Assembly (NCBI GenBank): GCA_023150915.1 | Contig: JAKLKA010000053.1 | Span: forward strand, 1 to 42,502 | Source of the DNA: Polyangiaceae bacterium | GTDB lineage: Bacteria; Myxococcota_A; Polyangia; Polyangiales; Polyangiaceae | DNA length: 42,502 nt | Direction: 5' to 3' | Shown here: positions 1 to 42,502 of the stretch, in pieces | Position numbering within the stretch: position 1 is the first letter of the stretch | Layout of the letters: every line of letters starts with the position of its first letter | Notes under the pieces: model-generated | Databases searched by the model: none | Seen by the model: only the letters and a program-made list of their open reading frames with translations | Told to the model about the DNA's origin: nothing | Made by a program: the position numbers and the translations under genes

Positions 1-78
1 CACGCGGGCGGCGACCGAGTGGTGGTCACGGGCACGCCCGGCCAGGACCGGCGCGACGGGCGAGGCGGGCAGAAGTGA
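1..78 (+). CDS. 3' end of an unidentified gene (partial)
   Basis: Frame 1 is open from the window edge to a TGA at 76-78 and encodes 25 residues beginning HAGGDRVVVTGTPG. The hydrophobic GDRVVVTG stretch resembles the last beta-strand of a folded domain, followed by a polar tail. The next gene is convergent on the minus strand, leaving this segment as the only candidate to reach the edge. Too little is visible to name a family. C-termini of pyruvate kinases have a similar GDxVVxTxG element, but the following residues do not match that family. It could also be a chance open frame. Confidence 0.35.
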   Translation, partial: HAGGDRVVVTGTPGQDRRDGRGGQK

Positions 79-346
79 TTCCCTTCCCTTGCCCCTCGCT
101 TCTTCCGCCGGCTGCATTCGCCGGCCGCCCGCTCATCGCCCGAGACATCCCTGCAGTCGCGCTGGTCTTCCCCCCGCGGCGACCCGACGCACCTTGCCCG
201 AAGGCCGGGCGAGGCGAAGGCAGCTCGCTCCGACTCCATTTCGAATTTGTGCTTCGCCTTCCAGCCCACACGCGCCACGCCTCAACTGGTCGAAGACGCG
301 TCCCTTTTCGCAACCGTCCGGCCCGACTTCCGGGCGGGGATGCGCG
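79..346. other. convergent intergenic region with small GC hairpins
   Basis: This 268-base stretch lies between the stop of the partial plus-strand gene and the stop of the minus-strand DUF1015 gene. I see no convincing gene in it. Short GC inverted repeats occur at 197-211 (GCCCG/CGGGC) and 321-335 (GCCCG, 5-base loop, CGGGC). The second lies about 12 bases past the DUF1015 stop on the minus strand and could end that transcript, but no T-run follows it. Confidence 0.4.
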
Positions 347-1654
347 TCAGCTGACGCTTCGGGCGGGATCGAGCGTGTGGAAGAACAGACCCGTGGGCAC
401 CTTCGGATGAAAGAAGGTCGACTTCTGCGGCATCACTTCGCCGGCTTCGGCCACGGCCCGCACCACGCTGACCGGGGTGGGCTTCATCAGGAACAAGAGC
501 TGGCTCTCGCCCGCCTCGAGCGAGGCCACGCCGGCGCGCGCGTCCTGCACGTAGCGGATGTTGGTCTTGGCGGCCTGCGCCTCGGGCGAGATGCCCAGCA
601 CGTGCTCGAGCAAGCCGTCGTGGAGCAGCGTCACGGCCGTCTGCCGCAGCACCGCGGGGCGCTTGCCCAGCACGGGGTGTGATTCCAGATCGACGTCGCG
701 GTGCGCGACCAACAGCGCCGCCCGCCCGTCGGGAGCGACCACGCACAGCGAGTCGTCGGGCGCCCGCGCGAGGGCCGCCAGCAGGTCGTCGATGGGGCCG
801 CTGGCCGGAGTCACCGCGAACAGCTCTTCGGCTCGCAGCACCACCGTCGCGAAGTCGGCTCGAGGCAGCGAGTGCACCAGCCGGTGAGTCGGGAAGACCA
901 AGAGCCCGGGGTCGTCGCCGTTGGCCAAGAGCGCGGGGAAGTAGTGGTGCTCTGCCCGTTCGGCCACGTGGCGCCCGGCAGCGCGGGCTTCGGCGTCGAT
1001 CTCGCCCGAGAGTGCCAGCGCCGTCTCGTAGCGATGGTGGCCATCGGCGATCAGCAGGCTCGCGTCGGCCAGAGCAGCGGCAATCCGCACCACGGCGGTG
1101 GCGCGGCTCACCCGCCACAGGCGGTGCTGCACTCCGTCGTCGGTGGAGAAATCGGCGAAAAGCTCGCCGCCGTCCAGGTGAGCGTCCAGTGCCCGCGCCG
1201 GGTCCGAGTAGAGCATGAACCCCGGGGACAGCGCCGTGCGCGTGGCACGCCCGAGCTCGAGCCGATCGAGCTTCGGCCCGGTGAGGGTGCGCTCGTGCGG
1301 CAAGATCACGCGCGACGAATAGGGCTCGACCCGCACCAGCGCGAAGAAGCCGCGCCGCGCGCGGCGCGGGCCGCCGCCCGGCGGATCGAAGGTCTGCTCG
1401 TAGCGCCAGAACGCCGGCTGCTTCTCGCGCCGCAGCACGCCGCCCGCCTGCCACTCCGCCATCAGACGGCGGGCCTCGTCATATTTCTTTGCCCCCTCCC
1501 CCGCCGGCAAGTCGACGTGCACGACATTGCGCGGGTCGCGGTCCGACAGCGCCTGTCGCAGCGCGGGGTCGATCACGTCGTACGGCGGCGCCACGACCCG
1601 CGGCAGCAGATCGGGAGCGTAGGCGAGCGGAGCAAGTGGCGCGACATCGACCAT
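347..1654 (-). CDS. DUF1015 family protein
   Basis: A 435-residue protein matching the DUF1015 family, whose members are usually about 400-450 residues; no reaction is established for the family. Visible family landmarks are the N-terminal VVAPPYDVI (20-28), the central HERT-TGPK segment (120-128) and DGHHRYETA at 204-212. The charged His/Arg/Glu clusters look like an active or ligand site. No signal peptide or membrane segment is seen, so it should be cytoplasmic. The ATG start at 1654 gives the family N-terminus directly. It lies 48 bases downstream of tsaC, in the same direction as purD-tsaC, so the three are probably one transcript. The co-transcription is inference and does not by itself show a nucleotide or tRNA role. 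Confidence 0.85.
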   Translation of the reverse strand: MVDVAPLAPLAYAPDLLPRVVAPPYDVIDPALRQALSDRDPRNVVHVDLPAGEGAKKYDEARRLMAEWQAGGVLRREKQPAFWRYEQTFDPPGGGPRRARRGFFALVRVEPYSSRVILPHERTLTGPKLDRLELGRATRTALSPGFMLYSDPARALDAHLDGGELFADFSTDDGVQHRLWRVSRATAVVRIAAALADASLLIADGHHRYETALALSGEIDAEARAAGRHVAERAEHHYFPALLANGDDPGLLVFPTHRLVHSLPRADFATVVLRAEELFAVTPASGPIDDLLAALARAPDDSLCVVAPDGRAALLVAHRDVDLESHPVLGKRPAVLRQTAVTLLHDGLLEHVLGISPEAQAAKTNIRYVQDARAGVASLEAGESQLLFLMKPTPVSVVRAVAEAGEVMPQKSTFFHPKVPTGLFFHTLDPARSVS

Positions 1655-1702
1655 GGACCCCGATCTTACAGGATGGCCGAAGGGGCATACAGCGCTGTTT
1701 GC

Positions 1703-2314
1703 CTAGCGCGCCAGGCCCTGCACGGCTCGCCGCACGCGGTCGGCGCTGATGGCGCCCTCACGCGCGATTTCGATCTCGGCGCCCTTCACCACCACCACGG
1801 TCGAGGGCGGCCCGCCCGGAGCGGGCTCGTCGAGCACGAACAACTCGCCGGCGGCGATGGCCTCTGCAAAGTAGCGCCGTACGACCGCGGGGTCGGCGCT
1901 GGGCGGCAGGCCGCTCGGGTTCGCGCTGGTGGCGGTGAGCGGTCGGCCGAATCGGGCAACGAGCGCCGCCGCGGGGGACGCAGCCGGCAGCCGGACCGCC
2001 ACCGTGCCGGCGCTCACCAGTCGCGAGTCGAGCCCGGGACGAGCATGAATGGCGAGCGTGAGCGGCCCCGGCCAGAATGCCGTGGCCAGCGCCGACGCCG
2101 CTTCCGGAATTGCCAAGGTCAGCGCTGCCCAGCTGTCGCGCGACGACACGATCAGCGGGAACGCCTTGTCGTCACGAGGCTTGAGGGCGGCCACGCGCGC
2201 CACCGCGCTGGGCGAGCCGGCGTCCGCCAGGAGCCCGAACAGGGTCTCGGTCGCAGCGGCCACGACCCCGCCGGCTGCGAGCACCTCGAGGGCGGCGTCG
2301 AACGGGTCGCTCAT
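1703..2314 (-). CDS. tsaC: threonylcarbamoyl-AMP synthase (Sua5/YciO/YrdC family)
   Basis: A 203-residue single-domain YrdC-type protein. The family uses threonine, bicarbonate and ATP to form threonylcarbamoyl-adenylate, the first step of t6A formation at position 37 of ANN-decoding tRNAs. Visible motifs are TETLFGL at 22-28 (the family's PTETVYGL), KPRDDKAFPLIV at 45-56 (nucleotide-binding Lys/Arg) and SANPSG at 130-135. It lacks the C-terminal Sua5 domain, so it is of the short TsaC type; a YciO paralogue without this activity cannot be excluded. Its ATG overlaps the TGA of purD by four bases (ATGA), so translation is likely coupled to purD. The protein is cytoplasmic. Confidence 0.85.
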   Translation of the reverse strand: MSDPFDAALEVLAAGGVVAAATETLFGLLADAGSPSAVARVAALKPRDDKAFPLIVSSRDSWAALTLAIPEAASALATAFWPGPLTLAIHARPGLDSRLVSAGTVAVRLPAASPAAALVARFGRPLTATSANPSGLPPSADPAVVRRYFAEAIAAGELFVLDEPAPGGPPSTVVVVKGAEIEIAREGAISADRVRRAVQGLAR

Positions 2315-3600
2315 GGCGAAAGCGCGCGCCGGGCGATGTCGCGACGCATCTGCTTGCCGGCGAACTCGATGGTGTCGGCGGCGCGATAGGCCCGATCGTG
2401 AGCCTCGGCCAGCGTCGAGCCGCGGGCCGTCACCCCCAGCACGCGGCCGCCGGCGGTGACGACCGCGCCCCCTTCGACACGCGTGCCGGCGTGGTACACG
2501 CGGACGCCTTCGATGGCGGCGGCGCGGTCGAGACCGGTGATCGCCGCGCCCACCCGAGGAGTGTCGGGGTAGCCCGGCGCCGCGAGCACCACGCAGACCG
2601 CATGGCGGGGCGCGACGCTCACCACCTCGGGTCGCAGAGCACCGCGCGCCGCACTCGCCAAGAGCTCTGCCACGTCTCCGTCGAGCACGCTCATCAGCAC
2701 CTGGGTCTCGGGGTCACCGAAGCGCACGTTGAATTCGAGCAGGTAAGGCTCACCCTCGGGCGTGATCATCAGCCCCGCGAACAACGTTCCGCGGAACGGA
2801 ATGCCGTCCGCCGCCATGCCCGCCACGGCGGGCTGGATCAGCTCACGCTCGATGCGCTGAGCGAGCGCCGGCGTGATCAGCGGGGCCGGAGCATAGGTGC
2901 CCATGCCGCCGGTGTTCGGACCGCGGTCGTCGTCGAAGATGCGCTTGTGATCTCGAGCCGCCGGCAGCACGAAGGCACGCTCGCCGTCGCAGATGGCGTG
3001 CACGCTGGCCTCTTGCCCCACCAGCTGCTCTTCGATCACCAACGTGGTGCCCGCGGGACCGAACCGCCCAGCGAGCATGTCGCGTGCCGCCACGATGGCC
3101 TCGTGGTGAGTCGCCGCGACCACCACACCTTTACCCGCGCACAGGCCGTCGGCTTTGACCACCGGCGCGCGCTCGAAGCTGTGGACCACGCCCTCGACCG
3201 CGCCCGCGTCGGTGACGCTCTCGAAGCGGGCGGTGCGGAGCCCGTGGCGCGCCGCCACCGCCTTCATGAACGCCTTGGAACCCTCGAGCGCCGCGGCACG
3301 CCGCGACGGGCCGAAAGCCAGGAACCCCTCGACGCTCAGCTGATCGATCAGACCCTCGGTGAGTGGCGCCTCGGGCCCCACCACCACCAGATCGGGCCGC
3401 TCGTCCCGCGCCACGTCGAGCGGGGCGCCGGCCCTGCTGACCAGGGTCTTGCCGGGCGGCAGCCCAGCGGGCGGGGTCGCAGTGCCGGCGTTGCCGGGGC
3501 TCACCACCACCCGCGCCACCGAGGGGGACGCGAGCAACGCATCGGCCAGGGCGTGCTCGCGCCCGCCCGAGCCCAACACCAGGACCTTCCGACCAGTCAT
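2311..3600 (-). CDS. purD: phosphoribosylamine-glycine ligase (GAR synthetase)
   Basis: A 429-residue enzyme of de novo purine synthesis that ligates glycine to phosphoribosylamine with ATP to give GAR. The N-terminal GSGGREHAL (10-18) and SPGNAGT (34-40) are PurD signatures. The ATP-grasp domain follows with KADGLCAGKGV (149-159), DHKRIFDDDRGPNTGGMG (217-234) and EFNVRFGDPETQ (289-300), which carries the metal-binding Glu and Asn. Length is normal for the family. The frame stays open 19 codons further upstream, but the ATG at 3600 begins exactly at the canonical MxxKVLVLG start, so I chose it. It overlaps tsaC by four bases. The PilZ gene diverges from it across 116 bases. Confidence 0.96.
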   Translation of the reverse strand: MTGRKVLVLGSGGREHALADALLASPSVARVVVSPGNAGTATPPAGLPPGKTLVSRAGAPLDVARDERPDLVVVGPEAPLTEGLIDQLSVEGFLAFGPSRRAAALEGSKAFMKAVAARHGLRTARFESVTDAGAVEGVVHSFERAPVVKADGLCAGKGVVVAATHHEAIVAARDMLAGRFGPAGTTLVIEEQLVGQEASVHAICDGERAFVLPAARDHKRIFDDDRGPNTGGMGTYAPAPLITPALAQRIERELIQPAVAGMAADGIPFRGTLFAGLMITPEGEPYLLEFNVRFGDPETQVLMSVLDGDVAELLASAARGALRPEVVSVAPRHAVCVVLAAPGYPDTPRVGAAITGLDRAAAIEGVRVYHAGTRVEGGAVVTAGGRVLGVTARGSTLAEAHDRAYRAADTIEFAGKQMRRDIARRALSP

Positions 3601-3673
3601 GCCGCGGCGGCAGCGTAACACAGGCCTCGACCACGACGACCCGGCGGCCCGCGTCACGCTTCCATGCTCCCAA

Positions 3674-3702
3674 TTGCTTCGCAGCGACGGACTCGGTAAA
3701 AG
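3674..3702 (+). promoter_or_regulatory. possible sigma-70-type promoter for the PilZ gene
   Basis: TTGCTT at 3674-3679 and TAAAAG at 3697-3702 are separated by exactly 17 bases in the purD/PilZ divergent gap. This is one of the few AT-rich spots there. GAGGA at 3704-3708 is a good ribosome binding site for the GTG at 3717. Each box matches consensus only in part. Confidence 0.4.
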
Positions 3703-3716
3703 TCGAGGACCCCGCC

Positions 3717-4337
3717 GTGACGGAACCCGTCGTTCTGCGTGTCCACCGCCCGTATGCCGACGAGGACGCCTACCTCGCTGCCGAGGCGTGGAGCGTCGAC
3801 GACAAGGCCGTGCTGTTGATCGAGCAGCCCGCGTTGCCCAAAGACACCGTGGTGCGATTCGAGATCGTGCTCGAAGACGGCAGCCGGCCGATCCGCGCCG
3901 AGGGCAAGGTCTACAAGCTGGTGGCCGCCGAAGGCGAGCGCCCCGGCGGGCTGCGCGTGCGCTTCCGCCGTTTCGACGCCGCCACCAAGCGCTTCATCGA
4001 TCGCGTGATGACCGAGCGCAGGAAAGAACGCCGCTCGCGTCGGCCCCCGCCGGGCGAGCTGTCACCGCTGGTGCTCGAGCCCGAGGCGGAAGCCTCTGCG
4101 GTGATCGAGCGCGGGGCGGTTGCGGGCGCGCCGGCCGAGGGCGCCCCCGAGCCGAGCGCCCCCGCAGAGCAGGCGCCCGAGCAGAGCGCACCCGCCGCCA
4201 GCGCCCCCGAGGTCGTGTCGTCGCCGCTCTCCGCGCGGACTCCTGAGCGGCCCGTGGGCGGCCCCGGCCCGCGCGCGGTGGCGGCGCCCCCGAACCGCGA
4301 TGCGTTACTGGCCCGGCTGCGCGCGCGCCAGAAATAG
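3717..4337 (+). CDS. PilZ-domain protein with Ala/Pro/Glu-rich tail
   Basis: A 206-residue protein. Residues about 5-105 resemble the PilZ-like beta-barrel domain common as many paralogues in myxobacteria, with features such as FEIVLEDGSRPIRAEGKVY and GGLRVRFRRFDAATKRFIDRV. PilZ domains classically bind cyclic-di-GMP through RxxxR and (D/N)xSxxG. Neither motif is clear here, so ligand binding is doubtful. Residues about 105-190 are a low-complexity tail rich in Ala, Pro and Glu. The C-terminus, NRDALLARLRARQK, looks like a short amphipathic helix. The GTG at 3717 is preceded by GAGGA at good spacing. It converges on ddl, whose stop lies only 3 bases beyond this one. Its role is unknown; a cytoplasmic adaptor is a guess. 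Confidence 0.75.
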   Translation: MTEPVVLRVHRPYADEDAYLAAEAWSVDDKAVLLIEQPALPKDTVVRFEIVLEDGSRPIRAEGKVYKLVAAEGERPGGLRVRFRRFDAATKRFIDRVMTERRKERRSRRPPPGELSPLVLEPEAEASAVIERGAVAGAPAEGAPEPSAPAEQAPEQSAPAASAPEVVSSPLSARTPERPVGGPGPRAVAAPPNRDALLARLRARQK

Positions 4338-4340
4338 GGC

Positions 4341-5318
4341 TCAAGGCATGGGCAGCTCGGCCGGTCGCACGCGCCGCGGGCGAGCGTGCGCGCGCTGCGC
4401 CAGCCCCGAGCAGAGCGAAGGGAAGTCGACCCCGGTGGCGGCGGCTGCCTCGGGGTACAGGCTGGTGCGGGTCATCCCCGGCAGGGTGTTGATCTCGAGC
4501 AGCACCACCCCCGAAGGGTCGTCCCCTTCCCCGACCACGAAGTCGACCCGACCCAGGTCGCGACAGCCAAGGGCCCGGAACGCGGCGACGGCCACCGTTT
4601 GGATGCGCGCGGTGACTCGGGGCGGCAGCGGCGCCGGGCATTGGTGCGAGCTGCCGCCGGCCGCATAGCGCGAGGTGAAGTCGTACCAGTCGGCGGCGTG
4701 GCTGGTGATCAGCGTGGGCGGCAGGGCGCTGGACCCTGTGTCGCTCTCGAGCACCCCGCACGTCACCTCGTGCCCCATGACGAAGCGCTCGACCAGCGCC
4801 ACGCCGTCCACCGCGAACGCCGCGTCGAATGCGGCCTGAACCGCCTCGGGGCTCGAGTCCGCGCGCAGGCGCGTGGTGCCGATCGCCGACCCCCCGGACG
4901 CCGGCTTGACCACCACTGCGCCACCCAGCGCGGCCACGGCGGCGAGCGTGGGCTCACCGGCGCGCACGACGACCTCGTCCGCCAGTGGCAGCCCCGCGGC
5001 GCGGAACAGCGCCTTGGCGTGGGGCTTCGACGCCGCGAGCGCGCTCGCCAGGACCCCGGAGCCCACGTAGGGCAGATCGAAGACCTCGAGCAGGCCCTGC
5101 AGGCAGCCGTCTTCGCCCAGGGGGCCGTGAGTGACGGGAAACGCGACGTCGAACCCCCCTTCGCTCAGCGCTCGGGCGAGCGGGGCCTCGAGCTCGACCA
5201 CGGTCGGGCGGTGGCCGGCCTGCTCCAGGGCCGCGGCCACGGCTGTGGCGGAGCTACGGCTGACGTTTGCCTCGGCGGACGGGCCGCCGCAGATCACAGC
5301 GACCGAGAGCACGCTCAT
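4341..5318 (-). CDS. ddl: D-alanine--D-alanine ligase
   Basis: A 325-residue ATP-grasp ligase that joins two D-alanines for the peptidoglycan stem peptide. Visible motifs: GGPSAEANVS (11-20) for the first D-Ala site, HGPLGEDGCLQG (64-75), VVKPASGGSAIG (136-147) for ATP, YDFTSRYAAG (212-221) in the omega loop, RVDF (257-260) and EINTLPGMT (275-283) with the metal ligands. In the omega loop the family usually has YDYxxKY; here it is YDFTSRY. A Tyr rather than Phe at the decisive site is associated with D-Ala-D-Ala rather than D-Ala-D-Lac formation, but I cannot assign specificity firmly. The ATG overlaps the stop of the upstream deaminase gene by four bases (ATGA). Confidence 0.93.
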   Translation of the reverse strand: MSVLSVAVICGGPSAEANVSRSSATAVAAALEQAGHRPTVVELEAPLARALSEGGFDVAFPVTHGPLGEDGCLQGLLEVFDLPYVGSGVLASALAASKPHAKALFRAAGLPLADEVVVRAGEPTLAAVAALGGAVVVKPASGGSAIGTTRLRADSSPEAVQAAFDAAFAVDGVALVERFVMGHEVTCGVLESDTGSSALPPTLITSHAADWYDFTSRYAAGGSSHQCPAPLPPRVTARIQTVAVAAFRALGCRDLGRVDFVVGEGDDPSGVVLLEINTLPGMTRTSLYPEAAAATGVDFPSLCSGLAQRAHARPRRVRPAELPMP

Positions 5319-5743
5319 GGCGCCGCTTCACCCAGGTGGATCAGCTCGATGCCAAGGAGCTGACTGAACTCGAAGATCCGGTGATCGCGGTAGAACTCGG
5401 CGAACACGATCCGCCGGATCCCCGAGTTTGCCACCAGCTTGAAGCACCCGAAGCAGGGCGACGCCGTCACATAGATGCTGGCGTCCTCGACGCGCATCCC
5501 GTTGCGAGCCGCCTGCACGATGGCGTTGGCCTCGGCGTGCACCGTGCGCACGCAGTGGTTGTCTTCCATCAGGTGGCCCGCGTCGTCGCAGTGCGGCAGC
5601 CCGCGGATCGACCCGTTGTAGCCGGTCGCGACGATCATCTTGTCGCGCACGATTACCGCGCCCACGTGTTTCCGGTCGCAGGTCGACCGCGTCGCGACCT
5701 CGCGCGCGATGGCCATGAAGTACTCGTCCCAGCTCTTCCGCAT
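5315..5743 (-). CDS. dCMP deaminase (ComEB-type cytidylate deaminase)
   Basis: A 142-residue zinc deaminase that converts dCMP to dUMP, feeding dTMP synthesis. The zinc site is visible as HAE (69-71) and PCFGC (96-100). TGYNGS (40-45) and the insert around GLPHCDDAGHLMEDNHC (48-64) are typical of dCMP rather than cytidine or tRNA-adenosine deaminases. The frame is open far upstream, but that sequence lies across the divergent plus-strand gene. The ATG at 5743 gives the standard MRKSWDEYFM start. It is the first gene of a pair with ddl, overlapping by four bases. The two enzymes are in different pathways, so this is probably coordination of growth functions rather than of one route. Confidence 0.92.
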   Translation of the reverse strand: MRKSWDEYFMAIAREVATRSTCDRKHVGAVIVRDKMIVATGYNGSIRGLPHCDDAGHLMEDNHCVRTVHAEANAIVQAARNGMRVEDASIYVTASPCFGCFKLVANSGIRRIVFAEFYRDHRIFEFSQLLGIELIHLGEAAP

Positions 5744-5765
5744 CAGCTCTCGACTCCGGGCGGGG

Positions 5766-5771
5766 CCTATA
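5766..5771 (-). promoter_or_regulatory. possible -10 box for the deaminase-ddl pair
   Basis: TATAGG reads on the minus strand at 5771-5766, about 22 bases ahead of the deaminase ATG, in the short divergent gap. No good -35 hexamer is visible at the expected distance, so support is weak. Confidence 0.25.
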
Positions 5772-5835
5772 ACCTGGAATGTCGGCGGCGCGCAGGGCAC
5801 TTGACCCGCGCCCACCATCGTGGCTTGTTTCGCGC

Positions 5836-6471
5836 GTGAAACGCTCGCTTCAGCACGCCCTGTCGCTCGGCGCGATCGCGCTTTCGGTCGGCATCGCCGG
5901 TGTGGCGCTGGCCAATCGCTCGGGGAGTGATCGCGACCGCGCCGAGGCGGCGCTGTCTGCGCTGTCGGCGGCGCCCGCGCACGCGCGCTTGGCTCACGAA
6001 CCGATGACGGCTGCGCGGCGTGCGCTCGACCGCGCGAGCGAGGCCCGCGCCGCGGCGGACGACCAGCACGTGCCCGAGCTGGAGAGCCTGGCCCGCGAGC
6101 ACGCCGAGACCGGCACCGATCTGGTGCGCGCGGCCGAAGCCGAGAAGAAGCTCGCGGGCGTGCAGCGAGAGCTGACCGACGTCGAGACCAAGCTGGGCCG
6201 CGCACGCGCGCTGCTCGAAGAAGCGCTGGCCCGTCGGGGTCGGGCGCAGGCCAAGCTCGAAGAGCTGGAGAAGCCCAAGGCCACGCCGCCGCCGACCCCG
6301 CCGACCAAGCCGACCACGAAGGCTCCCCCAGCCGTCGCACCCAAGGCGCCGCCAGCCGTCGCCCCCAAGGCGCCGCCCGCCGTCGCACCCAAGGCGCCGC
6401 CAGCCGTCGCCCCCAAGGCGCCGCCAGCCGTCGCCCCCAAGGCGCCGGGCAAGCCGAAGGGGGCGCCGTGA
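5836..6471 (+). CDS. membrane-anchored coiled-coil protein with Pro/Ala repeat tail
   Basis: A 211-residue protein that I cannot assign to a named family. After a short basic N-terminus (VKRSLQ) there is one hydrophobic segment at about residues 8-26, which is a membrane anchor or uncleaved signal. Residues about 35-155 are Ala/Arg/Glu/Leu-rich with heptad-like spacing, predicting a long coiled coil, probably in the periplasm. From about 155 to the end there is a Pro/Ala/Lys linker with five copies of AVAPKAPP. The GTG at 5836 is chosen because it directly precedes the basic-hydrophobic N-terminus; the frame opens 57 bases earlier. Its stop overlaps the GTG of the OmpA-like lipoprotein by four bases, so the two probably work together in the envelope. 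Confidence 0.7.
   Translation: MKRSLQHALSLGAIALSVGIAGVALANRSGSDRDRAEAALSALSAAPAHARLAHEPMTAARRALDRASEARAAADDQHVPELESLAREHAETGTDLVRAAEAEKKLAGVQRELTDVETKLGRARALLEEALARRGRAQAKLEELEKPKATPPPTPPTKPTTKAPPAVAPKAPPAVAPKAPPAVAPKAPPAVAPKAPPAVAPKAPGKPKGAP
6331..6450 (+). repeat. five tandem 24-bp repeats inside a gene
   Basis: Five consecutive 24-base units begin at 6331, 6355, 6379, 6403 and 6427, each starting GCCGTCGC and containing CCCAAGGCGCCG. They differ at only a few positions and encode AVAPKAPP. They lie in the Pro/Ala tail of the preceding gene; copy number could change in frame. Confidence 0.95.
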
Positions 6472-7550
6472 AGCGCGTCGGTGTGCTGCTTGCCGCCGCG
6501 CTGGTGCTGTCGTGCGCGTCGGCGCCGCGGCCGCGGATCATGGCCGACGTCGACGCTGCAGCGAAGGGGGCTCAGGCCGAGGAATCTCGCCTGCTGGCGC
6601 CGCAGGCGTGGGCCGCTGCCGAAGCCATGAAAGCCCGCGCCGAAGCCGCCCACCAAGGCGGCGATCCGGCTTCCGCGCAGATCGCCAGCGAGCACGCCCT
6701 GGCGGCCTACTCTCGCGCGTTCGTGCTGGCACGCCTGGCACGCGCCGAGCGCGCGCTCGAGAAGGCCAGCCGTGACCTCGCCCAGGCCAAGACCGCGCTC
6801 GCCGACATCGACGAGAAACACAAGCGCGTGGCCGCCGAGGCCGCCGATCTCGAGCTTCGCATTCGCGTGGCGGAAGACGCCCTGCCGCTGGCACCGAACG
6901 GGCCCGCTGGCCCCGAGCGCGAGAAGGCCCGGCTCGACGCGGCGCGTGCCCTGGCCTCTCAAGCGCGGCTGTTGTGCGTTGCCACCCGCCTGCTCGATCC
7001 GAACAAGGGCGGCGTCGGCACCGAGCTCGACAAGCTCACCGAGCTGGACCGCACGCTGGCGGGCACGCCCAAGGCGACACCGATCGACGCCGCCATCGCA
7101 GCGCGGTCGAGCTGCCTGCGCCTGCTCACCGAAGCGCGCCGTCCTGCCGCGCAGGCGAGCCCGGCGGCGGGGCTGGCCGACGCGCTCTTCTCCGAGCTCT
7201 CGCGGGTCGGCTCGCTGCACCCATTCCGCGACGATCGCGGCGTGGTCGTCACGCTGCGCGGCCTGTTCGACGCGAAAGGCGCGTTGACCGCCGAGGGGAA
7301 GCGCGTGCTCGAGTCGCTGGGCCGCGCCGCGAAAGCGCACCCCACCTTCCCGCTGCTGGTGGTCGCGCACGGTCGCGGGGGCGACGACACCCGGAAGAAG
7401 GCGGTGGCCGACGCCCTGACCAGCGCCGGCGCCGGCCGGATCGAGACCGCCTCGGCCGGCAACGCGCAGCCCGTGGTCGACCCCGCCCGGCAGGGTTCTG
7501 GGCCGCGAAACGAGCGGTTCGAGATCGTGTTCGTCGCCCCGGCGCCGTGA
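6468..7550 (+). CDS. lipoprotein with DUF4398-like helices and degenerate OmpA-like domain
   Basis: A 360-residue probable outer-membrane or periplasmic lipoprotein. The N-terminus MKRVGVLLAAALVLSC ends in a lipobox (VLSC, Cys16). Residues about 25-140 are Ala/Glu/Lys-rich helices resembling DUF4398, a domain often found next to OmpA domains. Residues about 245-358 follow the OmpA peptidoglycan-binding layout, ending in RFEIVFV. The usual GHTD-NxxLSxxRA core is eroded to AHGRGGDDTRKKAVADAL, so the Asp/Arg pair that holds diaminopimelate is not clearly kept. The GTG overlaps the previous stop by four bases (GTGA). The gene pair is likely a two-part envelope module. Whether it still binds peptidoglycan is open. 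Confidence 0.75.
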   Translation: MKRVGVLLAAALVLSCASAPRPRIMADVDAAAKGAQAEESRLLAPQAWAAAEAMKARAEAAHQGGDPASAQIASEHALAAYSRAFVLARLARAERALEKASRDLAQAKTALADIDEKHKRVAAEAADLELRIRVAEDALPLAPNGPAGPEREKARLDAARALASQARLLCVATRLLDPNKGGVGTELDKLTELDRTLAGTPKATPIDAAIAARSSCLRLLTEARRPAAQASPAAGLADALFSELSRVGSLHPFRDDRGVVVTLRGLFDAKGALTAEGKRVLESLGRAAKAHPTFPLLVVAHGRGGDDTRKKAVADALTSAGAGRIETASAGNAQPVVDPARQGSGPRNERFEIVFVAPAP

Positions 7551-7632
7551 CCCCCGGCCAGGCGACCCATTCCCGTGTCGCTGAAACCCGAGGAACACCT
7601 CGACGAATCCGCGCGCGGCCCTCAAACTTTCC

Positions 7633-8778
7633 GTGAGGCCGAAGCGTCCAAGCTCGAAACACGTGGCGAGAGACTCACGGTACGGAGAGAAGATCGTCTG
7701 GACGGGCCGACCCGAGCGGCTCGAGACACCGTCGTTTCTCCGCGCGGCGGCCCTGGTGATGTTCGCAGCCGCGTTCATCTCGGTCTGCTTCGCCTTCGTG
7801 CTCACCCGATCGCTGGGCACCTCGCCGGCGTCGACGCTGCTGTTCGGTGCCTGGGCGGCCACGCTGGGCCTGGGGCTGCTGCATGGCCCTCGGGTCTGGC
7901 TGGCGCGGGTCAGCTACGAAGTGACCGAGCACCACGTGGTGTTCAAGCGCGGCCCATTCCGGCGCAGCATCGAGCGGAGCGCCGTCAGCTTCGCCCGCAT
8001 CCACTGGCTGGCGCCGGGCGTGGGTGACGTCGAGCTGGTGCGTGCCGTCCCGACCGGCGCGCTGCGACGACGCCTGATGCTGCGCCTGTATGGGCTGAAG
8101 GCGCCGGACCGGGTCGCGGCCATCATCGCGGGGCACGAAGACGTGGTCCTTCCGGGCCGCGACGACAAGCTCTTGGCGCAGCGGCTTCAGCTCGGCGAGC
8201 GCGTGCTGTGGGCGGCGAATCCCCGGCCCACGTGGCGCTCTTACCTTCCGCGCCACCGCGCGTGGACCAGCGTCGCACTATCGGTGATCTTGCTGGCGGT
8301 CGCGGTGCGCATGGTCGCGACCAGCGTTCCGACCCTGAAGAAGCTCCTGGCGGCCGGGATCTCGAACCAAGCGCTGGCCTTCGAAGCGCTGGTCACGGGG
8401 CTGGGGCTGGCCACGCTGACCGTGCTCGCCTCGTCGGTGGTGTTGTTCCACCGGGCGGTGATTCGGCCGGGGCGGCTGGCAGGCTCGACCCGGTACCTGG
8501 TGACCAACCGGCGCGTCTTGATCCAGCGCGGCAAAGAAGAGCTGCACCTCGACCGCAGCCGAATCGTGGACCTGATCGACGCCCCGGCGGGCGACGGCCT
8601 GCGCGACGTGTTCTTGGTGCTCGACGGCCCGCGCGCCCGCGCGCTGGCGGCCAGCGGGGCATTCCGGGACGACGAAGCGATGCCCGGCCTGCGCCCGGTG
8701 CTCGAACGGGTCGAAGACGTGGAAGGTCTGAGTCGCGCGCTCAGCGCTCCCGACGAATCGTTGCCGCACGCCGCTTGA
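7633..8778 (+). CDS. membrane protein with two bacterial PH-like domains
   Basis: A 381-residue protein with a repeated plan: a membrane hairpin at about residues 36-85, a PH-like (bPH2-type) soluble domain at about 90-165, a second hairpin around 210-285, and a second PH-like domain around 290-370. The first soluble domain has VSYEVTEHHVVFKRGPF and the second TRYLVTNRRVLIQRGKEELHL. These are the strands typical of bacterial PH domains, where a Y-x-VT-x-x-R-hydrophobic pattern recurs. Such proteins sit in the inner membrane with the PH-like parts in the cytoplasm; their role is not established. The GTG at 7633 is a tentative start, and a GTG ten codons downstream is also possible. Its last 38 bases overlap the convergent TPR gene. 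Confidence 0.7.
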   Translation: MRPKRPSSKHVARDSRYGEKIVWTGRPERLETPSFLRAAALVMFAAAFISVCFAFVLTRSLGTSPASTLLFGAWAATLGLGLLHGPRVWLARVSYEVTEHHVVFKRGPFRRSIERSAVSFARIHWLAPGVGDVELVRAVPTGALRRRLMLRLYGLKAPDRVAAIIAGHEDVVLPGRDDKLLAQRLQLGERVLWAANPRPTWRSYLPRHRAWTSVALSVILLAVAVRMVATSVPTLKKLLAAGISNQALAFEALVTGLGLATLTVLASSVVLFHRAVIRPGRLAGSTRYLVTNRRVLIQRGKEELHLDRSRIVDLIDAPAGDGLRDVFLVLDGPRARALAASGAFRDDEAMPGLRPVLERVEDVEGLSRALSAPDESLPHAA

Positions 8779-9712
8779 TCTCGGGGGCAAGCTTGTTCAG
8801 GCGCGCCAAGGTGGTGGCCTGGTGGCGCCGCGCGTGGTCGACCCAGCGGTGTCGATCGGGCACGGCGAGATCCAGGTACTTCTGCCAGGCCTCGCCGGCG
8901 TCCAAGAGGTGGGCCGCCACCAGCTCCGGCTTCTTGGCGTCGCGCGCCGCGGACAGCGCGGACAGCGCCCGGTAGTAGTGGATGTCGTAGGCGGGCACGA
9001 AGAACACGCTGGGCAGATCGAGGGCCGAGCCGACCCCGGGAATGTGGATGGCCCGCGCCACCGCCATCGCCTCGAGCCCGCGAGGCAAATCTCCGTTGCG
9101 CTCCAGCGCCACGCCCAGACCGTAGTGCGCCAGCGCGGTGAGGTCGGGGCGATCGGCCAGCGCAATGGCCTTGCGATAGTCCGCCGCCGACGCCTCGAGG
9201 TCACCGAGCACCATGGCCGACTCGGCGCGGTTGGTCAGGATGTTGGCCCGAAAGCCCGGCTCCCACACGCGGTCGAGCGCGTGGGTGTAGGCCTCCCGCT
9301 CGCGCCGCGGGTCCCCCAGGCGCGCCGAGGCGATGGCGAGGTTGAACCACGCTCGCCCCGCCAGCGGGGAGTCGGGCTCGAGCCCGAGCGCGCGCTCGAG
9401 CAGGCGTCGCGCGTCGGCGTCGCGCCCCACCATCGGATCAGAGAGCAGGTCGCCGGCCACGTAGAGCAGCCGTGCGTCGGCGCTCTGCGCGCCACCCGCG
9501 AGCTCGATCACCGCCAGCGCGGCCCGCATGAAGCGCTCGGGCAGCGTGGGATCTGCCCACGCGCTGTCGTCACGCGCCACCATGCGCTCGACGGCTACCA
9601 GGGTCTGATAGTCGCGGCGGGTCGTGGGATCGCGCGCAGCGTCCCAGATCGAGGGCTGCGCGTTCGCCACGCCGGCAAGCGTCAGGCCCGCGGCGACGAG
9701 CGCCAGTCTCAT
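8741..9712 (-). CDS. exported TPR protein (second of a pair)
   Basis: A 323-residue protein with a clear signal peptide, MRLALVAAGLTLAGVANA, cut before QPS. The frame is open 36 codons further, but the ATG at 9712 begins exactly at this signal and overlaps the upstream gene by four bases. The rest is Ala/Leu-rich helix pairs with TPR-like features, for example LVAAHLLDAGEAWQKYLDLA and PLAGRAWFNLAIASARLGD, covering about residues 90-250. No catalytic motif is visible. It probably acts in the periplasm as a scaffold. Its 3' end overlaps the convergent PH-domain gene by 38 bases. The function is not known. Confidence 0.75.
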   Translation of the reverse strand: MRLALVAAGLTLAGVANAQPSIWDAARDPTTRRDYQTLVAVERMVARDDSAWADPTLPERFMRAALAVIELAGGAQSADARLLYVAGDLLSDPMVGRDADARRLLERALGLEPDSPLAGRAWFNLAIASARLGDPRREREAYTHALDRVWEPGFRANILTNRAESAMVLGDLEASAADYRKAIALADRPDLTALAHYGLGVALERNGDLPRGLEAMAVARAIHIPGVGSALDLPSVFFVPAYDIHYYRALSALSAARDAKKPELVAAHLLDAGEAWQKYLDLAVPDRHRWVDHARRHQATTLARLNKLAPEIKRRAATIRRER

Positions 9713-10698
9713 CGCGGCTTGCCCGCGCGGCGGGGAAGAGCCCCGCCCGCTTCTTGGTGCTTCTTGGCATGGGCCTGCCACGGCGACCCGGGCGAGGCGC
9801 TGCTCGAGAACGCCTTCCACAGCCGCTTGGCCACATCTGGGTGCCCGCGCTCGGCGAGCATGGCGGCAATCGCGGCGAGCTCGCCGTCGGCCAGCGTGAC
9901 CAGCGCGCTCGTGTTGGGCGACTCGGCGAGACGCGCCACCCCCAGCGGGCCACGCACCTCCGCCGCGACGCCCCGCGCTTCGTCGTGGCGGCCTTGCCGA
10001 TCCAGCGTCAGTGCGGTGGCCCCCAGCACGACATCGGACAGCCCTGGCAACCCGCGCAGGCGGCGCGCCTCGCCCAGGTACCCCAGGGCTTCGTCCAGCG
10101 CCTGAGCGTCGTGCCGCATCACGGCCATGGCGCCTTCCAGATAGACGCGCTGCCGGCGCCGAGCGTCGGCCAGCATGCCGGCGCGCGGGACCAGCGCGCG
10201 GTAAGCCGCGACCGCCTCGGCGTGCTCACCGGCGGCGATGGCCGACAGCGCCAGATCGTGCAGCGCCGCCGGCTCGGCCAGCGCCTGCTTGTCCAGGGCG
10301 CGCGCCTTCGAGAACAGCGCGAACGCCTCGCGGGGGCGCCCGGCGCCGACCAGCGCCCGTGCCTCCAGCACCCACGACGCCGCGCTGTCGGGGGCCAGCG
10401 CGCGCGCACGCGCCGCCGCCGCCAGTGACCTGTCCGGCGCCCGCGAGAGCTGGGCGTATCCCAAGGCCAGCGCGTCGCAGAACGCACCCACCCGTGGCTT
10501 CTGCGCGCGCTCCCAGTGCGTGCGCCCGGCTGCCCGCGAGCCGTCCGCGACGCACGCCGGCGGTCGCGGGCTCGCCGCGCGCGCTGCGGACAGGTCCGCG
10601 CCGAGCTTCTGCCCTGCGTCCATCCCTGCGGGCGCGGCCTGCGCGAACGCGCTCGCGCCGAGCGCGGTCACCATGCAGAAGGCTCGGAGCGCTACCAC
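9709..10698 (-). CDS. exported TPR protein (first of a pair)
   Basis: A 329-residue protein with a probable signal peptide at residues 1-20 ending ASAFAQA. TPR-like helical repeats follow at about 75-250: SLAAAARARALAPDSAASWV, EAFALFSKARALDK and EAVAAYRALVPRAG show the alternating small and large residues of TPR helices. The last part, ending HAKKHQEAGGALPRRAGKPR, is basic. The GTG at 10698 keeps a basic residue ahead of the hydrophobic core; an ATG eight codons later is a possible alternative. It overlaps the next TPR gene by four bases, so both are translated together and may bind the same partner. It starts 18 bases beyond the purA stop, so it may share the hisZ-purA transcript. No specific function can be assigned. 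Confidence 0.72.
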   Translation of the reverse strand: MVALRAFCMVTALGASAFAQAAPAGMDAGQKLGADLSAARAASPRPPACVADGSRAAGRTHWERAQKPRVGAFCDALALGYAQLSRAPDRSLAAAARARALAPDSAASWVLEARALVGAGRPREAFALFSKARALDKQALAEPAALHDLALSAIAAGEHAEAVAAYRALVPRAGMLADARRRQRVYLEGAMAVMRHDAQALDEALGYLGEARRLRGLPGLSDVVLGATALTLDRQGRHDEARGVAAEVRGPLGVARLAESPNTSALVTLADGELAAIAAMLAERGHPDVAKRLWKAFSSSASPGSPWQAHAKKHQEAGGALPRRAGKPR

Positions 10699-10716
10699 GA
10701 CCTCAGAAGCTTACGA

Positions 10717-12014
<1,298 letters not shown>

Positions 12015-12018
<4 letters not shown>

Positions 12019-13274
12019 GAGTTCCGTTCCTTCCCGAGTGCCTGCGCCACGCTCGCGGCCAGCAGAGCCGGCTCGGCCCAGGGCAGGTCGCTGCCCGCCC
12101 GGTCGGCCACACGCTCGAGCCGTGCGCTTCCAGCCCCCAGCGTGAGCACGTGGCTGAAGTGCCAGGCACGCGCGTGCTCCCAGATTTCTCGCGGCGCTTC
12201 GGTCGCGCTGACCCCCAGAGCGCGCAGGGCCGAAAGCACCCGCGCGTCACCGGCCACCAAGACGCGCGGCGCCGGGCGTGCGGACGACTCGCCGAGCGCC
12301 CAGCTCAGGTGGTCGAGGGCGACCGCGAAGCCCGCCGCCGGCCGCGGCGCCCCGAACAGACCGAGCAGGCCGTCGTAACGCCCGCCGGCGCCGACGGCGG
12401 CGCCCGGGCCCTCGGCCAGGATCTGGAAAGTCACGCCGGTGTAGTAGCCGAGATCGCGCACTTCTCCGAGATCCACCACGATCGCCGGCGCCAGCTGCGA
12501 GCGAGTGGCCCGCTCCCACACCTGTTCGAGCTCGTGGAGGCCGGGCCCGGCCGGACCGGCGGCGAGCACGCGCCGCGCCTCGGGCCAGATCTCGGCGCCG
12601 CCGCAGAGCTCGGTCAGCGCCGACAGGGCGCGCGAAAGCCCAGCCTCGAGCCCGGCGCGCTTCGCTCGCCGTTCGAGCTCGGCAGAGTCCTTCTGCGTCA
12701 GCGCCTCGGTCAGCCCCCAGCGCGCGGGCTCGGGGCAGGCTTCGAGCAGTGCGCCGGCAACGCGAGCGTGCCCCAGATCGAGCACGAACTGCCCGAGCCC
12801 CGCCCGCCCCAGGGCCGAACACGCGACCTCGAGCACCTCGAAATCGCCGTCGGGCGCCGCACTGCCGATCAGCTCGATGCCGGCCTGGGGGATCTGGCGA
12901 TGACGTCGCGCTCGCTCGCGCCGCAGGCGCACCACCGAGCCTTCGTAGGCCAGGCGTGCAGGCCCCGGCGCGTCCCCGAGCCGGGTGGCGACCAGGCGCG
13001 CAATCTGCGGGGTCATGTCGGGGCGCAGCGCCACGACCTCGCCCGATTCGGGCTCGACGAAGCGCAGCACCTCGCGCGGATCCAGCGCACCCAGACCGCG
13101 CTCGAGCACCGCCGCATACTCGAACACCGGAACCGTCACGCGCTGGTAGCCGAACAGCTCGAAGCTGGCCATCAGGCCCCGGCCCAACGCCGAGAGCGCC
13201 CGGCTCTCTTCCGGCAAGAGATCGCGCATCCCGGCGGGCAGCGGGTGCGCGAGGCTGTCGTCGCTCGGACGCAT
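12015..13274 (-). CDS. hisZ: ATP phosphoribosyltransferase regulatory subunit
   Basis: A 419-residue HisRS-like protein without tRNA-ligase function. In the family HisZ binds short-form HisG and allows its activity and histidine feedback in the first step of histidine synthesis. Visible features are HPLPAGMRDLLPEES (10-24), RPDMTPQIARLVATRL, YEGSVVRLRRERARRHRQIP, QAGIELIG and GGRYDGLLGLFGAPRPAAGF. The catalytic Arg-containing motif 3 of true HisRS and the C-terminal anticodon domain pattern are not recognisable, favouring HisZ. Its presence implies that the genome encodes a short HisG elsewhere. The ATG at 13274 is the first of a minus-strand pair with purA. True HisRS is the main alternative but fits less well. 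Confidence 0.88.
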
Positions 13275-13350
13275 GGCAAAAGGCGCCGGAGCCTAACATG
13301 ACGGGCCCCCGGGGCTGCCAGGCCGAGGGCTTTTGAGCTACGAAACGGGG

Positions 13351-14097
13351 ATGAGTCACGGAGCCCCCGAGTCTTCTGGCGTGGACGTGCGCGAGCGTGG
13401 CGCCGCGAAGGACGGCGTCCCTCAGACGCTGGACCAGCGCTTGTTCATGCAGCTCACCTGCTTTCAGTGCGGGCCCACCCTGCCGCCGCCGCGGGCCGTC
13501 GAGCGACTGGCGGCGCGCCTCGAGAGCGCGGGCATGCCGTCGGTGATCTACGAAGACGTGAATCACCCCCGGGGCGTGGCGGTGCTGGGCTTCTCCGAAG
13601 ACCCGGCAGACTTCGTCGAGAAGCTCCGGCCCGCCAGCAGCGACGAAGAGCTGGTGGGGCTCGCCGTGCGCCCCGAGCTCGGGATGATCGGGCGCACCTA
13701 CTCGACCGGGTTCGAGCAGGACCTGGCGTTCTGGCTCCTCGAGCGACCGCGCGCCACGGTGCTCAACGCAGCCTGGCCCTGGGCCATCTGGTATCCGCTG
13801 CGGCGCAAGGGCGAGTTCGAGCGACTCGATCCGAAAGAGAAGGCGGGCATCATGCGCGAGCACGGCGGCATCGGCCGCACGTACGGCGACGCGGATCTGG
13901 CCCACGACGTTCGCCTGGCGTGCCATGGCCTCGATCAGGCCGACAACGACTTCGTGATCGGCTTGGTCGGCAAAGAGCTGTTCCCGCTCTCGCACGTGGT
14001 GCAGTCGATGCGACGCACGCGCCAGACCGCGGAGTACATGGAGAAAATGGGCCCGTTCTTCGTGGGCCGCGCGGTGTGGCGCCACGCGGGCCGCTGA
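13351..14097 (+). CDS. chlorite dismutase / HemQ-like haem protein
   Basis: A 248-residue member of the chlorite-dismutase superfamily, which includes coproheme decarboxylase (HemQ/ChdC). The C-terminal half aligns by eye with that family: IWYPLRRKGEFERLDP (146-161), then KAGIMREHGGIGRTYGD (164-180), where His171 would be the proximal haem ligand, and QTAEYMEKMGPFFVGRAVWR (225-244). Tyr148 sits where HemQ has its catalytic Tyr (YPMSK), but the following Lys is an Arg here. The first 30 residues are a polar extension. The ATG at 13351 has ACGGGG just upstream; an in-frame TTG at 13333 is less likely. The HAD gene starts 5 bases after it. No other haem gene is near, so the substrate is uncertain. 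Confidence 0.78.
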   Translation: MSHGAPESSGVDVRERGAAKDGVPQTLDQRLFMQLTCFQCGPTLPPPRAVERLAARLESAGMPSVIYEDVNHPRGVAVLGFSEDPADFVEKLRPASSDEELVGLAVRPELGMIGRTYSTGFEQDLAFWLLERPRATVLNAAWPWAIWYPLRRKGEFERLDPKEKAGIMREHGGIGRTYGDADLAHDVRLACHGLDQADNDFVIGLVGKELFPLSHVVQSMRRTRQTAEYMEKMGPFFVGRAVWRHAGR

Positions 14098-14102
14098 AGC
14101 CG

Positions 14103-14765
14103 ATGCGGGTCGTCTTCGACCTGGACGGGACGCTGGTCGACTCGCGCGCGGACATCGTGAGCGCCACGAACTTCGCGCTCGCCGCCGCCGGCCGACCGCC
14201 GCTGCCCGACCGGGTGGTGACCGGCTACATCGGCGACGGTGCCCGATCGCTCATGGCACGGGCCGCCGGGCTGCCGGAGCACGATCCGGCTGTCGAGCCG
14301 TTCCTGCGCTCGTTCCTCGACCATTACAGCGACCACGCGACGGAGCGCACGCTTCCGCTGCCGGGTGCGGTGGCGGTGCTCGAGACACTGCGGCAGACGG
14401 TGCCGCTGGCGCTGTGCACGAACAAGCCCCGGCGGACCACCCTGCGCGTGCTCTCGGCGCTGGGCCTGCGCGGCTACTTCTCGGCGCTGGTTTGCGGCGA
14501 CGATCTCCCCGAGCGCAAGCCGCATCCGGCGCCGCTGCTCGCCATCGGCGAGCGCCTGCGCTGCTCGGTGCACGCGATGGTGATGGTGGGCGACGGGCCG
14601 CAAGACGTCGAGTGCGCCCAGCGCGCCGGCGCGCGCAGCGTCGGCGTGGTGGGGAACATCGCCCCCCGAAGCGCGCTCGAGCAAGCTGGGCCCGACGCGC
14701 TGATCGGCAGCCTGGCCGAGCTTCTGCCCCTGCTCTATCGCTGGGGTCAGGCGACCAAGAGGTGA
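14103..14765 (+). CDS. gph: HAD-superfamily phosphatase, phosphoglycolate phosphatase-like
   Basis: A 220-residue hydrolase of HAD subfamily I. Motif I is VFDLDGTLVD with Asp6 as nucleophile and Asp8 as acid/base. Motif II is the CTNKP Thr at about 106, motif III the Lys in ERKPHP (137-142), and motif IV is GDGPQDVE (163-170). The helical cap at about 15-85, with a GYIGDGARSLMARAAG segment, matches Gph. Phosphoglycolate phosphatase clears 2-phosphoglycolate formed during DNA end repair, but substrate preference cannot be read from sequence. The ATG at 14103 follows the previous stop by 5 bases, so the two genes are probably one operon. The last 19 bases overlap the convergent PATAN-J gene. 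Confidence 0.85.
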   Translation: MRVVFDLDGTLVDSRADIVSATNFALAAAGRPPLPDRVVTGYIGDGARSLMARAAGLPEHDPAVEPFLRSFLDHYSDHATERTLPLPGAVAVLETLRQTVPLALCTNKPRRTTLRVLSALGLRGYFSALVCGDDLPERKPHPAPLLAIGERLRCSVHAMVMVGDGPQDVECAQRAGARSVGVVGNIAPRSALEQAGPDALIGSLAELLPLLYRWGQATKR

Positions 14766-15448
14766 TAGGCCGCGCTCAGCGCGGCGAAGCGCGCGAGCAA
14801 CGAGGCACGCTCGGGTCCGGTGGCCTGGGGGTGCCGGTCGGGGTGGACCGACGACGCCAGGCTGCGAAACGCGCGCTGCACCGACGCAGGGCTGGCATCG
14901 GGGCCCAAGCCCAGCACCGCCAGCGCCTGGGCGCGCGCGCGGTCGCGACCGGCCCCCGAGCGCGGGCGCGCCGGCCCCGCGGCGTCGCGCTTGCGCGGCC
15001 GACCGTGCAAGAACTCTCGCGGCGAGAGCGGGATGGTGCGCTCTCTGGGCGGTCGCGCCACCCGGAAGCGGATCTCTGCGTCGGGCAACGCGAACAGCGC
15101 GTCCAGCTTGTAACGCAGCTGGCGCCGAAGCGCGGCGCCCAGGGCGCTGCCCGCGAGCGCGGCATCCTCGACCAAGATCTGCCCGGCCTTGCGCCCCGGC
15201 GATCGCATGAGCTCGCGCTCCAGGTGGCGGAGCGCGTCGTGGCCGATGAACCCCTGCTCGGCCAAGATACGCCCCACGCGCGGAACCACCAGCGAGCTCT
15301 CGACGCGCGACACCAGGCCCGCCTCGAAGTGGATCCGATGCGTCCGCCCACCCTCGATCAACTCCAGCACTCCGCTGGCGCGCTCGCGATGCACGTTCCC
15401 GATCAGATCACCGAGGGTGGTGGCGGAAAGACGGCCAACGAGCCGCAT
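14747..15448 (-). CDS. PATAN (DUF4388) domain fused to a C-terminal J-domain
   Basis: A 233-residue two-domain protein. Residues 1-130 resemble DUF4388 (PATAN): LVGRLSATTLGDLIGNVHRE, then SGVLELIEGGRTHRIHFEAG and a PRVGRILAEQGFIG segment. This fold is common in myxobacterial signalling proteins and is thought to mediate protein interactions. After a basic Arg-rich linker (about 133-172) comes a J-domain: ALAVLGLGPDASPASVQRAF with the HPD at 202-204 and closing helix ARFAALSAAYHLL. J-domains stimulate Hsp70 ATPase through HPD. The protein could therefore direct DnaK to a signalling partner; that is inference. It starts 9 bases after the MerR-type gene in the same direction. Its 3' end overlaps gph by 19 bases. 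Confidence 0.8.
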   Translation of the reverse strand: MRLVGRLSATTLGDLIGNVHRERASGVLELIEGGRTHRIHFEAGLVSRVESSLVVPRVGRILAEQGFIGHDALRHLERELMRSPGRKAGQILVEDAALAGSALGAALRRQLRYKLDALFALPDAEIRFRVARPPRERTIPLSPREFLHGRPRKRDAAGPARPRSGAGRDRARAQALAVLGLGPDASPASVQRAFRSLASSVHPDRHPQATGPERASLLARFAALSAAYHLLVA

Positions 15449-15457
15449 GCCTGCGAA

Positions 15458-16885
15458 TTACCGCGTGGGCCCGCTCTCGGCCAACATCTCGAGGCTTTCG
15501 GCAGTCCGCCCGATGGGACCGCTGGGGTCGATCGCCATGGCCCGCGCGAGCTGGGCGCGCGCCTCGGCCGGGCGCCCGTGCTCGAGCAACGTGCGCCCCA
15601 GCGCCAGCCGCGCGTTGGCCTCGATCCGCGCGTGGGCGGCGGGGTGCAGGTGACCGGGAGAGCCCAGGACCACCCCCAGCGCCGCCTCGAGATCTCGGAT
15701 CGCCAGCGGGCGCCGGCCCAGCGCGCGCGGCAAGGCGAGCGCCACCAGCCCGCGGCGTAGAAACCCCAGAGCGGACGCCAGCGGATCGGCGTCGCGCCCC
15801 GGATCCGCGCCGAACAGGCGCCCCAGGGCCGGGACCACGCGCTCGAGCAGGCCCTCGCCCGCAGCGTTCTGGCCGAGCGCACGCCCAAGCGCTGCCTCGG
15901 CGGCGAGCACCTCGCCCAGGGGAAAGCTTCCGGCCCGAGCCAGGATCGCGTCGAGCTCGGCCCCCTCTTTGCTGGCTGCCACGATCAACTCGGCCCGGGG
16001 CCGGAGCAGGCCGCGCACCGCCGCTGGCAGCCGGGTCAGGTCGCGCATCGGCCCCACGGCGAACAGGTGCCAGACCAGGTCGTTTGCCTTCGCCGGATCG
16101 CCCTGGCGAGCACCTGCTGCCAGCTTTGCTCGCTGATCGTCGGCACCCAGCCGCGCCGACAGCTCGACCCCCAGCGGCAGCGGGCTCGCACTTCCGACCC
16201 GCGAGGCGGCGTCTCGAACGGCGGCGATCAGCGCTTCGACGATGCGGCGCAGGCTGAGATCGCGGTAAGCCGCGATGAAGCGCGCCACCGCCGAGCGCCC
16301 GGCCCGCAGGGCCGCCACGGGCTCGGTCATCTCGCCGCTCCGGATCACCAGGTCGAAGAACACGCCGGCCTCGGCTTCGACCAGCGCACCCACCCGCGGC
16401 GCGCTGACCCGCAAGTCCTCGAGGGTGAGATCCCGCGCTGGGCCCTCGAGCGCGACCACCTCGGCCACCGTGGCCAGCACCCGAGCCACGGTCGGATCTT
16501 CCGCGCTCTCGCCCGGAACGATGACGCCCAGCTCGCGAGCCACCCGGCCGACTTCTTCATCCGCCACCACGGCGGTCGCCTGCCCGGCGCCCAGGTGCGG
16601 ATCGATGCGCAGCACGTCGGCCAGCGTGTCCAGATCGCGCCCCGCGGGGTGCTCGAGCCCTGCGCGAAGAACGCTGCGGATCACCGCGACTGGCAAGTAC
16701 TTTTCTTCGCGTAGCTGGCGCACCAGGCGGAGCCGCTCGAGGTGCGCTTCGTCGTACAGCGCCTGGGTCTTCCCCTGCCGGCTGGGGGCGGGCAAGAGCC
16801 CTTCCCGCAGGTAGTAGTGGATGGTTTCGCGGGGTACGCCCGAGAGCCGTTCCAGCTCTGCCATGCGCATCCGCCGGCGCGCCAT
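15458..16885 (-). CDS. MerR-type regulator with very long helical/TPR C-terminus
   Basis: A 475-residue protein, far longer than usual MerR regulators (about 120-280). Residues 7-75 are a MerR winged helix: MAELERLSGVPRETIHYYLR, then ALYDEAHLERLRLVRQLREE with PVAVIRSVLRAG. A helical region follows at about 80-240, with FIAAYRDLSLRRIVEALIAA like the ligand part of TetR/MerR regulators. The remainder is helical and ends in a TPR-like unit (ARIEANARLALGRTLLEHGR, PAEARAQLARAMAIDPSGPI). No metal-binding Cys pair is seen, so an organic signal or protein partner is more likely than a metal. The ATG at 16885 shares its base with the stop of the secreted-protein gene (TGATG); an ATG at 16870 is an alternative. 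Confidence 0.75.
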   Translation of the reverse strand: MARRRMRMAELERLSGVPRETIHYYLREGLLPAPSRQGKTQALYDEAHLERLRLVRQLREEKYLPVAVIRSVLRAGLEHPAGRDLDTLADVLRIDPHLGAGQATAVVADEEVGRVARELGVIVPGESAEDPTVARVLATVAEVVALEGPARDLTLEDLRVSAPRVGALVEAEAGVFFDLVIRSGEMTEPVAALRAGRSAVARFIAAYRDLSLRRIVEALIAAVRDAASRVGSASPLPLGVELSARLGADDQRAKLAAGARQGDPAKANDLVWHLFAVGPMRDLTRLPAAVRGLLRPRAELIVAASKEGAELDAILARAGSFPLGEVLAAEAALGRALGQNAAGEGLLERVVPALGRLFGADPGRDADPLASALGFLRRGLVALALPRALGRRPLAIRDLEAALGVVLGSPGHLHPAAHARIEANARLALGRTLLEHGRPAEARAQLARAMAIDPSGPIGRTAESLEMLAESGPTR

Positions 16886-17295
16886 CAGGACGAAGGCCCA
16901 ACCTCGACGCGCGCGCTGACGGATCGAGCGTGCGGCGAGCACAGCTCGCGACCCCCGGCGCCCGGCTCGCACGCGACATAGCGCGCGCGGACCACGAGCT
17001 CACCGGCGCCGGTGGACGTGGCTGCCAGCGCCAGCGGCAGGCGCAGGCGACGCGGAGTGCCGCCGGTGGCGCTGCGAGGCCCGACGCGGGTACGCAGCGC
17101 GCGGGCGAAGCCGGGCGTGCCCACGACCAGTGCGTCGGCCCAGGCCAGGCGCCCCCGGGGAACCTCCACCTCGAGCTCGCAGAGCACGCGCCCCGGTGCG
17201 GACTCGCGGCGGCACGAGAGCCGCGCGTCGTCGGCCGCCGTTTCGGCCGAGGCGGGCAACGTGCACAGAAACACCACCGCCAGAGCCTTGCGCAT
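16885..17295 (-). CDS. small exported protein of unknown function
   Basis: A 136-residue protein with a signal peptide, MRKALAVVFLCTLPASA, cut before ETAADD. I do not recognise the mature part. It is beta-strand rich (VLCELEVEVPRGRLAWADAL, RLRLPLALAATSTGAGELVV) and contains four cysteines in two pairs, in LSCRRESAPGRVLCE and CEPGAGGRELC. These could form disulfides in the periplasm. The frame is open 48 codons upstream, but the ATG at 17295 starts the signal peptide. Its stop shares one base with the MerR-type start, so the exported protein and the regulator are translated together. The lipid kinase stop lies 46 bases upstream. A sensor-regulator relation is only a guess. Confidence 0.65.
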   Translation of the reverse strand: MRKALAVVFLCTLPASAETAADDARLSCRRESAPGRVLCELEVEVPRGRLAWADALVVGTPGFARALRTRVGPRSATGGTPRRLRLPLALAATSTGAGELVVRARYVACEPGAGGRELCSPHARSVSARVEVGPSS

Positions 17296-17341
17296 CACCT
17301 CCGATGATGCCGGAAAGGCCCTTGGGATTCCTACCGAAAAG

Positions 17342-18385
17342 TCAGCTGGCGCTCGGCGGCGCGTAGAAGTCGACCAGGCGAATCGGCTCGCGCGACACCC
17401 GCGCCCGCACCCGAGCGCGCTCGCCGCGGGGGTCGCCACCGATCTGGAACTCGGTGGGCGGGTCCATCTCGATGGTCACGGCCTCGACCAGGTAGTCGAA
17501 CACCAGGTTCGGATCGTGGTACTCGCCCCGCCAAATTGCCGGGAAATTCCGCACGAATCCCAGCGAGCTGATGGTGGAGACCCTGAGCTGCATGCGGCCG
17601 GGCTGCTCGTCGGCAAAGGGGAACATCCGAAACCCGAAGCCGTAATACTGGATGGTCGCGAGCCCGACGATGCGCGCCGGCCCTTCGTAGATGGTCTCGC
17701 CCTGGGCGATGGGCTGCCCGACTCGACCGCCCTTGTCGCCGATGCGATACGCCTCGGCGCCGTCGTTCCGCACGCGGCAGTGGGGCACCTGCCGGACCAG
17801 GAACTTGGGCAACGATCGCGTCACCGACGAGATCACGTAGCTGAGCCCGCCCGGTGCGTACTTCGCGAACGGGCCCTTCGAGAGGGCGGCTTTGACCTTC
17901 GTGTAGTCGTCGAGCACCACGGCATCCACGCCGAACCCGGCAAAGGGCGCCAAGAAGCCCTCGACGTCCACCAGGCCCAGGGGGCGGCTGCCCGCGTCTT
18001 CGCGCAGCCGCTGAATGTCTGCTGAGAGCCCCCGGCCCTTGGCCCGGCTCGCGCCTGCCACCCAAGCCAGTGCGTTGCCGGTCCCGAGCTTCAGCAAGCC
18101 GAACCGAGGCACCGGCTTGCCCGCCGCCTGGGCTTCACGAACCACTTCGGTGACCATCACGGTGAACGTGCCGTCGCCGCCGCCGGTGAGCACCGTTCCG
18201 TACCCGCGGCTGACCAAGGTGCGGGCGATCTCGCTGGCGTCTTCCAGCCGACGCGACACGAAAAGGTCGCCGCCGAGCAGGATCTGGTCGAGCGTGCTGA
18301 TCACGTCGGCGGTGACGCTCTTGGCGTTGCCGTTGACGACCACGGCGATGCGTTCGCTCGGCGGGGGGACGCTCGGCTCGGTCAC
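17342..18385 (-). CDS. diacylglycerol kinase / lipid kinase family protein
   Basis: A 347-residue cytoplasmic lipid kinase of the DAGK_cat/NAD-kinase-like fold. VVVNGNAKS (15-23) matches the N-terminal NPxSG-like element, and LTGGGDGTF (66-74) is the conserved GGDGT nucleotide loop. LLKLGTGNALAWVAG is the second glycine motif (family GTGNDFAR). The C-terminal part has the family's beta-sandwich, with FQIGGDPRG resembling the DGE region but with GD in place of DGE, which would weaken a key metal ligand. Diacylglycerol, sphingoid base or undecaprenol are possible substrates. The GTG at 18385 precedes VTEPSVPPPSERIAVVV; an ATG at 18424 would add 13 residues and cannot be excluded. It heads the minus-strand run down to the PATAN-J gene. 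Confidence 0.82.
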   Translation of the reverse strand: MTEPSVPPPSERIAVVVNGNAKSVTADVISTLDQILLGGDLFVSRRLEDASEIARTLVSRGYGTVLTGGGDGTFTVMVTEVVREAQAAGKPVPRFGLLKLGTGNALAWVAGASRAKGRGLSADIQRLREDAGSRPLGLVDVEGFLAPFAGFGVDAVVLDDYTKVKAALSKGPFAKYAPGGLSYVISSVTRSLPKFLVRQVPHCRVRNDGAEAYRIGDKGGRVGQPIAQGETIYEGPARIVGLATIQYYGFGFRMFPFADEQPGRMQLRVSTISSLGFVRNFPAIWRGEYHDPNLVFDYLVEAVTIEMDPPTEFQIGGDPRGERARVRARVSREPIRLVDFYAPPSAS

Positions 18386-18458
18386 GTGCCGGCCTGTACC
18401 ACGACCGAGGCGTCGAACCTGCAAAGGGAATTTGGCGCCCGGCCATGGCTTGGACTAC

Positions 18459-18507
18459 GCTCCGAGCCTTCAGGGCTCATGAGCCCCGAAGCGCCCTGAG
18501 CTCCGAG
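18459..18507. promoter_or_regulatory. palindrome flanked by direct repeats; candidate operator or RNA switch
   Basis: GGGCTCATGAGCCC at 18473-18486 is a perfect 14-base palindrome. It extends to CTTC (18468-18471) pairing with GAAG (18488-18491), with only the A/C pair between them mismatched. An exclusive alternative pairing is TCAGGGC (18470-18476) with GCCCTGA (18493-18499). GCTCCGAG occurs directly repeated at 18459-18466 and 18500-18507, flanking the element. It lies in the gap between the divergent lipid kinase and the basic-tailed gene, ending 18 bases before the latter's ATG. Confidence 0.55.
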
Positions 18508-18524
18508 GCCCGGGGGGATGCACA

Positions 18525-19160
18525 ATGGGGAAGAAACCGAAAACCAAAGAGAAATCGGCGCCGACCGCGGCCGCCAAGGCCGACAAGAGCGGGTCGAAGA
18601 AGGGCGCGGCCGCCAAGGCCGCCGCCGCCGAGGCCGACGACAAGCGCAGCGGTCTGCGCGGCGCCGCGCCCTGGGCCGCCCGCCACGCGGCCAAGCACGC
18701 CGCCGAGGCCCGCGCCCGCAACGCCTCCCCCCCACCGCCCGGCAGCGCCCGCGCGACCCTGCGCACCCCCGAGAGCGCGGAGCTCATCAAGGCCAAGATC
18801 GCCGAGCTGCACAACGCCATCGTCCGGATCCGCACGCTGCGCAAGCACCCGAACGAGAAGTTCTACGAGCTGGGGCAGGTGCTGGGCATGATCAAAGACG
18901 GCCGGCTGTACGAGGCCAAGGGCTTCAACTCGTTCGAGGCGTTCGTCGAGCGCGAGGTCGATCTCAGCAAGACCACCACCCTGCGACTCGAGCGGGTGCC
19001 GCGGCTCTTCCACGAGGGTCCGGCGCGCGAGCTCGGGCTCGAAGCCGTCCTGGCCGCGGTCGAGGCCATCGACGCCATCGTGACGGGGCAGCGCGCGCCC
19101 GCAACCCGCGCCCAGCAGGCTGCGGCGCTGCCGCTCAAGCCCCCGACGGGTCGCAAGTAG
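18525..19160 (+). CDS. protein with histone-H1-like basic tail and helical (HTH-like) domain
   Basis: A 211-residue protein. Residues 1-65 are almost only Lys, Ala, Arg, Ser and Glu (GKKPKTKEKSAPTAAAKADK and similar), like the tails of bacterial histone-H1-like proteins, and would bind DNA or RNA without sequence preference. After a Pro stretch (68-74), residues 80-195 form a helical domain: EKFYELGQVLGMIKDGRLYE, then KGFNSFEAFVEREVDLSKTT and LRLERVPRLF. The pattern is reminiscent of small HTH domains with an ELGxxL helix followed by GFxSFxxFVE, as in DUF3102-like proteins, but I cannot assign a family. The ATG at 18525 has a G-rich stretch upstream. obgE starts 15 bases after the stop, suggesting one operon with this ribosome-associated GTPase. 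Confidence 0.7.
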   Translation: MGKKPKTKEKSAPTAAAKADKSGSKKGAAAKAAAAEADDKRSGLRGAAPWAARHAAKHAAEARARNASPPPPGSARATLRTPESAELIKAKIAELHNAIVRIRTLRKHPNEKFYELGQVLGMIKDGRLYEAKGFNSFEAFVEREVDLSKTTTLRLERVPRLFHEGPARELGLEAVLAAVEAIDAIVTGQRAPATRAQQAAALPLKPPTGRK

Positions 19161-19175
19161 CTTGCGGCGCGCCTG

Positions 19176-20189
19176 ATGCGATTCGTCGACGAGTGCACGC
19201 TGCGCGTCGAGGCCGGCAGCGGTGGGCGCGGCGCCGTGGCCTTCCGCCGCGAGAAGTTCCTGCCGTTCGGCGGCCCGGCGGGCGGTGACGGCGGGCGCGG
19301 CGGAGACGTCGTGTTCGTCGCCGACTCGGGCCTGGGCACGCTCTACGACGTGATCCACCTGCGCGTGCTGCGGGCTCACAGCGGCGAGAACGGCGGAGGC
19401 AAGGACATGTACGGAAAGTCCGGCGCCGACGTGGAGCTGCGGGTCCCGCTGGGCACCATCGTGATCGACACCGAACGCCAAGAACGCCTGTGCGAGCTCA
19501 CCCGCCCCGGCGAGCGGTTCGTGGTCGCCAAGGGCGGCAAGGGGGGCCGGGGCAACCGGCACTTCACCACCAGCGTCGAGCGCGCGCCCCGCCGCGCCGA
19601 ACCGGGCGAGCCGGGCGAGCACAAGACCCTGCGGCTCGAGCTCAAGGTGATGGCCGACGTGGGCATCTTGGGCTACCCGAACGTCGGCAAGAGCACGCTG
19701 ATCAGCACCGTGAGCCGCGCGCACCCCAAGATCGCCGACTACCCATTCACCACGCTCGTCCCTCACCTGGGCGTGGTCGCCATCGGCGATCATCGCGGGG
19801 GCCTCGGCAAGAGCTTCGTCTTGGCTGACATCCCCGGGCTCATTCCCGGCGCCAGCCAGGGTGCGGGCCTCGGGATCCGCTTTCTCAAGCACGTCGAGCG
19901 CACGCGCGTGCTCTTGCACCTGGTCACGCTCAGCGACGAGCCGGGTCGCTCTCCCGTGGCGGACTACCACGCGCTTCGGCAAGAGCTGGAGGCCTTCAAC
20001 CCCGAGATGCTCGCACGCCCCGAGGTGGTCGCGATGAGCAAGGCCGACCTGCCCGAGGTGCGCGACGCCTACCCCGAGGTGAAAGCCGAGTTCGACAAGC
20101 TGGGCAAGAGCCTACGGCTGATCAGCGCGGCCACCCACGAGGGCACCGACGATCTGATGCGCGAGCTGCTCGAGCAGTTGCTGGTGTGA
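19176..20189 (+). CDS. obgE: Obg/CgtA GTPase
   Basis: A 337-residue essential GTPase that associates with the 50S subunit and links ribosome assembly to growth. The Gly-rich Obg fold covers residues 1-158 (GSGGRGAVAFRREKF, GGPAGGDGGRGGDVVF, KGGKGGRGN). The G domain has G1 GYPNVGKS (166-173), switch YPFTT (189-193), G3 DIPGL (218-222), G4 MSKAD (287-291, family usually NKxD) and G5 ISAAT (316-320). There is no C-terminal OCT domain or acidic tail; the protein ends just after the G domain, like the shortest members. The Ser for Asn in G4 may reduce guanine specificity. rplU and rpmA, the usual neighbours, are absent; the gene follows the basic-tailed protein by 15 bases. Confidence 0.95.
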   Translation: MRFVDECTLRVEAGSGGRGAVAFRREKFLPFGGPAGGDGGRGGDVVFVADSGLGTLYDVIHLRVLRAHSGENGGGKDMYGKSGADVELRVPLGTIVIDTERQERLCELTRPGERFVVAKGGKGGRGNRHFTTSVERAPRRAEPGEPGEHKTLRLELKVMADVGILGYPNVGKSTLISTVSRAHPKIADYPFTTLVPHLGVVAIGDHRGGLGKSFVLADIPGLIPGASQGAGLGIRFLKHVERTRVLLHLVTLSDEPGRSPVADYHALRQELEAFNPEMLARPEVVAMSKADLPEVRDAYPEVKAEFDKLGKSLRLISAATHEGTDDLMRELLEQLLV

Positions 20190-20195
20190 GGGCGC

Positions 20196-21209
20196 CTAGC
20201 GACTCGACTGCCCCACGCCGTCGAACACCTCGAGCGACGGCAGGTACACCGGGCCTGCCGGCAACCCCGTGCTCGCGGCCATCTCGGGCGTGACCACGCC
20301 GTAAAACCCACCCGCGCGCGCCGGCATCTGCGACATCGGTGCGCCGTTGCCGCCGCCGGGCCCCGGGCCGCCCCCGGGCGCAGGCGGACTGCCGGGCCCA
20401 CCACCGCCGGGGCCACCGCCACCGGTGATCACGCCGACGCAGTCCTGCCCGCAGTTCTGGGCCAGACAGCTGAAGGCCTGGAAGGCCTTGATGGCTGCCT
20501 GGAACTTCCCCTGGAAGCACTTGAGCACGCACTGCAAGTTGAAACCGCCGCAGCTGGTGACCGCGCACACCACGCCCTGCGCGCACGCCTTGTCGTTGTA
20601 GCAGGCGTTGACCTGGTTCTTGCAGCTCTGCTCGGCGCACGTCACGCAGTCGGCGATCGGACCGCTGTCGGGGAACGGGAACGCGTCGAAGAAGTTGCCG
20701 CCGTCTTTGCCGCCGGTGCCGCCGCCGCCGAAACCCCCGAAGCCACCGGGACCGCCGTCGAAGCCCCCCGTCGCCCCCGTACCGCCCTGACCCCCGGTCG
20801 CGCCGAAGCCGCCGGTCGCGCCGAAGCCGCCGGTCGCGCCGAAGCCGCCGGTCGCGCCGAAGCCGCCGGTCGCGCCGAAGCCACCGGTCGCGCCGAAGCC
20901 GCCGGTCGCGCCCGTGCCCCCCGTGGCACCGACCCCGCCGCTGCCGCTGCTGCCCGCCACGCCACCGAAGCCGCTGCTGCCCGCCACGCCACCGAAGCCG
21001 CTCGCGCCCGCCACGCCACCGAAGCCGCTCGCGCCCGCCACGCCGCCGAAGCCGCCCGTGCCCCCCTGACCGCCGCCGTCGATCGTGCCCGTACCGCCGA
21101 GGCCGCCGATCCCTGGCAGATCGAGCTCGTCTTCCATGTCCGAGCGCCCGCAGGCAACGAAAGGAAGCGACAACAGCACCGCACTCGTGAGGACCACCCG
21201 GGCTCGCAT
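20196..21209 (-). CDS. Gly-rich repeat lipoprotein with Cys-rich domain
   Basis: A 337-residue lipoprotein. MRARVVLTSAVLLSLPFVAC gives a lipobox FVAC (Cys20). Residues about 32-175 are a Gly linker with repeated SGFGGVAGA units and then six GATGGF units. Residues about 190-260 hold a Cys-rich domain (CVTCAEQSCKNQVNACYNDK, CAQGVVCAVTSCGGF, CVLKCFQGK, FSCLAQNCGQDC) that must be disulfide-bonded, typical of myxobacterial surface lipoproteins. A second Gly/Pro stretch and a short C-terminal domain follow. The frame is open 38 codons upstream but the signal begins at 21209. Its stop lies 6 bases past the obgE stop, so the genes converge with no room between them. The function is unknown; surface display is inferred. 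Confidence 0.78.
   Translation of the reverse strand: MRARVVLTSAVLLSLPFVACGRSDMEDELDLPGIGGLGGTGTIDGGGQGGTGGFGGVAGASGFGGVAGASGFGGVAGSSGFGGVAGSSGSGGVGATGGTGATGGFGATGGFGATGGFGATGGFGATGGFGATGGFGATGGQGGTGATGGFDGGPGGFGGFGGGGTGGKDGGNFFDAFPFPDSGPIADCVTCAEQSCKNQVNACYNDKACAQGVVCAVTSCGGFNLQCVLKCFQGKFQAAIKAFQAFSCLAQNCGQDCVGVITGGGGPGGGGPGSPPAPGGGPGPGGGNGAPMSQMPARAGGFYGVVTPEMAASTGLPAGPVYLPSLEVFDGVGQSSR
20801..20908 (-). repeat. six tandem 18-bp repeats in the lipoprotein linker
   Basis: Six consecutive 18-base units begin at 20801, 20819, 20837, 20855, 20873 and 20891 (plus-strand unit CGCCGAAGCCGCCGGTCG). They are identical apart from one base in the fifth. They encode GATGGF on the minus strand. Slippage would change the linker in frame. 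Confidence 0.95.
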
Positions 21210-21375
21210 TGCGGAAACAGGGTAGCACGCAAGCGCGGCGGCGGCGGCGAGGCCGAATTCCCAGGCCTCCGGCGGCTGGCGAAGCGGCATCGCACCCCGT
21301 GGCCGAGCGGGTGTGCCGGGCATGCCGGGTATCGAGCGCCTGGGGTGACGACAGGGCCCGGTGCCCGAACCCGCG

Positions 21376-22893
21376 CTACTCTGCCGCGCCCGCGTCGAAG
21401 CCGTCCATCTCGTCGAAGTCGTACTCGTCCGGCGCCAGGTCGTCGAAGCGGGTGAACTCCGAGGTGAACTTCACCTTCACCGAGCCGGTGGGGCCGTTAC
21501 GCTGCTTGGCGACGATGATCTCGGCAATCCCCCGGTCGGGGCTGTCCTTGAAGTAGTACTCGTCGCGATAGATGAAGAAGATCGCGTCGGCGTCCTGCTC
21601 GATGGCGCCCGACTCGCGAAGGTCGCTGAGCTGCGGTCGCTTGTCCTTCGTGGTGCGGGTCTCGACCGAGCGGTTCAGCTGCGAGAGTGCCATCACCGGC
21701 ACGCTCATCTCTTTCGCCAGCTGCTTGAGCCCGCGCGAAAGCTCGCTGATCTCTTGCTCGCGGCTGGCCGCGTCGCGCCGGCCCTGCATCAGCTGCAAAT
21801 AGTCGATACAGACCAGGCCCAGCTTGCTGGCCCCGCCCGGCGAGTCCCCGCGCTTCACGTCGGCCTGCAGGCGTCGGATCTTGGCGCGCAGATCGAGCAG
21901 CGTGAGCCCGGGCGTGTCGTCGAGCCAGATCGGCAGCCGCCCCAGGCGCGCCGCGGCATCGGTCAGCTTGTTCCAGTCCTCGCGGCGGATCTCGCCGCTG
22001 CGGATGCGCGAGACGTCGACCCGCGCCTCGACCGACAGAAGGCGTGCGGCCAGCTGCTCGCGCGGCATTTCCAAAGAGAAGAACGCCACGCCGTCCCCCG
22101 GCTCTTCGATGTCGCCTTCGCCGTACGCATCGGCGCTGGCGTCCACCGCGCGCCGCCGCGGCATGGCCACGTTCACCGCCATGTTCAAGACCAGCGAGGT
22201 CTTCCCCATGCCGGGGCGCCCTGCCACGATGTACAGGTCACCGGGGTGCAGCCCCGCGATCTTGCGATCGAGCTGCTTGTAGCCGGTGGGGGTGCCGGTG
22301 ATGCCGCCGCCGCGCTTGGCGGCCTCGGCCAAGATCTGGAACGCCCCATGAATGGCATCTTTGACCGCCACGATGGACGAACCCTCGGGAATGCGGGCGA
22401 TGTCGAACACCGCCTGCTCGGCCGAGTCGATGAAGGCCTGCACCTCTTCGGCGTTGCTGTAGCCCTCGGCCGCCACGCGCTGGCAGGTGGCGATCAGCTG
22501 GCGCATGCGCCACTTCTCGCGGATGATCCGCGCGTGCGCCTCGACATGCGCCACCGCGGGCGTGGCGTCCGAGAGCTGCGCCAGGTACTCCATGCCGCCG
22601 ACCTGGGCGATGCGCTCGCGATCGCGCAGCCAGGCGGCCACCGTCACCAGGTCGACCTGCTTCCCCGAGCCGTGCAGGTCGAGCACCGCCTCGAAGATCC
22701 GCCGGTGGGCCTCGGCATAGAAATGCTCGGGGGCCAGCGCCTCTTGCACACGATCGAAGGCCTCGGCCGTGAGCAGCACCGCCGAGAGCACCGCCCCCTC
22801 GGCGTCCAGATCGTGCGGCGGCACTCGGCCGCCGGTGGGCCGAAGCTCCCCCGCCAGATCCCGATCGCGATTGCCGTGTCGTTCTGCCTGCAT
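21376..22893 (-). CDS. dnaB: replicative DNA helicase DnaB
   Basis: A 505-residue hexameric helicase that unwinds DNA ahead of the replisome. The N-terminal DnaB domain at about 25-130 includes PPHDLDAEGAVLSAVLL and EHFYAEAHRRIFEA. The RecA-like core has Walker A AGRPGMGKTS (224-233), SLEMPREQLAARLLS (273-287), Walker B VCIDYLQLM, ALSQLNRSVE and SDLRESGAIEQDAD. The segment between the Walker A helix and the next strand is about 20 residues longer than usual (246-268, charged, RRRAVDASADAYGEGDIEE). The extreme C-terminus is acidic. The ATG at 22893 gives a 25-residue extension before the domain. It follows rplI on the same strand after a strong hairpin, a classical rplI-dnaB order. Confidence 0.96.
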   Translation of the reverse strand: MQAERHGNRDRDLAGELRPTGGRVPPHDLDAEGAVLSAVLLTAEAFDRVQEALAPEHFYAEAHRRIFEAVLDLHGSGKQVDLVTVAAWLRDRERIAQVGGMEYLAQLSDATPAVAHVEAHARIIREKWRMRQLIATCQRVAAEGYSNAEEVQAFIDSAEQAVFDIARIPEGSSIVAVKDAIHGAFQILAEAAKRGGGITGTPTGYKQLDRKIAGLHPGDLYIVAGRPGMGKTSLVLNMAVNVAMPRRRAVDASADAYGEGDIEEPGDGVAFFSLEMPREQLAARLLSVEARVDVSRIRSGEIRREDWNKLTDAAARLGRLPIWLDDTPGLTLLDLRAKIRRLQADVKRGDSPGGASKLGLVCIDYLQLMQGRRDAASREQEISELSRGLKQLAKEMSVPVMALSQLNRSVETRTTKDKRPQLSDLRESGAIEQDADAIFFIYRDEYYFKDSPDRGIAEIIVAKQRNGPTGSVKVKFTSEFTRFDDLAPDEYDFDEMDGFDAGAAE

Positions 22894-22913
22894 GCCCTGC
22901 TCGCCCTAGCGCA

Positions 22914-22919
22914 ATTGTG
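22914..22919 (-). promoter_or_regulatory. possible -10 box for dnaB
   Basis: CACAAT reads on the minus strand about 20 bases ahead of the dnaB ATG, in an AT-richer spot between the rplI terminator and dnaB. No good -35 is visible. It would let dnaB be transcribed apart from the ribosomal genes. Confidence 0.25.
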
Positions 22920-23007
22920 AGCCGTCGATCGGTCAGGGAAGGCCCGGGCTCCGTCCCGAGCCTATCCAGACCTGCTCCACCGGTTGTCCCCAGGTTGCCA
23001 AATACAC

Positions 23008-23041
23008 GACACCCCGGCGCGCACGAGGCTGCCGGGGTGTC
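23008..23041 (-). terminator. strong hairpin after rplI
   Basis: GACACCCCGGC (23008-23018) and GCCGGGGTGTC (23031-23041) are perfect 11-base complements around a 12-base loop, 57 bases past the rplI stop. On the minus strand the 3' side continues GTGTATTTGG, a weak T-run. It probably ends or attenuates the ribosomal-protein transcript before dnaB. Confidence 0.65.
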
Positions 23042-23097
23042 AGTGCCGCTTCTCTCAGAAGCGAGCGATCGATTCAAGCTTGAAAGTCAGAGAAGGC

Positions 23098-23559
23098 TCA
23101 CGCGCCCTCTTTCACGACCTCGACCTTGAGCTGCACGGTCACCTTGGGGTGAAGCTTCAGCGCCACCTCGTGCAAGCCCAGCGTCTTGATCGGCTCGGGC
23201 AGTGCAAGCTTCTTGCGTTCGATCTCGACGCCCACTTTCGCGAACGCCTCTTCGATGTCGCGGGTGGTGACGGAACCGTACATCTTGTTCTCTTCACCAA
23301 CCGCGCGCGCGATCTTCACGCTGACGCCGCCGACCTTCTTCGCGATCTCTTCCGCCGCCGCGCGCTCTTTCTCGGCGCGCGCCGCTGCGGCCCGCTTGAG
23401 ATCGTCCACGCGCGCCAGGTTCGAGCTGGTGGCCGGAACGGCCAGGCCCCGCGGAATGAGGAAGTTGCGGGCGTACCCCGGGCGGACCCGGACCACGTCA
23501 CCGCTCGAGCCGAGGCTGTCGACGTCTTCGCTGAGCACTACTTTGATGGGAGTAGCCAT
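23098..23559 (-). CDS. rplI: 50S ribosomal protein L9
   Basis: A 153-residue protein of the large subunit that binds 23S rRNA near the L1 side. The N-terminal domain shows GDVVRVRPGYARNFLIPRG (20-38), the family signature. A long charged helix follows (about 50-78, with RAEKERAAAEEIAKK), and then the C-terminal domain with GSVTTRDIEEAF. The frame is open far upstream across rpsR, but the ATG at 23559 gives the canonical MxxKVVL start. It lies 11 bases after the rpsR stop. This is the last gene of the rpsF-rpsR-rplI group. Confidence 0.96.
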   Translation of the reverse strand: MATPIKVVLSEDVDSLGSSGDVVRVRPGYARNFLIPRGLAVPATSSNLARVDDLKRAAAARAEKERAAAEEIAKKVGGVSVKIARAVGEENKMYGSVTTRDIEEAFAKVGVEIERKKLALPEPIKTLGLHEVALKLHPKVTVQLKVEVVKEGA

Positions 23560-23570
23560 GGGTCGAACCC

Positions 23571-23846
23571 TCAGTTGGAGGTGAAGGGCAAGAGCGCGAT
23601 GTTGCGCGCGCGCTTGACGGCGATTTGGATCTCGCGCTGATGCTTGGCGCACGCGCCCGAGATGCGACGCGGCACGATCTTGCCGCGCTCGGTGACGAAG
23701 TACCGGAGCGACTGCGGATCCTTGTAGTCGATCTTCTGCGCCTCGTCGGAGCAGTACGTGCAGCCACGGCGGCGCGCCCGGCGGAATGCGCCACCCATTT
23801 CGCCGCCGGGAGGCGGCGGTACCGAGCCTCGGTCCTTGTCCTTCAT
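23571..23846 (-). CDS. rpsR: 30S ribosomal protein S18, zinc-binding form
   Basis: A 91-residue small-subunit protein that pairs with S6 on the 16S platform. The core reads [20 protein letters not shown] and [20 protein letters not shown], family signatures. It has an extra N-terminal Pro/Gly stretch (1-20). Cys29 and Cys32 (CTYC) with Cys66 and His69 (CAKH) would hold a zinc ion, the C+ type of S18; genomes with this form sometimes carry a zinc-free second copy. Its ATG overlaps the rpsF stop by four bases, so S6 and S18 are translated in a coupled way. Confidence 0.96.
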
Positions 23847-24370
23847 TTGCGGTCCTCCTCGTCGTCACCCACGGCCGCGAGCACCTCGGCCTCTTCGTCG
23901 TAGCTGTCGTCACGCAGCGACGGAGCATCGGGGCTGTCCACCAGCCCGAGCTCGCGCTCGAGCGAGTATTCCTGCTCCTCGTCGCCGCTCGGCGCCTCGA
24001 TGGCCTCGAACTTCACGGCCTCGGGATCGACCGAGACGGTGGCGAGCTCGCTCTCCCCGCCGGTCTGGACCGTCTGGTACTTGATCACGTCGTCGAGCAT
24101 GCGGAGGTTGCGCTCCAGCTCGTTGACCAGCGCGCCGCCGCCCCAGTACTTCACGTACACGTAGACGCCGCGACGCTGCTTGGCGACCGGGTACGCCAGC
24201 GCACGACGGCCCCAGGTCTCGACCTGGGTCAGCTTGCCGCCTTCGCGCCCGACGACCTCTTCGACGCGCCCTGCGACCTTCTCCGCGGCCTCTTTCGCCA
24301 CGCTGGGTCGCATGATGTAGATGGTTTCGTATTCGCGGGCCCGGTGGCCCGCGGTGGTTGCTTCAGCCAT
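23843..24370 (-). CDS. rpsF: 30S ribosomal protein S6 with long acidic C-terminus
   Basis: A 175-residue S6, longer than the common 95-135. Residues about 13-105 are the S6 fold ([67 protein letters not shown]). Residues 110-175 are a strongly acidic tail of Glu, Asp and Ser ending GDDEEDRK. Acidic S6 tails occur in other bacteria and can be modified by glutamate addition. The ATG at 24370 is preceded by AGGAG at ideal spacing, which settles the start although the frame opens 11 codons earlier. It is first of the rpsF-rpsR-rplI group. A small GC hairpin and a short leader separate it from pth. Confidence 0.95.
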
Positions 24371-24379
24371 GTATTCTCC

Positions 24380-24415
24380 TTTTGGACTTCGGCCCCCGCG
24401 CAAGGCGGGAGCAAG
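24380..24415 (-). promoter_or_regulatory. short leader with hairpin ahead of rpsF
   Basis: The 52-base gap between the pth stop and rpsF contains CCCGC and GCGGG around a 5-base loop (minus strand CCCGCCTTGCGCGGG), followed by CCGAAGTCCAAAAGGAG. rpsF leaders in many bacteria carry an RNA element bound by the S6-S18 complex with an exposed CCG. This could be a minimal version or merely an attenuating hairpin. Confidence 0.3.
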
Positions 24416-24422
24416 GAACCCC

Positions 24423-24998
24423 TCAGCGCGAAGTACGCTGATGGATCACGTTCATGGCTGCCGGAAGACCCCGGCTGGCCAGGAGCGTGATCGCCTCGAC
24501 GGAGCGAGCGAGCACCTCGTCGAGGGCCGCCCGCTCCTGAGGGGCGAACGCCTGTAGCACGAAATCTGCGACGTCACCCCGAAATTCGGGGGGCGGCCGG
24601 CCAATCCCGACCCGCAGCCTCGCGGTACCCGGGCCCAGGTGCTCGCTGACCGACCGGATCCCGCGGTGCCCGGCGTCGCCCCCGCCCTGCTTCATGCGCA
24701 GCTCGCCGAAGGGCAGGTCCAGCTCGTCGTGGATCAGCAGCACCTGGCTGGGCTCGAGCTTGTAGAAGGCCGCACAGGGCTGAACGCTGCGCCCCGACTC
24801 GTTCATGAACGTCTCGGGGCAGAGCGCGGCCAGCGGCTGCCCGCCCAGCGACAGCGACGCCAGCCGGCCGTTGAACTTCTCGCGCCAGGGCCCACCGCCA
24901 GCGACCTCGACCGCGCGCTCGGCCACCATCACGCCCACGTTGTGGCGGGTGGCGGCGTAACGCGCGCCCGGGTTGCCCAGGCCAACCAGCAGGATCAC
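24423..24998 (-). CDS. pth: peptidyl-tRNA hydrolase
   Basis: A 191-residue enzyme that frees tRNA from abandoned peptidyl-tRNA. VILLVGLGNPG opens the family fold. His19 in RHNVG is the catalytic His, FMNESG (65-70) gives the substrate Asn, and HDELDLP (90-96) carries Asp91. In the KxGGGxxGHNG motif the sequence is KQGGGDAGHRG: the Asn after His is an Arg here. FVLQAFAPQER is the C-terminal family helix. The GTG at 24998 overlaps the rplY stop by four bases (GTGA). The rplY-pth order is conserved across many bacteria. The protein is cytoplasmic. Confidence 0.95.
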   Translation of the reverse strand: MILLVGLGNPGARYAATRHNVGVMVAERAVEVAGGGPWREKFNGRLASLSLGGQPLAALCPETFMNESGRSVQPCAAFYKLEPSQVLLIHDELDLPFGELRMKQGGGDAGHRGIRSVSEHLGPGTARLRVGIGRPPPEFRGDVADFVLQAFAPQERAALDEVLARSVEAITLLASRGLPAAMNVIHQRTSR

Positions 24999-25678
24999 TT
25001 CTTGGCGGGCTTGGCCTCGGCCTTGGCAGCGCCCGCAGCCGGAGCAGCGCCCGCAGCCGGAGCAGCGCCCGCGGGAGCGGCGCCCGCGGCAGCCGTGGCG
25101 GCCGCCTCTTCTTCGACCACCTTCTTCATCGTGACGACGGCGGCGATGGTCTGCTCGGGCGGCAGGCGAACGGTGACACCGGCCGGCAGCGCGAGCGCGC
25201 TGACCGGAAGCGACTGATCGATGCCGAGCTCGGTGATGTCGTGGACCAGCTTGGCCGGGATGTCCTTGGGCAGGCACCGCACCGGAAGCCGGCGGAACAC
25301 CTGGCGCTGCTCGCCGCCGTCGACCACGCCCTTGGGCTTGCCGGTCAGCTCGAGCGGAACCTCGACATCCACCGGCGCGTCCAGAGCAATCTTCAAGAAG
25401 TCCGCGTGCAAGAGCGCGCGGGACACCGGGTGGTACTGATAGTCGGTGAGCAGCACGGTCAGCTTCTCTTTGCCCTCGACGTCCAGCTCGATCGGCGAGT
25501 TGCGACCCAGCGGCTGCGCGAGCACGCCGACCAGATCTTTGGGCGACACGGCCAGCGCCAGGGCGGGCTCACCCTTGCCGTAGGCGATGGCGGGGATGGT
25601 GCCGGCGGCGCGCATGCGGCGCGACACGTTCTTTCCGGCGGCTTGACGGTGATTGGCGGCAATTTTGGCGAGCTGCAT
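24995..25678 (-). CDS. rplY: 50S ribosomal protein L25/Ctc (general stress protein type)
   Basis: A 227-residue Ctc-type L25 with the N-terminal 5S-rRNA-binding domain (about 1-95; GKNVSRRMRAAGTIPAIAYG, LHADFLKI) and the C-terminal TL5 domain (about 96-185). The tail from 188 to 227 is low-complexity Ala/Gly/Pro ending in a Lys-rich AEAKPAKK. Length with the tail exceeds the usual 200-205. The ATG at 25678 lies 27 bases after prs, the standard prs-rplY-pth order. The Ala-rich tail includes short DNA repeats. Confidence 0.95.
   Translation of the reverse strand: MQLAKIAANHRQAAGKNVSRRMRAAGTIPAIAYGKGEPALALAVSPKDLVGVLAQPLGRNSPIELDVEGKEKLTVLLTDYQYHPVSRALLHADFLKIALDAPVDVEVPLELTGKPKGVVDGGEQRQVFRRLPVRCLPKDIPAKLVHDITELGIDQSLPVSALALPAGVTVRLPPEQTIAAVVTMKKVVEEEAAATAAAGAAPAGAAPAAGAAPAAGAAKAEAKPAKK
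25026..25061 (-). repeat. two tandem 18-bp repeats in the rplY tail
   Basis: GCAGCGCCCGCAGCCGGA occurs at 25026-25043 and again at 25044-25061, with a partial third copy (GCAGCGCCCGC) from 25062. They encode Ala/Gly/Pro units of the disordered tail. Confidence 0.9.
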
Positions 25679-25705
25679 GACGACTTTCCTTCGAACCTGA
25701 CGAGC

Positions 25706-26662
25706 TCACACGAAGAGCGAGCTCACGGAATCACTGTTGTGGATGCGGCGAATGGCCTCGCCGAGCAGGCGCCCGATGCTGAGCACCTTGATCTTGTCGC
25801 AGGCGCGCGCCTCTTCCGAGGGCGCGATCGAGTTGGTGACCACCACCTCTTTCAAGGCCGACTCTTGAATGCGCTGGATGGCCGGGCCGCTGAAGACGCC
25901 GTGGCTGGCGCACGCGACCACGCTCTTCGCGCCGTAGTCCATCAGGGCGCGGGCGGCGTTGCACAGCGTGCCCGCGGTGTCGATGATGTCGTCGACGATG
26001 ATGCAGTCTTTGCCCTCGACGTCGCCGATGATGTTCATCACCTCGCTGACGTTGGCGCGCTCGCGGCGCTTGTCGACGATGGCCAGCGACGCGCCCAGAC
26101 GCTTGCTGTAGGCGCGCGCGCGCTCGACCCCACCGGCATCGGGCGAGATCACGCAGGCGCTCTCGTCGAAGCGCAGCTTCAAGTAGTCGTCCAGGAAGAC
26201 CGGCAGCGCGTACAGGTGGTCGAACGGGATGTTGAAGAAGCCCTGGATCTGCCCGGCGTGCAGGTCGACGCACACCGCCCGGGTGACCCCGGCGGTCACC
26301 ATCACGTCGGCGACCAGCTTGCTGGTGATGGGGGGGCGGGGCGCCACCTTGCGATCTTGTCGGGCGTACCCGTAATAGGGAATCACCGCGGTGATCGAGG
26401 CAGCCGACGCCCGGCGGAGCGCGTCGCACAGAATGAGCAGCTCCATCACGTTGTCGTTGACCGGCGAGCTGGTGGGCTGCACCACGTAGGTGTCGAGCCC
26501 CCGCACGTTCTCGCGCACCTCGCAGAAGGTCTCGCCGTCACTGAAGCGCGAGACGCGCGCCTCGCCCAAAGGCGAGCCCAAGACCTGAGTGATCTCTTGA
26601 GCTAGCTGGGGATTCGCGTTCCCGGTAAACAGACAGATTCGCTTGAGGGCCACGGCTCGCAC
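25706..26662 (-). CDS. prs: ribose-phosphate pyrophosphokinase (PRPP synthetase)
   Basis: A 318-residue class I enzyme that makes PRPP from ribose 5-phosphate and ATP, feeding purines, pyrimidines, histidine and tryptophan. Landmarks: [57 protein letters not shown] in part, and the PRPP loop [11 protein letters not shown]. The C-terminus is complete. Its product feeds purD, purA and hisZ pathways seen in the same window. The GTG at 26662 or the GTG three codons later could be the start. A TTGACA-type promoter lies about 60 bases upstream. It heads the prs-rplY-pth-rpsF-rpsR-rplI run. Confidence 0.96.
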
Positions 26663-26722
26663 CCGCCTGCTAACCCCGCGAAAGGACGCATGAACCCTGC
26701 TCCGGGGAAAAAGGGGTGGCGA

Positions 26723-26751
26723 GAACTAGCAGCCAGGGTCCCCGCTGTCAA
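26723..26751 (-). promoter_or_regulatory. probable promoter for the prs operon
   Basis: On the minus strand a perfect TTGACA (26751-26746) is followed after 17 bases by TAGTTC (26728-26723), about 60 bases ahead of the prs start. The -35 match is complete; the -10 match is partial. It sits in the divergent gap with the TM2-like gene. Confidence 0.45.
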
Positions 26752-26823
26752 CGGAAGGCCCTCGAGGCCCGCGGCTTTCGCCCGGGCGTTGACAGCCTGG
26801 CCCCCACTCCCATCTTGGCGGCC

Positions 26824-27024
26824 ATGAGCAAACCCGGCACCGCCGCCGTCCTGTCGTTCGTGATCCCCGGCGTGGGCCAGTTCTACAACGGCAAGTTCCT
26901 GCGCGGCCTGTTCTGGCTGATCGTGACCCCCGGCCTGTGGATTGGCTCCGGCGGGTTCGTGGGCTGGGTCTGCCACCTGGCAGCGGCGTACACCGCGTAT
27001 TCGTGGGCCAAGGACCACCCTTGA
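26824..27024 (+). CDS. small TM2-like membrane protein
   Basis: A 66-residue protein starting MSKPGTAAVLSFVIPGVGQF. It has two hydrophobic segments, at about residues 6-16 with 24-36 and at 38-54, and the PGVGQFYNGKFLRGLFWL pattern typical of TM2 domains (PGxGQFYxGxxxxG). TM2 proteins sit in the inner membrane; their role is unknown in bacteria. The ATG at 26824 is chosen because it begins the TM2 pattern; the frame is open 36 codons before it. It converges with the kinase gene, whose stop lies 4 bases beyond. It is transcribed alone. Confidence 0.7.
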   Translation: MSKPGTAAVLSFVIPGVGQFYNGKFLRGLFWLIVTPGLWIGSGGFVGWVCHLAAAYTAYSWAKDHP

Positions 27025-27028
27025 GCCG

Positions 27029-28492
27029 TCAGCGGTAGGGGTTGCTCGGCAGCTCTTCCCCACCCTTGCCGCCGAGCTTTCCGCCGCCCACGGGCTTGGC
27101 GGGCTTCTTCGGGGCCGGCGCGGCCGATGCGCTGGCAGCTGGATCGATCGCTGGGCTCACCGCCGACGGAGCGGCGGGGGGCGCCGGCTCGGATCGAGCG
27201 CTGGGCGTGGGCGACGGGGCGACGGCGACGGCGGCGGCGGTCGGTGCCGGCCCCGGGCCCGAGCCGGTGGAGCGGCCGAGCAAGAACAGCAGCACGCCGC
27301 CGACCAGCAGCGCAGCGGCGACCCCGATGAGCAGGCCGGTGCGCTTCGGCGCCGGCGGCGCCAGCACGGTGACCTGGCTCTTCGAGAGCGGCTCGGCCAC
27401 CGTCAGGTCGCCTTCGCCCGGCACCACCATGGCGGCGCTCGACACGCTCGACGCCACCGCGCTGCGCACGAACGGGGCAGCCTGGCTCGGCTCGCTGCGC
27501 GCCAGCCAGGCGCGCACGGCATCGCGCTGCTGCTCGATCTCGGCGCCCAGCACCCCGGTCACGTATTGCGCCAGCTCTTTCGGCGCCGCCAGCTTGCCCA
27601 GCGCCGTCGCGACCCGCTCCAGCGCGTCGGCGAACTCGGCGGCGGTCGCGTAGCGCTTGTCACGGTCGCGCTCCAGCGCCTTCATCACGATCTCGGACAG
27701 CGCGGGGTCCACGTGCGGCGCCGCCTCGTGCAAGACCGGGATTGGGTCGTTCAAGACCCGAGAGAGCGTGGCCGCCTCGTTCTCGCTCTTGAAGAGGCGC
27801 CGACCCGCCAGCACCTCCCACAGTACGATGCCTGCGGCAAAGACGTCGGCGCGTCGATCGAGGTCGGTCTGCCCCAGCGCTTGCTCGGGCGCCATGTAAG
27901 CGATCTTGCCTTTCAGCTGCCCCACGCGCGTGCCGGCGAGGCGCGTCGCGGCGCGCGCCACGCCGAAGTCCGTGATGCGACACACACCGTCGACGCCCAC
28001 CAGCAGGTTCTGCGGCGACACGTCGCGGTGGACCAGCGACGTGGGCTGCCCGGCCTCGTCTTTCAGCTCGTGAGCCGCGTGCAGGCCCGCCAGCATGTCG
28101 AGCACCACGCGGATCACGATGGGCTCGGGCACGCGCTGGCTCGAAGTGGCCGCGCGGGCGAGCAGCCGCGCCAGCGTGTCGCCCTCGATGTACTCCATCA
28201 CCAGGTAGTAGCCACGCGGGCTGGCACCGACCTCGAGAATGCTCACCACGTTCGGGTGGTGGATGCCGGCTGCGAGCCGCGCTTCGTCCAGGAACATGTC
28301 GACGAACTCTTGGTCGCCGGCCAGGTGCGGGTGCAGTCGCTTGATGGCGACCATGCGCTGGAACCCGCCCACGCCCGAGAGCCGCGCCAGAAACACCGTG
28401 GCCATGCCGCCGGAGGCGATCTCGGCCACCAGCTCGTAGCGGTCGACGAGCTGCCGCCCCTCGTGATCGACGTCGATCAGGCGCGCCGGCAC
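27029..28492 (-). CDS. transmembrane serine/threonine protein kinase
   Basis: A 487-residue Hanks-type kinase. The kinase domain at about 18-310 has the Gly loop ASGGMATVF (26-34), VAIK with Lys51, Glu70 in helix C, HRDVSPQN (155-162, a form common in myxobacteria), DFG (175-177) and APE (201-203). A helical juxtamembrane part follows. One membrane segment, GLLIGVAAALLVGGVLLFLL, lies near residue 395. Outside it is a short Ala/Pro-rich tail ending PSNPYR with no sensor domain. The GTG at 28492 begins 3 bases after the stop of the exported TPR gene, so both are co-transcribed. Its likely role is signalling; the substrate is not visible. RD-type catalysis suggests activation-loop phosphorylation. 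Confidence 0.93.
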   Translation of the reverse strand: MPARLIDVDHEGRQLVDRYELVAEIASGGMATVFLARLSGVGGFQRMVAIKRLHPHLAGDQEFVDMFLDEARLAAGIHHPNVVSILEVGASPRGYYLVMEYIEGDTLARLLARAATSSQRVPEPIVIRVVLDMLAGLHAAHELKDEAGQPTSLVHRDVSPQNLLVGVDGVCRITDFGVARAATRLAGTRVGQLKGKIAYMAPEQALGQTDLDRRADVFAAGIVLWEVLAGRRLFKSENEAATLSRVLNDPIPVLHEAAPHVDPALSEIVMKALERDRDKRYATAAEFADALERVATALGKLAAPKELAQYVTGVLGAEIEQQRDAVRAWLARSEPSQAAPFVRSAVASSVSSAAMVVPGEGDLTVAEPLSKSQVTVLAPPAPKRTGLLIGVAAALLVGGVLLFLLGRSTGSGPGPAPTAAAVAVAPSPTPSARSEPAPPAAPSAVSPAIDPAASASAAPAPKKPAKPVGGGKLGGKGGEELPSNPYR

Positions 28493-28495
28493 GGC

Positions 28496-29491
28496 CTAGA
28501 ACCTCCCCCGGGCGCCGGCGGCCCCGAACCCGAGCCAGGGCTCGACCCGGGCGCTGCCCTTCGGCTTGCCCGACCAATCGGTGAACAGCACGCCGATCAC
28601 GCCGCTGGTCACGGCCAAGCCGGCGGTCACGCCCAAGAGAATGTTGGTTCGGCTCTGCCGATCCAGGCCGTCTTGATAGGCAGGGCAGCTGGTCCCTTGG
28701 CCGGCGCACTGTTCGCGCACCGTGTCGGCACCGGGGTTGTTCTGCGTGTCGATGCCGCTCCAGATCGTCACGCCCCCGGCGATCACGGTCAGCCCAGCGC
28801 CCACGTAGAACACGATCGGCGGCAGGCCCGACCGGTCGTCGGCCCCGGGGTCGCGCGGTGGAACGACGGTCACTGCCGGCGGCGGGGCCTTCGAGGCGGC
28901 GGGCGGCTCGGGGGCGTCCGCGGGCGGAACGAAGTCAGCCTCGCTCTTCCCACCGGCGCTGGCCTTCACCGTGGTCACCTGCGGCCGGCGACCGGGCCAG
29001 CTGGCGCTGATCTGTGCATCGCCCGGCGCGAGGTAGGCGGTGCGCTGGTCGGTCGCGCCGCCGTGGACGATGGTCGTGCCGACCACCAGCTCGCACGCCG
29101 GGCGGCACCCGACCCGCAGGGCGTGCAGCTCTTTCCGGGCCCGATCGAGGATCGGCGCCGCGGTCTTCTTCAGCGCCGCGTCGCCCGCGTGACGCGCCAG
29201 GCCCAGCTCGGCCAGGGTCGCGGCGCGGTCGAGCTGCCCGGCCTTGTCCCGCGCGCGGATCGCCAGCTCGAGCGCGACGGCGCTGGGCGCGCGAGCGTCG
29301 GCCGCTTCGAAGTGCTCCGCCGCCTCGGTCCAGGCCCGCGCCTTGAAGGACTGCTTGCCCTGATCGAACTCGGCGGCCGCTGCCTTGATGTCCTCGGCAG
29401 ACGGGCCGGCCGCAGAGGGGCGCCCCCACGCCAGCGCCACGGCTGCGACCAAGAACCCGAGGCGTGATGCTGTGGGAAGCGGACCCCTCAT
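28496..29491 (-). CDS. exported TPR protein paired with the kinase
   Basis: A 331-residue protein with a signal peptide, residues 1-28 ending RPSAA. Residues about 32-115 are helical TPR-like (AAAEFDQGKQSFKARAWTEA, AEHFEAADARAPSAVALELA). Residues about 120-175 form a small beta domain resembling PEGA (LRVGCRPACELVVGTTIVHG) with a Cys pair. A Pro-rich linker is followed by two membrane segments (IVFYVGAGLTVIAGGVTIW and ILLGVTAGLAVTSGVIGVLF). The ATG at 29491 is chosen; a GTG four codons upstream is possible. Ending 3 bases from the kinase gene, it may be the extracytoplasmic partner that the kinase itself lacks. This is inference from context. Confidence 0.72.
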   Translation of the reverse strand: MRGPLPTASRLGFLVAAVALAWGRPSAAGPSAEDIKAAAAEFDQGKQSFKARAWTEAAEHFEAADARAPSAVALELAIRARDKAGQLDRAATLAELGLARHAGDAALKKTAAPILDRARKELHALRVGCRPACELVVGTTIVHGGATDQRTAYLAPGDAQISASWPGRRPQVTTVKASAGGKSEADFVPPADAPEPPAASKAPPPAVTVVPPRDPGADDRSGLPPIVFYVGAGLTVIAGGVTIWSGIDTQNNPGADTVREQCAGQGTSCPAYQDGLDRQSRTNILLGVTAGLAVTSGVIGVLFTDWSGKPKGSARVEPWLGFGAAGARGRF

Positions 29492-29569
29492 CGCGATCGA
29501 CACGACAAGGCTACACCCAATCCCTTGCAGGGGCGATCTACGGTGCGCGCGCGCACTCGCACCTACACC

Positions 29570-30979
<1,410 letters not shown>

Positions 30980-30998
30980 GGGTGCGGGTTCCCTGGGT

Positions 30999-31976
30999 TC
31001 AGACGGCGCGCGCCGTGTCCAAGATGGCGGGAAGAATGCGGTGCGAAAGCGGGAGGTACTCCATCTCGAGGGTGTACGGGAAGGGCGTGTCGTAACCCGT
31101 CACGCGCACCGGCGGCGCCTCGAGGTGGTAGAACGCCTTCTCGCAGACCAGGCTGACCAGCTCCGAACCGAAGCCGCAGGTCTTGGGCGCTTCGTGCACG
31201 ATGATCAGGCGCCCCGTCCTCTTCACGCTGGCGATGATGGTCTCGATGTCCACCGGCCAGAGCGTGCGCAGGTCGACCACCTCGGCCTCGATACCCTGCT
31301 CGGCAGCCTTCTGCGCGGCGTCGAGCGCCTCGTACAGCATGGCGCCGTAGGCAATCACGGTGACGTGCCGGCCCTCGCGCACCACCGCGGCGCTCTCGAG
31401 CGGAACGGTGTACTCGCCCTCGGGCACGTCCCCCTTGGCGGCGCGGTAGACGCGCTTGGGCTCGAAGAAGAGCACCGGATCGGGATCGGCGATCGACGCG
31501 AGCAACATGCCCTTGGCGTCGTAGGGGTTCGACGGGCACACCACCTTCAGCCCGGCCACGTGGATGAACTGCGCCTCGGGGTGCTGCGAGTGATAGTGGC
31601 CACCGCGAATGCCGCCGCCCACCGGCGTGCGGATCACCATCTTCGAGGTGTACTCGCCGCCCGACCGGTAGCGATACTTCGCCACCTCGCTCACGATCTG
31701 GTCGTAGGCGGGCCAGATGAAGTCCGAGAACTGGATCTCGGGCACCGGGATCATGCCGTAGAGGGCCATGCCCACTGCTGCGCCGATGATGCCGCCCTCG
31801 GAGAGCGGCGTGTCCACCACGCGGGCGTCGCCGAATTCGTCGTACAGGCCGCTGGTCACGCGGAACACGCCGCCGACCTTGCCCACGTCTTCCCCCATGA
31901 CCACGACGCGCTCGTCTTTGCGCATGGCGATGCGCAGTGCGTCGTTGATGGCCTGAACCATGTTCATCTGAGTCAT
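30999..31976 (-). CDS. bkdAB: 2-oxoisovalerate dehydrogenase E1 beta
   Basis: A 325-residue transketolase-like subunit. Landmarks: MGEDVGKVGGVFRVTSGL (27-44), DTPLSEGGIIGAAVGMA, EIQFSDFIWPAYDQIVSE, RYRSGGEYTSKMVIRTPVGG, HYHSQHPEAQFIHVAGLKVV and DPDPVLFFEPKRVYRA. These match the branched-chain rather than pyruvate form. With E1alpha it forms the heterotetramer that decarboxylates the oxoacids of valine, leucine and isoleucine. In Myxococcus the corresponding esg genes are needed for developmental E-signalling and iso-fatty-acid synthesis. The ATG at 31976 has AGAGGAAAG a few bases upstream; the frame is open much further but that part overlaps E1alpha. The gap to E1alpha is 35 bases. Confidence 0.95.
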   Translation of the reverse strand: MTQMNMVQAINDALRIAMRKDERVVVMGEDVGKVGGVFRVTSGLYDEFGDARVVDTPLSEGGIIGAAVGMALYGMIPVPEIQFSDFIWPAYDQIVSEVAKYRYRSGGEYTSKMVIRTPVGGGIRGGHYHSQHPEAQFIHVAGLKVVCPSNPYDAKGMLLASIADPDPVLFFEPKRVYRAAKGDVPEGEYTVPLESAAVVREGRHVTVIAYGAMLYEALDAAQKAAEQGIEAEVVDLRTLWPVDIETIIASVKRTGRLIIVHEAPKTCGFGSELVSLVCEKAFYHLEAPPVRVTGYDTPFPYTLEMEYLPLSHRILPAILDTARAV

Positions 31977-32011
31977 GACGATTCTTTCCTCTGGCAGTCT
32001 GCCGTGAGCGT

Positions 32012-33145
32012 TCAATGGTGGGCGGACGGGGCGCGGGGGCCGGCCAAGACCTCGGCCCGCTGCTCGCGCAGGTGCCAGGGCAACGATGCGTACACGTCGT
32101 CGAACATCGACTCGAGCGAGGGCGCCGGGGTCTTCTCGGCGGCCTCGACCACGTCGCGCAGGCGCGCGTCGATTTCGGTCCGCAGCTTCTGCTCTTCGGC
32201 TTCGGTGAACCACCCCTGCTTGTCCAGATAGCGCTTGATGCGCGCCAGCGGGTCCCGGTCGGCCCAGGGGTCGAGCAGGCTCTTGTCGCGGTAGCGCGTC
32301 GGGTCGTCACTGGTCGAGTGGCCCCCCATGCGATAGGTGATGGCCTCGATCAGCGTCGGCCCCTCGCCCGCCGAAGCCCGCCGGATGGCGTCCCGCGTGA
32401 CCGCGATGACCGCGAACAGGTCGTTGCCGTCCACGCGCACGCCGGGCACGCCGTAGGCGACGCCCTTCTCGGCGAAGGTGCGGCTGGCGGTCTGCCGCTC
32501 GGTGGGCACGCTGATCGCCCAGCCGTTGTTCCGGCACAAAAATACCGTGGGAGCCTTGAACACGCCGGCGAAGTTCAGGCCGTTGTGGAACTCGTTCGAG
32601 CTGGTGGCACCCTCGCCGAAGTAGGTCAGCGCGACCAGGTCGCGCTTCTGGATCTTGGCGGCCCAGGCGAAGCCCACCGCCTGGGTGATCTGCGTGCCAA
32701 TGGGCGAGCTCACGCTGCCGAATTGGGCCGCCTTGCAGGTGTAGTGGTCCGGCATCTGACGACCCTTCACCGGATCGTTGGCGTTGCCGAACATGTTGTC
32801 GATGTAACGCTCGAGCTGCATGCCCCGGAGCAGCGCGGCGCCGAACTCGCGGTAGCAGGGGAAGAGCCAGTCTTGCTTGCGCAGGGCGTAGGCCGAGCCG
32901 ATGATCGCGGCCTCTTCGCCCAGCGAGCCGATGTGGAAGCCGATCCGGCCCTGGCGCTGCAGCGTGACCAGGCGGTCGTCCACCAAGCGCGTGAGCACCA
33001 TGTGGCGGTAGAGGTGCACCACCTCTTCGGGCGAGAGCCCGGGGTCGTTCCGAGCGTCCAGGCTGCCGTCGGGGCCGAGCACGCGCACGACGTCGTCGTC
33101 GCTCAGGGCCGCTGTGTAGATGCTCTCGTGGGCTGCTGACGTCAT
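32012..33145 (-). CDS. bkdAA: 2-oxoisovalerate dehydrogenase E1 alpha
   Basis: A 377-residue thiamine-diphosphate enzyme that decarboxylates branched-chain 2-oxoacids. KGRQMPDHY is the branched-chain hallmark (pyruvate E1alpha has GGSMHM here). The ThDP motif is FGEGATSSNEFHNG followed by CRNNGWAIS. GGHSTSDDPTRYR is the C-terminal loop typical of BCKDH. In myxobacteria the resulting isovaleryl-CoA primes iso-odd fatty acids and some secondary metabolites. The ATG at 33145 has GAGAGG just upstream; the open frame extends 46 codons further but lacks homology. It heads the E1alpha-E1beta-E2 group and is preceded by a leader with an inverted repeat and a possible promoter. Confidence 0.95.
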   Translation of the reverse strand: MTSAAHESIYTAALSDDDVVRVLGPDGSLDARNDPGLSPEEVVHLYRHMVLTRLVDDRLVTLQRQGRIGFHIGSLGEEAAIIGSAYALRKQDWLFPCYREFGAALLRGMQLERYIDNMFGNANDPVKGRQMPDHYTCKAAQFGSVSSPIGTQITQAVGFAWAAKIQKRDLVALTYFGEGATSSNEFHNGLNFAGVFKAPTVFLCRNNGWAISVPTERQTASRTFAEKGVAYGVPGVRVDGNDLFAVIAVTRDAIRRASAGEGPTLIEAITYRMGGHSTSDDPTRYRDKSLLDPWADRDPLARIKRYLDKQGWFTEAEEQKLRTEIDARLRDVVEAAEKTPAPSLESMFDDVYASLPWHLREQRAEVLAGPRAPSAHH

Positions 33146-33164
33146 CGGACCTCTCAGGGGATGG

Positions 33165-33188
33165 GGCTCCGCCGGGCGGCACGGAGCC
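33165..33188 (-). promoter_or_regulatory. inverted repeat in the E1alpha leader
   Basis: GGCTCCG (33165-33171) and CGGAGCC (33182-33188) are perfect 7-base complements with a 10-base GC-rich loop, about 20 bases ahead of the E1alpha ATG. In the mRNA this hairpin would lie next to the ribosome binding site; as DNA it could be a repressor site. A further CGGAGCC occurs at 33202-33208. Confidence 0.45.
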
Positions 33189-33204
33189 GGATCAGGGCGG
33201 GCGG

Positions 33205-33233
33205 AGCCTAGTCCATGGCGCCGATGGGCCCAA
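33205..33233 (-). promoter_or_regulatory. possible promoter for the bkd genes
   Basis: On the minus strand TTGGGC (33233-33228) and TAGGCT (33210-33205) are 17 bases apart, about 60 bases ahead of the E1alpha ATG. Each box keeps the three most conserved consensus bases. Transcription would begin just ahead of the leader hairpin. Confidence 0.35.
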
Positions 33234-33297
33234 GCCGGGAAACCGCCGGCGGCTGCCGGGGAAATTCCCGGACAAACGCCCAACGCGCCGCGTCAGC

Positions 33298-34107
33298 TCA
33301 CAGCTCTTCGCGGTGCTCGTGGACCAGGACGCCGAGCTGCCGCGCCATCACCACCAGCGTCGCGAGGCCGAGCACCCGCAACGCCAGGGGGCCCACGAGC
33401 GCGATGCCGCCGATCACACGCTGCAAGAGGGCGAGCAGCCCAAACCCGACCAGCGAGGTCAAGAGCAGAAACCCCAGCGCGACCGCGTAAGGCCCGGGGA
33501 TGCGGCCGATGATGCGAACGGCCGGCACCGGGTTGATCGGGCCCAAGCAGCCGTCGCCATGGGCAGCAACGATCAAGCCCGCCGGCAAATAGAGCAAGCC
33601 CACGAGGCCCAGGCCGAAGGCCACGAGCGGCCCCGCCGGCGGCCCGAGCGCGACCAGCGCGACCAGCGCGCCCGAGAACGACACCAGCCAGGTCAAGAGG
33701 TAGCGGATCAGCGGCGCAAACCACTCGGAAAGGCGCTCGGCGACCTCGGTGTCGATCGCCAGGTCGTCCCTGCCCTCAGCGCTGGCACGCAGCACCAGGA
33801 ACACGAAGGCGATGACGATCGTGGCCGACAAGAGGCCGCCGATCAGCGGAACGTAGGCGGCAAACGCGCTGGTCAGCGCCGCGACCACCGTCGAGACGGC
33901 AATGGCCGGCAAGGCGGGATAGGCGTACGCCCGGAGGAGCGAGGCGGTGAGCGGACGCGCGATGCGCTGCTGCTCGGTGCGGAGAACGCCGCCGCAGATC
34001 GCGCAGGCCGAAAGTCGGACCCGCTCGGGTCCGACCTGCTTGGTTTCATGGGGTTCGCGATAGGCCTGACACTGCTCGCAGAAGCGACGCAGGACGACGT
34101 CGGTCAC
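33298..34107 (-). CDS. zinc-ribbon polytopic membrane protein, DUF4013-like
   Basis: A 269-residue membrane protein. The cytoplasmic N-terminus has a zinc ribbon formed by CEQC (10-13) and CAIC (35-38). Five or six hydrophobic segments follow between about residues 63 and 255. The segment LVGLLYLPAGLIVAAHGDGC followed by LGPINPVPAVRIIGRIPGPY is the pattern of DUF4013-like membrane proteins, where it forms a re-entrant or paired helix. No transport or catalytic motif is seen. The ATG at 34107 overlaps the TerB-like stop by four bases, so the two products are likely to act together at the membrane. The function is unknown. Confidence 0.7.
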   Translation of the reverse strand: MTDVVLRRFCEQCQAYREPHETKQVGPERVRLSACAICGGVLRTEQQRIARPLTASLLRAYAYPALPAIAVSTVVAALTSAFAAYVPLIGGLLSATIVIAFVFLVLRASAEGRDDLAIDTEVAERLSEWFAPLIRYLLTWLVSFSGALVALVALGPPAGPLVAFGLGLVGLLYLPAGLIVAAHGDGCLGPINPVPAVRIIGRIPGPYAVALGFLLLTSLVGFGLLALLQRVIGGIALVGPLALRVLGLATLVVMARQLGVLVHEHREEL

Positions 34108-34667
34108 TTCCCGACGGTGCTCGCGGCTTCTGCCAGGGCCCGGGTGAGCGCGCTCTCGTCCAGGCCGAAGGCTTTCTGGAGCTTGCCCAAGAGCTCGCGC
34201 TCTTCGTCGCTCACGCCGCCCGAAACCTGGGCGAGCAGCGACGCGACGCGCAGCACCTCTTGCTGATGATCGACCTTGGAGATGCTCTTCGCCACCATCT
34301 CGACGCGCTTGTCGATGCCGTCTTCTTGCATCAGGTCCGACAGGTCTTCGATCAGCGCGTGGACCTGGCCCTCCATCACCGCGCCCTGGCAGGCCGTGAC
34401 CACCACCTGCTCGAAGGCTGCGCGCTCGGTGTCGTCGAAGTGCCCGTCGGCGTTGGCCACCAGATAGGCGCTCTCGACCACTGCCTCGAACAGCGCCGCC
34501 GCCTCGGGATCGAAACCAGTCGGCTGGGTCACCTCGTCTTCGGTGGGCTTGCTGCCGAACGACGCAGCCGCCACCGTGAGGATGGACCCCTTCTGCCCCG
34601 GCTCTGCATAAGAAGGGGGCTCGCTGAGCTTGGTCGCGACGCGTCCGAGCAGGCTTTCGTCGGTCAT
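34104..34667 (-). CDS. TerB-like protein
   Basis: A 187-residue cytoplasmic protein. Residues about 55-185 form an all-helical TerB/DjlA-like domain: LVANADGHFDDTERAAFEQV (69-88) and SGGVSDEERELLGKLQKAFG (149-168) are the two pseudo-repeat acidic turns, similar to calcium or metal-binding loops. TerB-type domains occur in tellurite-resistance clusters and in membrane-linked stress systems, often beside membrane proteins, as here. Residues 1-50 are a polar extension. No other ter gene is nearby, so tellurite resistance should not be assumed. It lies 27 bases after lipA and overlaps the membrane-protein gene by four bases. Confidence 0.78.
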   Translation of the reverse strand: MTDESLLGRVATKLSEPPSYAEPGQKGSILTVAAASFGSKPTEDEVTQPTGFDPEAAALFEAVVESAYLVANADGHFDDTERAAFEQVVVTACQGAVMEGQVHALIEDLSDLMQEDGIDKRVEMVAKSISKVDHQQEVLRVASLLAQVSGGVSDEERELLGKLQKAFGLDESALTRALAEAASTVGK

Positions 34668-34694
34668 TCGGCGGCGAGCCTAGCCGAAACCCGC

Positions 34695-35687
34695 TCAGTC
34701 GTCAGCGGGCCGCCGCGCCAGGCGCCCAGCCGGCACGAACCCCGGGGGAGCCGCGGCTTCCGCCGTGCCCGGGCCGCGGTGGGCCGGCCTGAGCCGGGCC
34801 GAGATGAAGGCTTCGGCGGCGTGGTAGCTAGAACGGACCAGGGGGCCCGACGCCACGTGGGAAAACCCCAGCTCGAGCCCGAGCGCCGCCCAGGCGTCGA
34901 AGCGCTCGGGCGGAACATAGCGCGCCACGGCCGCGTGCTTGGGCGACGGCCGCAGGTACTGCCCGAGCGTCACCACGTCGACCCCGGCGGCGCGCAGATC
35001 TTCCAGGGTCTGGTCGACCTCGTCGTCGCGCTCGCCGATGCCCACCATGATCGAGCTCTTCACGAAGCGCCCTGGCGCCCGCGCCTTGGCGTGGCGCAGC
35101 ACCGCGAGCGAGCGGTCGTAGTCGCAGCGCTGATCGCGGATGGCCGGCGTCAGCCGGCGCACCACCTCGATGTTGTGCGCGAACACGTCCGGCGCGGCGT
35201 CCAGCACCACGTCGACGTCTCGCGTCCGACCGCCGAAGTCACCGACCAGCGCCTCGACCAACAGCTCGGGCTGGTGACGCCGGAGCGAGTGGACGGTCTC
35301 GGCCACGTGGGCGGCACCGCCGTCCAGCAGGTCGTCGCGATCGACCATGGTCAAGACCACGTACGTGAGGCCGATGCGCGACAGCGCCCGCCCCACGTGC
35401 TCGGGCTCCCGCGGGTCGACGGCGCCCCGGGGGTTGCCGGTGGTGACGGCGCAGAAGCGGCAACCCCGGGTGCAGGTGTGCCCCAAGATCATCACCGTGG
35501 CGGTGCCCGCGCCCCAGCACTCGCCCACGTTGGGACAGCGTGCCTCTTCGCACACCGTGTTCAGATCCAGATCACGGAACGTCTGCTTGAGCGATGCGAA
35601 GCGCTCGCCGCTGGGCGCCTTGACCTTGAGCCACGCCGGCTTCGGATCGCGGAGACCCACCAGGGGAACGGGCTTTTCGTCGGTCAC
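34695..35687 (-). CDS. lipA: lipoyl synthase
   Basis: A 330-residue radical-SAM enzyme that inserts two sulfurs into octanoyl groups on lipoyl domains. The auxiliary cluster is CEEARCPNVGEC (Cys46, Cys51, Cys57) and the SAM cluster is CTRGCRFC (Cys72, Cys76, Cys79). The RSSYHA near residue 285 provides the Ser that ligates the auxiliary cluster. All signature residues are present. The GTG at 35687 begins VTDEKPVPL. Its substrate would include Lys44 of the E2 encoded at 29570-30979. The octanoyltransferase LipB is not in the window. The last 30 residues after this motif are Arg/Ala-rich. Confidence 0.96.
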   Translation of the reverse strand: MTDEKPVPLVGLRDPKPAWLKVKAPSGERFASLKQTFRDLDLNTVCEEARCPNVGECWGAGTATVMILGHTCTRGCRFCAVTTGNPRGAVDPREPEHVGRALSRIGLTYVVLTMVDRDDLLDGGAAHVAETVHSLRRHQPELLVEALVGDFGGRTRDVDVVLDAAPDVFAHNIEVVRRLTPAIRDQRCDYDRSLAVLRHAKARAPGRFVKSSIMVGIGERDDEVDQTLEDLRAAGVDVVTLGQYLRPSPKHAAVARYVPPERFDAWAALGLELGFSHVASGPLVRSSYHAAEAFISARLRPAHRGPGTAEAAAPPGFVPAGRLARRPADD

Positions 35688-35728
35688 GCGCGGCGGAATC
35701 TAGGGCGAAGCGGCCGCCCTGGCCAGTG

Positions 35729-37042
35729 TCAGTTGACCTGCGCGGGGGCCACGCACACCGCGACCTCGAGCAAGATGTAGAGCAAGGCGCGCTCTTGCGG
35801 CAGCAGGGTCGGGGACGAGCCCTCGGTGTGATACGTGCTGAACAGCACTCGGCCGCAGGCTTGCTCGAAGCTGATGGTGGCCGGCAGCTTGCCCCACTGC
35901 GTGTTCGCCTCGACCCACACCTTCGGCGTGACGGTGACGGGCTTGCCGTCGGGGTCCACACCGCTGCCCGGCTTGACCGCCGAGATCGCCGTCCAGTTCT
36001 CTTTCACGTCGAAGGCGGTGATGGCCTGCGTCGCCAGCCAGGCCGTCAGCCCCTTGTCCGGCGAGCTCGCCGGCGCGTCCCACGAGCTCGACAGACACGC
36101 CGAGCCCAGGGTCCCGGTCTGGTTCTTCCAATCGACGAAGCCCGGGAAAATCTGACGCACGAACTCGTACGAATAGTCGGTGGTGTAGAGCTTGCCGCCC
36201 TGCGCCACGAAGTCCTTCAAGTTCTTCTGCACCGTCGGATCGAGCGCCGGTGAGCTGGTGTCGCAGGTGGTCTGATCGCTCCACGAGCAGGGCAAGAACA
36301 CGATGTGGTACTGCGACAGCGTGGTCCAGTTCTTCAAGATGGCATCGTGGCCGCCCTTCGACCCCGGGCCGCCGTCGTAATAGTCGTAGGGCGCCGTGCT
36401 GCGGTCGACCTGCAGCATTCCGAACGGGCCGGTCGGCCCCACCGTGCCGAGCCCCAGGCGCGCGAGCGAGACGTCGATGGCGTCCCAGGCGCCCTCGACG
36501 ATGGCCATCTTCGGGATGGTGTCGCCATTCGCCTTGTCGGTCTTGGCCGGCAGCAGGGTCGAGGCGAGCGGAACGGGGACGTTGCCGGCCGTCACCTCGA
36601 TGGAGCGGACGCGCTGGAACTGCCCTTTCTGCACCACCAGCTTCCAGGTGCCGGTCTCGGGCACGCCCAGGTGGAAGCCACCGTCGGCGCCCGAGAAGGT
36701 GTACGGCGTCGAGTAGTCCAGCTTCACGCACTTGTCGCAGTACAGCCCGTCGGGGATGGGCTTGGGCGTGTTCTTGGTCACGTAGACCAGCGCGCCCGCG
36801 ATGGGGATCTTGCCTTCGGGGGCCAGCACGGTGCCGATCAACGTGGCGACCGCCGGGGGCGGCTCGTCGCCGTCAGTACCCGAGTCCAGGTTGATGCCGC
36901 CGCCCGAGCCGCCGCTGGCGCCGGCAGCCCCGCTGCCCCCTGCCCCACCGGTGGCCGGGTCGGAGCCCCCGCCGCTGCTGGCAGAGCAGGCGATGAACAG
37001 AGCCAGGACGAGCGTGACGAGCAGGGAGCGCATGCGGGTCAT
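35729..37042 (-). CDS. lipoprotein with carboxypeptidase-regulatory-like domain
   Basis: A 437-residue lipoprotein. MTRMRSLLVTLVLALFIAC gives a lipobox (FIAC, Cys19), followed by a Gly/Ser/Ala linker to about residue 55. Residues about 62-150 form a beta-sandwich like carboxypeptidase-regulatory domains (GTVLAPEGKIPIAGALVYVT, YTFSGADGGFHLGVPETG). The C-terminal two-thirds contains HIVFLPCSWSDQTTC, LKDFVAQGGKLYTTDYSYEF and VLFSTYHTE, reminiscent of a GATase1/ThuA-like fold in which a chamber is assembled; I cannot identify the active residues. The ATG at 37042 overlaps the VWA-gene stop by four bases, so the pair is coupled. Both are probably displayed on the outer membrane. Confidence 0.72.
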   Translation of the reverse strand: MTRMRSLLVTLVLALFIACSASSGGGSDPATGGAGGSGAAGASGGSGGGINLDSGTDGDEPPPAVATLIGTVLAPEGKIPIAGALVYVTKNTPKPIPDGLYCDKCVKLDYSTPYTFSGADGGFHLGVPETGTWKLVVQKGQFQRVRSIEVTAGNVPVPLASTLLPAKTDKANGDTIPKMAIVEGAWDAIDVSLARLGLGTVGPTGPFGMLQVDRSTAPYDYYDGGPGSKGGHDAILKNWTTLSQYHIVFLPCSWSDQTTCDTSSPALDPTVQKNLKDFVAQGGKLYTTDYSYEFVRQIFPGFVDWKNQTGTLGSACLSSSWDAPASSPDKGLTAWLATQAITAFDVKENWTAISAVKPGSGVDPDGKPVTVTPKVWVEANTQWGKLPATISFEQACGRVLFSTYHTEGSSPTLLPQERALLYILLEVAVCVAPAQVN

Positions 37043-37944
37043 TTCGGCGTGGGGTAAGGCTTGCACTGCGTGTCTTTCACCGCGGCCGGGATGGCCGACG
37101 ACAGCGAGACCGTGCCCGACATCACGTCGTCGAGCTGGAAGACGCCCCCCCCGGTGGCGTTCGGCAGACTCGGGCTGCCCCCGACGGTGGAAAACCACCC
37201 CTGGCTGACGTCGTCGCTCTCCGACGGGCCGCCGAGCTTCGACGCGAAGGCGAAGACGCGCACCTGCTCGTCTTGCAGCTGTTTCACGGTCTCGGCGTAG
37301 TTGTGCATGATCTGTACGCCGTTGAAGGTGATCGGACCCTGCACGAAGGTGTCGTCGGTGGTGTGGATCACCAGCCGCAGCGTGGACGCCTTCGGGCGCC
37401 AGGCGAACTCTTTGGCGGCGCGATAGAGCGAGTCCAGGCTGTTCTCGGGCCAGGTGCTGTTCTGGTTGCCCCCCGAGGGCTGGTTGTTGCTCGAGGTGAA
37501 GCTGGCCCACGACTTGAAGTCGGTCTTCAGCGTCTTGACGTCGAGGTAGGGCTGCGCGGTGTTGGCGAACAGCGTGTCGTCGACGAACACCACCAGGCCA
37601 TAGTGCGGCTCGACCTTGAGGTTGAGCGCCTTCACTGCGGCGTCCACCGCCTCGATCTCGTCGGCCAGCTTGTTCAAGAACGGGCCCATGCTGGTGGACA
37701 CGTCCATCGAGAACACGATGTCGACGGCTTGGTTGCACGCCCCCGAGGCGCCGCCGCCCGAGTCGCCCCCCGCGTCGATGCCGATGCCACCGCCGCCGCC
37801 GGTGCCGCCCAGCGCCAGCCCCCCGCTGCCCCCGGCGCCGCCGGCCGCGCCGTTGCCGGCGCCGGTGTCGTCGGCACCGCTGCACGCAAAGAGAACGAGA
37901 GCGACCAGGAACGACGTGCCGAAAGCGAGCTCGTGGCGAGTCAT
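37039..37944 (-). CDS. VWA-domain lipoprotein
   Basis: A 301-residue lipoprotein. MTRHELAFGTSFLVALVLFAC has a lipobox (LFAC, Cys21) and then a Gly-rich linker to about residue 66. A von Willebrand factor A domain follows at about 70-290: VDIVFSMDVSTSMGPF carries the DxSxS metal site (MIDAS), LVVFVDDTLFAN and LRLVIHTTDDTFVQGP are core strands, and VRVFAFASKLGG a later one. VWA domains bind protein partners through a metal ion. GAGGTG upstream favours the ATG at 37944 over a GTG six bases earlier. The gene overlaps the next lipoprotein gene by four bases, suggesting that VWA and carboxypeptidase-regulatory parts act as a cell-surface pair. Confidence 0.82.
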   Translation of the reverse strand: MTRHELAFGTSFLVALVLFACSGADDTGAGNGAAGGAGGSGGLALGGTGGGGGIGIDAGGDSGGGASGACNQAVDIVFSMDVSTSMGPFLNKLADEIEAVDAAVKALNLKVEPHYGLVVFVDDTLFANTAQPYLDVKTLKTDFKSWASFTSSNNQPSGGNQNSTWPENSLDSLYRAAKEFAWRPKASTLRLVIHTTDDTFVQGPITFNGVQIMHNYAETVKQLQDEQVRVFAFASKLGGPSESDDVSQGWFSTVGGSPSLPNATGGGVFQLDDVMSGTVSLSSAIPAAVKDTQCKPYPTPK

Positions 37945-37989
37945 GCGCACCTCACGCGGCGGGAAGCCTTTCCCACGCCGAGGGGCTGG

Positions 37990-39030
37990 TCAAGCGTCGA
38001 GAGCCAGCACCCCGGCTTCGCCCACCGGATCGATCACGCCACGCTCGGTGAAGATGGCGCTGACCAGTCGGGCCGGCGTCACGTCGAACCCGGGGTTTCT
38101 CGCCCCGACGCCTCGTGGCGCGATGCGTCGTTCGCCGATGTGGGTGATCTCGGTGATGCTGCGCTCTTCGATGGGAATGGCGCTGCCGCTGGGGCACCGC
38201 ACGTCGACGGTGGACCAGGGCGCGGCAACGTAGAACGGCCGCTCGTGCAGCCGCGCGAGGCAGGCCACGGAATACGTTCCGATCTTGTTGGCGACGTCGC
38301 CGTTCTTCGCGATGCGATCCGAGCCGACCACTGCCAGATCGATGGCGCCCTGGGCGAAGAACCACCCGGCCATGCCGTCGGTCAGGATCTCGACGGGGAT
38401 GCCGTCCTGGTGAAGCTCCCACGCGGTGAGCCGCAGCCCCTGCCAATAGGGCCGCGTCTCGTCGGCCAGCACCCGCACCCGCTTGCCGGCCTCCACCGCG
38501 GCGCGGATCACGCCGAGCGCCGTGCCATAGCCGCCGGTGGCCAGCGCGCCGGCGTTGCAGTGCGTGAGGATGGTGGCGCCGTCGGGCACGCGCTCGGCAC
38601 CCAGGGCGCCGATGCAGCGATTGGCGAGCACGTCGGCGCGGTGGATCGCTCGCGCCTCGACCGCCAGCGCAGGCACGTCGGCACCGCGCTCGACGCAGGC
38701 GAGCATGCGGTCCACGGCCCACATCAGGTTCACGGCGGTGGGCCGGGCGCGCCTGAGCTCGGCAGCCAGCGCCCCGAGCTCGTCGCGGCTCTGCGCGCGG
38801 CGCGCGGCGAGCACCATGCCATAGGCCGCGGCGATGCCGATGGCCGGCGCCCCACGCACCACCATGTCGGTGATCCCGCGGGCCACTTCCGTCGAGGTGG
38901 TGAGGCGTTCGTAGATCTCTTCGCCCGGCAGCCGCCGCTGATCGAGCATCAGCACCGCGTCGTTCTCGAGGCAGAGCTCGACTGCCGAATAGCTGGCGTC
39001 GGACAGAGGTTCGGGATGGGGGACGGGCAT
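37990..39030 (-). CDS. mtnA: methylthioribose-1-phosphate isomerase
   Basis: A 346-residue enzyme of the methionine salvage pathway that turns methylthioribose 1-phosphate into methylthioribulose 1-phosphate. [16 protein letters not shown] (56-71) and [18 protein letters not shown] (156-173) contain the catalytic Cys158. [10 protein letters not shown] (189-198) and [18 protein letters not shown] (236-253) with the catalytic Asp238 complete the site. Related eIF2B-like proteins lack this Cys/Asp pair, so MtnA is favoured. The ATG at 39030 shares its base with the gatB stop (TGATG). The other salvage genes are not in the window. Frame continuation above the start runs across gatB and is not coding. 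Confidence 0.94.
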
Positions 39031-40457
39031 CAGGTCTTCTCCTCGGCGATCAACCGTTCGAGCAGCGCGCTCACCAGCTTCGGATCGGCGGCGCCGCCGG
39101 TCTGCTTCATCACCTGCCCGACGAAGAAGCCCAGCATGCTCTTTTTTCCCGCGCGCACCTGCTCCACCTGCTTCGGGTTCTCGGCGACCAGCTTCTGGCA
39201 GAGGGGCAAGAGCTGGCCCTCGTCGGACACGACCCTGAGCCCGCGCTCTTCCACCACGGCGCTCGGCATGCGCGACGTGCCCGCGACGGCGACGAACACC
39301 TCTTTGGCCTGTTTGCCGCTGATCGTTCCGGCTTCGGTCAAGCGCAGCAACTCTGCGACCTGCTCGGGGGTCACGCCGAGCTCGGCATCGAGCCCGTGCA
39401 GCTTGGCGTCGCGCAGCACCTCGGTCTGGATGAGGTTCGCGGCGCTCACCGGGCTGGCCCCGAGCGCGAGCGTGCGCTCGAAGAACCGCGCAATGCCCGG
39501 GTGCCCGGTCAAGACCTGCGCCGCCTGCGGGGTGAGCCCCAGCGCCTGGTAGCGGGCGCGCTTGGCGGCCGGCAGCTCGGGCAGCTCGCCGCCCTTCAGC
39601 GCCGGGTCGAGCACCAACGGGGGCAGATCGGGGTCGGGGAAGTAGCGATAGTCGTGCGCCTCTTCCTTGGAGCGCAGCGAATAGGTCCGCCCGGCATCGT
39701 GGTCGAAGCCGCGCGTCTCTTGCACCACGCGCCCGCCGCTCTCGAGGATCGCGACCTGGCGCGCAACCTCGAGCTCGATGGCGCGCTGCACGAAGCGGAA
39801 GCTGTTCACGTTCTTGATCTCGGCGCGGGTGCCCAGCTTCGCGTCCCCGACCTGCCTCACCGAGACGTTGGCGTCGCAGCGAAAGCTGCCCTCTTCCAGG
39901 TTGCCGTCGTTCACCCCCAAGAAGACCAGCACGTCGCGCAGCGCGCGAAGATAGGCCGCCGCCTCGGCACCGCTTCGGAGGTCGGGCTCGCCGACGATCT
40001 CGATCAGCGGGGTGCCGGCGCGGTTCAGGTCCACCAGCGAGTCGCCCCCCACGCCGTGCACGTTCTTGCCGGCGTCTTCTTCCATGTGAATGCGGGTGAT
40101 GCCCGCGCGCTTCCGCCCGCCCTCGCCCTCGAACTCGAGGTGGCCGCCCGTGGCCAGGGGGCGCTCGTATTGGCTGATCTGATAACCCTTGGGCAGATCC
40201 GGATAGAAGTAGTTCTTGCGAGCGAACACGCTCAGGTCGTGCAGGGCGCAGCCAACGGCCCGCGCCGCGCGCACCGCCAGCTCGACCGCGTGACGATTCA
40301 AGACCGGCAACGCCCCGGGCAGGCCCAGGCAGACCGGACACACGTTCCGGTTCGGCTCCTCGCCGAAGCGCGTGGCACAGGCGCAGAACAGCTTGGTCTC
40401 CGTCAGGAGCTGGGCGTGGACCTCGAGTCCGATCACGGCCTCCCAGCGCTCGGGCAT
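39030..40457 (-). CDS. gatB: Asp/Glu-tRNA(Asn/Gln) amidotransferase subunit B
   Basis: A 475-residue subunit of GatCAB, which converts misacylated Glu-tRNA-Gln and Asp-tRNA-Asn to the amide forms using [21 protein letters not shown] (8-25) opens the family fold; Cys25, Cys27, Cys40 and Cys43 (CAC, CPVC) form the zinc site. [13 protein letters not shown] is the Mg/ATP part, [12 protein letters not shown] the tRNA-adenylation region. A helical tail domain (about 300-400) and the YqeY-like end (about 410-475, [21 protein letters not shown]) are complete. gatA and gatC are not in the window. It overlaps mtnA by one base. The ATG at 40457 is canonical for the family. Confidence 0.96.
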
Positions 40458-40532
40458 GTTCGACCCGTGCCGGTACCACGGCCGGCGGCCTGGGCAAAAC
40501 AGCTCGATTTCGCGCGAGCGCTCCGGAGCTGG

Positions 40533-40538
40533 TAGAAT
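40533..40538 (+). promoter_or_regulatory. possible -10 box just upstream of the SUMF1 gene
   Basis: TAGAAT matches the -10 consensus at five of six positions and lies only 9 bases before the GTG at 40548. No good -35 hexamer is visible. If it is used, transcription would begin at or beside the start codon, giving a leaderless mRNA. Confidence 0.35.
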
Positions 40539-40547
40539 GCCCTCGCC

Positions 40548-41480
40548 GTGTGGCGTTCGCTTCTCTGGGTGTGCTTGGGCTCGGTGGCTCTGGCTGGCGC
40601 CTGTTCATCGTCGACGACCAACGAGGGCTCCGCGACGGGCGGGGCGAACAGCGGCGGCGCAAGCACCGGCGGCGCAAGCACCGGCGGCGCGAGCACCGGC
40701 GGCGCGGCGGGGTCGTCGACCGGCGGCGCGCCCGGCGGCGGCGGCTCACCCACCGGGGGCAGCGGCGGCGGGGACGCCGGGCTCGTGTGCCCGCCGGGTA
40801 CCAAGGGCCCGGCGTTGGCGCCCGTGGGCTCGAGCTTCTGCATCGACGCCACGGAGGTGACGAACGATCACTACCAGGCGTTCTTGACCGACATCGCCGA
40901 CGGCGGCCCGATGAACCTGACCGGGCTGTCGGTGTGCGCGAACGCCATCGACTACAAGCCCCCGAGCTTGGATCCGTGCCCACCCTTCGTTCCGGGCACC
41001 GACAAGAACTTCCCGGTCCGCTGCGTGGACTGGTGCAGCGCCTATGCCTACTGCAAATGGGCTGGGAAGCGGCTGTGCGGGGCGAAGGGCGGCGGGCCTG
41101 CCACGGCGAGCTTGCCCGAGGCCGACGCCGATCAGTGGCACAGCGCGTGCGCGGGGCCGGGGGGCGTCGACCAGTACTTCTACGGCGACCAGCACGAGGG
41201 TGCCCGCTGCATCGACACGAACCAGGTGGCGCCCGTGGGCTCTACCATGGGGCAGCAGAAGCCCTGCTCGAGCCACTATTACAAGACCGTGACCGACATG
41301 CTCGGCAACGTGGCCGAGTGGGAAGACGCATGCAGCGGTGCCGACTGCCTCACCCGCGGCGGCTCGGCCTCCGACGGGGGCCCCGGCGTCACCTGCGCAA
41401 CGCCGAAGCCGGTGCCGCGCACCAAGAAGCTCCCCGAGGTCGGCTTCCGCTGCTGCTGGGACGACTCCGTCGGGAAGTAG
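40548..41480 (+). CDS. SUMF1/FGE-type lipoprotein
   Basis: A 310-residue probable lipoprotein. [19 protein letters not shown] ends in a lipobox-like AGAC (Cys19). A Gly/Ser/Thr/Ala linker to about residue 78 contains three GGAST units. The rest resembles the formylglycine-generating (SUMF1) sulfatase-modifying domain: [17 protein letters not shown] (96-112), [34 protein letters not shown] and VGFRCCWDD. The domain is cysteine-rich throughout. The RGGSxxx and copper-site cysteines of true FGEs are not clearly recognisable, so it may bind rather than modify. SUMF1-type lipoproteins are plentiful in Polyangia and their functions are mostly unknown. The GTG at 40548 gives the signal peptide. It converges on the repeat protein at 41504. 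Confidence 0.78.
40653..40697 (+). repeat. three tandem 15-bp repeats in the SUMF1 linker
   Basis: GGCGGCGCAAGCACC occurs at 40653-40667 and 40668-40682, and with one change at 40683-40697. The units encode GGAST. Confidence 0.9.
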
Positions 41481-41503
41481 TGACCAGACGGGCCAGGTCG
41501 AGA

Positions 41504-42502
41504 TCAGTTCGGCGCGCAGGTCACGCGGGTTCCGCTGCTGGCGCCGCAGCTGCCGCAGCTGACGCTGGTGGTCTGCGAGCTGACGTGGAAGCCCGCCGGG
41601 CACACACTGCTGCACGCGGCGAAGGTGCCGCCGCTGGGGATCTGACTGCAGGTGTAGCGCTTGCCGTTGCTGCTGCCGCAGCTGCCGCAGCTGGTGCTGC
41701 ACGACGTGCTCGACTCGTAGTAGCCCGATGGGCACGGGCTGCAAGAGTTGAAGCTCGAGCCCGCGCTCTGACTGCAAGTGAAGCGTTGCCCATTGCTGCT
41801 GCCGCAGCTGCCGCAGCTGGTGCTGCACGACGTGCTCGACGGATGGTAGCCACTCGGGCAGCTCTCGCAGGCATTGAACGACGACCCGCCGACCTGGCTG
41901 CAGGTGAAGCGCTGTCCGTTGCTGCTGCCGCAGCTGCCACAGCTGGTGCTGCACGACGTGCTGCTCTGATAGTAGCCCCCAGGGCAGCCGCCACAGGCAT
42001 TGAACGACGTGCCGCACGCCGGGCTGCAATTCGCACGCGGTCCGTTCGGAGGCCCGCAGCTGCTCGAGCAACTGACCGAAGCGGCGTAGTGCGTCGCAGG
42101 GCAAGTGGTGCCGCACTGATAGAAGCTGGTCGGCGCGGAGCCCCCCACGCAGCTTCCGCTCTGGCACTTCTCGTCGCCGTTGCAGAAGTTGCCATCGCTG
42201 CAGTTCGCGTCGGTGGTGCACTGCGGCGTTCCGCCGCTCCCACCGCCGCCCGCCGGCACTCCGCCGCCGCCCGTCGGCACTCCGCCACCGCCGCTCGGCA
42301 CTCCGCCACCGCCGCTCGGCACTCCGCCACCGCCGCTCGGCACTCCGCCACCGCCGTTCGGTCCTCCGCCACCGCCCGTCGGCACTCCGCCGCCGCCGCT
42401 CGGCACTCCGCCGCCGCCCGTCGGCACTCCGCCGCCGCTCGGTGCTCCGCCGCCGCCGGTGACGCCGCCGCCGTCGGGCGCGCCGCCGCTGCCACCGTTG
42501 CT
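41504..42502 (-). CDS. Gly-repeat and Cys-repeat surface protein (5' end missing)
   Basis: The C-terminal 332 residues of a protein that runs off the window edge; the N-terminus is not visible but is probably a lipoprotein or secretion signal. The first 91 visible residues are Gly-rich with GGGGVPS-type heptads. Then CTTDANCSDGNFCNGDEKCQ and SGSCVGG form a six-Cys unit of a type common in myxobacterial extracellular proteins. Four to five cysteine repeats of about 42 residues follow, each of form CPSGYYxSSTSCSTSCGSCG, then SSNGQRFTCSQ and GSSFNxC. The last is shortened and ends TRVTCAPN. No domain family is recognised for the 42-residue units; they look like disulfide-bonded EGF/TNFR-like modules. 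It converges with the SUMF1 gene 23 bases away. Confidence 0.75.
   Translation of the reverse strand, partial: SNGGSGGAPDGGGVTGGGGAPSGGGVPTGGGGVPSGGGGVPTGGGGGPNGGGGVPSGGGGVPSGGGGVPSGGGGVPTGGGGVPAGGGGSGGTPQCTTDANCSDGNFCNGDEKCQSGSCVGGSAPTSFYQCGTTCPATHYAASVSCSSSCGPPNGPRANCSPACGTSFNACGGCPGGYYQSSTSCSTSCGSCGSSNGQRFTCSQVGGSSFNACESCPSGYHPSSTSCSTSCGSCGSSNGQRFTCSQSAGSSFNSCSPCPSGYYESSTSCSTSCGSCGSSNGKRYTCSQIPSGGTFAACSSVCPAGFHVSSQTTSVSCGSCGASSGTRVTCAPN
41603..41986 (-). repeat. three imperfect tandem repeats of about 126 bp coding Cys modules
   Basis: On the minus strand, units begin at 41986, 41860 and 41734, with lengths 126, 126 and 132 bases. Each includes the run AGCTGCGGCAGCTGCGGCAG or a near copy. 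A divergent unit (42103-41987) precedes and a shortened one (41602-41507) follows. Confidence 0.85.
42232..42457 (-). repeat. 21-bp repeats coding GGGGVPS
   Basis: The Gly-rich part has about ten heptads of form GGGGVP(S/T/A/N), encoded by 21-base DNA units (plus strand GCCGCTCGGCACTCCGCCACC). Several neighbouring units are identical. This is coding sequence, not a CRISPR array, because no unique spacers occur. Confidence 0.9.

Follow-up and report, generated by a model that had tools for sequence, protein, structure and literature searches.

A PATAN-J protein and an exported four-cysteine protein as the possible core of a gene run in Polyangiaceae

Results

Gene content of the run

The window, a stretch of 42,502 nucleotides of Polyangiaceae contig JAKLKA010000053.1, contains a run of four minus-strand genes between positions 18385 and 14747, with gaps of 46 bp (kinase/SEC), -1 bp (SEC/MerR) and 9 bp (MerR/PATAN-J). 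The run encodes: i) a YegS/DAGK-type lipid kinase (18385-17342; GTG start, 347 aa); ii) an exported protein that we call SEC (17295-16885; 136 aa), with a signal peptide, an Ig-like beta-sandwich and four invariant cysteines (28, 39, 109 and 119); iii) a MerR-family DNA-binding protein (16885-15458; 475 aa) with a long helical C-terminal half; and iv) PATAN-J (15448-14747; 233 aa), which consists of a DUF4388/PATAN domain (residues 5-147), a conserved linker and a C-terminal J domain (177-231). The open reading frames were rechecked and agree in strand, order and spacing with the first-pass annotation. Since the orthologues in a genome of the same genus (G082) occur in identical order and are 84-95% identical (PATAN-J 86%, MerR 88%, SEC 84%, kinase 95%), the genes are no chance reading frames. 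A palindrome of 24 bp (18468-18491; 11 of 12 pairs), a candidate operator for the run, lies ahead of the kinase gene in a divergent intergenic region. A simple scan of positions 13000-19500 recovered one terminator-like site, on the plus strand and outside the run, and no sigma-70-like promoter, a result that says little in a GC-rich genome.

Domain composition of the encoded proteins

The domains that had been proposed from the translations were recovered above the Pfam cut-offs for PATAN (DUF4388/PF14332, 51.1 bits, cut-off 25), the J domain (DnaJ/PF00226, 31.6 bits, cut-off 27.8), the MerR winged helix (MerR_1/PF13411, 65.5 bits, cut-off 21.6) and the kinase (DAGK_cat, 41.8 bits, cut-off 23.6, with the GGDGT motif at residue 69), but not for the TPR repeats assigned to the MerR protein, as all TPR matches stayed below cut-off (best: TPR_12, 23.3 versus 30.1 bits). 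The structural model of this protein shows, with good confidence, an alpha-solenoid at about residues 240-470, which is most of the C-terminal half. Cysteines are absent from the window protein and from both of its congeners and number two to three in four other relatives; cysteine-based metal sensing by the MerR protein is thereby not supported.

The HPD motif of PATAN-J (residues 202-204) is invariant in all 39 aligned members of the family, and the linker is strongly kept around EFLHGRxRxRD in the same alignment. PATAN-J is carried by several families of the Polyangiales, which we take to correspond to the Sorangineae. A helical insert resembling the MshEN domain sits inside the PATAN module (residues 57-110). 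The best reading of the protein is that of a J-domain co-chaperone, the PATAN module of which would choose the partner for DnaK.

SEC had no family match in Pfam or NCBIfam; the sole repeated Pfam hint was C3_CUB2, in 3 of 25 proteins (E 0.019). A named fold was not assigned, as the best Foldseek match reached an E-value of 4e-3 only (complement C3), and the best VIA-align match was Fsx1 (Z 9.6, rmsd 3.0 over 94 residues), with many Ig-like matches alongside. DsbD was not among the structural matches listed, which excludes nothing, and none of the 25 SEC proteins listed its N-terminal domain (PF11412) as a match at E 1. A remote relative of SEC had a sub-threshold match to PF11412 (E 0.07 and 0.22 for two versions), and the group of that relative aligns to SEC with an HHalign probability of 96% over 67 columns. 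Inspection by eye found no lipobox and SEC was rejected as a lipoprotein. The protein is probably braced by disulphides.

Genomic association of SEC and PATAN-J

The gene order was compared over 80 PATAN-J loci: the window, 58 loci picked from the profile matches (these omit some matches, e.g. G125, G115, G116, G105, G107, G043, G056, G067, G022, G007, G127, G134 and G070) and the 21 non-duplicates out of 46 named loci; two MERR regions (L082 and L088) lie outside this set. At 33 of the 80 loci SEC is encoded less than 2 kb upstream of PATAN-J on the same strand. Eighteen of these belong to the obgE-hisZ block (neighbourhood A), 14 to a neighbourhood in which EF-P/GTPase/TPR/MurB-type genes lie beside PATAN-J (neighbourhood B), and one (L179) lies on a short contig that also carries the kinase gene. 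The names HflX and MurB-type for neighbour genes are those that we presume from their Pfam domains. The distance from the last matched SEC residue to the PATAN-J start was 41-131 bp in 26 of the 33 cases; in the remaining seven the MerR gene (six loci) or an opposite-strand open reading frame (L086) lies between the two. By eye, the latter reads like a protein kinase.

When the divergent L091 is included, SEC lies in the flank of 34 loci, none of which mixes genes of A and B. Within the extent of their flanks, the 15 SEC-bearing B loci have no block-A gene beside them. In the SEC tree, 15 B rows are split from 19 A rows (34 in all) with support 99/97, and the PATAN-J tree places all 22 B rows inside one clade of 27 rows (99/98). 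The latter tree holds 70 of the 80 rows; the ten left out, including the SEC-bearing L213, have a best single profile segment of 41-65 residues. Both trees thus separate A from B alike. At the level of genomes, 32 matched SEC strongly (E 2e-14 or better), and 31 of these also had a PATAN-J match. By position, SEC lies less than 2 kb upstream of PATAN-J on the same strand in 24 of the 32 genomes and divergent from it in two (G098, G126), and it lies elsewhere or there is no PATAN-J match in six (G138, G122, G117, G015, G007, G045).

At 47 of the 80 loci the 2 kb upstream of PATAN-J contain no same-strand SEC gene, a number that includes three loci with less than 600 bp of upstream DNA (L121, L128, L209), and at least 14 changes of adjacency are needed on the tree (L121 and L128 set aside). 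PATAN-J is therefore able to do without SEC. At one locus without SEC (L125, genome G112) the A genes for obgE and a HAD phosphatase lie between PATAN-J and the B genes for EF-P and the TPR protein, while the lipoprotein-like gene of B is found on the opposite side of PATAN-J. With A and B genes combined at this locus, B may have arisen from A through rearrangements that left the pair in place, and we do not term the two neighbourhoods unrelated. A mobile origin was considered and no near match was found among plasmids.

Kinase and MerR protein

At E 1e-30 the kinase was matched in 107 of the 144 genomes, orthologues and distant paralogues taken together. Orthologues are present in families with partial PATAN-J matches only, or none, and in five genomes (G072, G130, G133, G136, G140) the kinase gene lies less than 3 kb from obgE while PATAN-J is found on another contig or megabases away, or its match is absent or weak. 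The kinase was rejected as a partner of PATAN-J because it is kept near obgE without PATAN-J and because the B loci with SEC show no block-A genes in the flanks covered; it belongs to an older obgE neighbourhood and not to the SEC/PATAN-J pair.

The MerR protein has a far narrower distribution. It occurs within the run at 6 of the 80 loci, near full-length relatives were found in 7 of the 144 genomes (its own included) together with one partial relative, and 5 of 282 members of a phylum sample contain it. In G108 its gene follows that of the kinase, with no SEC gene between them. In a few genera the MerR gene sits between SEC and PATAN-J as a lineage-specific insert.

Discussion

The first-pass annotation had suggested that the four genes could form one system and had named conservation of at least three of them in the same order as support, and scattering in relatives as refutation. 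Three of the four occur in the same order at 17 of the 80 loci. Sixteen of these lie in one conserved block (obgE ... hisZ-purA) in which the housekeeping genes are also kept, so this order is mostly inherited; the seventeenth (L179) lies on a short contig. The scattering was observed as well: the full run is found at 5 of the 80 loci, the MerR gene is rare and the kinase gene stays near obgE without PATAN-J. What survives is a smaller unit, SEC with PATAN-J.

The explanation that we tentatively put first is that of a composite run, in which SEC and PATAN-J, as a DnaK adaptor, form the core pair, the MerR gene is an insert and the kinase gene a mere neighbour. The PATAN module would most likely bind one particular protein, which may be a pilus or secretion ATPase or else unfolded pre-SEC, and the J domain would bring DnaK to this partner and trigger the hydrolysis of ATP. 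The MerR protein probably regulates transcription locally, its gene having been inserted into the putative operon. The kinase gene has long been a neighbour of obgE; here it may be co-transcribed with the other genes without sharing their function. A physical link between SEC and PATAN-J is conceivable; it counts against the pair that one protein is exported and the other cytoplasmic, with no obvious place to meet.

Nearly as likely is that there is no functional unit and that the four genes have simply been inherited side by side in a chromosomal region that rearranges slowly, the adjacency of SEC and PATAN-J being ancestral, kept by chance and often lost. This would fit with the fact that most block-A loci keep obgE, hisZ, purA and the chlorite-dismutase-like and HAD phosphatase genes around the run, with the many loci where PATAN-J lacks SEC, and with the occurrence of the pair in two kinds of neighbourhood only, the genes of which are joined in L125. 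It accounts less well for the flanks of A and B, which share none of the tested genes over the 34 SEC loci, for the short same-strand gaps, and for the fact that SEC adjoins PATAN-J more consistently than any other gene tested.

An improbable alternative would make PATAN-J a co-chaperone that responds to c-di-GMP, with the MshEN-like insert binding the nucleotide and switching DnaK recruitment. In 31 of the 39 family members the insert was recognised at E ≤ 0.1 by NF053729, the NCBIfam model of an MshE-related c-di-GMP motif (best E 1.1e-9), the pilus ATPase PilF (6f8l) came first when PDB was ranked with the PATAN-J family profile (E 1.4e-13), and a narrower profile of a closer subset (n=9) had PilF third (E 2e-7) and PilB at E 2e-6. 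There is also a precedent in Myxococcus xanthus, for which chaperones of the PilZ-DnaK type are described (PMC10313047) and in which four PilZ proteins are reported to carry a domain of DnaK or DnaJ (PMC8316039). Against it, the window protein scored only 14.2 bits where the NF053729 cut-off is 38, and none of six other members scanned singly passed (L095 33.2, L071 29.5, L080 26.5, L085 19.6 and L072 18.2 bits; no match listed for L108 at E 0.01). The 24-residue motif pair is not intact, and over the 12 ligand-contact positions the motif-I Gln is present in 1 of 39 rows, the first Arg/Lys in 23, the second in 20 and the motif-II Gln in 38; Labilithrix-type rows lack both Arg and the L116 row lacks the insert. 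As its first half is degraded, nucleotide binding by the insert appears doubtful from these residues, and the insert may merely retain its fold. We likewise give little chance to a previously undescribed signal-to-Hsp70 switch, in which the PATAN/MshEN-type module would sense c-di-GMP or a pilus or secretion ATPase and deliver DnaK, with the co-inherited SEC as client or envelope counterpart.

Least likely is the envelope-sensing route originally proposed, in which an exported sensor and a lipid signal would feed the MerR regulator and PATAN-J would supply DnaK. The window shares its gene order and close spacing with two congeners and with members of two further genera, and this, like the possible operator upstream, speaks for the route. 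However, the gene content splits the run as described, and the palindrome is present in the window and G082 and absent from four other MerR-bearing loci (G055, G123, G038, G108), while an inverted repeat of about equal strength occurs at a locus without the MerR gene (G060).

Comparison with known systems

The four-gene hypothesis is thus replaced by a smaller, testable one that concerns a PATAN-J adaptor in several Polyangiales families and SEC, an exported four-cysteine family that Pfam and NCBIfam do not cover. Among the literature matches listed, no paper was found on DUF4388 together with DnaJ or myxobacteria, and the term PATAN does not occur in PMC5013675. The kinase shares DAGK_cat and the GGDGT motif with the YegS/BmrU-type kinases and lies below all NCBIfam cut-offs listed for it. 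The MerR protein of the window has the N-terminal winged helix in common with regulators of the CadR/PbrR fold, but differs from these by its lack of cysteine and by some 400 further, largely helical residues. In the MshEN domain of MshE/PilB/PilF-type ATPases a tandem motif spans about 53 residues; the PATAN-J insert largely keeps the second motif, whereas the first is degraded and the whole is placed inside a PATAN domain.

PATAN itself is known from Synechocystis as a protein-docking domain, where PixE binds the pilus ATPase PilB1 (excerpts of PMC9090330 and PMC7690835). The response regulators PixE, PixG and LsiR share this module with PATAN-J, but have it fused to a CheY-like receiver instead of a J domain; no pilus genes were recognised among the scanned neighbours of PATAN-J. 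A parallel in design is formed by CsdK1/CsdK2 and the other PilZ-DnaK/DnaJ proteins of M. xanthus (same excerpts of PMC10313047 and PMC8316039), in which a signalling module is likewise placed on the Hsp70 machinery, with PilZ in the position that PATAN takes on the J-domain protein here, and in a different order of myxobacteria. The PilZ set is poorly conserved in the Sorangineae according to the excerpt of PMC8316039. If our reading is true, a J protein that carries a PATAN/MshEN-like module would constitute a second, independent link to Hsp70, beside the one through which the PilZ-DnaK proteins of M. xanthus join a second-messenger module to it.

Gene order around the run

The four minus-strand genes described in the first-pass annotation (14747-18385) lie exactly at the positions assigned to them and encode a YegS/DAGK-type lipid kinase, an exported four-cysteine Ig-like protein of 136 aa (SEC), a MerR protein and a 233-aa protein that joins a DUF4388/PATAN domain to a C-terminal J domain (PATAN-J). 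In the family scan of the run PATAN-J (DUF4388 and DnaJ), the MerR protein and the kinase (DAGK_cat) all exceeded the curated cut-offs and no family match was found for SEC; the TPR matches of the MerR protein were sub-threshold. The window is contig C277 of an 8.0-Mb genome (295 contigs). PATAN-J shares its last 19 bp (14747-14765) with the 3' end of a convergent HAD phosphatase gene (14103-14765). The product of 20196-21323 consists of a long Gly/Thr/Phe-rich repeat and then a cysteine-rich part, and its alignment with three matched relatives is restricted to the part from about residue 207.

Gene order was compared over 80 non-redundant PATAN-J loci; loci with names include those of Polyangiaceae MAGs, Sorangium cellulosum, Minicystis rosea and Labilithrix. 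SEC was found ≤2 kb upstream on the same strand at 33 of the 80 loci, the MerR gene between SEC and PATAN-J at 6 and the kinase within 7 kb of PATAN-J at 18; the full set was found at five (the window, L069, L070, L074 and L087), and at L073 the contig starts too late for the kinase to be visible. Three of the four genes keep their order at 17/80 loci. The four-gene envelope-sensing system first proposed finds no support past a shared neighbourhood. A calcineurin-like metallophosphatase gene lies between kinase and SEC at two loci (L074:3511-4614, L094:5164-6285), and the 3' part of one precedes SEC at the contig start of L073 (16-333).

There is moderate support for SEC and PATAN-J forming a two-gene pair, with plain inheritance of neighbouring genes as a close rival. 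Eighteen loci hold the pair in an obgE-hisZ-purA neighbourhood (A), the short-contig locus L179 being counted in addition, and 14 hold it in a neighbourhood with EF-P, GTPase, TPR-protein and MurB-type genes (B), with L091, where SEC is divergent, as a further case. Of these 34 SEC-bearing loci, not one combines tested genes of A and B. The 26/80 loci with neither set all lack SEC, as in a Sorangium example where PATAN-J adjoins a lysine-aminomutase gene. All 22 B rows of the PATAN-J tree (70 of the 80 loci) fall in a single 27-row clade (99/98), and the SEC tree splits into the same two sets (99/97). The tree calls for 14 or more changes in SEC adjacency, which was therefore frequently gained or lost. 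At one locus without SEC (L125, genome G112; 6209-14193), obgE and the HAD phosphatase share the surroundings of PATAN-J with three B genes (EF-P, TPR and lipoprotein-like); this mixture argues against a clean relocation, and A and B may therefore be rearranged versions of one region.

The kinase, the MerR protein and a candidate operator

Kinase matches (E 1e-30) were found in 107/144 genomes of the order, distant paralogues counted in, with orthologues at 42-56% in families for which the protein search gave partial PATAN-J matches only, or none. In five genomes (G072, G130, G133, G136, G140) the kinase lies <3 kb from obgE, and PATAN-J is on another contig, megabases off, or without a clear match. 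The MerR protein matched in 82/144 genomes at E 1e-10, mainly via its DNA-binding domain; near full-length relatives number seven (own genome counted) plus one partial, and the phylum sample gave 5/282. In G108 the MerR gene directly follows the kinase with no SEC between (L082), PATAN-J being on another contig (L081). In the model of the MerR protein, which was built on a shallow alignment (depth 7), the C-terminal half is an alpha-solenoid of good confidence and the DNA-binding half is poor.

A 24-bp palindrome (18468-18491), upstream of the kinase in the gap that separates it from the divergent gene at 18525, is the only such site in the 8-Mb genome with ≤3 mismatches. It recurs in G082 and is missing from four other MerR-gene loci (G055, G123, G038, G108); G060, one of eight loci without the MerR gene, carries an inverted repeat reached by 1/60 shuffles. 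As a candidate operator of the run the palindrome is a lead only.

Cysteines and fold of SEC

The structure predicted for SEC has a mean pLDDT of 91.4 (confident) and is all-beta from residue 24 on; the solved structures among its listed matches are Ig-like, with no standout. The four cysteines are invariant across 25 homologues. Three relatives from families f8 and f3 (L166-L168) retain the first two alone in their matching part, and seven remote relatives, alignable in the C-terminal part only (HHalign probability 96%, 67 columns), share the last two, which suggests a predicted pairing of 28-39 and 109-119.

The PATAN-J protein

The protein search matched 102 of 144 genomes of the order (E 1e-5, PATAN-only and J-only hits included) and 40 of 282 in the phylum sample (E 1e-8), where no full-length match fell outside the order. 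Alignment of 39 orthologues shows an invariant HPD triad and strong conservation of the linker region around EFLHGRxRxRD. The helical insert of the PATAN module (57-110) resembles the 53-residue MshEN domain: NF053729 is matched by 31/39 members (E ≤0.1), none of those with listed bits passing its cut-off. Against the PDB, the 39-member profile ranks the pilus ATPase PilF ahead of every J protein, and a profile from a subset of nine places it third. At the 12 MshEN ligand-contact positions, drawn from an excerpt of PMC5013675, motif I is eroded (Gln 1/39, Arg/Lys 23/39) and motif II better kept (Gly 38/39, Gln 38/39, Arg/Lys 20/39). Four other DUF4388 stretches of the genome were scanned; one (L001:1501-1974) scored 45.4 bits against the cut-off of 38 for the MshE-type c-di-GMP motif, and the other three, of ~100 residues each, matched no family. 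Because this stretch exceeds the cut-off and motif I of PATAN-J is degraded, the MshEN domain appears to be intact in some PATAN inserts and partly eroded in that of PATAN-J. In one orthologue (L116:9501-10088) the insert is mostly missing, the N-terminal PATAN part and the J domain being retained.

Comparison with known systems

J domains with an HPD triad recruit and activate Hsp70, and PATAN-J would act as an adaptor by which DnaK is carried to a PATAN-bound partner. PATAN is described in excerpts of PMC9090330 and PMC7690835 as a docking domain, which binds the pilus ATPase PilB1 in cyanobacteria. The interest of the run is modest unless the PATAN module turns out to be a genuine signal input. 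Myxococcus xanthus provides a precedent for signalling modules on the Hsp70 machinery, with CsdK1/CsdK2 (PilZ-DnaK; excerpt of PMC10313047) and with four PilZ proteins that carry DnaK or DnaJ domains (excerpt of PMC8316039).
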